A DNA stretch of 48,329 nucleotides from Cytophagales bacterium (GTDB taxonomy: Bacteria; Bacteroidota; Bacteroidia; Cytophagales; Microscillaceae), in assembly GCA_013298075.1 (NCBI GenBank), contig JAAFJG010000032.1, forward strand, positions 1 through 48,329. The letters are read 5' to 3'. The position numbers and the translations under genes are program-made. Shown here in pieces: positions 1 through 48,329 of this stretch (the stretch's first letter is position 1; every line of letters starts with the position of its first letter). The notes under the pieces are model-generated. The model searched no databases and had not been told where the DNA came from. It worked only from the letters and a program-made list of their open reading frames with translations.

Positions 1-287
1 CTTAAACCTATCACTTTTGAAGTCTCCCGACTTCGCTATTTGAAGAATAGCAACGTTTTACGACTTTATAATATTTTTTATTTGAAGAAAAGTTATTTAT
101 TTTTCGTGCAAATAAATCTATTTTTTGTTGAAAATACAAAAAAGTACTTGTTATTTTGATAAAAAACACTATTTTCTATCAAAATAACAAGATATTTTTC
201 TACGCAACATTACCATTCTTCAAATGGTGAAGTTTGGAAACTTCAAAAGTTGTAGATTTAAGTAACGCTTCGCTTAATACTTAAATC
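1..287. repeat. Fold-back (inverted-repeat) element, possibly truncated by the window edge
   Basis: The first ~58 bases and bases ~203-262 are imperfect reverse complements of each other: the outer string CTTAAAccTA..CTTTTGAAG matches the complement of CTTCAAAAG..TAgaTTTAAG, and GAAGAATAG-type blocks pair inside. In the middle is a perfect 15-bp stem (147-161 with 177-191, 15-nt loop). A further 10-bp hairpin lies at 255-264/278-287. The central part (110-180) recurs in diverged form at 36540-36612. There is no coding capacity. This fits a MITE-like or REP-like non-autonomous element; whether it continues beyond the left edge cannot be seen. Confidence 0.6.
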
Positions 288-304
288 AGTTGGGGAGTTT
301 TTAG

Positions 305-327
305 ATTTTAATATAAACTACTCACCA
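305..327. repeat. 23-bp relic of the tandem gene array junction
   Basis: These 23 bases are identical to 2114-2136, the junction between the start of one tandem copy and the stop of the next in the array at 533-2645. Here the match ends abruptly and no gene copy follows. I infer a former array boundary left behind by deletion of one or more copies. From 328 to 532 I see only AT-rich sequence with no gene. Confidence 0.5.
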
Positions 328-532
328 ATATGGGTGACATAGTTGTAAAGGCTATAAAGGCTTAAATTTAGTATAAAAGAATTTTTTGTATTTAAAACAT
401 TAATTAAAAATAGATACGACAAATTCCCGTAAGTATTTTTTATTAATTTAACCAAATACTAAATATTTAAAAATATTGAAAATACCTTAATCGTCTTTAA
501 ATAGCCTTTTTGTGTTAAATTCAAAATGTCAC

Positions 533-1057
533 TCATATTGACTCACCATTAAAACTAATATTAGGGCTATATAAAAAATATCCTGTTCCTGTAGTCGGAC
601 AATTTCGCATACTAAAAGGTACTTGCACATTTTTTAAACTCATCTCCATATTATAAATTTCCTGTGGAGTAAGTTTAGTATCTTTACGAATAGTAAAATA
701 TAACTCTTTTATCACTCCACTTGTATTTAACCAAAATGAAAGAGTGAATCCAGTTTGTCCATAAAATTCTAATTCTGTTACACGAGCAGGTGTAAATTGA
801 TTTTGTATTTTACTTTTTACGAACGACAGACCACCGTCACCTCCAAATAAATCCATACATTCAAAATTTTTGATACTATAGCGACTTTGTGGATGATCCA
901 AAATATTTTGTTGATTTTGTATAATTACATATTTACCACTTATTGAACAACTGTATACATTTCCATTGATAGAAAATGTGCTATTTTGAAATTGATTTTG
1001 TCCTTTCGAAGTATAGATAATAGAAAGGAAAAATATAAAAATTATGAGTTTTTTCAT
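533..1057 (-). CDS. Small secreted protein, tandem array copy A
   Basis: A 174-residue protein of no family I recognise. I place the start at the internal Met (1057) because from there it has the same lysine-plus-hydrophobic signal peptide (MKKLIIFIFFLSIIYTSKGQ) as its three neighbours; a longer reading adds seven residues the others lack. The mature part has a constant region YSIKNFECMDLFGGDGG near residues 60-77 and a constant C-terminal block VPFSMRNCP.TGTGYFLYSP, with a variable core between. It is last in a minus-strand unit. It ends with two extra residues and a TGA stop instead of the TAG of the other copies. Very close to copy C (about five substitutions), though the two are not adjacent. 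It is probably exported to the periplasm; inhibitor or immunity function is inference from the upstream peptidase gene. Confidence 0.8.
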   Translation of the reverse strand: MKKLIIFIFFLSIIYTSKGQNQFQNSTFSINGNVYSCSISGKYVIIQNQQNILDHPQSRYSIKNFECMDLFGGDGGLSFVKSKIQNQFTPARVTELEFYGQTGFTLSFWLNTSGVIKELYFTIRKDTKLTPQEIYNMEMSLKNVQVPFSMRNCPTTGTGYFLYSPNISFNGESI

Positions 1058-1067
1058 TTTGATATAA

Positions 1068-1586
1068 CTACTGACCATTAAATCTAATAATTGGACTATA
1101 TAAAAAATATCCCGTTCCTGTAATTGGACAATTCCGCATACTAAAAGGTACTTGTATATTTTTTAAACTTGTTTCCATATTATAAATTTCTTGTTGTGTC
1201 AACTTAGGATTTTTTCCTAATGAAAAATATAATTCCTTCACTATTCCATTCTTGTCAAGCCAGATAGATAAAACAAATGATGTCTGTCCTTGTAATCTTA
1301 ATTCTTCTTTACGATTATAAGTAAATGTACTTAGGATTTTTGTTTTTACAAATGACAAACCACCATCACCTCCGAACAAATCCATACATTCAAAATTTTT
1401 GATACTATAACGACTTTGAGGGTCATCTAGTATATTTTCTTGATTTTGAATAGTTACACCATCGTTGTTTACCAAACATTTATACACATTTCCATTGATA
1501 GAAAATGTGCTATTTTGAAATTGATTTTGTCCTTTCGAGGTATAAATGATAGAAAGGAAAAATATAAAAATTATGAGTTTTTTCAT
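1068..1586 (-). CDS. Small secreted protein, tandem array copy B
   Basis: A 172-residue paralogue of copies A, C and D, with the same signal peptide and the same C-terminal block with its cysteine. The central ~residues 36-45 and 82-130 differ strongly (for example CLVNNDGVTIQNQE and LSTFTYNRKEELRLQG), so surface-exposed core positions have changed while the two ends are nearly fixed. The gap to the next copy is about ten bases, so translation is probably coupled within one mRNA. No recognised family. A periplasmic binding or inhibitor protein is a reasonable guess but not shown. Confidence 0.8.
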   Translation of the reverse strand: MKKLIIFIFFLSIIYTSKGQNQFQNSTFSINGNVYKCLVNNDGVTIQNQENILDDPQSRYSIKNFECMDLFGGDGGLSFVKTKILSTFTYNRKEELRLQGQTSFVLSIWLDKNGIVKELYFSLGKNPKLTQQEIYNMETSLKNIQVPFSMRNCPITGTGYFLYSPIIRFNGQ

Positions 1587-1596
1587 TATGATCTAA

Positions 1597-2115
1597 CTAC
1601 TCACCATTAAAACTAATATTAGGGCTATATAAAAAATATCCTGTTCCTGTAATTGGACAATTACGCATACTAAAAGGTACTTGTACATTTTTTAAACTCC
1701 TCTCCATATTATAAATTTCCTGTGGAGTAAGTTTAGTATCTTTACGAATAGTAAAATATAACTCTTTTATTATTCCACTTGTATTTAACCAAAATGAAAG
1801 AGTAAATCCAGTTTGTCCATAAAATTCTAATTCTGTTACACGAGTAGGCGTAAATTGATTTTGTATTTTACTTTTTACGAACGACAGACCACCGTCACCT
1901 CCAAATAAATCCATACATTCAAAATTTTTGATACTATAGCGACTTTGTGGATGATCCAAAATATTTTGTTGATTTTGTATAATTACATATTTACCACTTA
2001 TTGAACAACTGTATACATTTCCATTGGTAGAAAATGTACTATTTTGAAATTGATTTTGTCCTTTCGAAGTATAGATAATAGAAAGGAAAAATATAAAAAT
2101 TATGAGTTTTTTCAT
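1597..2115 (-). CDS. Small secreted protein, tandem array copy C
   Basis: A 172-residue paralogue, almost the same as copy A over the full length. It differs at about five positions (I/T in STFSxNG, A/T in FTPxRV, V/I, M/R and T/I near the C-terminus). As A and C are separated by the more diverged copy B, the array probably grew by unequal crossing-over of multi-copy blocks or was reshaped by gene conversion. Signal peptide at residues 1-19. Flanked by ten-base gaps on both sides. Confidence 0.8.
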   Translation of the reverse strand: MKKLIIFIFFLSIIYTSKGQNQFQNSTFSTNGNVYSCSISGKYVIIQNQQNILDHPQSRYSIKNFECMDLFGGDGGLSFVKSKIQNQFTPTRVTELEFYGQTGFTLSFWLNTSGIIKELYFTIRKDTKLTPQEIYNMERSLKNVQVPFSMRNCPITGTGYFLYSPNISFNGE

Positions 2116-2126
2116 TTTAATATAAA

Positions 2127-2645
2127 CTACTCACCATTAAAACCAATAATTGGGCTATACAAAAAATACCCTGTTCCTGTAGTTGGACAATTACGCATGC
2201 TAAAAGGTACTTGTACATTTTTTAAACTCATTTCCATATTATAAATTTCTTCCTGAGTTAATTTTGAATTTTTTCCTATCTTAAAGTACAATTCTTTTAC
2301 TATTCCGTTTTTGCTTAACCAAATAGACAATACAAAACCTGTTTCTCCATACAAATCTAATTCTGTTACACGAGAGATAGTGAATGAAGTTAGAATTTTT
2401 GTTTTTACAAATGATAAACCACCATCACCTCCGAACAAATCCATACATTCGATATCTTTGATACTATAACGGCTTTGCGGGTGATCCAACGCGTTTTGTT
2501 GATTTTGTATGATTATATAATCAGTATAATGCAAGCAAGTATATACATTTCCATTGATAGAAAATGTGCTATTTTGAAATTGATTTTGTCCTTTCGAGGT
2601 ATAAATGATAGAAAGGAAAAATATAAAAATTATGAGTTTTTTCAT
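2127..2645 (-). CDS. Small secreted protein, tandem array copy D (first in the array)
   Basis: A 172-residue paralogue with the shared signal peptide and C-terminal block; its core differs from the other copies (CLHYTDYIIIQNQQ and TSFTISRVTELDLYGETG). It lies directly downstream (29 bases) of the zincin-like lipoprotein gene, with no terminator visible between, so both are probably co-transcribed from the promoter at 4424-4456. This position, next to the putative effector, would suit a cognate inhibitor; that is inference. Confidence 0.8.
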   Translation of the reverse strand: MKKLIIFIFFLSIIYTSKGQNQFQNSTFSINGNVYTCLHYTDYIIIQNQQNALDHPQSRYSIKDIECMDLFGGDGGLSFVKTKILTSFTISRVTELDLYGETGFVLSIWLSKNGIVKELYFKIGKNSKLTQEEIYNMEMSLKNVQVPFSMRNCPTTGTGYFLYSPIIGFNGE

Positions 2646-2674
2646 TGTATATTTTTTTTATATGAATAAAAGAA

Positions 2675-4384
2675 TTAATGTGTTCCATTATTAGGATTAC
2701 AACCTGAGTTCGGTTTATTAGCAAGTTCTATCATTTTGAGAAATGCTTTCGGTGGTTTACCAGTTATAATAGTTGAAGTAGGATATGATTGACCTACATC
2801 CCCACTCTTAAACTCGCTCATAAATTGATCCCACTTAGTCTGATTTATATTTGTCGGGTATGTAGTTTTATTGTTTGACATTTCGGTACTATTGATCCAA
2901 TCATTAAAAGGCTGATTTGTTTTTTGATTAAATGTAAAATCTGCATAACCAAATGGACTTTTATTTTGTTGGGTAGGTAAATAAAATTTATTGATAAAAT
3001 CAGTAAAAAAATAGGCTTCGAATTCTACGTTTATTTTTCCTTGTCCTGATACAACAGGTGGTTCATACATACTTTCGCCGATATTTTTTTGAAAAATATG
3101 AAATAATTCGTGGGTTAAATTTTCTGTACCTCTCGTACTACCATTGAAACTATTTTTACCAAATATTATTTTAGAGCCATTAACAGCCATAGCACCTGCC
3201 TCCATATTTGGGTCTGCTCCCATTTGTATTTTTAAACCTTTATCAGTAAAATACTTAATCATCACTCTAAACAAGCAACTTTTTTCGTGCATTTTTTTAA
3301 AATCTCTATCAATTATTTTCCATTCATCATCAGTCATTGCTTTTTGAGTACTTCCACTTTTAGGCTTGAATTTATCATCAACTATTGCTTTTAATTTAGG
3401 GTCTAAATCATTGGGGATATTTGCATCTGTTTCTTCCTCACATCCTCCTCCTGTATTATCATTCAAAGTTCCATTACAGCCATTGAGTGGTGCATCTTCG
3501 CAAAAAACACGATGATTATCTAAAGGCAGTTTTGGCGGTTGGGTACAATCCTCATCTTGTCTTCTTATATCTCCAGCAGGACCGCCACCGCCGCCGCCAC
3601 CTGTCCCATTCCAAGGGTTAGTTGATCCGTCTGATGGAGGTGGATTAGACCCACTCGGACCTGTACCACCTGAATGTCCGCCACCACTGCCGCCACCGCC
3701 GCCACCATCGCAACCAGCCGCTACATTAATTAAGGGAGTTTGACGTACCGTAGTTCTTCCATTTTCACAAATATAAGTTATTGTTAATATACACGCTATA
3801 AAATCCATACTCATACCTTGGGCGGGGCATCTTTCAGAGCTCGATATGACATTATTATAATTTAACTTAGTTGTATCACTTGGATTTTCTTTATTAGATA
3901 TTAAAATAATAAATTTTTGGGTAGGCATATTGCCTGCATAATATTGAGCAGGAATATTATCTTTTTCCGTTTTTAAAAATTCCTTATTACCTATCATTTC
4001 AAAAGTTTTAGTTTCTATTACGCTATCACGTGCATCTAAACGCACTACATAACGTTTTACGTAACCTATACGCTCTGAATAAACATAAGATTCTTTGTTA
4101 TAAACAGGATAAGAAATAATGGTTTGTTGATTAGGTAAAGTTCTAATGATTCCTTTTTCAAATTGTGGATAATCTTGATTTTTCTCTTCCAAAGTACTTT
4201 TATTCTGTCCTTTTCGTTTAAAATAGTGTTCTCTTACTTTCTCTAATAAGTTGCCATTAGAACGATTTGGAGCAACTTCTTCCTTTTGTACTCTACAACC
4301 ATAGAATAAAAAAGTAGTGAACAACAAGAAAACGCCAATTATTTTAACAAATAATCGAGGGTAAAATTTAAACATTTTTTGCAT
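2675..4384 (-). CDS. Lipoprotein with glycine-rich linker and C-terminal zincin-like metallopeptidase domain
   Basis: 569 residues. The N-terminus has a hydrophobic signal with a lipobox ending FYGC, so Cys30 is the likely lipidated residue. Residues ~31-220 form an unrecognised domain. A Gly/Ser/Pro-rich linker follows at ~224-270, its DNA a local GC-rich island. The C-terminal domain carries HELFH at 425-429 with Glu454/Glu456 about 25 residues later, the pattern of HExxH zinc peptidases with a downstream Glu ligand. The build (lipoprotein anchor, constant domain, flexible linker, enzymatic C-terminus) and the four small secreted proteins right after it resemble polymorphic effectors with immunity genes. 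That assignment is inference; a housekeeping surface peptidase is also possible. Promoter at 4424-4456. Confidence 0.75.
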   Translation of the reverse strand: MQKMFKFYPRLFVKIIGVFLLFTTFLFYGCRVQKEEVAPNRSNGNLLEKVREHYFKRKGQNKSTLEEKNQDYPQFEKGIIRTLPNQQTIISYPVYNKESYVYSERIGYVKRYVVRLDARDSVIETKTFEMIGNKEFLKTEKDNIPAQYYAGNMPTQKFIILISNKENPSDTTKLNYNNVISSSERCPAQGMSMDFIACILTITYICENGRTTVRQTPLINVAAGCDGGGGGGSGGGHSGGTGPSGSNPPPSDGSTNPWNGTGGGGGGGPAGDIRRQDEDCTQPPKLPLDNHRVFCEDAPLNGCNGTLNDNTGGGCEEETDANIPNDLDPKLKAIVDDKFKPKSGSTQKAMTDDEWKIIDRDFKKMHEKSCLFRVMIKYFTDKGLKIQMGADPNMEAGAMAVNGSKIIFGKNSFNGSTRGTENLTHELFHIFQKNIGESMYEPPVVSGQGKINVEFEAYFFTDFINKFYLPTQQNKSPFGYADFTFNQKTNQPFNDWINSTEMSNNKTTYPTNINQTKWDQFMSEFKSGDVGQSYPTSTIITGKPPKAFLKMIELANKPNSGCNPNNGTH

Positions 4385-4423
4385 AAAAAATGAGATTATA
4401 AATGAAACAATAGTTTTAACGAT

Positions 4424-4456
4424 GCAAAGGTAAAAGCCTTTTTCTTTAAATGCAAA
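4424..4456 (-). promoter_or_regulatory. Bacteroidota-type promoter for the lipoprotein/array operon
   Basis: Read on the minus strand, TTTG (4453-4456) is followed after exactly 20 bases by TACCTTTGC (4424-4432). This is a full match to the Bacteroidota -33/-7 consensus, about 40 bases upstream of the start codon at 4384. Confidence 0.75.
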
Positions 4457-4607
4457 TAAAATGTTAATTTTTTTATTTCTTGGTATATTTTCTTTTTTTT
4501 GGTTTACAAATAGAAATTTACACCTATTTTTTATCTTAAAATAACGCTAATTCTACAATTTTTTGTAATTTATTTTTATTTTAGAATACATACTCAATAA
4601 AAAAACT

Positions 4608-4616
4608 TATCTTTGC
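4608..4616 (+). promoter_or_regulatory. Candidate -7 promoter box for the vWA-like gene
   Basis: TATCTTTGC matches the Bacteroidota -7 consensus and lies 34 bases before the TTG start at 4651. No good TTTG is found at the right distance upstream, so only the -7 half is supported. Confidence 0.5.
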
Positions 4617-4650
4617 AATTCTATCACTCTTTAATTATCATTTTATACTC

Positions 4651-6726
4651 TTGGAACGTTTCAAAATATTGCTTTCTGCCTCGCCTTGGTGGATATTTAT
4701 ATGTGTTTTAATAGGTTTTTTATATGCTTATTTTTTATACAACCAATCAAATTTTTCAAAACCAATTCATAAATATGGATTAGCAAGTTTGCGTTTTAGT
4801 ACGGTTACTATTATTTGCTTACTTTTATTCTTAAATCCGTATTGGAGACAAATTACCAATAAGGAAGAAAAACCGATTGTAGTGATTGCTGTCGATAATT
4901 CCCAATCTATCAGCCTAACCAATGACACTACACAATTAAGAAATTATTATAAAAGTTTGGATAATTTGACAAAAGAATTAGAAAAACAAGAAGTAGAAAC
5001 GGAATGGTATAATTTGACTAATAATTCGTTTCAATTACCAAAATTTGATTGGAACGTCCCAAGCACAGATTTGAATCAATTATTAACCAAAATTCAAAAT
5101 AATTACGAAAATAGAAATATCGATAAAGTAATTTTACTTTCTGACGGAATTATCAATCAAGGTGCTTCGCCTGCGTTCAATGTGTGGAGATTTCCTATTT
5201 TAACGCTTGGTTTGGGAGATACAACTGCCAAAAAAGATTTAAAAATTCAATCTATTTTAGCCAATAAAATTGCTTATTTGGGCAATGAATTTCCAATCAG
5301 TGCAGAAATTGAAAATGTAGGTTTTCCCAATCGAACTATAAATGTGGCTTTGAGTGAAAATGGCAATGTAATTAGTCAAAAAACGATTAGTTTTAATCAA
5401 GATAATGACATTAAACAAGTTAGTTTTTATGCTCAGGCAAAACAAAAAGGCATTAGAAATTATACGATTTCGATTCAAAATTTAGAAGGCGAATTTACGT
5501 ATCAAAACAATGTTCGTGATGTATATGTGGAAGTGATTGATGGCAAAGAAAAAATATTGATTGTGGCGGCTGTGCCTCACCCAGACATAAAAGCCTTGCG
5601 TGCTTCGTTAGAAAAAAATGAAAATTATGACGTAGATATTTTTATTCCAAATATTCATCAACGCAAACAAGAAAGATATGATTTGGTAATTTATCATCAA
5701 ATTCCTAATATCAATGGCATAGGAAATGAAGTATTAAATGCGTTTCCTGAATCGTCAAAATGGTTTATTGTAGGTGGACAAACCGACTTAAATCAACTCA
5801 ATACGCTCAATAAATCAATCAAAATTTTAGGAAGACAAGGACGAACTGACCAAGTTACGCCTGTTTTTAATCGTAATTTTTCGAGATTTGGATTAGAGAA
5901 TACGAAGATGAATAAAGTCGATAAATTGCCACCTGTTACAGTTCCTTTTGGTGATTATGCGTTAGGAAATGGCGTTGATGTGGTACTTTCGCAACGCATA
6001 GGCAACACGTCTACGAGCAAACCTTTGTTGGTTTTAGATGGCAATAATTCACCAAGAACGGCTATTTTGACTGCGGAAGGCATTTGGCAATGGCGTTTAG
6101 AAGAATTTGCTTTAGAAAATAGTCACGAAAGTTTTGATGATTTGATAAGTAAAACAGCCCAATTTTTGTCTACCAAAGATGATAAAAGAAAGTTGAGAGT
6201 TTATCCGATTAATAATGAATTTTATGATTATGAAAAAGTAGTTTTCGAATCTGAAATTTACAATGATTTATACGAAAGAATATACGACCAAAAAATAAAT
6301 TTGACTTTGACAGATACCGAAGGAAAAACAAGAACCTATAATTTTACTTCGGCAGAAGGCAATACTCGTTTTGAAATTTCGGGTTTGCCCAAAGGTATTT
6401 ATAATTATAATGCAACGGCTCAAATCAGAGGAAAAAATGAACAATCTACAGGACAATTTAGCATCAAATCTTTACAATTAGAGGCTTTGACAATGACTGC
6501 AGACCATAATTTATTGAAACAATTAGCACAAAAAACGAATGGAAAATTTTATTTACCTTCGCAATTAGAAACTTTGAAAAAAGATGTGTTGAATAATAGA
6601 AAACCAAATTTATTACATTCATCTGAAGAAATTTCTGAGATGATTAACCTAAAATGGATTTTCTTTTTACTCTTAATTTTATTGACAGCAGAATGGGGAA
6701 TTAGAAAATATCAAGGAAGTTATTAA
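4651..6726 (+). CDS. Membrane protein with von Willebrand factor A-like domain
   Basis: 691 residues. Two N-terminal membrane segments (~13-31 and ~47-62) and one at the C-terminus (~663-683) frame a large soluble part. A MIDAS-like DxSxS motif (Asp82-Asn-Ser84-Gln-Ser86) follows VVIAVD, and VILLSDG lies where the second conserved strand of a vWA fold is expected. The C-terminal half has beta-rich segments like those of aerotolerance-type vWA membrane proteins. The start is TTG: no ATG lies nearby in frame, and a later start would remove the membrane segments. Exact function unknown; a role in assembly of a cell-envelope protein is typical of the superfamily. Stands alone between divergent and downstream units. 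Confidence 0.7.
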   Translation: MERFKILLSASPWWIFICVLIGFLYAYFLYNQSNFSKPIHKYGLASLRFSTVTIICLLLFLNPYWRQITNKEEKPIVVIAVDNSQSISLTNDTTQLRNYYKSLDNLTKELEKQEVETEWYNLTNNSFQLPKFDWNVPSTDLNQLLTKIQNNYENRNIDKVILLSDGIINQGASPAFNVWRFPILTLGLGDTTAKKDLKIQSILANKIAYLGNEFPISAEIENVGFPNRTINVALSENGNVISQKTISFNQDNDIKQVSFYAQAKQKGIRNYTISIQNLEGEFTYQNNVRDVYVEVIDGKEKILIVAAVPHPDIKALRASLEKNENYDVDIFIPNIHQRKQERYDLVIYHQIPNINGIGNEVLNAFPESSKWFIVGGQTDLNQLNTLNKSIKILGRQGRTDQVTPVFNRNFSRFGLENTKMNKVDKLPPVTVPFGDYALGNGVDVVLSQRIGNTSTSKPLLVLDGNNSPRTAILTAEGIWQWRLEEFALENSHESFDDLISKTAQFLSTKDDKRKLRVYPINNEFYDYEKVVFESEIYNDLYERIYDQKINLTLTDTEGKTRTYNFTSAEGNTRFEISGLPKGIYNYNATAQIRGKNEQSTGQFSIKSLQLEALTMTADHNLLKQLAQKTNGKFYLPSQLETLKKDVLNNRKPNLLHSSEEISEMINLKWIFFLLLILLTAEWGIRKYQGSY

Positions 6727-6761
6727 ATAAAAGAATTTTCATCTTAAAAATTTTGTTTTGT

Positions 6762-6869
6762 TCCCTCACCTTTGGGGAGGGTTAGGGTGGGGCTTTTAAA
6801 TAATGAAAATCACTAAAACTTTTTCTTAAAAAAAGATGCCCCACCCCTGCCCTCCCCAGTGGTGAGGGA
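6762..6869. terminator. GC-rich long inverted repeat, likely bidirectional terminator or REP-like repeat
   Basis: Arms 6762-6793 and 6838-6869 (32 bases each) are imperfect reverse complements made of CCCTCACC, GGGGAGGG and GGGTGGGGC blocks. A run of seven T follows the right arm. The arms are far richer in G and C than the surroundings. Similar CCCTCACC/GGTGAGGG hairpins are dispersed repeats in many bacterial genomes, so this may be a mobile hairpin as well as a terminator for the vWA-like gene. Confidence 0.65.
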
Positions 6870-6902
6870 GTTTTTTTATTATATAATTTTCAATAAAATC
6901 AG

Positions 6903-8171
6903 ATGAAAATATTATTTTTGAATACTTTTGAAAAATATGGTGGAGCGGCAATGGCTTGTTATCGTTTGTATCAATCTTTGAAAAAAAATACAAAGGCAAC
7001 TTATAATTTATTGGTCAGTGATATTGATAAAAATAATGAGCATACGAATACCATTAACCCAAATTATATTTCGCAAAAAATACAAAAATTAAAATTTATT
7101 ACTGAAAGAGTGAGTTATTGGGCATATATGAAAAATAAAAACTTTAAATATGCTTTTTCACCTGCGAATATTGGGCAATCCATTACAACACATTCTTTGG
7201 TAAAACAAGCCGATATTTTACATCTACATTGGATAAATTTTGGTTTTATATCTTTGAAAGAATTAGAAAAAATTTGTCAATCTGATAAAAAAATTGTTTG
7301 GACAATGCACGATATGTGGGCATTTACAGGCGGTTGTCATTATGTAGGTGCGTGTACGAATTTTGAAAAAAGTTGTGGAAATTGTCAATTTCTCAAAAAA
7401 CCTTCCCCAAAAGATTGGTCTTTTCAAATATTTGAAAGAAAAAAAGAAATCATTAAAAATAAAAAAATTACTTTTATTGGTTCGAGTAATTGGATAACAG
7501 AAGAAGCAAAAAAAAGCGGTTTATTCAACGAAAATCATCAATTTTTTCATATTCCAACGCCTATCGATACCGATATTTTTTTGCCATTAGACAAAGAAAA
7601 TCTAAGAAAAGAAATGAATTTGCCTGCTCATCAATTTTTTCTTTTGTTTGGTGCGATGAATATTGCGGACACACGCAAAGGCTTTCATTTATTGTTAAAA
7701 GCGTTAGAAATTTTGGCTGCAAAAAACAAAAATTTGCCTTTACATTTACTGATTTTTGGAAAATCTACGCCTGAAATGTTAGAAAAATTACCTTTTGCTT
7801 ATACAAATTTGGGTATTTTAAAAGGTGATATAGAAATTCAAAAAGCCTATAATTTGGCACATAGTTTTGTGTTGCCTTCTTTGGAAGATAATTTACCCAA
7901 TACCATTTTAGAAAGTTTGGCTTGTGGTACGCCAAGTTTGAGTTTTAATTTGGGAGGAATGCCTGAAATGATTGATAATGAGCTAAATGGCTTGATTACG
8001 AGAGAAAATACAGCCGAAAATTTAGCACAAAATATCGAAAAAATGATAGATTTTTGGTTAAATCAGTCTGATTTTTTTCATTTATTACAAGACAATGCAC
8101 GCAAAAAAGCACTCACAGAATACAGCGAAAAAGTAATTGCAGAAAAGTATTTTTTGAAATATGAAATGTAA
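6903..8171 (+). CDS. Glycosyltransferase family 4 (GT-B fold), WcaC-like
   Basis: 422 residues. The N-terminus MKILFLNTFEKYGGAA has the glycine-rich loop of GT-B enzymes, and the middle has HLHWINFGF and TMHDMWAFTGGCHY with a Cys-rich patch (GAC..FEKSCGNC). This is characteristic of the subgroup that includes colanic-acid-type transferases. The C-terminal nucleotide-sugar site shows the E-x7-E pattern in SLEDNLPNTILESLACGTP (~residue 327 on). It should transfer a sugar from a nucleotide donor to a growing surface or exopolysaccharide at the cytoplasmic membrane face; donor and acceptor cannot be read from sequence. No polysaccharide neighbours lie beside it, so it is an isolated gene of the pathway. 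Confidence 0.85.
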   Translation: MKILFLNTFEKYGGAAMACYRLYQSLKKNTKATYNLLVSDIDKNNEHTNTINPNYISQKIQKLKFITERVSYWAYMKNKNFKYAFSPANIGQSITTHSLVKQADILHLHWINFGFISLKELEKICQSDKKIVWTMHDMWAFTGGCHYVGACTNFEKSCGNCQFLKKPSPKDWSFQIFERKKEIIKNKKITFIGSSNWITEEAKKSGLFNENHQFFHIPTPIDTDIFLPLDKENLRKEMNLPAHQFFLLFGAMNIADTRKGFHLLLKALEILAAKNKNLPLHLLIFGKSTPEMLEKLPFAYTNLGILKGDIEIQKAYNLAHSFVLPSLEDNLPNTILESLACGTPSLSFNLGGMPEMIDNELNGLITRENTAENLAQNIEKMIDFWLNQSDFFHLLQDNARKKALTEYSEKVIAEKYFLKYEM

Positions 8172-8225
8172 TAATGAACAAATACGTATTCAAAGTAAAT
8201 TTTTTTATGTTTTTTTAAGAAGAAA

Positions 8226-8271
8226 ATCTTTGAAAATCGAGTAAATCAATCTTTGAAAATCGAGTAAATCA
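8226..8271. repeat. Perfect 23-bp tandem repeat, two units
   Basis: Units 8226-8248 and 8249-8271 are identical and are followed by a partial third (GGTAAATCTTGGTAAAT). The repeat sits between the convergent glycosyltransferase and the secreted-protein gene. No function visible. Confidence 0.8.
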
Positions 8272-8290
8272 GGTAAATCTTGGTAAATAA

Positions 8291-8887
8291 TCATCTTCCA
8301 TCTTCTGCTGCATTTTCATTCGATTTAACAGGCAAAATAATATCTTCTTTGTCAAAAGTTTCCAATAAAATCTCTATCAAAAAAAACATTTTTTCTGATT
8401 GAGGTTTTTTAAATAATCGATTTTGTTCCGCCTCAAGATTGATTTGAGATTGTAGAATAATATTTTGAATTTCAATTTCCCATTGACTAATTTTAGGTTT
8501 TAATTTTGCTAAATGTATTTGCCAATTTTTTTCATATTTTTGGGCTAATTTATCTGCTTCTAACCCATGTAGTTTATCATCTTTTTGTAAATTATCCCAA
8601 ATATCCATTATATTAGGCGTATTTTCGGGATCGAGTGTGAGCCATTTCTTTTTTTCTATTTGATATTTTTTTCTATTTTGTGCTAATGCTGTCCATTTTT
8701 CGTAGTCTTGTTTTGAGAACTTTTTTAGTAATTCTGTTCTTTCATTTTTGAGAATAGGAAATATATTTTCTTGCGAATATTTATTTATTTTTTTGATGAT
8801 AAGCAACGTATTTGAGTTATTTTCTTGCCCAAATACACATAAAATTTGACTCCAAAAAACAAATAAAGCAACCAATTTTACGAACAT
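8291..8887 (-). CDS. Small secreted protein of unknown function
   Basis: 198 residues from the ATG at 8887. A longer reading from a TTG at 8929 would overlap the promoter box and spoil the signal peptide, so I reject it. MFVKLVALFVFWSQILCVFG is a typical signal peptide. The mature part is rich in Lys, Glu, Gln and Trp with long helices (KKWLTLDPEN, AKLKPKISQWEIEIQN) and probably forms coiled coils. No family recognised. Monocistronic, with its own -7 box at 8926-8934. Confidence 0.65.
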   Translation of the reverse strand: MFVKLVALFVFWSQILCVFGQENNSNTLLIIKKINKYSQENIFPILKNERTELLKKFSKQDYEKWTALAQNRKKYQIEKKKWLTLDPENTPNIMDIWDNLQKDDKLHGLEADKLAQKYEKNWQIHLAKLKPKISQWEIEIQNIILQSQINLEAEQNRLFKKPQSEKMFFLIEILLETFDKEDIILPVKSNENAAEDGR

Positions 8888-8925
8888 AATTTTAAGTAAA
8901 TTAAATTTTAGAAATGATTTATTGT

Positions 8926-8934
8926 GCAAATATA
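8926..8934 (-). promoter_or_regulatory. Candidate -7 promoter box for the 8887 gene
   Basis: On the minus strand the box reads TATATTTGC, matching TAnnTTTGy, about 40 bases before the ATG at 8887. No clear TTTG at -33. Confidence 0.5.
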
Positions 8935-9051
8935 CGCATAAAAAATAAATAAATAAAAATTAATTTTTTTGTGGTTTTATGGATTTGCTTTTTTTGGTTC
9001 TTAGGAAATCTGTGCGGAAAAAAAATTTTTTCAAATGTATTTTTTGAATTG

Positions 9052-9071
9052 CCTCCAGATTTATCTGGAGG
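9052..9071. other. Perfect 8-bp stem hairpin with four-base loop
   Basis: CCTCCAGA (9052-9059) pairs with TCTGGAGG (9064-9071) around TTTA. It lacks a clear T-run on either strand, so it is at best a weak terminator between the giant gene and the 8887 gene. The rest of 8935-9447 is AT-rich with no supported gene. Confidence 0.45.
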
Positions 9072-9447
9072 ATAATAAAAAAATTCAATTCTTGGTTTTA
9101 GCCAAAATCTCCGCACTTTTCAAATTAGAGTTTTTTAAATAAATGCCATTTCTATTCATACAGAAGAAAATTATATCCGCAATAATTTCCCATGAACCAA
9201 ATATTTTTTCCATAGCTTTCAAGAAATAATAAAATATTTTTCAGTAATTATACCATAATTTGATGTAAAAAACATTTCCACACTTTTAATTACAATAACA
9301 AATAACTTAGAAAAAACAGACTATAAAAAAATAAATTTAATATATATTTTGGTTATTGCTGTGCCAAAATATATAAAAACTATCAATTAATGCAATCGTT
9401 TGCAATAAATCTTACATCTGACTTCCCTCACTACTTTTTTAGTTTAG

Positions 9448-9533
9448 AATTTTTGTTAAAATAAAATTTATCAAATGATTTTGCCAATAAACTCTCAAAT
9501 TTTAATGATAATACTCATTTTTAAAAATAGGGT
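9448..9533. repeat. 86-bp direct repeat, left copy, bounding the giant-gene island
   Basis: 82 of 86 positions match the copy at 17385-17470 in the same orientation. The four differences cluster in a short stretch; the last 55 bases, from TTTTGCCAATAAACTC to AAAATAGGGT, are identical. Weaker similarity extends upstream to ATCTGAC (9416 and 17361). The copy lies 106 bases beyond the stop codon of the 2370-residue gene. It is a candidate attachment site, element end or shared regulatory sequence. Confidence 0.9.
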
Positions 9534-9639
9534 CTGGAAAGTTCGTTGATGATATTAGTTATCAAATACCTTGAAGATGGTCATTTGGGGTGGATAATTA
9601 AGTTATGAAAATTAGGATAATTATTTTCTCATATTTTAC

Positions 9640-12600
9640 TTAAAAACTATCCTTTCCTATACCTTTTGGTATAATTTTAATTTTATGTATTCCCTGAATT
9701 ATTGAATTTATATTATGAATATCCATTTTTTCAACCCCATATAAATTTTTTACGTGTTGTTCTTCTTCTTGAAAATTAAAAATACTTGGATAACTCGCAT
9801 TGTGCATCTTTAATACATATTTTATTGTGTCGGAATTTTTTTTATCTTTCACTTGTTCAGAAAAACTTCTTTCAACTAATATATAGGTTATTTGTTTTCT
9901 TTTATTTTTATTATTTGATGGGACATTGATTTTATACTTAGAATATGGAAAATCATTGTTAGCCTCCATTCCATTAAATAAATTAGGATTAAAATTAAAA
10001 ATTCTTTTTATGGTTTCGAATTGTATTTCTATTTTTCTCTTTACTTTATCAGGTTCGTTATTCATTGTTTTTAAAACAGCATAACCTTTTGACAAAATAT
10101 CAAAATAAGTATCTTCTGGTATATATTTAGTGATATTAGTAAATCCCGGATTTATTCCTCCTTGTGCTATGGAGGTAATTACTATTTTATTGTAAACGTC
10201 AACATTTATGGCTCTTAATTCTTCTAACCCGTTTACAACTTTATCTTCATATTCTACATCTTCTCCCTGATCATTCATTCTAAATCTATTGCCATAAACC
10301 TGTGAATCCCAGATTAGATTTTCGTCCTTGTCATATTTTTTAGGCAATTTTACTTCTTCATCTACTATAAGATGTTTTAAAAAATAATTATTGGGGTATT
10401 CTTTTTTTAAATCTATTAATTTTTTCACAAGGTCTCTTGCTATTACTCCTGTAACAAAAACATTTAGTTTTTCTTCTGTTGAATTATATTGTTTTTTTAA
10501 TCCTTCCACCAAAATAAAATTAATAAATCCATTATCAACCGCTTGTCTTACTCTTTCTTTTTCAAATCGATCGTTTTTATTTTGTGTCATTTGTATTTTA
10601 ATATTATCTAATATTTGTTTATACTCTTCAGATTGGGTTATAAAAATACAACCTATTCCCTTCATTGTTTTCTTTTGGTATTCTACAAGAGAATTTATAT
10701 GAGACGGCACTGTTTTACTATTTTGAATATTACTTTTTTTATCCAATAATATTTGTAAAGAGTTTATACTTTTACCAATTCCTTTTGTATCAGGAGAATT
10801 TATACTTATTTTATCTTTAAGTGTCTGAGCAAGAGATTTTAGTTCAAAAAATGTTTTTGCTATCAGCCTTGTTGTTGGATTCGATTCGTTATTAAATTCT
10901 TGTTTTAATGCATACAATACACTTACATATTCAATATATCCCGAATTTCTATTAAATGATGAGGGCGTTTCATTCCTATACAAAGACGTTAATTTTTCTT
11001 CCCTATTTAATATTTTTTTTATTACATCACTTCTCATAATTTTTATGACATTAGTAAATGGTATTCCCATCATTAACATTGTGCAGATAACTTCATTAGT
11101 TATTAACGACCCATTCATATATAAAACAAATGGATCTTTAATAGCACCTATGTTGCCTGACATCATACATGAGAGATTATCCATAATTAACATACCCGTA
11201 AGGTCTTTTGCTTTATCAAACTTGATAATAGGTGTACCATAATTATCTTTTTGAATTATTGACTCAAAAATTTCAAATGCAGTCCCTTTAAATATATCAT
11301 TCGAATAATTTTTAAATACATCACTTATCTTTATAAACCACCCCTCTCTTTGTGCGTTTTGTAGAGCCGTAATAAACACCGCTATTTGACCTACGCCTAA
11401 TGTACTATTGACGTAATCTATTTTTTTACGAGCATTAACCTCAAGATTTAATACTTGACTTTTCGTCATTGTATCAGCCTTTTTAATTTCTGTCTGTAAA
11501 TCTTCATTTTTACTAATAAAAAAATCATCTGTCGGTAAAAAGTTATAAACTTTAAAATCATCACTAAGCATACGAGCCACAAACACTTCAAGTATTTCAT
11601 TTTGATAATAAGATAAAGGTTTAGGAGAACCAAGAGATTTATATTCACCATCTAATATTTGCTTTTTGGTTTTATTATATTCCATATTGTAAATTTTATT
11701 GGCTACATTTTGGACTATATCTTTTGCTTTTTCCTCTGTAGTTCTTTTATCGTTTTTATCTTCTTGTTTAGGGTTTATTGCGTCTTCAATTTGAGATTTA
11801 ATATTATTTACAAATGCCTTTTCTTCTGGCATAATAGCACTTAATTCTTGAATATAACTATCAGGGTCTGATAAATCTAATGTTTCAGGACCAGACGATA
11901 ATTTATCTACATCAATTTTTACTTTTTTCAATAATTTCTTGACTTTCTTTTTATTTTCACCCCAATATTCCTCTTGTAAAGTTTCTTGTGATGCTTTAGT
12001 CATACTCATAATAATACCATCTTTTGTGATATGAACATTATTCAAATAAATATTAAAACTATCAATATCAAAATCAGAGCCTGACACTGCGACGATTTCT
12101 TTAAATAGCACTATATACTTATTTATGGGGTGTAAAAACTCTTTAATTCTTACAACACTACTACTACTTGTTAATTGGGAAGGAATCCTATAACCAACGG
12201 TGGTAATAATCTTTAAAAACTCTTTTTGCTCTTCTGTTAAAGACCCTTCTTGGTCTTTTTCTACCATGTCTAATATAGACGCTATTTCTTCATTTATCGC
12301 TTCAAGAGGGTCTTTTAGGTCTTCTTCTTTTTTAAGTCCATCACGCTTATTTATTCTTTCCGCTAAGGCTTCAGCGTAGCGTATTAGTTTTTCTGGTAAT
12401 GGTATTGCTACTTCTGCTGGTAAAAACTTACCTTTTGGAGTAGTCCTATAAAATTTTAGATAGTCTATATCTTTAAAATAATCAACGGCTGATACTTGTG
12501 CTAACTTCTCTCCTGATCTTTTCTCTTTTATTATTTTTTTATCGACCATCCCTGTTATTGCTGACTCTAATTTATCTTTTACTGCAAGTAAGTCTATTTT

Positions 12601-15600
12601 GTAGCCTAATTCTTTCATTTTTAAAAGACTTATTCTTGCGTTATCGCTAAGATCTTTATCTTCTGCTATGTCATTGTATATAGTCTGAAATAAAGCGTCT
12701 TTGTCAGCAATAGTAAAGTCATCACCATTTTCAAACAACCCAAGAGCCTCTTTAACGTCATTCCAACCACGTCTTATTATTTCTTCTTTGGCGTTGTTAA
12801 ACCTGTTATAATCTTGAGTTCTACCACTTGAATTATTGGTATCTTCACTGTGAAAATTAGTCCAAGCAATTTTGTTAGGCTGTGTTCCCGCTATAATTTT
12901 CCCTTTGTAATCTCCCGACTGCACTTGCTGCTCTCCAAATAAGCCCCAATCAATGACAGCGTCAAGAGTGGTTTGCCCGTCTTCTGTTTTAGTTTCATAA
13001 TTACTAAAATCAGGGAATTTCATTGCTTCACTTGAGCCATAAAAAGCGTACCCCTCTGTGATAAACAATCTATCAAGTTTCGCTTTTAATGGTGACTTTG
13101 CTGCTTCACCCCAAATTGGAATATGAATCATGGCGGAGGTCTTTAAGTTCCCCATTCTTTGCATTTCGTTGGTTTTGTCAGCGTTGATACTACCAATATA
13201 TTGTGGTTTTTGTGATGCAATCCCCGTAAATGACCCTTGAATCTTTCGTAAAATTCTAAGAGGGAGTGGCTTCTTTGATCTGTAGTGATATTCTACGTCC
13301 TGAAATAAGTTCTCGTCTTGCTTTGTCCAATTACCATGCTCAAGTTTAAAGTGCCTATAAGCGTCATAAGACATGTACCCTTGAGCATCGGATAATTTCA
13401 TTCCTTTGTAAGCCCCTTCTACTTTGGCTTTGATAATTGCTTTGTTCTTGGCTTTTTGTTCAGGGTCTTTAATATTAGCATTTACCACTTTTTCAAACAT
13501 TTCTGCTATGGTATTTATCAAAGACTCGTCAGAATCAGTCTCTGGCTCTTTGTAGATTTTTATCTTGGCGAACTTGCTAAAAGTAGGGTCAGTACTTTTT
13601 ACTCCTCTATGTGTCCTAAAGTACCTCTTTTTGTGCCAACTTTCGCTTAATTCCCCTATTTTAACCAAGTAATTAAGTTCCAAGTATAATTTTTCGTCAC
13701 TTCTTGGCATAGTTTTACTTGAGGTAGGAATAGAAAGACGCTTAAAAAAGGCTTTTGTGTCTGATAATTCCATCGAGTTTATACCTGCGATAAGTGCCGA
13801 TTCATATTTCATGACGAAGTTTATATGAACAAGCATTTTTAAAAGAGGTCTTATTTGAGAGGCTTCTCCCCCGTCATCTGTTAGAAAAGCACCATTCATT
13901 GACAAAGTGGTTTCCCCTCCTGCTTGAGTAATAACTTTTTTTTCTATTAGTTTTTGTTGAAGATTATCGACACTATCTTCTAAAAACATTTTAAATTTCT
14001 CTTTTGGCGTTCTATTTTTAAAATTTGAGTCAGTATATTGCTCGTCAATAGTCTCAAGAATCCCTTTGAATTTTGTTTTATGAGAAGCAAAGTTTGCCTT
14101 AGTTTTATATTCTAACTCTCCTTTTAAAGCCTCTTCAAACCAAGTATCTCGTGCTTGATGAAGTTTATATCGTGATGCAAATTCAAGATCATCTAAATCT
14201 AATTCATCTTCAGGTAAACGTCCTAGATTATTGATATTATCATTCCACGTCATTTTCATCATAAATTCAAGACTTCTATTTGCGGCTCTTGGAAAAGGAA
14301 TATAACCATTCATGACAAGATCCATACTTGCTCTTAATAAGTCTGTTTCATTTATGTCACTAAATGTCACACCTTCAGCCCCACGTTTAACTCCTTGCAT
14401 TAAATCTACCTCATACTTGGTGCCATATTTCATAGCACTCTCTAAACTATGGTTACGATATGTGACTTTTCCATTCTCATCCACAGTCATAAACATAGGG
14501 TTGTAATAAATATCGGGGATTTTAAGTTTTAAGAGGTCTAATCTTTTCTTTTCTCTAAGTGCCACATTAGGCTCCATCTGATATGTCGTTACCCCATTAT
14601 CTTCTTTATATGTGCCTTTTTCTACCACGTGGTTTAGCATTGCTACTCTTTGTGATAGGAAATTATTCAAAGTTAAGGCATAGGCTTTTTTACTGTCAAA
14701 AGTGTTGACGGTGTGATTTACGGCGTGTTTGCTAAAAGGGACAATTTCTCGTGCTATATTTTTAAGTTCAGAGTAAATATTATATTCTCCTGTGGTATAT
14801 TGCTCCGCTTTATTATAAATATTTACTGACTTAAAGTTTAAACCTTTTTTTATTACTTTTCCATTTTTAGTATTATCTCTTGGTATTACTTCTGTGATTC
14901 TTGTAAAAATCTCTTGTATTTTAGTCAAAGCGTTGAAAGCATCTTGATTAAGTATAGGATAATTTAAAGGAGATAAACTTGACCCTTGTTCTTCTGCTTT
15001 CTTTCTTTCCATCAATCTATTGTGTTCTTTTACTAACACAGCAGGTAGAGTTATACCTAACATTTCAAAATCAGAAGGAATTGGGGTATAAAAAACATTA
15101 TAAGCAGGCAAATTAATGTTTTCATCTTCTTTTAAATTAGAAGTTTTATAGAGATAATTACTCGCATATTCTGACAATAGTAACTCTACTTTAGTGTCGG
15201 CTGATTGATTAACTATCTCTGATTCTACGGCTCCTTTTCCTTTAAGAGTCAAAAACGTCATATTATAACGAGCAAGACTAAAATGAGAAGCAAAACTTGT
15301 TCTAATGATGTTATCATTGAAGTTAAAAGGAATTTCATAAGTACTACGTTCTAATTGGTTGATTAAACTATAAAACCACGGTTGATCACTTAAATCACGT
15401 TTCATTTTCCATATCATCTCTGTTAAGTCATTGGGCATATTAGACAAGGCTTGTCCAATTCTATTTGCTACTTCATTGTAGTCAGCATATATAGGTGATC
15501 CTAATTCATTTCGCTCCCCTGTCTTTAAAGTTGATAGTAATATTTTCACAGCACGAGGAATCCTATTTTTACTATCACTAAAGATACTTTCTTGAAAAGC

Positions 15601-16752
15601 ACTACCTTTACCTCCTGTGTTTTCCTCGTTTATTTCTATGTCTTCTTCAAGTGCTTCTTGTCTTTGTTTTTCTTTTTTCATCTCACTTTCCTCAAAAGAT
15701 ATTTGCATTTTTTTCAGGTATTTTTGGTGAAAATCACGAATTTTCCCTTCTGCTTCTCCAGTTGCGTCAAATGATATATTATTAGGATTATATAAAAGTT
15801 GATAGAACTTTTCAAATCTTTCTTTCTTAGAAGGGTCTGATGTTTGCTCATATTTATCTAATATATTATTATTTAACTGTGCTTTTACTGATTCTGCAAT
15901 TTTATAATAAGTAAATATTTCAGTTCTATCAAAAGCATCTAATATTCCCATATAAAGCATTTTCTCCATAAACAAGGTATGATAAGACTCCATAAACAAA
16001 TGGGTATCTTCAGGAGGATAACTATATTCTTTTTCAGTACCATCTTCATACTCAACTATTAAATCATTAAACCTACTATCAAAACTATTACTAATAGCAT
16101 GACTACTAATATTAAAAGTTTTATTCTTTATTTTAGAACAAATACTATCAATATTATCTCCCACAAAGAGCCACTTTAAAAACTTTATAATCTTATCAAA
16201 AATAGAGTGTCCTTTATCTTCGGCAAGCATATATTCACGAAAATCCTCCGCTAATTTTTCTTCTGCTTCTAAATCGGAATATTTCTGACCGTCTTTTTGT
16301 CGCACCTCGGTATAGAGTTTTTGACGTTCTTTTTCATTGAGAGTCATTTGCGACACGACGTGAAAAGCCTCGTGATAAACGGTGCCTTTACTTGCTAAAT
16401 CACTTATTATCACTTGTCCTTGTCTATTCAGATGTCCGAAGGCATTACTATTGACAAGCCCTTGTATCACACTAAATTCGACATTAGGGAACTTATTTTT
16501 AAACCAAGATTCTGCTTCTTGAAAGTTTTCCTGTTCTTTTTGAGTGATTTCCTTTAAATTCCATTTATCGCCTTTGTTATTATATATCACTACTTCGTTG
16601 TCTTCCATAACAAAGAGAGGGAGACTTTCATCTCCCTTCCAATCTTTGAAATTAGAAGTTTCCATTAAATTCCCCACGTAATACATGCTATCGATACCAT
16701 AGCGATTAAGTATCGCATTGTATATGGGAAGATTTTTATTGAAACAATTCAT
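9640..16752 (-). CDS. Giant protein related to crAss-like phage virion RNA polymerase, with N-terminal zincin motif
   Basis: 2370 residues, uninterrupted. Residues 1560-1564 read DFDID inside VSGSDFDIDSFNIY, the DFDxD signature that holds catalytic magnesium in multisubunit-type polymerases and marks the virion-packaged RNA polymerases of crAss-like phages (phi14:2 enzyme, 2180 residues, is the characterised example). Upstream segments such as SDAQGYMSYDAYRHF and KTSAMIHIP are conserved-looking blocks that I think belong to the same core. The N-terminal ~180 residues carry HEAFH at 127-131 and Glu165/Glu169 in EEKLAEDFREYM, a metallopeptidase pattern common in large phage and mobile-element proteins. 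In phages this enzyme enters the cell with DNA and transcribes early genes. Here it has no virion partners; an intact 7.1-kb frame suggests recent arrival or selection. Alternative: an unrelated polyvalent mobile-element protein with a chance DFDxD. Confidence 0.75.
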   Translation of the reverse strand: MNCFNKNLPIYNAILNRYGIDSMYYVGNLMETSNFKDWKGDESLPLFVMEDNEVVIYNNKGDKWNLKEITQKEQENFQEAESWFKNKFPNVEFSVIQGLVNSNAFGHLNRQGQVIISDLASKGTVYHEAFHVVSQMTLNEKERQKLYTEVRQKDGQKYSDLEAEEKLAEDFREYMLAEDKGHSIFDKIIKFLKWLFVGDNIDSICSKIKNKTFNISSHAISNSFDSRFNDLIVEYEDGTEKEYSYPPEDTHLFMESYHTLFMEKMLYMGILDAFDRTEIFTYYKIAESVKAQLNNNILDKYEQTSDPSKKERFEKFYQLLYNPNNISFDATGEAEGKIRDFHQKYLKKMQISFEESEMKKEKQRQEALEEDIEINEENTGGKGSAFQESIFSDSKNRIPRAVKILLSTLKTGERNELGSPIYADYNEVANRIGQALSNMPNDLTEMIWKMKRDLSDQPWFYSLINQLERSTYEIPFNFNDNIIRTSFASHFSLARYNMTFLTLKGKGAVESEIVNQSADTKVELLLSEYASNYLYKTSNLKEDENINLPAYNVFYTPIPSDFEMLGITLPAVLVKEHNRLMERKKAEEQGSSLSPLNYPILNQDAFNALTKIQEIFTRITEVIPRDNTKNGKVIKKGLNFKSVNIYNKAEQYTTGEYNIYSELKNIAREIVPFSKHAVNHTVNTFDSKKAYALTLNNFLSQRVAMLNHVVEKGTYKEDNGVTTYQMEPNVALREKKRLDLLKLKIPDIYYNPMFMTVDENGKVTYRNHSLESAMKYGTKYEVDLMQGVKRGAEGVTFSDINETDLLRASMDLVMNGYIPFPRAANRSLEFMMKMTWNDNINNLGRLPEDELDLDDLEFASRYKLHQARDTWFEEALKGELEYKTKANFASHKTKFKGILETIDEQYTDSNFKNRTPKEKFKMFLEDSVDNLQQKLIEKKVITQAGGETTLSMNGAFLTDDGGEASQIRPLLKMLVHINFVMKYESALIAGINSMELSDTKAFFKRLSIPTSSKTMPRSDEKLYLELNYLVKIGELSESWHKKRYFRTHRGVKSTDPTFSKFAKIKIYKEPETDSDESLINTIAEMFEKVVNANIKDPEQKAKNKAIIKAKVEGAYKGMKLSDAQGYMSYDAYRHFKLEHGNWTKQDENLFQDVEYHYRSKKPLPLRILRKIQGSFTGIASQKPQYIGSINADKTNEMQRMGNLKTSAMIHIPIWGEAAKSPLKAKLDRLFITEGYAFYGSSEAMKFPDFSNYETKTEDGQTTLDAVIDWGLFGEQQVQSGDYKGKIIAGTQPNKIAWTNFHSEDTNNSSGRTQDYNRFNNAKEEIIRRGWNDVKEALGLFENGDDFTIADKDALFQTIYNDIAEDKDLSDNARISLLKMKELGYKIDLLAVKDKLESAITGMVDKKIIKEKRSGEKLAQVSAVDYFKDIDYLKFYRTTPKGKFLPAEVAIPLPEKLIRYAEALAERINKRDGLKKEEDLKDPLEAINEEIASILDMVEKDQEGSLTEEQKEFLKIITTVGYRIPSQLTSSSSVVRIKEFLHPINKYIVLFKEIVAVSGSDFDIDSFNIYLNNVHITKDGIIMSMTKASQETLQEEYWGENKKKVKKLLKKVKIDVDKLSSGPETLDLSDPDSYIQELSAIMPEEKAFVNNIKSQIEDAINPKQEDKNDKRTTEEKAKDIVQNVANKIYNMEYNKTKKQILDGEYKSLGSPKPLSYYQNEILEVFVARMLSDDFKVYNFLPTDDFFISKNEDLQTEIKKADTMTKSQVLNLEVNARKKIDYVNSTLGVGQIAVFITALQNAQREGWFIKISDVFKNYSNDIFKGTAFEIFESIIQKDNYGTPIIKFDKAKDLTGMLIMDNLSCMMSGNIGAIKDPFVLYMNGSLITNEVICTMLMMGIPFTNVIKIMRSDVIKKILNREEKLTSLYRNETPSSFNRNSGYIEYVSVLYALKQEFNNESNPTTRLIAKTFFELKSLAQTLKDKISINSPDTKGIGKSINSLQILLDKKSNIQNSKTVPSHINSLVEYQKKTMKGIGCIFITQSEEYKQILDNIKIQMTQNKNDRFEKERVRQAVDNGFINFILVEGLKKQYNSTEEKLNVFVTGVIARDLVKKLIDLKKEYPNNYFLKHLIVDEEVKLPKKYDKDENLIWDSQVYGNRFRMNDQGEDVEYEDKVVNGLEELRAINVDVYNKIVITSIAQGGINPGFTNITKYIPEDTYFDILSKGYAVLKTMNNEPDKVKRKIEIQFETIKRIFNFNPNLFNGMEANNDFPYSKYKINVPSNNKNKRKQITYILVERSFSEQVKDKKNSDTIKYVLKMHNASYPSIFNFQEEEQHVKNLYGVEKMDIHNINSIIQGIHKIKIIPKGIGKDSF

Positions 16753-16757
16753 TTTAT

Positions 16758-17099
16758 TTATGATAAATTACAGTCTTTTTTCTGTTGCTCAACTTCTTTC
16801 ATAGCCTTAACTATTTCTTGTTCTAAAGGAGTAAAAGTACTTTCCATTATGTCTTCTTCTTCCATCTTTTTTCTTACCTTGGTACTTTTTTGAATAGCCT
16901 CTTCATTGCTTTGTGGCTCTTTAGTTTCTTTTTTAGGTTTTGCTTTTATTTCTTTTGATGAAATTACAATAGGATTAACTGTTGACATAGGTGTATTATT
17001 AACTTCAACACTTTTTGTTGATTCTTGTTTTGTTTCTTCTTGGGCAACTTCATTAACCTTATTGGCTAATTCTTTTTCTATTTTAGATGTTTCAGTCAT
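16758..17099 (-). CDS. Small charged protein preceding the phage-type RNA polymerase
   Basis: 113 residues, very rich in Lys, Glu, Gln, Thr and Ser (ELANKVNEVAQEETKQES, KAKPKKETKEPQ). It has no signal peptide or membrane segment and is probably disordered apart from C-terminal helical stretches (LEQEIVKAMKEVEQQKKD). Its stop is five bases from the start of the giant gene, so the two are surely co-transcribed and perhaps translationally coupled. A chaperone-like, packaging or inhibitory partner of the polymerase is conceivable but has no sequence support. No family recognised. Confidence 0.7.
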   Translation of the reverse strand: MTETSKIEKELANKVNEVAQEETKQESTKSVEVNNTPMSTVNPIVISSKEIKAKPKKETKEPQSNEEAIQKSTKVRKKMEEEDIMESTFTPLEQEIVKAMKEVEQQKKDCNLS

Positions 17100-17155
17100 T
17101 TTTTTAATATTTTCGTAAATTTTTATTAGACAAATTATGCGGTTTCAATCTCGTT

Positions 17156-17164
17156 GCAAATATA
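17156..17164 (-). promoter_or_regulatory. Candidate host-type -7 box for the island operon
   Basis: On the minus strand the box reads TATATTTGC, a full match to the Bacteroidota -7 consensus, about 57 bases before the ATG at 17099. The -33 position is T-rich without an exact TTTG. It lies inside the direct repeats, so the promoter belongs to the island. Confidence 0.5.
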
Positions 17165-17384
17165 TTATATTTTTTTGAAAAAAATGTATATAGAATGAAT
17201 TTATTTCAAATAATTAATTTCTTACAATGAATTTGGAATAGGAATAAAAAATTTAGGTATTATTATTAAAATCGGCTTTCCGCACTCCCGTTTCACTTTA
17301 GAATATTTACTCAAAAAAATATAAATATTTAAAAAATTACGTATAAAGTATATTTAATTTATCTGACAATTTACTCGATTTATT

Positions 17385-17470
17385 AATTTTTGTTAAAATA
17401 AAATTTATTAGATAGTTTTGCCAATAAACTCTCAAATTTTAATGATAATACTCATTTTTAAAAATAGGGT
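17385..17470. repeat. 86-bp direct repeat, right copy, bounding the giant-gene island
   Basis: Partner of the repeat at 9448-9533, 7937 bases away, in the same orientation, with four mismatches clustered at about positions 24-31 of the unit. It sits ~220 bases upstream of the island promoter and 430 bases upstream of actA. Sequences outside the repeats on either side are unrelated. Confidence 0.9.
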
Positions 17471-17899
17471 GCAGAATGTTGAATCTAAATTTATCACATA
17501 AAAAACTACAATAATAACTTTTTCGTAACAATAGTAATAAAAATATATCCAAAAAAATAATATATAATTTAGAATAATTCTAAATAGTTAAGTATCTTTA
17601 AATTTCTTTGATAAAAATTTGTGTTTTTAATGATTGTGAACGAAATTGCAAGCCAAAAGGAATAATATGCGTCTGCTGTTTTTAATCAAGATACCAAGTT
17701 AAAAACTATACCTATATAATCCTTTTAAAAGCCAAATTTTTTTTGTTAGAATAAACAAATAAACAAATAATTTTTGGTGCGTATTTTGAAAGAATATTTT
17801 GATAGATTAAAAAAATGTTAAAATTCCTTTAAAAAATTGTAAAGATTAGTTATAAAAATTAAATCGTAAAAATTAAAAAATAAAATAAACTGTTTTCAG
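17471..17899. other. AT-rich leader region of the act/cox operon
   Basis: No gene is supported here. Near-matches to the -7 consensus (TATTTTGA around 17787 and 17801) are one base off, so I cannot place the operon promoter with confidence, although this is where it should be. Confidence 0.4.
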
Positions 17900-19195
17900 A
17901 TGATTATGCTGACCAATAAAACAAAAAAATCAAAAATCACTCAATATTTGAGAGGTGCTTGCTTGTGTTTGTTAGCTTTCGTTTTCACTTTAAATCTTGC
18001 ATTTGCACAAGCCGACTCTACTAAAAAAGATGGCGGAGCAGCAGCAGGAGGCGGTGCTGGTGGAGCTGATTTAGAAGTAGGTAAAAGGCTTTGGGAAGGA
18101 AACTGTACTTCTTGCCACGGTGTTGGCGCAGATGTAGTAGTTGGTCCTGGCTTGAAAGGTATTTTAGAACGTAGAACTATCGAATGGTTGATTCCTTGGG
18201 TAAAAAACTCACAGGCGGTCATCAAAAGCGGTGATAAATATGCCGTTGAATTATTCGCTAAGTTTAATAAATCGGTTATGACAAGTTTTAATTTCAAAGA
18301 CGAAGAAATTAAAGCTATTTTTGCGTATGTAGATAAGGCAAGTAAAGAAGCACCAAAAGCAGCAGTTAAAGATGTACCACCAGGAACTGAACAACCAACA
18401 CCATCTGATTCATCAGGTTATTTTAATTTGATGTTAGGGATTTTGGTAGTTGTTTTATTGCTGATATTCTCTGTTTTGTTGGTGATGTTATCAATGGTGA
18501 GTAAATTTTTGAAACAAAAAGAAGATTTAAGCATTGAAGATAAAGAAGTTGTCAATCAAAAATTTGATGTATTAAATGTACTCCAAAATCGTGTAGTATT
18601 AGGTGGAATGGCATTATTATTTGCGATGTTTGTTTTAAAAACAACTTTAGATGGCATTACAAATATTGGCGTTCAACAAGGATATGCTCCTACACAACCG
18701 ATTGCATTTTCTCACAAATTGCACGCTGGACAATACGAAATTGATTGCGGATATTGCCACACAGGCGTATATAAAGGAAAATCAGCCACTATTCCATCAG
18801 CGAATATTTGTATGAATTGTCATAATTCAATCAAAAGAGGTTCTCCAGAAATTCAAAAAATTTATAAAGCGATTGAAAATAACAAACCAATTGAATGGGT
18901 AAGAATACATAATTTACCTGATTTGGCTTATTTCAATCACGCACAACATACAAATGTAGCAGGTTTGGCTTGTGAAAAATGTCACGGCGAAATAAAAGAA
19001 ATGGAAGTGGTGCAACAAAGAGCGCCATTGACAATGGGTTGGTGTATTAATTGCCATAGACAAACTGTGGTAGAACACGCGAAAGATAACAAATATTACG
19101 ATAGACTTATAGAGGCGCATGATAAACATCAAAAAGGCACTCCTATGACTGTAGAAAATATTGGTGGTTTAGAATGCTCAAAATGTCATTATTAA
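17900..19195 (+). CDS. actA: Alternative Complex III subunit ActA, multiheme cytochrome c
   Basis: 431 residues with six CxxCH heme sites. A signal peptide is followed by a monoheme domain (CTSCHG, with a likely Met ligand in SVMTSFNF). Two membrane segments in the middle enclose a short cytoplasmic loop. The periplasmic C-terminal domain has CGYCH, CMNCH, CEKCH, CINCH and CSKCH, the pentaheme ActA core. It carries electrons from quinol oxidation toward the oxidase at the periplasmic face. First gene of the actABCDEF operon, 34 bases before actB, with a small hairpin between. The extra N-terminal heme domain is an addition to the pentaheme form. Confidence 0.92.
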   Translation: MIMLTNKTKKSKITQYLRGACLCLLAFVFTLNLAFAQADSTKKDGGAAAGGGAGGADLEVGKRLWEGNCTSCHGVGADVVVGPGLKGILERRTIEWLIPWVKNSQAVIKSGDKYAVELFAKFNKSVMTSFNFKDEEIKAIFAYVDKASKEAPKAAVKDVPPGTEQPTPSDSSGYFNLMLGILVVVLLLIFSVLLVMLSMVSKFLKQKEDLSIEDKEVVNQKFDVLNVLQNRVVLGGMALLFAMFVLKTTLDGITNIGVQQGYAPTQPIAFSHKLHAGQYEIDCGYCHTGVYKGKSATIPSANICMNCHNSIKRGSPEIQKIYKAIENNKPIEWVRIHNLPDLAYFNHAQHTNVAGLACEKCHGEIKEMEVVQQRAPLTMGWCINCHRQTVVEHAKDNKYYDRLIEAHDKHQKGTPMTVENIGGLECSKCHY

Positions 19196-19204
19196 AAAAT
19201 TCCC

Positions 19205-19219
19205 AACCCCGTTGGGGTT
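19205..19219. other. Hairpin between actA and actB
   Basis: AACCCC and GGGGTT form a 6-bp GC-rich stem with a GTT loop, followed by ATTTTAA. It could be a partial terminator or an mRNA stability element. Confidence 0.45.
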
Positions 19220-19229
19220 ATTTTAAAAA

Positions 19230-22200
19230 ATGGAAGAATTAAACAAAGTATATTGGAGAGGCATCGAAGAACTTACAAATGATGTAGAATTTGTAAAGAA
19301 TGCCGAAAAAGAATTCGCTCACGATTTGCCTGATAGCAAACAAGGTGAGGAAAACAACAACCGTCGTGATTTCTTAAAATTAATGGGCTTTAGTGTGGCA
19401 GCAGCTTCTTTAGTAGCTTGCGAAGCACCTATTAAAAAAGCCATTCCTTTTTTGAATAAACCAGAAAATTTAGACCCAAGTATTCCTAATTATTATGCTT
19501 CGACTTTCTTTGAGGCAGGTGATTATGCAAGTATTGTAGTCAAAACAAGAGAAGGACGACCTATCAAAATTGAAGGAAATACATTGTCATCAATCTCAAA
19601 AGGAAAAACGAGTGCCAAAGCACAAGCATCTATTTTGAGTTTATATGATGGACAACGTTATCAATCATTTATGCAGAGCAAAAAGGCTGTTAAAATGGCT
19701 GACGCAGATAAAACTATCAAAGAAAAATTAAAATCTGCTCAAAATGTACGTATTCTTTCTTCTACTATTATTAGTCCTTCTACAAAGGCTATTGTAAAAG
19801 AATTTAAAGAAACGTATGAAAGCACAAAACACGTTACTTATGATAGTCTTTCTCAATATGGATTGACACAGGCACATAAAGAAGGTTTTGGAGTAGATGC
19901 GGTGCCGAGTTATGATTTTAGCAAAGCGAAAGTAATTGTAAGTTTTGGTTGTGATTTTTTAGGTACTTGGGTTTCGCCTGTTGAATTTTCAGGACAATAT
20001 GCTCAAATGCGTAAATTGAATAGCAAAGAACATAAAAATGCTAATATGTCAAAACATTTTCAGTTCGAAGCGAGAATGTCAATGACTGGCGCAAATGCAG
20101 ATATTCGTGTACCTGTAAAACCTTCGCAAGAAATTACTTTATTGGCAACTTTGTATGATAAAGTAAAAGGAACAGACATAAAGGCAAAAGATGCAAATGT
20201 TGAGTTGGCTTTACAAAAAGCAGCCAAAGAATTATTAGAAGCAAAAGGAGAAAGTTTGGTGGTAAGTGGTTCTAATGATGTCAATGCACAAATTTTGGTA
20301 GCGGGTATCAATGATATGTTAGGTAATTATGGTAGTACTATTGATATTAACACGCCTTTAAATACGTATCAAGGAAATGATAAAGCGGTAGAGGCTTTGA
20401 TTGAAGAGATAAAAGGTGGTGGAGTTGATGCGATTATATTTTACGGAGTTAATCCTGTATATGACCATTACAAAGGAGAAGAATTAAAAGCGGCTTTGAG
20501 TAAAGTTGGTTTGAAAATTTCTTTTGCCTCTCAACCTGATGAAACTTCTGATTTGTGTGATTTTGTTTGCCCTGATAATCATTATTTGGAATCTTGGGGA
20601 GATGCTGAGCCACGAAAAGGACATTATAGTTTAACACAACCTGCTATTACGCCTATTTTTAGTACACGTCAAGCACAAGAAAGTTTATTGGTGTGGGCTG
20701 GGAATAATAAACCTTATTATGATTATTTACGTTCTTTTTTGAATAAAGATTTATTTAAAAAACAAAGTAAATATAAAACTTTTGATAATTTCTTCACAGG
20801 AATTTTGCATGATGGAATATTAGTTACAACGGGTGCAGCTGCATTAGTAGTAGAAAATAAAGATGATGCGAAAGAAACTGCAGAGAAAAAAGAAGATAAA
20901 GAACCGAAAAAAGACGAAAAACCTGTTAAAAAAGCAGGTAAATTTGATGGTGATGCAGATGCAGCAGCAGGGAAATTAAGCGAATATAAAGATGGTGGAT
21001 TAGAAATAACTACTTATCAAAAATTGGCTATTGGAAATGGTGCAAATGCAAATAATCCTTGGTTACAAGAAATGCCTGACCCAATTACAAAAGCTTGTTG
21101 GGCAAATTACGCATCAATGTCGCCTAAAACAGCCAAAGAAAAAGGAGTTTCAAATGGTGATGTAGTAAAAATATCAGCAGGGAAAACAAGTTTCGAAGTG
21201 CCTGTTTTATTGCAACCAGGTCAAGCAGACAATACGATTGCGGTAGCTGTGGGATATGGTAGAAAAGTAAGTGGAAAAGTAGGTATAAATGTGGGAGCAA
21301 ATGTATTTCCTTTGACTGCCAAACAATATGATTCTGCCAGCATTTCAAAAACTGATAAAATTGACGAAGTAGCACAAACGCAAACTCATAATACAATTAT
21401 GGGACGTAGTATTATTCAAGAAGCAAGTTTATTAGATTACAAAGATAAACCAAATGCAGGTCGTGTATATCCTCACGTAAGTTCTTCTGATGGCAAAAGT
21501 CGTACTCCTTACGAAGTAACTTTGTGGAAAGGGCATCAATATTACAATCATTCTTGGGGAATGGCTATTGATTTGAACTCTTGCACAGGTTGTAGTGCTT
21601 GTACGATTGCTTGTCAAATAGAAAATAATGTACCTGTTGTAGGTAAAAAAGAAGTGTTAAATCGTCGTGAAATGCACTGGATTAGAATTGACCGCTATTA
21701 TAGCAGTGAAGAAAGTGCAGTAAGTTTTGGCGATATGGAAAAAGAAGCTGTCAATCCGCAGGTTACTTTTATGCCGATGATGTGCCAACATTGTAATAAT
21801 GCTCCTTGCGAAACGGTTTGCCCTGTATTAGCAACCACTCATAGTAGTGAAGGTTTGAACCAAATGACTTATAATCGTTGCATTGGAACACGTTATTGTG
21901 CTAATAACTGCCCATACAAAGTGCGTCGTTTTAACTGGTTTCATTACGCTGAAGATGATAGATTTACGGACATAAATTATGTTCAAACGTCAGATTTAGG
22001 CAGAATGGTTATCAATCCTGATGTTACGGTGCGTTCTCGTGGAATAATGGAAAAATGCAGTATGTGTATTCAACGTGTTCAAGCGGGAAAATTACAAGCG
22101 AAAAAAGAAAAACGCCACGTAAAAGATGGAGAAATCAAAACGGCTTGTCAGCAAGTTTGTCCTACTGATGCGATTACTTTTGGAGATATGAATGACATGG

Positions 22201-22445
22201 AAAGCCAAGTTTCTAAAGTATTGGGTATCGGAAAAGAAGTGAAAAAAGGCGAACATGGACATGAAGACGAAACGGTTTATTCAATGACAGAACCGCGTGC
22301 TTATCACGTATTAGAAGAAATAAACGTAAAACCTCAAGTTTCTTACTTGACCAAAATCCGTAATAATGATAAAAAATCAAAAGCGGCAAAAGGACATGGT
22401 GGCGGTCATAGCGACAAAAAAGAACACAAAGAGGCAGCACACTAA
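19230..22445 (+). CDS. actB: Alternative Complex III subunit ActB, molybdopterin-oxidoreductase-like and iron-sulfur protein
   Basis: 1071 residues. The N-terminus has a twin-arginine-like NRRDFLKLMG followed by LVAC, so Tat export and lipid anchoring are likely. Residues ~60-770 resemble molybdopterin oxidoreductases; ActB is known to lack the cofactor. The C-terminal ferredoxin part starts with CTGCSACTIAC at 785, then CQHCNNAPCETVC at 852, CIGTRYCANNCP and CSMC..CQQVCP, enough for four Fe-S clusters (three [4Fe-4S] and one [3Fe-4S] in characterised ACIII). A ~45-residue charged Lys/Glu/Asp stretch at ~540-587 interrupts the large domain. The tail is His-rich. It moves electrons from quinol to ActA. 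Confidence 0.93.
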   Translation: MEELNKVYWRGIEELTNDVEFVKNAEKEFAHDLPDSKQGEENNNRRDFLKLMGFSVAAASLVACEAPIKKAIPFLNKPENLDPSIPNYYASTFFEAGDYASIVVKTREGRPIKIEGNTLSSISKGKTSAKAQASILSLYDGQRYQSFMQSKKAVKMADADKTIKEKLKSAQNVRILSSTIISPSTKAIVKEFKETYESTKHVTYDSLSQYGLTQAHKEGFGVDAVPSYDFSKAKVIVSFGCDFLGTWVSPVEFSGQYAQMRKLNSKEHKNANMSKHFQFEARMSMTGANADIRVPVKPSQEITLLATLYDKVKGTDIKAKDANVELALQKAAKELLEAKGESLVVSGSNDVNAQILVAGINDMLGNYGSTIDINTPLNTYQGNDKAVEALIEEIKGGGVDAIIFYGVNPVYDHYKGEELKAALSKVGLKISFASQPDETSDLCDFVCPDNHYLESWGDAEPRKGHYSLTQPAITPIFSTRQAQESLLVWAGNNKPYYDYLRSFLNKDLFKKQSKYKTFDNFFTGILHDGILVTTGAAALVVENKDDAKETAEKKEDKEPKKDEKPVKKAGKFDGDADAAAGKLSEYKDGGLEITTYQKLAIGNGANANNPWLQEMPDPITKACWANYASMSPKTAKEKGVSNGDVVKISAGKTSFEVPVLLQPGQADNTIAVAVGYGRKVSGKVGINVGANVFPLTAKQYDSASISKTDKIDEVAQTQTHNTIMGRSIIQEASLLDYKDKPNAGRVYPHVSSSDGKSRTPYEVTLWKGHQYYNHSWGMAIDLNSCTGCSACTIACQIENNVPVVGKKEVLNRREMHWIRIDRYYSSEESAVSFGDMEKEAVNPQVTFMPMMCQHCNNAPCETVCPVLATTHSSEGLNQMTYNRCIGTRYCANNCPYKVRRFNWFHYAEDDRFTDINYVQTSDLGRMVINPDVTVRSRGIMEKCSMCIQRVQAGKLQAKKEKRHVKDGEIKTACQQVCPTDAITFGDMNDMESQVSKVLGIGKEVKKGEHGHEDETVYSMTEPRAYHVLEEINVKPQVSYLTKIRNNDKKSKAAKGHGGGHSDKKEHKEAAH

Positions 22446-22454
22446 ATATAAATC

Positions 22455-22480
22455 GGTAGGAATTTATTTTGATTCCTACC
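22455..22480. other. Hairpin between actB and actC
   Basis: A 9-bp perfect stem, GGTAGGAAT with ATTCCTACC, and an 8-base loop, not followed by a T-run. It looks more like a processing or stability hairpin than a terminator. Confidence 0.5.
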
Positions 22481-22513
22481 AAATAAATTGATTAAAAAAA
22501 AGAATATAAATAT

Positions 22514-23941
22514 ATGCAAATGACTTCACCTGTTCGTGAACCTCTTGTACTAAGACAGATTCACGACAAAAACCGCAAGACTACTATGCACGACGTAACA
22601 AATGATATTTGTCGTCAAGTAGAGGCTGCGCCCAATATGCGTTGGATGATGGCATTAGGGATTTCATTGATTGTTCTTGCTTACGGAAGTTATACTTTAT
22701 ATCGTACTTGGTTTTTTGGTATTGGAGAATGGGGACTGAACAAAACAGTAGGTTGGGCTTGGGATATCACAAACTTTGTATGGTGGGTAGGTATTGGACA
22801 TGCGGGAACTTTGATTTCAGCCGTTTTATTGTTGTTTCGCCAAAAATGGCGTGCTTCTATCAATCGTTCAGCAGAAGCGATGACTATTTTTGCTGTACTT
22901 TGTGCGGGTTCGTTTATTTTGATGCACATGGGAAGACCTTGGTTGGCACATTGGGCATTGCCTTTGCCAAATACCTATGGCTCGTTATGGGTAAACTTTA
23001 ACTCTCCTTTGGTTTGGGACGTATTCGCTATTAGTACATATTTGACTGTATCAGCCGTTTTTTGGTATGTTGGTTTGATTCCAGATTTAGCCACTATCAG
23101 AGAAAGAGCAACTAATCCAATTTCAAAATTTGTCTATGGACTTTTGAGTTTTGGTTGGGACGGTTCTACAAGAACTTGGGCAAGATATGAAATGGTTGCT
23201 TTAGTATTAGCAGGTCTTTCTACTCCTTTGGTACTTTCAGTACATACAATTGTAAGTTTTGACTTTGCAACTTCGGTGATTCCAGGTTGGCACACGACTA
23301 TATTTCCTCCTTATTTTGTTGCGGGTGCTATTTTTTCGGGCTTTGCAATGGTATTAACTTTAATGTTAATAACGAGATATGTTTTCAAATTAGAGCCTTA
23401 TATTACTTTGAATCACATCGAATCAATGAATAAAATCATTCTGGTAACTGGTTCGATTGTAGGGATTGCTTATATTACTGAATTTTTCATTGCTTGGTAT
23501 TCAGGTGTACCTTATGAACAATATGCATTTATCAATCGTATGTTCGGACCTTATTGGTGGGCATATTGGTCAATGATGAGTTGTAACGTAATTTCTCCAC
23601 AATTCTTTTGGTTTAAAGCGATGAGAAGAAATATTTATGCAACATTTGCTTTGTCTATTGTGGTAAATATTGGAATGTGGTTTGAGCGTTTTGTAATCAT
23701 TGTAACGTCATTACATAGAGATTATCTTCCATCAAGTTGGGTAATGTTTTGGCCTACTTATGTAGATGTTGGCGATTATTTGTTTTCATTCGGATTTTTC
23801 TTTACTTGTTTCTTCTTATTTGCTAAATTTTTGCCTGTAATCAATATGGCAGAGGTGAAAACAATTTTGGCTTCGTCTGATGAAGATGCGTCAGTACATT
23901 ATGCAGAAGAAGAGGAACACGCAAAAGAAAAAGCACACTAA
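22514..23941 (+). CDS. actC: Alternative Complex III subunit ActC, NrfD-like membrane protein
   Basis: 475 residues with about nine to ten hydrophobic segments, starting with [18 protein letters not shown], and NrfD/PsrC-family features. It is expected to form the quinol-binding site together with ActB on the periplasmic side and to be one of the two large membrane subunits. The conserved N-terminal soluble part [20 protein letters not shown] precedes the first segment. Start is the ATG at 22514; the M-x-M start leaves a three-residue ambiguity. Downstream actD follows after 33 bases. Confidence 0.93.
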
Positions 23942-23974
23942 CTATTAACTATTTTCAAAAACATTTAAAAAAAA

Positions 23975-24511
23975 ATGGAAAAAAAAGAAAAACAAGAATT
24001 TTTGGTGGGTGTATTTGATAACGAAAGCAAATTAATTTCGGCTATTGATACATTAAGAGCCAAAGGCTTGAAAATACACGACGTTTATACGCCGTATCCT
24101 GTGCATGATTTAGATGTGCATTTAGGATTTAAACGAACTCGATTAGCAAGAGCAGCCTTTTTATTTGGTATTACAGGAACTACTTTGGCAATCATTATGC
24201 AAAGTTATATGTTAGGATTTGCTTGGCCTATGATTATTGGTGGAAAAGACCATATTGCAGTGCCAGATTTTGTACCTGTTACCTTCGAATTAACTGTATT
24301 ATGTGCTTCTTTGGGTATGGTTGCGACTTTCTTAATTTCGAATGGCTTAGGACCAGGCAAAAAAGCCTTAATGTTTGATCCTCGAAGTACAGATGATAAA
24401 TATGTAATGGCTATTGACTTAGGTAAAAATTCAAAATTTACCAAAGAAACAATAGAAAAAATGTTGTTAGATAATGGAGTTTCAGAACAACCTAAAACAA
24501 AAGAAGTATAA
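23975..24511 (+). CDS. actD: Alternative Complex III subunit ActD (DUF3341)
   Basis: 178 residues with two membrane segments (~residues 57-78 and ~98-121) after a soluble N-terminal domain (FLVGVFDNESKLISAIDTLRA) with YTPYPVHDLD, the hallmark of DUF3341. Structural, peripheral ACIII subunit. Only five bases separate it from actE. Confidence 0.9.
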   Translation: MEKKEKQEFLVGVFDNESKLISAIDTLRAKGLKIHDVYTPYPVHDLDVHLGFKRTRLARAAFLFGITGTTLAIIMQSYMLGFAWPMIIGGKDHIAVPDFVPVTFELTVLCASLGMVATFLISNGLGPGKKALMFDPRSTDDKYVMAIDLGKNSKFTKETIEKMLLDNGVSEQPKTKEV

Positions 24512-24516
24512 AAAAC

Positions 24517-25503
24517 ATGAAAAAACTACAAAAAATTTCAGCGTTGGCACTTTTGGTGGGCGGTTTAGTATTGACTACAGCTTGTCATCGCAGTCCAAAT
24601 GACCCAGGTACAGAATTTGCTCCGCAAATGTATATTTCAAAAGCATACGAGCCATATTCTCAAACTGAGAAAAATAAAATAAATCCGTATGGAATGAATA
24701 TGCGTCTCCCTGCAAATAACACTGTTTCACGTCGTTTTTCAAATAATGTAACAGGAGAAACTTCTTATCAAGGAGATTTCATGTATTATGCCATTGGAAA
24801 AGGTGATGCAGGTTTAGCAGAAGCAGAAAAATCATTAAATCCTCCATTTGAGCCAGATGATAAAGTATTAGCAGAGGGACAAGTACTTTATACTCGTTAT
24901 TGTACTCCTTGTCATGGTGAAAAAGGTGACGGAAAAGGAAAAGTAGCAGAGTTATATAAAGGAGTGGCTAATATTAGTGCTTCGGGTGCTTTGAAAAGCG
25001 TTAATAGTGGACATATTTTTCACGTCATCACACACGGAAAGGGTCGTATGTGGTCGCATGCCTCACAACTTAATCCAGATGAACGTTGGAAAGTTGTATA
25101 TTATGTGCATACATTACAAGGACAAGAATTGAAAGGAAGACCTATCGAGTTTAAAGCCGAAAAAGGAGCTACTTTTGTTCTGAAAAGCGTACTTTTCAAA
25201 ACAGGTTCGAATGAATTAGATGAATCTTCTAAAAAAGATTTAGACCGTTTAGCAGATTTTATGAAGAAAAATCCAACCGTAACAGGCGAAATTTCTGGAC
25301 ATACTGACAATGAAGGTGATGCAAAGAAAAACCAAAAAATATCTGAAGAAAGAGCAAAAGTAGTTACTCAATATTTAGAAAAAGCAGGAATTTCTACTGA
25401 TAAATTGACAGAAGTTGGCTTAGGTGATAAACAACCAAAAGCATCGAATGATACAAAAGAAGGAAAGGCGCAAAATCGCCGTATTGAATTTAAAATCTTA
25501 TAA
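24517..25503 (+). CDS. actE: ActE-type monoheme cytochrome c fused to an OmpA-like peptidoglycan-binding domain
   Basis: 328 residues. The signal peptide ends TTAC, so Cys23 is probably lipidated. Residues ~120-200 are a cytochrome c domain with CTPCHG at 129-134 and a Met-containing C-terminal part, as in ActE of ACIII. From ~205 to the end is an OmpA/MotB-like domain with SGHTDNEG, SEERAKVV and NRRIEF. Asp264 and Arg279 are 15 residues apart, the same spacing as the diaminopimelate-binding pair in OmpA. The position between actD and actF confirms the ActE role. The fusion would tie the respiratory complex to peptidoglycan; I know of no standard ActE with this domain. Confidence 0.9.
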   Translation: MKKLQKISALALLVGGLVLTTACHRSPNDPGTEFAPQMYISKAYEPYSQTEKNKINPYGMNMRLPANNTVSRRFSNNVTGETSYQGDFMYYAIGKGDAGLAEAEKSLNPPFEPDDKVLAEGQVLYTRYCTPCHGEKGDGKGKVAELYKGVANISASGALKSVNSGHIFHVITHGKGRMWSHASQLNPDERWKVVYYVHTLQGQELKGRPIEFKAEKGATFVLKSVLFKTGSNELDESSKKDLDRLADFMKKNPTVTGEISGHTDNEGDAKKNQKISEERAKVVTQYLEKAGISTDKLTEVGLGDKQPKASNDTKEGKAQNRRIEFKIL

Positions 25504-25515
25504 TTTTTTGAAACA

Positions 25516-26874
25516 ATGGGAGCGCACAAAACTATCTCTTTAGCTGACGAAAAAATGCAGTATGAATTTACCGCCAAATTAAAAAGTCGTTTGATGATGA
25601 CCTTGGGAATTGGAGTGGTAATGTTAATTTTAGGTATTATTTTATTAAGTTTAGGCTTTGGTGAAACTCATCACGCCGCAGAACATGGCAAAGAAGCAGC
25701 AAAACACTCAGCCGAACATGGACATCATGAATATTATTGGTTTAAAAGAGTGATTGCAAATCTTTGGTTAAATGCAACTTTTTTTAATGGTATTGCTTTA
25801 ATTGGTGTATTCTTTTTAGCTTTCAATTATGTAGCACACGCAGGTTGGTCTGTTATTATCAAAAGAGTTCCAGAAACTTTTGGATATTTCTTACCAATTA
25901 GTATGGGGTCGATTATTGCTTTATTTTTATTACAAATAGCAATGGGCGATAATTACACATTATTTCATTGGACACACGCAGGTATTACAGACCCAAGTTC
26001 AAAAAATTATGATGCGATTATAGCAGGGAAATCAGGTTTCTTAAATGTTCCTTTTTTCTTTGCTCGTATGGTGATTTTCTTTGCTTTGTGGTATGGTTTA
26101 TTTAGAAGATTACGTAGTTTTTCTTTGCAAGAAGAGGAAATTAAAGACTTCAAAGCCTACTTAAAAAATCCAGTTATTTATAACAAAGCGGTTTATACGT
26201 CTGCTATATTTTTAGTAGTATTTGCTGTGAGTGAGTCGGTAATTTCTTGGGATTGGTTGATGTCTATTGATGTCCATTGGTTTAGTACAATGTATGGTTG
26301 GCAAAATTTTGCGAGTTGGTTTGTGTCAGGTTTGGCTACAATCACTTTGACTGTAATTTTATTAAAAGAACAAGGTTATTTAAAATCAGTAACAAAACAT
26401 CACTTACACGATTTAGGTAAATTTATGTTTGCGTTTAGCGTTTTTTGGTCTTATGTTACATTTTGTCAATTTTTATTGATTTATTATGCACACATTCCAG
26501 AGGAAACTACTTATTTTAATGCACGTTTAAATTTGTGGGACGGTTATTATAAATTCTTATTTTTCTTTAATTTCTTTATTAATTTTGCGTTTCCTTTGTT
26601 GGTTTTGATGGCAAAAGAAGCAAAACGTACTACTGTGATTTTGAAAGTAGTAGCGGGTGCAATTTTAATGGGACATTATTTAGATTTTTATTTAATGATA
26701 ATGCCGGGAACACTTGGCGATAATAGCGGATTTGGTTTTGTAGAAATTGGTTGTATTTTGATATTTGCAAGTTTATTTATTTATACGATTGCAAGTAACT
26801 TAGCAAAAGCACCAATGATTGCCAAAAATCACCCTTTTATTAAAGAGAGTCAGAACTTTAATCAGTTTAATTAA
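25516..26874 (+). CDS. actF: Alternative Complex III subunit ActF, membrane protein
   Basis: 452 residues, polytopic (about ten hydrophobic segments), a paralogue of ActC in fold. A His-rich stretch (HHAAEHGKEAAKHSAEHGHH) lies after the first membrane segment in a loop near residues 55-75. As the second large membrane subunit it may contribute a proton-conducting half channel. Last act gene, followed by a hairpin and then coxB. Confidence 0.9.
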   Translation: MGAHKTISLADEKMQYEFTAKLKSRLMMTLGIGVVMLILGIILLSLGFGETHHAAEHGKEAAKHSAEHGHHEYYWFKRVIANLWLNATFFNGIALIGVFFLAFNYVAHAGWSVIIKRVPETFGYFLPISMGSIIALFLLQIAMGDNYTLFHWTHAGITDPSSKNYDAIIAGKSGFLNVPFFFARMVIFFALWYGLFRRLRSFSLQEEEIKDFKAYLKNPVIYNKAVYTSAIFLVVFAVSESVISWDWLMSIDVHWFSTMYGWQNFASWFVSGLATITLTVILLKEQGYLKSVTKHHLHDLGKFMFAFSVFWSYVTFCQFLLIYYAHIPEETTYFNARLNLWDGYYKFLFFFNFFINFAFPLLVLMAKEAKRTTVILKVVAGAILMGHYLDFYLMIMPGTLGDNSGFGFVEIGCILIFASLFIYTIASNLAKAPMIAKNHPFIKESQNFNQFN

Positions 26875-26878
26875 GAAC

Positions 26879-26901
26879 AATATATACTTTTTGTATATAT
26901 T
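26879..26901 (+). terminator. AT-rich hairpin between actF and coxB
   Basis: AATATATAC (26879-26887) pairs with GTATATATT (26893-26901) around five T. It could partly separate ACIII from oxidase expression; the stem is weak because it is nearly all A and T. Confidence 0.4.
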
Positions 26902-26981
26902 TTAAAAAAAAGTTGTGTATTTTAAAACATAAAAAATACACAATTTATTATACTAATATATTTAAAAAAAAATCTAACAAT

Positions 26982-28037
26982 ATGCTTACTGTTATATTTG
27001 TATTAATAGGACTTTTAATTGTAGGAGTGTTCCTACTCTTATTCCGAGTGCAGTCGTTAGTTACAATATTACGTGATACCGATGAAAGAGGCGGTTTGAG
27101 TAATAGAATTAACGGTGCATTAATGTTGTTGGTGCCTTTGATAGGATTTTTTGCGGCTGTATATCACTATCCGATAGCTGCGAAACATTTCTTACCTGAA
27201 GCATCTTCTGTTCATGGCAAAGAAACTGATTCTTTGTTTTGGATAACGATTACCGTGGTTACTTTGATGTTTTTGTTTACGAATGCGGCTCTTTTTTGGT
27301 TTGCATTCAAATATCAATACAAACAAGGTAGAAAAGTTGTGTTTTTTGCTGATGACCATAAATTAGAATTGATATGGACTGCTGTGCCAGCGGTTATCAT
27401 GACAGTTTTAGTATTGTATGGTGCGTTAGTTTGGAATCGTGCTATGATGCAAGAGCCTCCAAAAGATGTTCAGGTGGTAGAAGTAATGGGGAAACAATTT
27501 GCTTGGCAAGTACGTTATCCGGGAAAAGATGGAAAATTAGGTAAATATGATTTTCGCTTAACCAACGATGCCACTGGCAATGAATTTGGGATTGACTTTG
27601 AAGATAAAAATTCAGAAGATGATTTTCTTCCAAGAGAAATCCATATTCCTGTAAACAAGCCTGTTTTATTAAAAATTAGGGCTAGAGATGTGTTACATAG
27701 TGTATTTATGCCTCATTTCAGAGTGAAGATGGACGCAGTGCCGGGTATGCCTACTCAATTTATGTTTACACCTACAAAAACAACAGTAGATATGAGAGCA
27801 TCTCTAGGAAATCCTAATTTTAATTATGAATTGGCTTGTACTGAGGTTTGTGGAAAAGGACACTTTGCGATGCGTTATTTAATTGTGGTTGATGATGAGC
27901 CTGACTATAACAAATGGTTGGCAGAACAAAAACCATTCTTAGAAGAAAAACCTGAATTCAAAGGAAAAGGTATGAAATCTTTGCGTAAGAAAAATGTCGC
28001 AACAAACGAAGAAATAAAAACTAAAAAAGATATTTAA
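26982..28037 (+). CDS. coxB: Cytochrome c oxidase subunit II
   Basis: 351 residues from the ATG at 26982. An upstream TTG at 26913 would add 23 residues of Lys-rich, non-conserved sequence, so I prefer the ATG, which opens with the first membrane segment MLTVIFVLIGLLIVG. Three hydrophobic segments precede the periplasmic cupredoxin domain. Binuclear CuA ligands are visible: His239, Cys286, Glu288, Cys290, His294 and Met297 (CTEVCGKGHFAM). It takes electrons from ActE/ActA-type cytochromes. No fused C-terminal heme c domain is present. Six bases before coxA. Confidence 0.93.
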   Translation: MLTVIFVLIGLLIVGVFLLLFRVQSLVTILRDTDERGGLSNRINGALMLLVPLIGFFAAVYHYPIAAKHFLPEASSVHGKETDSLFWITITVVTLMFLFTNAALFWFAFKYQYKQGRKVVFFADDHKLELIWTAVPAVIMTVLVLYGALVWNRAMMQEPPKDVQVVEVMGKQFAWQVRYPGKDGKLGKYDFRLTNDATGNEFGIDFEDKNSEDDFLPREIHIPVNKPVLLKIRARDVLHSVFMPHFRVKMDAVPGMPTQFMFTPTKTTVDMRASLGNPNFNYELACTEVCGKGHFAMRYLIVVDDEPDYNKWLAEQKPFLEEKPEFKGKGMKSLRKKNVATNEEIKTKKDI

Positions 28038-28043
28038 ACAAAT

Positions 28044-29939
28044 ATGGAATTACAAACAAATGTAGATGGTGCAGATGTACACGTACATGAACATCATCAC
28101 GACGAACACGAACACCACGAAGATGGGTTCATTCGCAAATATATATTTACCGAAGACCATAAAACGATTGCCAAACAATTCTTAATATTAGGTTTGATGT
28201 GGGCTTTTATGGGTGGAGCAATGTCAGTTATTTTTAGACTTCAATTAGGTTTTCCAGACTTTAATTTGGAATGGTTAAGACCTATTTTGGGAACTTGGAT
28301 AAATGAAACAGGAAAATTAGAACAAGAAAAATATTTGGCACTTGTAACAATGCACGGAACTATTATGGTTTTCTTCGTATTGACTGCAGGTTTAAGTGGT
28401 ACTTTTAGTAACTTCTTAATACCTTTGCAAGTAGGAGCGAGGGATATGGCATCAGGTTTTATGAATATGTTGTCTTTCTGGTTTTTCTTCTTGGCAAGTG
28501 TGGTAATGTTTACTTCATTGTTTTTAGAAACAGGTCCTGCAAGTGGTGGCTGGGTAATTTATCCACCTTTGAGTGCTTTGCCTGAAGCAGTGCCGGGTTC
28601 TGGAGCAGGTATGACTTATTGGTTAATCAGTATGGCGTTGTTTATTGTTTCTTCTTTGTTAGGAGGTATCAATTATATTACTACCGTTATCAATATGCGT
28701 ACAAAAGGTTTATCTTTTTCGAGATTACCTTTGACAATTTGGGCGTTTTTCTTAACCGCTATTATTGGTTTATTATCATTCCCAGTATTGTTTGCTGCTG
28801 CTTTATTATTGATTTTTGATAGAAGTATGGGAACAAGTTTCTTTTTATCAGATATTTATATTGGAGGAAAACCATTACATCACCAAGGTGGTAGTGCCAT
28901 TTTATTCCAACACTTATTTTGGTTTTTAGGACATCCAGAAGTGTATATTGTATTATTACCTGCTTTGGGTATTACGTCTGAAATTATCGCTACTAATGCT
29001 CGTAAACCTATTTTTGGGTATCGTGCAATGGTTGGTTCAATGATTGGAATTGGCGTATTATCGTTTATTGTATGGGCGCATCACATGTTCGTAACGGGTA
29101 TGAATCCATTTTTGGGAACTATCTTTATGTTATTAACTTTGATTATTGCTGTGCCTTCTGCTGTCAAAGCGTTTAACTATATCACAACATTGTGGAAAGG
29201 TAATATTATTTTTACTCCTGCTATGATGTTCTCAATTGGTTTGGTTTCATTGTTTATTTCAGGTGGAGTTACAGGTATTGTTTTAGGTAATAATGCTTTG
29301 GATATTCAATTACACGATACCTATTTTGTAGTTGCTCACTTCCACTTAGTAATGGGTTCTGCTTCATTTTTTGGAATGGTGGCTGGAGTTTATCATTGGT
29401 TCCCTAAAATGTTTGGTAGAATGATGGACGACAAATTAGGTTATGTTCATTTCTGGGCAACGTTTATTGGTGTATATTTGGTATTTTTCCCTATGCACTA
29501 TATCGGAATCGCAGGTTTCCCACGTCGTTACTACTCATTTAGTACATTTGATTTCACAAAATCTTATGCCGATTTGAATATGTTTATTAGTGTGGCTGCT
29601 ATTGTTACTTTCTCAGCACAAGGTTTATTCGCTTTTAATTTTGTATATAGTATATTTAGAGGACGTTTAGCACCTCAAAATCCTTGGGGTTCAAATACAT
29701 TAGAATGGACAACTCCAAGAGTACCGGGACACGGAAACTGGCCGGGTGCTATTCCAACTGTTCACAGATGGCCTTATGATTATAGCAAACCTGATTCTGA
29801 TAAAGATGGATTTAGTGATTTTATTCCACAAAATATTCCTTTCTCACAAACTCCTCATTCAAATTTTGAAAATGAAAATGAGTTGATTGCGAAACAAGAA
29901 GGAAAAAATGCAGGTGGTAATCAACAGCATCATCACTAA
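28044..29939 (+). CDS. coxA: Cytochrome c oxidase subunit I (heme-copper oxygen reductase, type A)
   Basis: 631 residues, twelve or more membrane segments. Heme and copper ligands are all present: His104 (low-spin heme), His297 with Tyr301 in GHPEVY (CuB and cross-linked Tyr), His346-His347 (CuB), His432 and His434 in VVAHFHL (hemes). GHPEVY with Glu is the A1-type pattern. It reduces oxygen to water and pumps protons. The N-terminus begins with a His/Asp/Glu-rich tail (HVHEHHHDEHEHHEDG), and the C-terminus ends in HHH after a polar extension. Confidence 0.95.
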   Translation: MELQTNVDGADVHVHEHHHDEHEHHEDGFIRKYIFTEDHKTIAKQFLILGLMWAFMGGAMSVIFRLQLGFPDFNLEWLRPILGTWINETGKLEQEKYLALVTMHGTIMVFFVLTAGLSGTFSNFLIPLQVGARDMASGFMNMLSFWFFFLASVVMFTSLFLETGPASGGWVIYPPLSALPEAVPGSGAGMTYWLISMALFIVSSLLGGINYITTVINMRTKGLSFSRLPLTIWAFFLTAIIGLLSFPVLFAAALLLIFDRSMGTSFFLSDIYIGGKPLHHQGGSAILFQHLFWFLGHPEVYIVLLPALGITSEIIATNARKPIFGYRAMVGSMIGIGVLSFIVWAHHMFVTGMNPFLGTIFMLLTLIIAVPSAVKAFNYITTLWKGNIIFTPAMMFSIGLVSLFISGGVTGIVLGNNALDIQLHDTYFVVAHFHLVMGSASFFGMVAGVYHWFPKMFGRMMDDKLGYVHFWATFIGVYLVFFPMHYIGIAGFPRRYYSFSTFDFTKSYADLNMFISVAAIVTFSAQGLFAFNFVYSIFRGRLAPQNPWGSNTLEWTTPRVPGHGNWPGAIPTVHRWPYDYSKPDSDKDGFSDFIPQNIPFSQTPHSNFENENELIAKQEGKNAGGNQQHHH

Positions 29940-29955
29940 TTCTTAGATATAAATA

Positions 29956-29986
29956 AACTTACCAAATCATTTTGGTTTGGTAAGTT
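29956..29986 (+). terminator. Terminator-like hairpin after coxA
   Basis: An 11-bp perfect stem, AACTTACCAAA with TTTGGTAAGTT, and a 9-base loop are followed by ATTTTTTA. A good rho-independent terminator candidate that could reduce read-through into ctaA. Confidence 0.65.
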
Positions 29987-30034
29987 ATTTTTTAAATAAA
30001 AATATAAAAAGTAAAGTATTTATAAAAATAAAAA

Positions 30035-31111
30035 ATGAACTCTTTCCAAAAAATAGGCATCACAACTGTAATTGCCGTTTATTTATTGATTTGGGTAGGT
30101 GGTTTGGTAAGAAGTACAGGTTCGGGAATGGGATGTCCAGATTGGCCTAAATGTTTTGGGCAATGGATTCCGCCCACTGAAGAACAGCAATTACCAAAAA
30201 ATTATAAAGATATTTATGCACAAAAAAGAAAAGATAAGAACGAAAAATTAGCAAAGTATTTAGATTTTTTAGGTTGGATAGAATTAAGTAATGCAATAAA
30301 AGGAGATAAAAATACATATTTTGAGGCAGATTTTAATGCCACAAAAACTTGGATTGAATATATAAATAGGTTAATAGGAGTTTTAATTGGTTTTTTTATC
30401 ATTTTTACTTTTATTTTTTCGTTAAAATATTGGAAAAAAAATAGATTAGTCGTATATTTGAGTGCTTTTTCTTTGATATTAGTTATATTTCAAGGTTGGA
30501 TAGGTTCAGTGGTAGTTTCAACTAACTTATTACCGGGTTTAATTAGTTTTCACATGAGTTTAGCAATTTTAGAAGTATTTATATTGATGTGGGCGGTGGC
30601 GAGAAGTTTTGAAAGTGAAACTTCATTTATCTATATCAAAAAAAATATAAATACGCTCAATATAGTTTTAATAATATCTATCATTTTAGTATTTGTTCAA
30701 ATTATATTAGGCACACAAGTAAGACAAGCCGTTGATGTGGTAGCAAAGAGAGTAGGGGAGGGGGCAAGAGGAACTTGGGTAGAAAATTTAGGAATAGAGT
30801 TTTATATACATAGGTCTTTTTCGTGGTTAATTTTATTTTTTCACATATTATTGGTTTTTCAAGTGAAAAAATTGAGCGCGACACACAAAAAATATCTTAA
30901 AATATCGAAAATATTATTAGGAATTGTAATTGTTGAGTTTTTTAGTGGCGTAGGTTTGGCTTATTTAGGAATGCCTGCTGTTTTGCAACCTTTACATTTA
31001 TTGTTAGCGGTTATTATTATGGGTTTTCATTTTGCGTTATTGATTTTATTTAATCCGAAACGCTTTTTGAAATTTAATCAAAATGAAGAAAAAAAATATC
31101 AATTAGTTTAA
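30035..31111 (+). CDS. ctaA: Heme A synthase (COX15/CtaA family)
   Basis: 358 residues, about eight membrane segments in two four-helix halves. It opens with GGLVRSTGSGMGCPDWPKCF, the conserved start of heme A synthases, including the Cys pair region. Repeated His in ISFHMSL, YIHRSFSW and PLHLLLA fit the heme ligands. It oxidises the C8 methyl of heme O to the formyl group of heme A for subunit I. ctaB follows after five bases. Confidence 0.92.
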   Translation: MNSFQKIGITTVIAVYLLIWVGGLVRSTGSGMGCPDWPKCFGQWIPPTEEQQLPKNYKDIYAQKRKDKNEKLAKYLDFLGWIELSNAIKGDKNTYFEADFNATKTWIEYINRLIGVLIGFFIIFTFIFSLKYWKKNRLVVYLSAFSLILVIFQGWIGSVVVSTNLLPGLISFHMSLAILEVFILMWAVARSFESETSFIYIKKNINTLNIVLIISIILVFVQIILGTQVRQAVDVVAKRVGEGARGTWVENLGIEFYIHRSFSWLILFFHILLVFQVKKLSATHKKYLKISKILLGIVIVEFFSGVGLAYLGMPAVLQPLHLLLAVIIMGFHFALLILFNPKRFLKFNQNEEKKYQLV

Positions 31112-31116
31112 AAAAA

Positions 31117-32013
31117 ATGGTGGCAACAGAATTAAATACAAATATTCAAACACAATTTTTATCAAAAATAAAAATATTATTTCAGTTATTAAAATTTAGA
31201 TTATCTTTTTTAGTAGCATTTTCAGCGGGCTTTGGTTTTGCGTTGGGAATGGGAAAAGAATCAAGTTGGTTATCATTTTGGGCAGTTTGTATTGGTGGAT
31301 TTTTGATTTCTGGCTCGGCTATTATTGTCAATCAAATTTTTGAAAAAGACATCGATAAATTGATGGATAGGACAAAAAATAGACCTTTGCCTACCTCAAA
31401 AGTAACCGTAGAAGAATGTGTCAAATATTGCGTTATCACAGGAGTTGCGGGTTTACTTTTATTGGCAATGTTCACAAATTTAGAAACGACTTTATTGGCT
31501 TTGATGTCTATGTTATTGTATGGATTTGTTTATACGCCTTTAAAATTAGTCGGACCTATTGCCGTTTGGGTAGGTGCTATTCCGGGTGCGTTACCGCCTA
31601 TGTTAGGTTGGATGGCTGCGACAGGAAAATTAGATGAAAAGGCTTTAGCGATTTTTGCTTTGCAATTTGTGTGGCAATTTCCTCATTTTTGGGCAATAGC
31701 GTGGGTGATGGCAGATGATTATAAAAAAGCGGGTATTAAATTATTGCCTTCAAAAGGAGGACAAAATATAAATTCTGCTATTTTAATTATGATAAGTGCA
31801 TTTTTATTATTACCTTTGTGCTGGTTGCCGACTTATTTGGGTATCACAGGACAAACTTCAGGATATTTAACAATGCTTTGTGGTATATTATTTTTATTAC
31901 CAACTTTACAATTATTAAGAGATAGAAATAAAAAAACTGCCTTAAAAATTATGTTTGCATCATTTTTATATCTACCTTTGATACAAATTATTTATTTAAT
32001 TGATAAAATATAA
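31117..32013 (+). CDS. ctaB: Protoheme IX farnesyltransferase (heme O synthase)
   Basis: 298 residues, about nine membrane segments, UbiA superfamily. The prenyl-diphosphate motif NQIFEKDIDKLMDRTKNRPL (~70-90) has the Asp-rich N-x3-x-D-x3-D arrangement, and a second Asp motif lies in VMADDYKKAGIKLLP. It attaches a farnesyl group to protoheme, giving heme O, the substrate of CtaA. Co-transcribed with ctaA. Confidence 0.93.
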   Translation: MVATELNTNIQTQFLSKIKILFQLLKFRLSFLVAFSAGFGFALGMGKESSWLSFWAVCIGGFLISGSAIIVNQIFEKDIDKLMDRTKNRPLPTSKVTVEECVKYCVITGVAGLLLLAMFTNLETTLLALMSMLLYGFVYTPLKLVGPIAVWVGAIPGALPPMLGWMAATGKLDEKALAIFALQFVWQFPHFWAIAWVMADDYKKAGIKLLPSKGGQNINSAILIMISAFLLLPLCWLPTYLGITGQTSGYLTMLCGILFLLPTLQLLRDRNKKTALKIMFASFLYLPLIQIIYLIDKI

Positions 32014-32024
32014 AAAAAAAGTTT

Positions 32025-32033
32025 TATTTTTGC
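32025..32033 (+). promoter_or_regulatory. Weak candidate -7 box overlapping the ctaB-coxC gap
   Basis: TATTTTTGC matches TAnnTTTGy but lies only four bases before the ATG at 32037. If used, it would give a nearly leaderless mRNA. No TTTG at -33. It may be chance. Confidence 0.25.
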
Positions 32034-32036
32034 ACT

Positions 32037-32651
32037 ATGAAAGTAGATAAATTAAATTCGCCTGTCAATAATACACTTACACAAGAAAATAAAGGTGTTG
32101 CATTATCTATGCACCCTCGAAAATTCGGTTTGTGGTTGTTTATTGTGAGCGTATGTATGATGTTTGCAGCACTTACGAGTGCTTACATTGTAAAATTTAC
32201 AGAGGGACAACCTTTGGTTTATGATATTCCTATTATGTTTTGGGTAACTTCTGTGGTTATTTTGGCAAGTAGTTTGACAATGCACTTAGCCTATAAATCA
32301 GCACATAAAGATAATATCAAAAACGTAAAAATGTTTATGACTATTACAACTATTTTAGGAGTAGTATTTTTGGTAGGTCAATGGTATGCTTGGATAGAAT
32401 TAGTACAAGCAGGAGTATTTTTTGCGGGAAGTAAATCAGCCCCAACAGGCTCATTTATTTATGTCTTTAGTGGGGTTCATGCGATACATATTATTTCAGC
32501 AGTAGTTTTTTTGTTGATAACTTTACGATTAGCATTTAACAATAAAATTAGTTCACAAAAAACAAGTGTGATAGAAATGTGCGCTACTTATTGGCATTTT
32601 TTAGATTTGTTGTGGATATATTTATTTGTATTCCTTTTATTAAATCATTAA
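32037..32651 (+). CDS. coxC: Cytochrome c oxidase subunit III-like protein, first copy
   Basis: 204 residues, five membrane segments, heme-copper oxidase subunit III family (MHPRKFGLWLFIVSVCMMFAAL; GVHAIHIISAVVF; ATYWHFLDLLWIYLFVFL). The short length lacks the first two helices of mitochondrial subunit III and is normal for bacterial quinol/caa3 enzymes. It stabilises subunit I. Two tandem subunit III genes are usual in Bacteroidota oxidase clusters. Confidence 0.9.
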   Translation: MKVDKLNSPVNNTLTQENKGVALSMHPRKFGLWLFIVSVCMMFAALTSAYIVKFTEGQPLVYDIPIMFWVTSVVILASSLTMHLAYKSAHKDNIKNVKMFMTITTILGVVFLVGQWYAWIELVQAGVFFAGSKSAPTGSFIYVFSGVHAIHIISAVVFLLITLRLAFNNKISSQKTSVIEMCATYWHFLDLLWIYLFVFLLLNH

Positions 32652-32659
32652 ATTTCAAC

Positions 32660-32701
32660 CTATTAAGATGAATTAAATTGGTCTTCAATTCATCTTAATA
32701 G
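32660..32701 (+). terminator. Strong hairpin between the two subunit III genes
   Basis: A 15-bp perfect stem, CTATTAAGATGAATT (32660-32674) with its complement at 32687-32701, has a 12-base loop and is followed by ATTTTATAT. It is probably an attenuator or stability element inside the operon. Confidence 0.6.
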
Positions 32702-32764
32702 ATTTTATATATTAGAAGACTTTAGAACTTAATTAAAAAAATAACTATCATATTTTAAATTTGT

Positions 32765-33544
32765 ATGGCTCACTTAGCTAAAACTCACGAACAACAAGAA
32801 GGCTCGCTTGATTGGAATGGCGGTAATATTCCTTTAAAAGCAAGTTGGGGAAAACTAATGATGTGGTTTTTCTTACTCTCAGATGCCTTTTCTTTTTCCG
32901 CCTTATTGATTACGTATGCTATGATTCGTTATAGCCACGCAGCCTATCATGGAACGATTGAAAATTTTAAATTTTCGTTGGATTATTGGCCTGTTCCTGA
33001 CAAAGTATTTGAGGCGATGCCTTTTTTGCATGGCGTTTCTTTGCCACTTGTATTTGTCGGAATTATGACTTTTATCTTGATTATGAGCTCGGTAACTATG
33101 GTATTAGCCGTAGAGGCTGGACATCGTAATGATAGAAAAGACGTAGAAAAATGGATGCTTTGGACTATTTTAGGTGGCTTTACATTTTTAGGTTGTCAAG
33201 CATGGGAATGGACGCACTTTATTCACGGTTCAGATAAAGGTGGTGCAACCGATGTATATGGTAGTGTCATTTATGGCGCAAATTTGATTCAAAATCAATA
33301 TGGACCTGTTCCTTTTGCCAATTTATTCTTCTTTATCACAGGTTTTCATGGTTTTCACGTATTTAGTGGCGTAATGTTAAACGTATTGGTATTTTATAAT
33401 ACTGCTTTTGGAGTATATGCAAATCCTGATCGTGTGATAGATGAAGGTGCTGGGCGTTATGAAATGATAGAGAAAGTAGGTTTATATTGGCACTTTGTCG
33501 ATTTGGTCTGGGTCTTTGTATTTACTGCTTTCTATTTAATTTAA
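32765..33544 (+). CDS. Cytochrome c oxidase subunit III-like protein, second copy
   Basis: 259 residues. It shares the subunit III fold with the preceding gene (WGKLMMWFFLLSDAFSFSALL; FFITGFHGFHVFSGVMLN; GLYWHFVDLVWVFVFTAFY) but is longer, with an inserted loop at ~75-95 (HGTIENFKFSLDYWPVPDK). The FHGFHVFSG and WHFVDLVWVF motifs are diagnostic. The two copies are old paralogues, not a recent duplication. Preceded by a 15-bp stem hairpin. Confidence 0.9.
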   Translation: MAHLAKTHEQQEGSLDWNGGNIPLKASWGKLMMWFFLLSDAFSFSALLITYAMIRYSHAAYHGTIENFKFSLDYWPVPDKVFEAMPFLHGVSLPLVFVGIMTFILIMSSVTMVLAVEAGHRNDRKDVEKWMLWTILGGFTFLGCQAWEWTHFIHGSDKGGATDVYGSVIYGANLIQNQYGPVPFANLFFFITGFHGFHVFSGVMLNVLVFYNTAFGVYANPDRVIDEGAGRYEMIEKVGLYWHFVDLVWVFVFTAFYLI

Positions 33545-33561
33545 TTTTAATATAATCATTT

Positions 33562-33597
33562 CTATCTTTTTCTTTATTCCCCCAAAGAAAAAAATAG
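33562..33597 (+). other. Hairpin with C-rich loop between subunit III and subunit IV genes
   Basis: CTATCTTTTTCTTT (33562-33575) and AAAGAAAAAAATAG (33584-33597) form a 14-bp stem with one mismatch and an ATTCCCCC loop. A downstream AAGGGGAAAGAAA (33640-33652) could pair with the loop and left arm instead, so two exclusive structures are possible. Confidence 0.4.
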
Positions 33598-33668
33598 ACT
33601 TAAATCAAAATATATCAAATTTTTTTTATAAATTTATCTAAGGGGAAAGAAACTAAAATATCAAAAAT

Positions 33669-34007
33669 ATGGCTGAAGTTCACGCACACACACACGCAGA
33701 AGGCGAAATTGCTAAACCAAATACGGCTGGTATCTGGCGTACTTTTTGGGTACTTTTAGCAATTACAGGGTTAGAATTTATCATTGCTTTGGCAATTCCT
33801 TCTTCTATTGTACCTCATATTGTTAAAGTTGGAGTATATATTATTTTAACGATTGCAAAGGCATTTTATATTGTAGCAGAATTTATGCACCTAAAACACG
33901 AAGTTAAATTTTTGGGAATGTGTATCGTTTTACCTATGATTTTCATTGCTTGGTTATTAATTGCTATGATTATGGAAGGCGGAGGATTGTATATTCGTTG
34001 GCGCTAA
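33669..34007 (+). CDS. coxD: Cytochrome c oxidase subunit IV
   Basis: 112 residues with three membrane segments (~25-45, 49-70 and 82-105), of the bacterial oxidase subunit IV family. The motif KAFYIVAEFMHLKHE is characteristic. The N-terminus is His-rich (VHAHTHAEGE). Accessory subunit that aids CuB site assembly in related enzymes. Last gene of the operon. Confidence 0.9.
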   Translation: MAEVHAHTHAEGEIAKPNTAGIWRTFWVLLAITGLEFIIALAIPSSIVPHIVKVGVYIILTIAKAFYIVAEFMHLKHEVKFLGMCIVLPMIFIAWLLIAMIMEGGGLYIRWR

Positions 34008-34023
34008 TCTAATCTATTCTATA

Positions 34024-34062
34024 AAAAAAAGAGAATTATTTTGATAATAGTTCTCTTTTTTT
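34024..34062 (+). terminator. Terminator of the act/cox operon
   Basis: AAAAAAAGAGAATTATT pairs with AATAGTTCTCTTTTTTT as a 17-bp stem with one G-U pair and a 5-base loop; the right arm itself is T-rich. It sits 17 bases after the coxD stop. Confidence 0.75.
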
Positions 34063-34195
34063 ATGTTTCTAATACTATGTTAGTTTTTGTTCTGTGAAAT
34101 TTCTTAATTTTTTTGATCAGGTTTAAGGTAAAAAAAATAATTTATTTTGAAAACTTTTCAACTAAAAATAACGTTATATTAAAAGTGTTTATAAA

Positions 34196-35092
34196 ATGAA
34201 AAATGAAGATACAAATAAATTGGAAACTCCTTTTATAGATTTTACTTCTGATTATGGATTCAAAGCAACATTTGGCAATGAAAGTGATACACGTTTTTTA
34301 AGACGCGCTTTACAAGCCTTGATAAAATCAGATATTCCGATAGAAAAAATTGAATTTATAAAGACAGATTTTCAAGCCTTAAACTTAGGTAGTCGGAGTG
34401 GAGTTTATGATTTGGCATGTATTGATGAGGCAAAAAATCAATTTATTGTTGAGATGCAAGCAAATGATTATCCACATTTTATTCAACGTATGAAATTTTA
34501 TGCTCTTCATAAGTTTAATATAATGGTTAAAAAGGGAAAATATATTTTCGATGATTTAACACCAATTTATTGTATTGGTATTTTATCTAATAGTATTTAT
34601 ACCTCTCATGAATATTATAGTTATGGGCAGTTAAAAAGTGAAACAGGAGAAGTTATGGATAATCTCTTGACTTATATTACAGTAGAATTAGATAAATTTC
34701 ATAAACCTCTTAATAAAATTACAACTGATTTAGAAAAACTTATTTTTACCATGAAAAATTTACAAACATACACAGAACAACCCACTACTGAAGTTCCAGC
34801 ATTTTGGACAGAAGAATGGTTACAAATTGCGATAGAAGAATTAGATACAAGACGTTTTACTGCTGAAGAATATGAACAGCATGTAATTACTATAGTTAAA
34901 AATGCGTCAGTCATACAACAAGACCGTATTAAAATTCTAAAAGCAAGAAAAGAAGAACGTGAAGATAACGAAATAAAAGCAGTTATTGGATTTCACGGAA
35001 TAGCGGTTAGTAATGAAAATATAGCAAAAGCACTTGATATTCCTATTCAAAAAGTAGTAGAAATCATCGAAAATAATCGACCTAAGATATAG
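34196..35092 (+). CDS. Rpn-family recombination-promoting nuclease / PD-(D/E)XK transposase-like protein
   Basis: 298 residues. The opening FIDFTSDYGFKATFGNE and LKSxxxIPIEKIEF-type region match the family. The nuclease core shows Asp72 in VYDLACIDE and Glu86-x-Gln88 in FIVEMQ, the D..ExQ pattern of PD-(D/E)XK enzymes, then FIQRMKFYALHKFN. The C-terminal region has a helix-turn-helix-like IPIQKVVEIIENN. Proteins of this family promote RecA-independent recombination and occur in many copies per genome. No inverted ends or partner genes are visible, so I treat it as a resident gene, not an insertion sequence. Confidence 0.85.
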   Translation: MKNEDTNKLETPFIDFTSDYGFKATFGNESDTRFLRRALQALIKSDIPIEKIEFIKTDFQALNLGSRSGVYDLACIDEAKNQFIVEMQANDYPHFIQRMKFYALHKFNIMVKKGKYIFDDLTPIYCIGILSNSIYTSHEYYSYGQLKSETGEVMDNLLTYITVELDKFHKPLNKITTDLEKLIFTMKNLQTYTEQPTTEVPAFWTEEWLQIAIEELDTRRFTAEEYEQHVITIVKNASVIQQDRIKILKARKEEREDNEIKAVIGFHGIAVSNENIAKALDIPIQKVVEIIENNRPKI

Positions 35093-35135
35093 AATTTATC
35101 AATATCAAAAACTCCCAAAAAAGATATTTTTCTTA

Positions 35136-35168
35136 TTTGTTTTTTTAATAATTTTATGATACTTTTGC
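35136..35168 (+). promoter_or_regulatory. Promoter of hemL
   Basis: TTTG (35136-35139), 20 bases, then TACTTTTGC (35160-35168), a full Bacteroidota consensus promoter 35 bases before the ATG. Confidence 0.75.
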
Positions 35169-35202
35169 AAGTATTTTTAACAAAAATATTAGAAACAAAA
35201 CA

Positions 35203-36492
35203 ATGAATCATTCTATAAGCAAAGAACTATTTGCACAAGCACAAAAATTAATTCCGGGCGGAGTAAATTCACCTGTAAGAGCTTTCAAAGCAGTAGGTGG
35301 CAATCCTATTTTTATCAAAAAAGCAAAAGGTGCTTATATTTATGACGAGGATAATAATCAATATATAGAACTTATCAATTCTTGGGGTCCAATGATTTTA
35401 GGACACGCCAACGAAATGATTGCTGAGGCAATGCAAAAAACGTTGGAAAATTCATGGTCATTTGGTGCGCCCACACGTAGAGAAGTTGAAATGGCTGAAT
35501 TGATTACTCAAATGATGCCAAGTATTGAAAAGGTAAGGTTGGTTAATTCGGGAACCGAAGCGTGTTTGAGTGCGGTACGTGTAGCACGCGGTTATACGCA
35601 AAGAGAAAAAATTATTAAATTTTCAGGTTGTTATCATGGGCATGCAGATTCGTTTTTGATTGCAGCAGGAAGTGGTGCGATTACTTTTGGAACGCCTGAT
35701 AGTTTAGGTGTTACGCAAGGAGTAGCAAATGATACTTTGATTGCCAATTATAACGATTTGGCAAGTGTGCAAACGTTGGTTGATGCCAATCAAAATCAAA
35801 TTGCGGCTATTATTATTGAGCCTGTGGCGGGAAATATGGGTTTGGTTTTGCCTGAAAAGGATTTTTTACAAGGATTAAGAAATATTTGTGATAAAAATGG
35901 AATTGTATTGATTTTTGATGAAGTAATGACAGGTTTTAGGTTGGCAAAAGGTGGCGTACAAGAGCGTTTGGGCATCAAAGCAGATTTAACAACATTGGGA
36001 AAAATAATCGGTGGAGGTTTGCCTGTGGGTGCGTATGGCGGAAAAGCGGATATTATGAATTGTGTTGCTCCTGCAGGAAAAGTATATCAAGCAGGAACTT
36101 TATCAGGCAATCCTTTGGCAATGTCAGCAGGTTTGGCAATGCTAAATTATTTGAATAATACTCCCGAAGTTTATCAAAATTTAGAAAATATTGGTGAAAA
36201 ATTAACGCAAGGAATCAAAAAAATAAACGAAAAAATGGGTTTAAATTATACCTTAAATTCGATAGGTTCTATGTTTACTTTGTTTTTTACTGATAAAAAA
36301 GTATTTGATTTTGAGAGTGCTTTGGCTTGTGATTTAGATTTATTTGGTAAATATTTTCAATCTATGCTCAAAAAAGGTGTTTATTTAGCTCCTTCCCAAT
36401 TTGAAAGTTTGTTTTTATCTATTGCTCTTAGTCAAGAAAATATTGATCATATCTTACACGCACACGAGGCGAGTTTGAAAGAAATACTTTAG
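35203..36492 (+). CDS. hemL: Glutamate-1-semialdehyde 2,1-aminomutase
   Basis: 429 residues, full length for this class III aminotransferase-fold enzyme. It starts with the typical AQKLIPGGVNSPVRAFKAVGG. Conserved pieces are NSGTEACLSAVRVARGYTQR, CYHGHADSFL, IFDEVMTGFR, the PLP lysine in TLGKIIGGGLPVGAYGG and AGTLSGNPLAMSAG. It converts glutamate-1-semialdehyde to 5-aminolevulinate, the precursor of all tetrapyrroles, and so supports the heme-rich neighbours upstream. It has its own promoter and is not part of the oxidase operon. Confidence 0.95.
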   Translation: MNHSISKELFAQAQKLIPGGVNSPVRAFKAVGGNPIFIKKAKGAYIYDEDNNQYIELINSWGPMILGHANEMIAEAMQKTLENSWSFGAPTRREVEMAELITQMMPSIEKVRLVNSGTEACLSAVRVARGYTQREKIIKFSGCYHGHADSFLIAAGSGAITFGTPDSLGVTQGVANDTLIANYNDLASVQTLVDANQNQIAAIIIEPVAGNMGLVLPEKDFLQGLRNICDKNGIVLIFDEVMTGFRLAKGGVQERLGIKADLTTLGKIIGGGLPVGAYGGKADIMNCVAPAGKVYQAGTLSGNPLAMSAGLAMLNYLNNTPEVYQNLENIGEKLTQGIKKINEKMGLNYTLNSIGSMFTLFFTDKKVFDFESALACDLDLFGKYFQSMLKKGVYLAPSQFESLFLSIALSQENIDHILHAHEASLKEIL

Positions 36493-36539
36493 AATTTGAT
36501 TTTGAAAAATATTAATAATTTATTTTTTAGATACTCCCT

Positions 36540-36612
36540 AAATAAACCTGTTTTTTGTTGAAAATACAAGAAATAGGTTGTTATTTTTGATAAAAATACA
36601 TTATTTTCTATC
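36540..36612. repeat. Diverged copy of the central part of the left-end fold-back element
   Basis: Resembles 110-180: shared blocks include TTTTTTGTTGAAAATACAA, TTGTTATTTT-GATAAAAA and ATTATTTTCTATC. The perfect stem of the left copy is broken here and the long outer arms are absent. The rest of the 355-base gap between hemL and the helicase gene holds a promoter (36674-36706) and AT-rich sequence. Confidence 0.55.
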
Positions 36613-36673
36613 TTTATCATAAGTATTTCGGTGTTCTAAAATTATTATTAGACAAAAAAAATATCTTTTTTTT

Positions 36674-36706
36674 CTTGTAATTTTAAAAATAAATTTGTAT
36701 TTTTGC
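36674..36706 (+). promoter_or_regulatory. Candidate promoter of the helicase cassette
   Basis: CTTG (36674-36677), 20 bases, then TATTTTTGC (36698-36706). The -33 has one mismatch. It implies a leader of ~140 bases before the ATG at 36848. Confidence 0.55.
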
Positions 36707-36847
36707 AAATAAAAAAATGAATGAAATTTTGTGGCAATAATATCAAACATATTATAAATTGAATAGAATTTTTAGTTTTTAATTAAAAAAATATCTTATA
36801 GATTATATAATTTTTAGTAATTTTAGGATTTAAACTTAAATATAATT

Positions 36848-38932
36848 ATGCTTGATATAATAAAAGGGCAAACCAACAAAAATGCCGAAATTGAATATTT
36901 AATAACTTTTTTAACTAAAGATGACTATGAAGGTCGTTTCTATGTAGGTTATCTCATGCCTGCTATTTCAGGCGAGAGCACTACACTTGATGCCTTATGG
37001 ATTTCAAAAAAATATGGAGTCCTTGTTTTTTTGATAGATAATCAAGTAGATACAGCGAAAGAAGATTCCTTATTTGGAGTAGTAGATACTTTTCTTCGTA
37101 GTAATTCTAAATTAAAAAAAGGAAGAGAATTGGCTATTAATGTTGAGGTAATTACTTATCAATCTAATAAAACTCTTTTAAAAGAAGAGTTGAATAAGAT
37201 TAAAGAATGGAATAATAATGAACTATTTGATGTTGTGGTTTCTACTTTTCAATCTGTTTCTACTTTAAAAAACAAGAGTGATAGAAAAAATATCAAAAAA
37301 ATAAATTCGAGAGGTTCAAGAATAAAATGGTTAGATGATCAACTTTCTATACTTGATAATGAACAAGAAAGGGCTATTATTGAGTATAGTGGAGGTATTC
37401 AACGAATTAGAGGATTAGCGGGTTCAGGAAAAACCATTGTTTTAGCATTAAAAGCTGCCTATTTACACACACAAAATCCTGATTGGGATATTGTGGTAAC
37501 TTTTAATACGAGAAGTTTGAAACAACAATTTAAAGATTTCATTACTAAATTTTGTAAAGAAAAAGGTGGTGAGCCTGATTGGGACAAAATAAAAATAGTC
37601 AATGCTTGGGGCAACACTAGAGAAGATTGGAGCGAAAAGGGGATTTATTACAGTATGTGTAGCGAAAATAATATCGAATACTTGGATTTTAAAAAAGCAG
37701 AAATTTATGCAAATTCTAATGGTATGAAAAGAGAACAAGCTTTTGAAGCTGTTTGCAAAAAAGCATTGGAAGAAACCAAATTAAACAGAATCAAAGAAAA
37801 ATATGATGTAATATTAATAGATGAAGCTCAAGACTTATCAAAAGACTTTCTTTTGATTTGTCATCATTTACTTAAAAGTCCTGATAAAAGACTCATTTAT
37901 GCTTATGATGAGTTACAAAGACTTAATGAAGGAGCAAGTTTACCTAACCCTAAAAATAATTTTAATGCAGAAGCTGATGACAAAATCCTCAAACGTTGTT
38001 ATCGTAATTCCAAACCACTTTTAGTAACAGCTCATGCCTTGGGTTTTGGTATTTATCGTAAGCAAGGATTAGTTCAGTTTTTTGACGATCCTAAATTATG
38101 GGGCGAGGTAGGTTATGAATGTAAAGAAGGAATATTAGAGGCTAACCAACAAGTTAAATTAATGCGTTCTAATCTTTCAAGTCCTTCTTATTTAGAAAAT
38201 ATATCAAAAGAGATTGAAGGAGTTGTTCAGCCTATTGATGATTTGTTAGTATTCAAATCTTTTAAAAACAAACAACAGCAAGCAGAATGGGTTGCAGCAC
38301 AAATTAACGCTAATCTAAAAGAGGACGAACTCCTTTTTAAAGATATTTTAGTAATAAATCCATTAGGTTTAACAACCCGAAACGAAGTGGCTTTGGTTCG
38401 TACTATGTTGACTGAAACGTATAAAATTAACGGACATATTGCAGGAGAAAGTGACGCAGATGTTTTTTTCGAGTCCAATTCTATTACTTTTACAGGTATT
38501 CATAGAGCAAAGGGCAATGAAGTTCCTATGGTTTACATTATCAATGCTGATGAAAGTTATGAGGGTACATTTAACGCCAAACGAGATTTGATAAAAAGGA
38601 GAAATACATTGTTTACAGCCATTACACGTAGTAAAGCATGGGTGCGCGTATGTGGAATTGGCGAAAATATGGATAACTTAATACAAGAATTTGAAACTGT
38701 AAAAAAGAACAATTTTGAATTACACTTTCGTTACCCCACTCAACAAGAAATAGATGAAATGAATGTGATTCACCGAGATATTTCTAACGAAGAAACACAA
38801 GAAATTACAGAAATAGAGAAAATTTACAATAGCATGCTTGATGCAGCCAATAAAATTAAATCAGGCAAATTAATGTTACAAGATTTAAGCCCTAAAATGC
38901 AAGAAATGCTTAAACCTCATTTGAAACCATGA
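36848..38932 (+). CDS. Superfamily 1 (UvrD-like) helicase with N-terminal nuclease-like region
   Basis: 694 residues. Walker A is GLAGSGKT at 189-196, Walker B is VILIDEAQD with Asp325-Glu326, motif V region TFTGIHRAKGNEV and motif VI LFTAITRSKAWVRVCG. Residues ~1-120 carry STTLDALWISKKYGVLVFLID, which resembles the core of NERD/PD-(D/E)XK nuclease-related domains, though the catalytic set is incomplete to my eye. Expected activity is ATP-dependent translocation on nucleic acid. The stop overlaps the next start (ATGA), a sign of coupled translation. The company of an unknown protein and a DNA methyltransferase suggests a defence or modification system; this is inference. Confidence 0.85.
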   Translation: MLDIIKGQTNKNAEIEYLITFLTKDDYEGRFYVGYLMPAISGESTTLDALWISKKYGVLVFLIDNQVDTAKEDSLFGVVDTFLRSNSKLKKGRELAINVEVITYQSNKTLLKEELNKIKEWNNNELFDVVVSTFQSVSTLKNKSDRKNIKKINSRGSRIKWLDDQLSILDNEQERAIIEYSGGIQRIRGLAGSGKTIVLALKAAYLHTQNPDWDIVVTFNTRSLKQQFKDFITKFCKEKGGEPDWDKIKIVNAWGNTREDWSEKGIYYSMCSENNIEYLDFKKAEIYANSNGMKREQAFEAVCKKALEETKLNRIKEKYDVILIDEAQDLSKDFLLICHHLLKSPDKRLIYAYDELQRLNEGASLPNPKNNFNAEADDKILKRCYRNSKPLLVTAHALGFGIYRKQGLVQFFDDPKLWGEVGYECKEGILEANQQVKLMRSNLSSPSYLENISKEIEGVVQPIDDLLVFKSFKNKQQQAEWVAAQINANLKEDELLFKDILVINPLGLTTRNEVALVRTMLTETYKINGHIAGESDADVFFESNSITFTGIHRAKGNEVPMVYIINADESYEGTFNAKRDLIKRRNTLFTAITRSKAWVRVCGIGENMDNLIQEFETVKKNNFELHFRYPTQQEIDEMNVIHRDISNEETQEITEIEKIYNSMLDAANKIKSGKLMLQDLSPKMQEMLKPHLKP

Positions 38933-39705
38933 AAGCAGAAATTTTTAAACAAATAAGAGAGGTAACTTCATTATTAGGAAGTAAAAGTATTCAAATTTCA
39001 CAGAACTTCCCTAAATATGAAGGTACGTCAAACGAAAATATTATTTGGGAACAGTACAAAGATATTGCTTTTCAATATAAAAACGAACCGTATGAAATAA
39101 TTTTTGATGAAACAAAAAAAGTAAAGGATTACAATTTCAGAATGTTTGATGATGCTATCATTCAAATAAAGTACTTATTTTACAGAGATAATATAGTCAA
39201 ACATACATTATCATATTTACCTAATCCAAATATTGAAGGTTTTAAAGATGAGCCTGACTATGAAGAACGATTTTTTGATAGCACCAAATTATTTGCTGAT
39301 ATGGTCGATAAAAAAATAGTCGTTTTTCCAATCCGTTTTGATTATTCAGACGTTTTTACAGATTGTGAACACCCTTTTGTTCATGCAACTTTTGGAAATT
39401 ACGATTCTTGTCGTATTCCTGTTTCTGCACCTATTTCGCCTAATCGTTTTATATTGTTTATTTTGAGAAGTTTTTATTTTGAAAAATTTGCAGAAGTTTT
39501 TGATGAAGATTTTAAAAGCGATGAAAAATATAAATTAGCGATTGAAAAATTACAATCAGGCAGGGGAAAAGATGAAAGATTAAGGCAAAAGGAGTATTTA
39601 AAACTAAAAAATGAGTATCTAAATGGTATATTTGTTTGTAATTTAAAGTTTGACAAAACAATATCAGAAAATGAGAAAAAAATAATTCATTTTAATTTTG
39701 AATAA
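38929..39705 (+). CDS. Unknown protein resembling DUF2290
   Basis: 258 residues, no signal peptide or membrane segment. The segment HATFGNYDSCRIPVSAPISP followed by RFILFILRSFYFE is what I recall of the DUF2290 family; this is a memory match, not a search result. The N-terminal half has VKDYNFRMFDDAIIQIKYLF and a Tyr/Asp/Glu-rich stretch; the C-terminus is Lys/Glu-rich. The start codon overlaps the helicase stop by four bases, so the two proteins probably work together. Confidence 0.75.
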   Translation: MKAEIFKQIREVTSLLGSKSIQISQNFPKYEGTSNENIIWEQYKDIAFQYKNEPYEIIFDETKKVKDYNFRMFDDAIIQIKYLFYRDNIVKHTLSYLPNPNIEGFKDEPDYEERFFDSTKLFADMVDKKIVVFPIRFDYSDVFTDCEHPFVHATFGNYDSCRIPVSAPISPNRFILFILRSFYFEKFAEVFDEDFKSDEKYKLAIEKLQSGRGKDERLRQKEYLKLKNEYLNGIFVCNLKFDKTISENEKKIIHFNFE

Positions 39706-39719
39706 TTTAAAATCTTTTA

Positions 39720-40892
39720 ATGTTTCTTATATACCCCCATAAAAAATCCGAATCCGAAATCTACGCCCAAATTCCCAAAAGTGAATTTGTTAAGCAAAAC
39801 GATATAATAAGCCCAAATAAATTAATTTTTGGTGAAAATACGCTTGTGCTTAAAAATTTGATAGAAAAACAAAATTTAGCAGGGAAAATTGATTTGGTTT
39901 ATATTGACCCACCTTTTGCCACTAATAATATTTTTACTTTTTCAGACGATAGAACAAGTACGATAAGTAACGAAAAAAATGGAAAAATTGCTTATTCTGA
40001 CAAATTACAAGGAACAGATTTTTTAGAATTTTTGCGTGAAAGATTAGTTTTATTAAAAATATTGTTATCTGAACAAGGTTCTATTTATTTGCATATTGAT
40101 TATAAAATTTGACATTATGTAAAAATCATTATGGACGAAATTTTTGGTATCGAAAACTTTAAAAACGACATCACACGTATCAAATGTAATCCTAAAAACT
40201 TTGCTCGCAAAGCCTACGGAAATATGAAAGATTTAGTTTTATTTTATGCTAAAACGGATAAATTGATTTGGAACGAACCCAAAACACCTTATACAGAAGA
40301 AGATAAAATCAAACTTTTTCCAAAAATTGATACACATAAAAGACGTTACACAACTATTCCTTTGCACGCACCAAGCGAAACTCAAAATGGTAAAACTTCA
40401 CAAACTTTCAAAGGAATACTACCTCCAAAAGGCAGACATTGGCGTACAAATGTAGAAACGTTAGAACAATGGGATAATGAAGGCTTGATTGAATGGTCGG
40501 CAAATGGAAATCCACGCAAAAAAATCTATTTAGACGAGCAGGAAGGCAAAAGAGTACAAGATATTTGGGAAATGAAAGACCCACAATATCCTTTATATTC
40601 AACCGAAAAAAATGCAGATTTATTAGATTTAGTGATAAAAACTTCCTCAAATCCAAATAGTTATGTGTTAGATTGTTTTTGTGGCTCAGGAACAACGTTA
40701 AAATCAGCACAACTTTTAGGTAGAAATTGGATAGGCATAGACCAATCTGAACAAGCCATCAAGGTAAGTGCAGAAAAATTAGACAATATTACAAGCAATA
40801 TTTTTACAACCAAACCAATTTATGAATTAATAAATTGTGAAGTGGAAATCAATAAAACATCAATTACTACTACATCAACTTCACTAAGTTAA
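39720..40892 (+). pseudogene. Beta-class DNA methyltransferase interrupted by one in-frame TGA
   Basis: Read through, the frame is 390 residues. Residue 131 is TGA (40110-40112) in the context HIDYKI-stop-HYVKIIMDEIFG, where related enzymes have Gly (GGA). A single G-to-T change explains it; both halves are in the same frame. Motif IV DPPF lies at 63-66 and motif I DCFCGSGTT at 318 onward, the beta order (IV before I), with the AdoMet site in the second half. Without read-through, the first half lacks AdoMet binding and the second lacks the catalytic motif. Substrate base is adenine N6 or cytosine N4. Follows the DUF2290-like gene by 14 bases. Confidence 0.85.
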
Positions 40893-40972
40893 TTATTATT
40901 TTTAATAATTTCTAAAAAACTAATTCTTTTTATTCTATTTACCACAAAAATAACGATTATTTTTATCATTAT

Positions 40973-41005
40973 TTTGGAATAATAACAATAATAAATTACT
41001 TTTGC
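40973..41005 (+). promoter_or_regulatory. Promoter of the first zinc-binding methyltransferase gene
   Basis: TTTG (40973-40976), 20 bases, TACTTTTGC (40997-41005): full Bacteroidota consensus, 25 bases before the ATG at 41031. Confidence 0.75.
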
Positions 41006-41030
41006 GTCATTAAATTACATTTTACTTATT

Positions 41031-42260
41031 ATGTACAAAGAAATATCAAAATGCCGCATTAGTGGAAGCACCAATCTTATCAATGTTCTTTCTTTGGGAG
41101 AGCAATATTTGACAGGCGTTTTTCCTAAATCTAAAGAGGAAAAAATAACGAAAGGACCCGTAGATTTGGTTTGGTGTCCTGATAGTGGACTTTTGCAACT
41201 CAAACAATCGTATAGTATTGATGAAATGTATGGCGAAAATTACGGCTATCGTTCAGGTTTAAATAGTTCGATGGTGCGTCATTTGCAACACAAAGCGAAT
41301 ACTTTGATGCGTATGTTTCCTTTGCAGGCAGGCGAAGTGGTTTTGGATATAGGAAGCAATGATGCAACTTCTTTGAAAACTTATCCAAGTAATCTGAAAA
41401 GGATAGGAATGGATCCGACAGGCAAAAAATTTATACAATATTATGAAGACGGTATAGAATTGATTCCTGATTTTTTCTCAGCAGAGGCATTTTTGAAAGT
41501 ATATCCAACTTTGCGACCAAAACTAATTACTTCTATTGCTATGTTTTATGACCTCGAAACGCCTATGGCTTTTGTGTCAGAAATAGAACAATTATTAGAC
41601 AATGAAGGTATTTGGCATTTTGAACAAAGTTATATGCCTTCGATGTTGCGTACTAATTCTTATGATACGATTTGTCAAGAACATTTAGAGTTTTATTCAT
41701 TCAAAGTAGTGAAAGAAATGCTTGAAAAATGTGGTTTGAAGGTTTTAGATGTGCAGATGAACGCTATCAATGGGGGTAGTTTTGCGGTAACAGCAGCCAA
41801 AAAATCTTCTACATTTAGACCTAATTATCCTGTGATTGATTGGTTATTATTAGAAGAACATAATATGGGTTTGAATACGCCAAAACCTTTTAGAGATTTT
41901 GAAGAAAGAGTGTATAAACATCGTGAAAGTTTGTTAAAATTGATAGATAGTTTGGTGGCAGATGGCAAAAAAGTATTGGGGTATGGTGCCTCTACCAAAG
42001 GAAATGTATTGTTACAATTTTGTAATCTAACCGAAAAACATATTCCTGCGATTGCCGATGTAAATCCTGATAAATATGGTTGTTTTACGCCCGGAACGAA
42101 TATTCCTATTATTTCGGAGGCAGAAGCGAGAGCGATGAAACCTGATTATTTCTTTGTTTTGCCTTGGCATTTCAAACATAATATTTTAGAAAGAGAAAAA
42201 GAATATATTGCCAATGGTGGTAAATTTATTTTTCCTTTGCCTGAAATTGAAATTATTTAA
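41031..42260 (+). CDS. Class I SAM-dependent methyltransferase with N-terminal zinc-binding domain, first copy
   Basis: 409 residues, the architecture of sugar C-methyltransferases: an N-terminal Cys-containing zinc-binding region (KCRISGSTN; VWCPDSGLLQL), a Rossmann methyltransferase core with VVLDIGSNDAT as motif I, and a C-terminal domain with GYGASTKGNVLLQF and ILPW-like FVLPWHFKHNI. Such enzymes methylate nucleotide-linked deoxysugars or related intermediates for glycans. An almost identical copy lies at 45788-47144; in the last ~360 residues the two differ only at Ile/Leu (KKFxQYY) and Thr/Lys (SSxFRP). Homology stops at the ORF ends. It has its own promoter. Confidence 0.88.
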   Translation: MYKEISKCRISGSTNLINVLSLGEQYLTGVFPKSKEEKITKGPVDLVWCPDSGLLQLKQSYSIDEMYGENYGYRSGLNSSMVRHLQHKANTLMRMFPLQAGEVVLDIGSNDATSLKTYPSNLKRIGMDPTGKKFIQYYEDGIELIPDFFSAEAFLKVYPTLRPKLITSIAMFYDLETPMAFVSEIEQLLDNEGIWHFEQSYMPSMLRTNSYDTICQEHLEFYSFKVVKEMLEKCGLKVLDVQMNAINGGSFAVTAAKKSSTFRPNYPVIDWLLLEEHNMGLNTPKPFRDFEERVYKHRESLLKLIDSLVADGKKVLGYGASTKGNVLLQFCNLTEKHIPAIADVNPDKYGCFTPGTNIPIISEAEARAMKPDYFFVLPWHFKHNILEREKEYIANGGKFIFPLPEIEII

Positions 42261-42305
42261 GTACAGGGTATAAAAAGTATTTTTTATAGAAAACGTATAA
42301 AAAAT

Positions 42306-42338
42306 TTTGTTTTATTCACGATAAATATCTAACTTTGC
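42306..42338 (+). promoter_or_regulatory. Promoter of the glycosyltransferase block
   Basis: TTTG (42306-42309), 20 bases, TAACTTTGC (42330-42338): full consensus, 80 bases before the ATG at 42418. Confidence 0.75.
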
Positions 42339-42417
42339 TTTTTATTTTTAAAATCTAAAAAATAAAGCTATATTGTATAAATATTTGCTTTGTTTTTTGC
42401 AAATATGTGTTTTTTCA

Positions 42418-43164
42418 ATGGAAAATAATCTATTAATTTTTATACCTACCTACAATGAATCAGAAAATATACATATTATATATAGTCTATTAAAAAATGT
42501 GCGTATTTCAGAAAAATTTGATATTCTTTTTTTAGATGATAATTCTCCCGATGGGACTGGTAAAATTATTGATGATTTATCATTAAAAGACCAGTCAGTT
42601 TTTGTAGTCCATCGTCAAGGGAAACAAGGAATAGGAAGTGCGCATGCCGTTGGTATTGATTGGGCATACAAAAATGGATATAAGATTCTAATAACTATGG
42701 ATTGTGATCTTACTCATTCACCAGATTATATCGCAGATTTTTATAAGGCAGGAAAAGAGTCTCTTATTGTAGTAGGCTCTCGTTATTTAGATAAAGATAG
42801 TTTAAAAACGTGGAATTTTTTTAGAAAAAGCCTTACAAAATTAGGGCATTTCCTTACTAAATATATTTTAGGAATGCCTTATGATGCGAGTGGTGCTTTT
42901 CGTTTATATAATCTTGAAAAGATACCGCAAGGTGTTTTTCAACTAATAAAATCTAAAAGTTATTCTTTTTTCTTTGAAAGCTTATTAATTCTGTATCTAA
43001 ATAAATTTAGTGTTAAGGAAATTCCTATAAAACTTCCCAAACGAACCTATGGAAATTCTAAAATGAATATAAAAGATGCTTGGGTAAGTTTAAAATTCTT
43101 GTTTAAGATGTTTTATCTTAAAACTTTTAATAAAAAAAAATTACTATATGAAAAACTTAAATAA
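42418..43164 (+). CDS. Family 2 glycosyltransferase, polyprenol-phosphate mannose synthase-like
   Basis: 248 residues from the ATG at 42418; a TTG at 42373 would add 15 hydrophobic residues not expected in this family. It has LIFIPTYNESENI, LFLDDNSPDGTG, the DxD motif in TMDCDLTHSPDY, and SGAFRLYNLEKIP. No C-terminal membrane segments, so it is of the soluble DPM1 type. It likely charges a polyprenyl phosphate carrier with a sugar for use by a membrane transferase, perhaps the 43870 gene product. Overlaps the next gene by 17 bases. Confidence 0.85.
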   Translation: MENNLLIFIPTYNESENIHIIYSLLKNVRISEKFDILFLDDNSPDGTGKIIDDLSLKDQSVFVVHRQGKQGIGSAHAVGIDWAYKNGYKILITMDCDLTHSPDYIADFYKAGKESLIVVGSRYLDKDSLKTWNFFRKSLTKLGHFLTKYILGMPYDASGAFRLYNLEKIPQGVFQLIKSKSYSFFFESLLILYLNKFSVKEIPIKLPKRTYGNSKMNIKDAWVSLKFLFKMFYLKTFNKKKLLYEKLK

Positions 43165-43864
43165 TCAAACTGAAAAGCAGTTCGAGGGTAAAGAAGGCGA
43201 AGTACAAGAAGATTGGGATGTTTATTGGTCTAATCAAAATAAAACCTCTAACAAAGTATATGACGTTTTTGCTAATTTCTACCGTAATAATATTATTAAA
43301 CGTGCTTTGAATTATTTTTTACACAAACATTTTGGTTTGGGAACTAAGGTTCTTCACGCAGGCTGTGGCAGTGGTAAAGTAGATAAAGATGTTGTAAATA
43401 AATATCAAATTACGGCTCTTGATATTTCTTATCCTGCGCTTAAAATATATGATAGTGTAAATCACCAAAAAGCAGAACTTGTTCAAGCAAGTATTTTTGG
43501 GATGCCTTTTTCAGATGACTCTTTTGATGGTATCTATAATTTGGGTGTTATGGAGCATTTTACTGCAGAAGAGATTAATCAAATATTGATAGAATTTAAG
43601 CGTGTTTTAAAAAAAGGTGGAAAAATTGTACTTTTTATACCCCCAACTTTTGGTCTTACAGTTCGTGTTTTAGATAGTGCTCATTTTATATTAAATAGAA
43701 TTTTTCGTAGAAATGTAAAACTACATCCTGATGAAATAACTCGTGTACAATCCAAAAAACATATTAAAGGAATTGTAGAAAAAGCAGGTTTTGAATTTGT
43801 AGAATATTATTTCGGAATTAAGGATATGTTTACGCAAGCAGTTGTAGTGGCTCAAAAAAAATAA
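43148..43864 (+). CDS. Class I SAM-dependent methyltransferase
   Basis: 238 residues. Motif I is VLHAGCGSGKVDKDV; further motifs are ITALDIS, FDGIYNLGVMEHF and RVLKKGGKIVLFIPP, as in Methyltransf_11-like enzymes. Substrate not readable; the locus suggests a sugar or lipid-linked glycan. It overlaps the glycosyltransferase gene (start inside its last codons) and is five bases from the membrane protein gene, so the three form a tight operon. Confidence 0.85.
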   Translation: MKNLNNQTEKQFEGKEGEVQEDWDVYWSNQNKTSNKVYDVFANFYRNNIIKRALNYFLHKHFGLGTKVLHAGCGSGKVDKDVVNKYQITALDISYPALKIYDSVNHQKAELVQASIFGMPFSDDSFDGIYNLGVMEHFTAEEINQILIEFKRVLKKGGKIVLFIPPTFGLTVRVLDSAHFILNRIFRRNVKLHPDEITRVQSKKHIKGIVEKAGFEFVEYYFGIKDMFTQAVVVAQKK

Positions 43865-43869
43865 ATTAT

Positions 43870-45777
43870 ATGGTATCTATTTTTATTAGTTATAGTGTTT
43901 TTTTATTACTAACTTTATGTCTTTTGTATGTTTTAGGTAGTATTTTGCTATATTTTTTAAAGATTAAAATAAATGGTTTTTATCTTCAGACTTTTGCAAA
44001 ATTATTATTAGGTCTCACCGTTTTTGTAGTAGTTACTGCTATGATTTATACAAAAGGCTTAACAATACAAGTTCTTTTTTTGCCTTTATTATTTTTTCTT
44101 GCTTATAAATATTCAAAAAAAACTGAAAATACGAGCATCAAAACTTCATATAACTTTTCAAATATTGCGGCTATATTTTTAGGAATCTTATGTATTTTTT
44201 GCTTCCGTTTTGGACAGCTTTATAATTTTGAAAGTAATATTCCTATAGCACCTCACGGAGATATAATATATTATGCAAATTGTATTGACTTTTTAGCTTC
44301 TTTTGGTAACGAAAATAGTTCAGTAGATTATATGAATCCCCAAGGCAATAGTCCTTATCATTACTTTGAACTTTGGTTTGGAGTAGGTGTGAGCCGATTA
44401 TTTGCTTTAAATACTGCTTTATCTCTTGTTTTAATTATTTATTCTATTGGAAATATTTTAATTTGGTTGGGTCTCTGTGCTATTTTATCAAGTTATAAAG
44501 AACTAAAAATTATAGATATTTTCTTTTGTTTATTTTTATTAACTACTACAGGTTTAGTATTTGATTTATATACAAAAGTAGAATTTATGAAATATATTTA
44601 TGTCTATACATTTAACTCTTTAAATTATAGCAAATTGTATGTTGTATACATATTTGCTATTGCGTCTTGGCTCTTTTTTATGAGAGATAAACGTCTGGAA
44701 GCAATTACATGCCTTATAGCTATTCCAATAGGTTTTGTTACTACCGCAATAGGAGTTTTTTCAGGTTTGTTTGTGTGGATATTTGTAGAATACTTTATGA
44801 GAAGAAAATTTCATTACCGTGAATTGTTAGCTTGTATATTAATTGCTTTATCTATATTTATATTTTATAAGTTTATAACAATATCAGTTAACACACACGT
44901 AAATACTAATGCAAATGACTTAATAAAAAAACTTACTGCTATAAGCTATCTTAAAACTATTTTGAATATAGGAATTGGTTCTACTATACAAATATTATTA
45001 ATGTTTTTACCGTTTTTAATTTTGTTATTTTTAAATAAGAGCATTCATTACAAAGCACTAAATTCAAGTGAGTTTTATCTATTTGTTTGTATTTATATTT
45101 TTTCTCTTTTGGGATGGGGAGTATTACACGATAAGACAAGTAGTACTCAAGTATTTACCAATATAACTCTTATTATATTAAATATTTTCACAAGTGTTTC
45201 AATGTTGATAATTTGGCAAGAAAAAAAATCTAAGTTATTATACTTGAATTATATGTTTTTAGGTATTGTTTTGATTTTAAGTTTTAAAAATTCTATCATA
45301 TCGTATAGATTTCCATATCCTCAAAGTAATAAATATGTAGATACTATTTTGCAGAAGTCTAAAGAACTTTCACAAAATGGTGCATTTATATTTACTAAAG
45401 AAGAATACCTAAAAATGGAATTTAGCTATGTTGCCAATCTTGTAATTAAAGGAAATTATTTATTATATTCCCAAAAACAAACATTTCCTACTTCATTGTC
45501 TCCTTATAATTATCCTATTTCAAAGAATAAATTCGTAGCTTCTTTGGAAGTAGCAGCCTTAGAAAATACTCCTTTTTGGATGTATGTAGAGAAACAAAAG
45601 AAAGAAGGTGTGTTTAAAAACATAGAAGAAAGTCAGGTTTCTTTCATTAAGCAATACAATATAAACTATTTGATTTGTAGTAAAAATGTTATTTTATCAG
45701 AGTATTTGCAAAAAATAATCAAAAATGAAATTGTAGACTCAAATACAAGAGAAAGATTTATCCAATTAAAAAATTAA
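43870..45777 (+). CDS. Polytopic membrane protein, possible GT-C-type transferase
   Basis: 635 residues with about twelve to thirteen hydrophobic segments over residues 1-480 and a soluble C-terminal ~150 residues. An acidic/polar loop after the early segments (FESNIPIAPHGDIIYYANCIDF) resembles the first extracytoplasmic loop of GT-C enzymes, which use polyprenyl-phosphate sugars. That fits the upstream synthase but is inference. No family recognised with confidence. Its TM segments are Phe/Ile/Leu-rich, typical of this AT-rich genome. Confidence 0.6.
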   Translation: MVSIFISYSVFLLLTLCLLYVLGSILLYFLKIKINGFYLQTFAKLLLGLTVFVVVTAMIYTKGLTIQVLFLPLLFFLAYKYSKKTENTSIKTSYNFSNIAAIFLGILCIFCFRFGQLYNFESNIPIAPHGDIIYYANCIDFLASFGNENSSVDYMNPQGNSPYHYFELWFGVGVSRLFALNTALSLVLIIYSIGNILIWLGLCAILSSYKELKIIDIFFCLFLLTTTGLVFDLYTKVEFMKYIYVYTFNSLNYSKLYVVYIFAIASWLFFMRDKRLEAITCLIAIPIGFVTTAIGVFSGLFVWIFVEYFMRRKFHYRELLACILIALSIFIFYKFITISVNTHVNTNANDLIKKLTAISYLKTILNIGIGSTIQILLMFLPFLILLFLNKSIHYKALNSSEFYLFVCIYIFSLLGWGVLHDKTSSTQVFTNITLIILNIFTSVSMLIIWQEKKSKLLYLNYMFLGIVLILSFKNSIISYRFPYPQSNKYVDTILQKSKELSQNGAFIFTKEEYLKMEFSYVANLVIKGNYLLYSQKQTFPTSLSPYNYPISKNKFVASLEVAALENTPFWMYVEKQKKEGVFKNIEESQVSFIKQYNINYLICSKNVILSEYLQKIIKNEIVDSNTRERFIQLKN

Positions 45778-45787
45778 AATTCAATAT

Positions 45788-47144
45788 ATGTACAAAGAAA
45801 TATCAAAATGCCGCATCAGTGGAAGCACCAATCTTATCAATGTTCTTTCTTTGGGAGAGCAATATTTGACAGGCGTTTTTCCTAAATCTAAAGAGGAAAA
45901 AATAACGAAAGGACCCGTAGATTTGGTTTGGTGTCCTGATAGTGGACTTTTGCAACTCAAACAATCGTATAGTATTGATGAAATGTATGGCGAAAATTAG
46001 CGTTTTTCCTAAATCTAAAGAGGAAAAAATAACGAAAGGACCCGTAGATTTGGTTTGGTGTCCTGATAGTGGACTTTTGCAACTCAAACAATCGTATAGT
46101 ATTGATGAAATGTATGGCGAAAATTATGGCTATCGTTCAGGTTTAAATAGTTCGATGGTTCGTCATTTGCAACATAAAGCCAATACTTTGATGCGTATGT
46201 TTCCTTTGCAGGCGGGCGAAGTAGTTTTGGATATAGGAAGCAATGATGCAACTTCTTTGAAAACTTATCCAAGTAATTTGAAAAGGATAGGAATGGATCC
46301 AACAGGCAAAAAATTTCTACAATATTATGAAGATGGCATAGAATTGATTCCTGATTTTTTCTCGGCAGAGGCGTTTTTGAAAGTATATCCGACTTTGCGA
46401 CCAAAACTAATTACTTCTATTGCTATGTTTTATGACCTCGAAACGCCTATGGCTTTTGTGTCAGAAATAGAACAATTATTGGACAATGAAGGTATTTGGC
46501 ATTTTGAACAAAGTTATATGCCTTCGATGTTGCGTACTAATTCTTATGATACGATTTGTCAAGAACATTTAGAGTTTTATTCTTTCAAAGTAGTGAAAGA
46601 AATGCTTGAAAAATGTGGTTTGAAAGTTTTAGATGTGCAGATGAATGCTATCAATGGGGGTAGTTTTGCGGTAACAGCAGCCAAAAAATCTTCTAAATTT
46701 AGACCTAATTATCCTGTGATTGATTGGTTATTATTAGAAGAGCATAATATGGGTTTGAATACGCCAAAACCTTTTAGAGATTTTGAGGAAAGAGTGTATA
46801 AACATCGTGAAAGTTTGTTAAAATTGATAGATAGTTTGGTGGCAGATGGCAAAAAAGTATTAGGATATGGTGCCTCTACCAAAGGAAATGTATTGTTACA
46901 GTTTTGTAATCTAACCGAAAAACATATTCCTGCGATTGCTGATGTAAATCCTGATAAATATGGTTGTTTTACGCCCGGAACGAATATTCCTATTATTTCG
47001 GAAGCAGAAGCGAGAGCAATGAAACCTGATTATTTCTTTGTTTTGCCTTGGCATTTCAAACATAATATTTTAGAAAGAGAAAAAGAATATATTGCTAATG
47101 GTGGTAAGTTCATTTTTCCTTTGCCTGAAATTGAAATTATTTAA
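45788..47144 (+). pseudogene. Second copy of the zinc-binding SAM methyltransferase, frameshifted by a 127-bp tandem duplication
   Basis: The start and first 70 codons match the 41031 copy, then a TAG (45998-46000) follows because a 127-bp segment is duplicated in tandem; 127 is not a multiple of three. After the second unit the frame continues to the end. Removing one unit restores a 409-residue protein. The long downstream frame can also start at ATG 45978, inside the end of the first frame, giving a ~388-residue protein without the first zinc-ligand region; termination-reinitiation could allow some expression. Ten bases after the membrane protein gene, so in the same operon. Confidence 0.85.
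45873..46126 (+). repeat. Perfect 127-bp tandem duplication inside the second methyltransferase copy
   Basis: Unit 1 is 45873-45999 and unit 2 is 46000-46126; I find no difference between them. Both equal the matching segment of the 41031 gene. Such a repeat can lose one unit by slippage or recombination, restoring the reading frame. Confidence 0.92.
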
Positions 47145-47216
47145 GTAAATTTGAAAAATAAATATATCAATTTTTATACTATCAAATTTAGATTAGGAAT
47201 ATTATTTAAAAATTAT

Positions 47217-47225
47217 TAACTTTGC
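47217..47225 (+). promoter_or_regulatory. Candidate -7 box for the FkbM-type gene
   Basis: TAACTTTGC matches the -7 consensus, 46 bases before the ATG at 47271. The -33 position has no exact TTTG. Confidence 0.5.
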
Positions 47226-47270
47226 ACTTTAATTACAATTTATTCAATTTTTATAACAAAACATAAAATA

Positions 47271-48053
47271 ATGATAAGAAAAATAAAAAATATAATTCGA
47301 AAAATTATATTCAAAAAAAAGAAAGTACAGACTAACAACAAAAGTCTAAGAACTAAAAACTTAAGTTTTTATGAAACAGAAACTGGTAATTATTATCTAC
47401 CAACAGATGCTACTCAAGATATTATAGCTAATACAATTATAGCAAATAAAATATTTGAGCAAGATGTAGTAGATTTAGCCACTAAACATATTAAAAAAGG
47501 TACGTGTGTTTTAGATGTAGGGTCAAATTTTGGACAAATGAGTATTTTATTTTCCAATCTTGTTGGTGAGGAAGGAATTATTCACTCTTTTGAAGCCGAT
47601 GATTGGGTTTTTGAGATATTTGAAAAGAATATAAAAGCGAATAATAAAGAAGGTAAAATTATACCTCATTTTGGTGCTGTTCATAATATTGATGGTGAAA
47701 CTTTATACTTTCCAATACAAGATTTTGATAGATTTGGTACTTATGGCTCTTATGGTATCGATTATAATGTTAAGCAAGGACGTGAGGTGAAATCAATAAC
47801 TATAGATAGTTTAGATATAAAAGAAACTATTTCTTTTATGAAAGTAGATATACAAGGCGGAGATTTGCAGGCATTACAAGGAGCAGTAAAAACAATCAAT
47901 AAAAATAGAATGCCTATATTATTTGAGTATGAATATCACTTTGAAGAAGAATATAATTTATGTTTTCAAGACTATGTAGATTTTGTACAAAGTATTGATT
48001 ATAAGTTTTATAAAAATATCAACGGACATAATTATTTAATTATTCCTAGATAG
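47271..48053 (+). CDS. FkbM-family SAM-dependent methyltransferase
   Basis: 260 residues. A basic N-terminus (IRKIKNIIRKIIFKKKK) may bind membrane or glycan lipid. Motif I is VLDVGSNFGQMSILF, followed by HSFEADDWVFEIFEKNI, and the FkbM signature SFMKVDIQGGDLQALQGA near residues 187-205, with FEYEYHFEEEY after it. Members O-methylate sugars or polyketides. It fits the modification theme of the locus. Preceded by its own -7 box. Confidence 0.85.
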   Translation: MIRKIKNIIRKIIFKKKKVQTNNKSLRTKNLSFYETETGNYYLPTDATQDIIANTIIANKIFEQDVVDLATKHIKKGTCVLDVGSNFGQMSILFSNLVGEEGIIHSFEADDWVFEIFEKNIKANNKEGKIIPHFGAVHNIDGETLYFPIQDFDRFGTYGSYGIDYNVKQGREVKSITIDSLDIKETISFMKVDIQGGDLQALQGAVKTINKNRMPILFEYEYHFEEEYNLCFQDYVDFVQSIDYKFYKNINGHNYLIIPR

Positions 48054-48075
48054 ATACACTGAAATAAAACGTTTT

Positions 48076-48106
48076 GCAGCGGTCATAGCTTAGGTATGAC
48101 TGCTAC
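48076..48106. terminator. Hairpin between the two FkbM-like genes
   Basis: GCAGCGGTCATA (48076-48087) pairs with TATGACTGCTAC (48095-48106) with two imperfect pairs; a T-run (TTGTTTTTTATC) follows at ~48111. Likely terminator of the 47271 gene. Confidence 0.55.
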
Positions 48107-48178
48107 GAAATTGTTTTTTATCAGTTGAAGTTTGGTAAGCAGTCTTTATTTAATTTAAAAAAATAAAACAATAAAAAA

Positions 48179-48329
48179 ATGCCTAATTTTTTACAACCAC
48201 TCGAAAATATTGTAAGAGTTCCTTATAGATTCTTCTTTCCAAAAAAAAGAAATGAATACATTCCTCGCAGTTATTCACAAGCAGGTGAAGACGCTATTAT
48301 TCGTTTTTTGATAGAAACCATTAAACTAA
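48179..48329 (+). CDS. FkbM-like methyltransferase, 5' end only
   Basis: Fifty codons from the ATG at 48179 to the window edge, with no stop. IPRSYSQAGEDAIIRFLIE matches the N-terminal SQAGED segment typical of many FkbM-family methyltransferases. The rest is outside the window. Confidence 0.6.
   Translation, partial: MPNFLQPLENIVRVPYRFFFPKKRNEYIPRSYSQAGEDAIIRFLIETIKL

What the first reader, a model, noticed from the sequence alone, without database searches (positions are those of the whole stretch)
9640..16752. Full-length crAss-like virion RNA polymerase homologue stranded in a chromosome
Seen: one uninterrupted 2370-codon frame with DFDID at residues 1560-1564 in VSGSDFDIDSFNIY. Known: crAss-like phages encode a ~2.2-kilo-residue virion RNA polymerase with DFDxD (phi14:2 enzyme). 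Inference: this is a homologue, here without capsid, portal, terminase or tail genes and wedged between a small secreted-protein gene and a core respiratory operon. An intact 7.1-kb gene decays quickly without selection, so it is either very recent or useful, for example as a domesticated polymerase, a satellite or an anti-phage decoy.
Basis: partly seen in the sequence, partly recalled or inferred. Interest (0 to 1): 0.92.

Follow-up and report, generated by a model that had tools for sequence, protein, structure and literature searches.

The report
Lone phage RNA polymerase in chromosome
A bacterial chromosome carries one complete giant gene for the RNA polymerase that crAss-like viruses inject into their hosts, with none of the other virus genes found beside it, so it is either a recent stray or a viral enzyme the bacterium has kept for its own use.

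Summary
Window 9640-16752 (-) is one intact 2370-codon ORF with DFDID at residues 1560-1564. It is a full-length homologue of the crAss-like phage RNA polymerase: profile match over residues 1094-2318, and an AlphaFold2 model of residues 1090-2289 (pTM 0.80) matching the phi14:2 virion polymerase (PDB 6VR4) at Z 21.5 over 884 residues. The gene is alone: no trace of the phage neighbours, no crAss terminase found in its genome, and conserved host genes on both sides. Two decayed host MITEs flank it. Its polymerase half has lost unusually many otherwise conserved residues while the N-terminal half has not (largest gap among 51 homologues), yet the frame has no stop or frameshift, which argues strongly against an old neutral relic. 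What remains is a gene kept by the host lineage (favoured) or a recent capture from an unsampled divergent phage. Identity is as good as certain; function is inferred, not shown.

The parts
9640..16752 (-). 2370-aa homologue of the crAss-like phage zincin-RNA polymerase protein
16063..16581 (-). zincin-like peptidase region, about residues 58-230
   Evidence: homology to phage zincin regions; H127 and E128 invariant, E165 at least 90% in A3; fold match to zinc peptidases only weak
16360..16374 (-). HEAFH motif, residues 127-131
15256..16035 (-). residues 240-499, matching 6VR4 residues 95-341
   Evidence: VIA-align Z 9.6, 205 aligned, 3.6 A; Foldseek alone found no significant match
9997..13485 (-). 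polymerase core, residues 1090-2252, matching 6VR4 residues 938-2009
12061..12075 (-). DFDID catalytic motif, residues 1560-1564
   Evidence: GSDFDxD invariant in A1 and A2
16758..17099 (-). 113-aa lysine- and glutamate-rich ORF, stop codon 5 nt before the polymerase start; possible partner or leader gene
   Evidence: no relatives found
9413..9546 (+). decayed, internally deleted MITE copy downstream of the polymerase stop
17272..17484 (+). decayed near full-length MITE copy upstream of the 113-aa ORF
4585..8959 (.). left host block in the same order in same-genus genome G001; DNA homology ends about 8955
17539..26874 (+). right host block: DNA upstream of actA and the alternative complex III genes; homology to G001 and G002 starts about 17539-17550

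Best explanation
SHOWN: the ORF is a full-length, intact homologue of the crAss-like phage zincin-polymerase protein, standing alone on a host contig without the rest of a phage. INFERRED: it was captured from a crAss-like phage whose polymerase was a separate zincin-first ORF (polymerase-half tree: L047/L050 nearest). The neighbouring phage genes have gone without trace, while the host lineage kept this frame, perhaps with the 113-aa ORF, under selection for an intact product. MOST LIKELY MECHANISM (inferred, about 20% on its own): the protein resembles one of the cargo proteins that these phages eject into the cell; made by the host, it could compete with or mis-assemble the incoming phage transcription machinery, or cleave part of it with its peptidase, so it would interfere with infection rather than do routine transcription. 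An auxiliary YonO-like host polymerase is the second functional reading. Sub-confidences: identity 0.97; alone in the chromosome 0.9; host-maintained 0.5; interference role 0.2.
For: Fold and sequence identity. Both motifs kept. No stop in 2370 codons where about 4.4 are expected per 1% neutral divergence. Polymerase half changed at many conserved columns: 29 of 35 kept at the 90% level against a median of 34 of 35, while the N-terminal half is ordinary, 20 of 24 at the 70% level; the gap between the halves is the largest of 51 at all three thresholds. In phages 66 of 69 downstream large ORFs start within 50 bp of the polymerase stop; here there is none and no trace of neighbours, which suggests erosion around a kept frame. 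Host blocks conserved in a congener on both sides. crAss terminase not found in this genome but found in 5 of 8 in the control run.
Against: No expression, no dN/dS (no close relative exists in what I searched), absent from all 56 other relatives searched. Codon choice is unlike host genes (-0.206 against -0.096 to +0.072 in 16 host genes), so it is not fully adapted. The long branch could have arisen in an unsampled phage; L027, a phage-like contig, is longer still. Rank 1 of 51 is only about p 0.02. One column that is D in all other rows is G here (residue 1869), which may mean an impaired enzyme. The two halves do not agree on the nearest relative: L047 for the polymerase, L086 and others for the N-terminal half.
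Confidence: 0.45

Rival explanations
1. Recent stray: one gene, or a fragment trimmed to one gene, from an unsampled divergent crAss-like phage landed in the chromosome recently and does nothing for the host; the frame is intact because too little time has passed.
For: Absent from 56 other relatives; found in only 1 of 389 other genomes of the order scan; host-unlike codon choice; long branches also occur in phage-like rows.
Against: Phage neighbours normally abut the gene (66 of 69 within 50 bp), yet no fragment of them remains. The gap between the halves has no equal among the other 50 homologues.
Confidence: 0.3
2. Old neutral relic of a decayed prophage.
For: Complete prophage-like crAss-type regions exist in Bacteroidota chromosomes (Chitinophaga YR573).
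Against: No stop or frameshift in 7.1 kb against about 4.4 stops expected per 1% neutral divergence; no other phage remnants in the flanks.
Confidence: 0.04
3. The polymerase and the 113-aa ORF form a mobile or satellite-like unit bounded by the two flanking repeats.
For: Two repeat copies in the same orientation bracket exactly these two genes. They share a 55-nt exact run, against at most 34 nt with other fetched copies, are 95% alike over 86 nt, and pair in a FastTree with support 0.806.
Against: Over 94 model columns they are no more alike (0.883) than the left copy is to many other family members; each seems to be a MITE copy of its own, the left one with an internal deletion; 36 family matches occur across the genome; no recombinase family among the 20 window proteins scanned; the polymerase is single copy.
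Confidence: 0.08
4. Assembly artefact: a phage fragment misjoined between two host fragments.
For: Metagenome-style draft genome of 153 contigs; repeats lie at both junctions; in congener G001 the two host blocks are on different contigs.
Against: Two misjoins would be needed; exact repeats at the junctions are short (at most 34 nt to other fetched copies, 55 nt left to right); no other crAss hallmark was found in the assembly.
Confidence: 0.08

Closest known systems
[quoted passage not shown] gp077 in KC821624)
   Same: Same fold over 884 aligned residues (Z 21.5, 18% identity), same GSDFDxD and GYRxP motifs, collinear N-terminal region.
   Different: Window protein carries a zincin-like domain at its own N-terminus and sits alone in a host chromosome; phi14:2 encodes it among other large structural proteins. 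Virion packaging untested.
Stand-alone zincin-polymerase ORFs of uncultivated crAss-like phages (L047, L103, L039, L022)
   Same: Same order and size: HExxH near the start, DFDxD at 1415-1599, 2257-2576 aa.
   Different: There it abuts other large genes; only about 23% identity at best in the tree alignment.
crAss-type region in the Chitinophaga sp. YR573 chromosome (L014)
   Same: Homologous polymerase in a Bacteroidota chromosome.
   Different: There a 5485-aa fusion with terminase, portal, capsid and integrase genes around it.
YonO-like single-chain RNA polymerases (SPbeta prophage and bacterial main genomes; PMC5467207)
   Same: Precedent for a single-chain polymerase of phage type in bacterial main genomes.
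   Different: YonO is about 100 kDa without a zincin (paper passages); no sequence comparison was run here.
Polyvalent proteins of phages and conjugative elements (PMC5512222)
   Same: Large multidomain protein with a zincin-like peptidase and, in the phage N4 example, a polymerase.
   Different: Those are delivered with an element's DNA; no delivery genes were found here.

Membership tests
crAss-like phage RNA polymerase protein family | GSDFDxD catalytic motif in a conserved sequence context | tested here: met
crAss-like phage RNA polymerase protein family | fold of the phi14:2 enzyme (6VR4) | tested here: met
crAss-like phage RNA polymerase protein family | the three aspartates converge in an active site | not tested
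   no coordinates available to me; only sequence context and model confidence were seen
Virion RNA polymerase (as a virus component) | gene lies among phage virion genes | tested here: not met
   so it is filed as a homologue, not as a virion polymerase
Virion RNA polymerase (as a virus component) | packaged in virions, transcribes early genes | not testable with these tools
   needs experiment
Crassvirales prophage | terminase large subunit of crAss type in the genome | tested here: not met
   control one search found it in 5 of 8 genomes, not in G000
Crassvirales prophage | crAss-type portal and major capsid genes | tested here: inconclusive
   not found in G000, but these two families had no genome-search positive control
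Zincin-like metallopeptidase | HExxH helix plus downstream Glu | tested here: met
   HEAFH 127-131, E165
Zincin-like metallopeptidase | zincin fold | tested here: inconclusive
   VIA-align Z 6.6 or less to zinc peptidases; nothing significant by Foldseek
YonO-like polymerases | sequence homology to YonO | not tested
   considered from PMC5467207 only
Polyvalent proteins | delivery into the recipient with the element's DNA | not testable with these tools
   no delivery genes found nearby

The most novel reading that the evidence does not exclude
A bacterium has domesticated a crAss-like zincin-RNA polymerase as a one- or two-gene chromosomal system, with the polymerase re-tuned and the peptidase kept, either to sabotage the ejected transcription machinery of incoming crAss-like phages or to transcribe special genes of its own.
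Probability: 0.35. Interest if true: 0.82.

Novelty: new variant of a known kind. Interest (0 to 1): 0.62.

Why it matters
crAss-like phages are the dominant gut viruses, and a giant ejected polymerase is one of their hallmarks. A lone, intact chromosomal copy whose polymerase and peptidase halves evolve differently would be a natural experiment on which parts of that machine are useful without a phage, and would point to a new kind of anti-phage interference or a new cellular RNA polymerase. Even if it proves a recent stray, it documents clean single-gene transfer from these viruses; the crAss-type region with an integrase in the Chitinophaga YR573 chromosome shows a plausible route.

Tried and rejected
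Direct repeats as attachment sites: the 96-nt direct repeats around the unit first looked like insertion footprints. A genome-wide search gave 36 matches, and alignment showed a dispersed ~228-nt MITE with terminal inverted repeats. The evidence on whether the two copies descend from one event is mixed. For: 95% over 86 nt, a 55-nt exact run, pairing with support 0.806. Against: 0.883 over 94 model columns, the same as to many other copies. I therefore dropped it as proof. If they were identical at insertion, their 5-8% difference would imply roughly 11-18 expected stops in a neutral ORF, which would strengthen selection; this is conditional. The right copy does not fold unusually.

Family libraries: Pfam, PADLOC and PDB sequence search gave nothing for the protein, PHROGs one insignificant hit (E 1.8). 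Single-sequence scans of viral contigs confirmed no relative; the alignment A1 was needed. No plasmid match.

113-aa ORF: no relative among phage records, ORFs of the fetched loci, Pfam or PADLOC.

Promoter: a TATATTTG, like the Bacteroidota -7 element (motif recalled, from no call), lies 57 nt upstream of the 113-aa ORF, but the pattern is not enriched in the window (103 against 91 +/- 9); given no weight.

Zincin: a strict motif scan caught only 8 of 118 ORFs; the profile found 77 domains, of which 50 have HExxH.

Other window ORFs against fetched loci: two matches only, 40113-40889 and 42352-43161, both to ORFs in the flanks of the Aenigmatarchaeota region; far from the polymerase, not pursued.

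Satellite or defence-island reading: no integrase or packaging family among 20 window proteins scanned with Pfam, no PADLOC hit for the four proteins tried.

Full report
OBSERVATION. Window 9640-16752 on the minus strand is one ATG-started frame of 2370 codons without a stop; DFDID is at residues 1560-1564. Pfam, PADLOC and PDB sequence searches are silent and PHROGs gives one insignificant hit, but tblastn against phages gives 97 records at E<=1 (40 were listed). The nine hits I opened all carry a Crassvirales taxonomy line. Plasmids: no match.

WHAT IT IS. BLAST places window residues within 1111-1581, including 1514-1575, and 1845-2212 on phage polymerases, phi14:2 gp77 among them, and residues 75-464 (24%) and 78-218 (35-40%) on phage zincin regions. 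In a nine-row alignment of the polymerase core (A1) GYRxP and GSDFDxD are invariant. Scanning fetched ORFs with that profile gives 124 ORFs (window copies and duplicate loci included) and aligns window residues 1094-2318. Alignment A2 has the window and 68 homologues, out of 103 loci from the search for related loci (80 viral of 308 found, 23 genome contigs); rows spanning under 850 profile positions and nine I judged near-duplicates were dropped. It gave an AlphaFold2 model of residues 1090-2289 with pLDDT 77.8 and pTM 0.80. The only PDB match at E<=0.001 is 6VR4, the phi14:2 virion polymerase: Foldseek E 9.3e-28, VIA-align Z 21.5, 884 residues, 3.4 A; next are QDE-1 entries at Z 13.3. The model of residues 1-600 (A3: window and 59 of 66 candidate rows; pLDDT 72.1, pTM 0.54) has 6VR4 residues 95-341 as its best VIA-align match (Z 9.6, 205 residues), while Foldseek alone found nothing significant. 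So the protein appears collinear with the phi14:2 enzyme and carries in addition an N-terminal zincin-like domain with HEAFH at 127-131 and E165; H127 and E128 are invariant and E165 at least 90% conserved in A3. Of 118 loci with the polymerase profile (window copies and late duplicates, not scanned for zincin, included), 74 have a zincin domain; 50 of the 77 domains hold HExxH.

FULL LENGTH. Of 11 loci whose genes I listed, four have the zincin-polymerase as one complete separate ORF of 2257-2576 aa with the same order (L022, L039, L047, L103), and L027 has one cut at its 5' end. Elsewhere it is part of a longer fusion, or the zincin sits in the preceding gene. The tree (77 rows, 1004 columns) joins the window to L047/L050 with SH-aLRT 99, but its end branch is 2.52 against a median of 0.57, second only to L027 (2.77), so its place is uncertain; in a quick tree of the N-terminal half L047 is not among the five nearest rows.

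ALONE. The phage module is tight: of 98 polymerase loci, 69 have a large downstream ORF near the stop, and in 66 of 69 it starts within 50 bp (first Met after the preceding stop). The window has none, and 69 downstream plus 67 upstream neighbour proteins give no phmmer hit in six-frame pieces of 8000-9640 and 16740-18000; BLAST of the flanks gave none either. crAss terminase, portal and capsid families find nothing in the host genome (4.71 Mb, 153 contigs, 97.9% complete). As these searches rang nowhere, I ran a control: the terminase family finds 5 of 8 genomes (G123, G287, G445, G446, G449) but not G000, G447 or G448. Portal and capsid had no such control. The two other polymerase-bearing genomes of the class scan (3 of 395 with own) thus hold a crAss terminase; the window genome shows none.

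SURROUNDINGS. Right: alternative complex III and cytochrome oxidase genes, with DNA conserved in congeners G001 and G002 from about 17539-17550. Left: 4585-8959 in the same order in G001, DNA homology to about 8955. In G001 the two blocks lie on different contigs with other neighbours, so the unit sits at a synteny break; in G002 (79% complete) the left block was not found: its best glycosyltransferase match is only 36%. The gene is in 0 of 56 other relatives (single-protein search) and in 1 of 389 other genomes of the order. That one (G539) has it in a stretch with several other phage homologues (terminase not tested). In Chitinophaga sp. YR573 the homologue lies in a region with recognised terminase, portal, capsid and integrase. 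Two decayed copies of a dispersed ~228-nt MITE flank the unit (9413-9546, 17272-17484). They tie the flanks to this genome; whether they arose in one event is undecided and they do not date the insertion. The host's taxon was not told; Bacteroidota is my inference.

SELECTION OR STRAY. At columns at least 90% conserved in A2 the window keeps 29 of 35 (median of others 34 of 35; 1 of 68 rows as low or lower); at 80% 43 of 55 and at 70% 61 of 90 (5 of 68 rows as low or lower each). Twelve positions differ at the 80% level, among them 1541, 1544, 1550, 1556, 1868, 1909 and 1869, the last D in all other rows and G here; 1565 is S here but also S in several gut phages. The N-terminal alignment is ordinary: 5 of 5, 10 of 12 and 20 of 24. 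Among 51 homologues with both regions, the window has the largest gap between the halves at all three thresholds; its end branch is 3.08 times the median (rank 2) in the polymerase half and 1.67 times (rank 7) in the N-terminal half. Had the extra changes accumulated neutrally in the chromosome, about 4.4 stops per 1% divergence would be expected; there are none. So they arose either in an unsampled phage lineage before a recent capture, or in the host under selection for an intact product. Loss without trace of neighbours that normally abut the gene favours the second. Codon choice unlike the host (-0.206 against -0.096 to +0.072 in 16 host genes of at least 900 nt; GC3 within the host range) and absence from relatives favour the first; five phage polymerases scored from -0.70 to +0.19 on the same scale, so codon choice is weak evidence.

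ARTEFACT. Exact matches between flanks and other fetched repeat copies are at most 34 nt, and 55 nt left to right. Two misjoins are unlikely but not excluded.

KNOWN. phi14:2-type polymerases are virion components that transcribe early genes, and their transcription block is in all crAss-like groups but Epsilon (passages of PMC7886860). phicrAss001 carries three polymerase-associated proteins as cargo (passages of PMC10172136). A review holds that crAss-like phages seem strictly lytic (passages of PMC10136315), while PMC7886860 allows that some host matches may be prophages. YonO-like single-chain polymerases occur in main genomes of bacteria, with a suggested role in special gene sets (passages and discussion of PMC5467207). 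Zincin-like peptidases fused to polymerases are a theme of polyvalent proteins (passages of PMC5512222). The phi14:2 structure paper is not held. Six searches showed me 10-19 listed papers each; no title or abstract start there reports a lone chromosomal crAss polymerase, but I saw only the listed part and did not read those papers through.

VERDICT. Identity as good as certain; solitary chromosomal location nearly so; host maintenance the most likely single option but unproven; function open, with interference against crAss-like phages my leading guess.

Noticed in passing
L014; L123-L127 (Chitinophaga sp. YR573 chromosome, about 3.694-3.768 Mb): Apparently complete crAss-type prophage region in a named bacterial chromosome: terminase, portal, capsid, 5485-aa polymerase fusion and an integrase, although a review calls these phages strictly lytic.
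   Followed up: partly
L206-L209 (G539 contig 9, 150-229 kb): A same-order genome holds the polymerase (3359-aa ORF) in a stretch with several other crAss-type homologues on a 229-kb contig.
   Followed up: partly
L017, L120, L202 (CP070801.1, Aenigmatarchaeota MAG chromosome): An archaeal MAG 'chromosome' carries a crAss-type polymerase (about 927-930 kb) and terminase (about 871-873 kb); most likely a binning or assembly chimera.
   Followed up: no
window 9413-9546, 17272-17484 and L173-L201: Dispersed ~228-nt MITE-like family with terminal inverted repeats, 36 matches in the genome at E<=0.01.
   Followed up: partly
window 533-2645 (-): Four tandem, closely similar ORFs of 172-181 aa with signal-peptide-like starts.
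   Followed up: no
window 2675-4384 (-): 569-aa ORF with a sub-threshold eCIS_core-type match (E 0.0012, 19.4 bits against a cut-off of 22) and an HELFH motif visible in the translation.
   Followed up: no
L002 19483-19775 (phage cr108_1): The phage polymerase gene is split at the DFDxD motif: profile positions 51-487 in one ORF and 488-1244 in the next, which would fit the introns reported for these phages.
   Followed up: no
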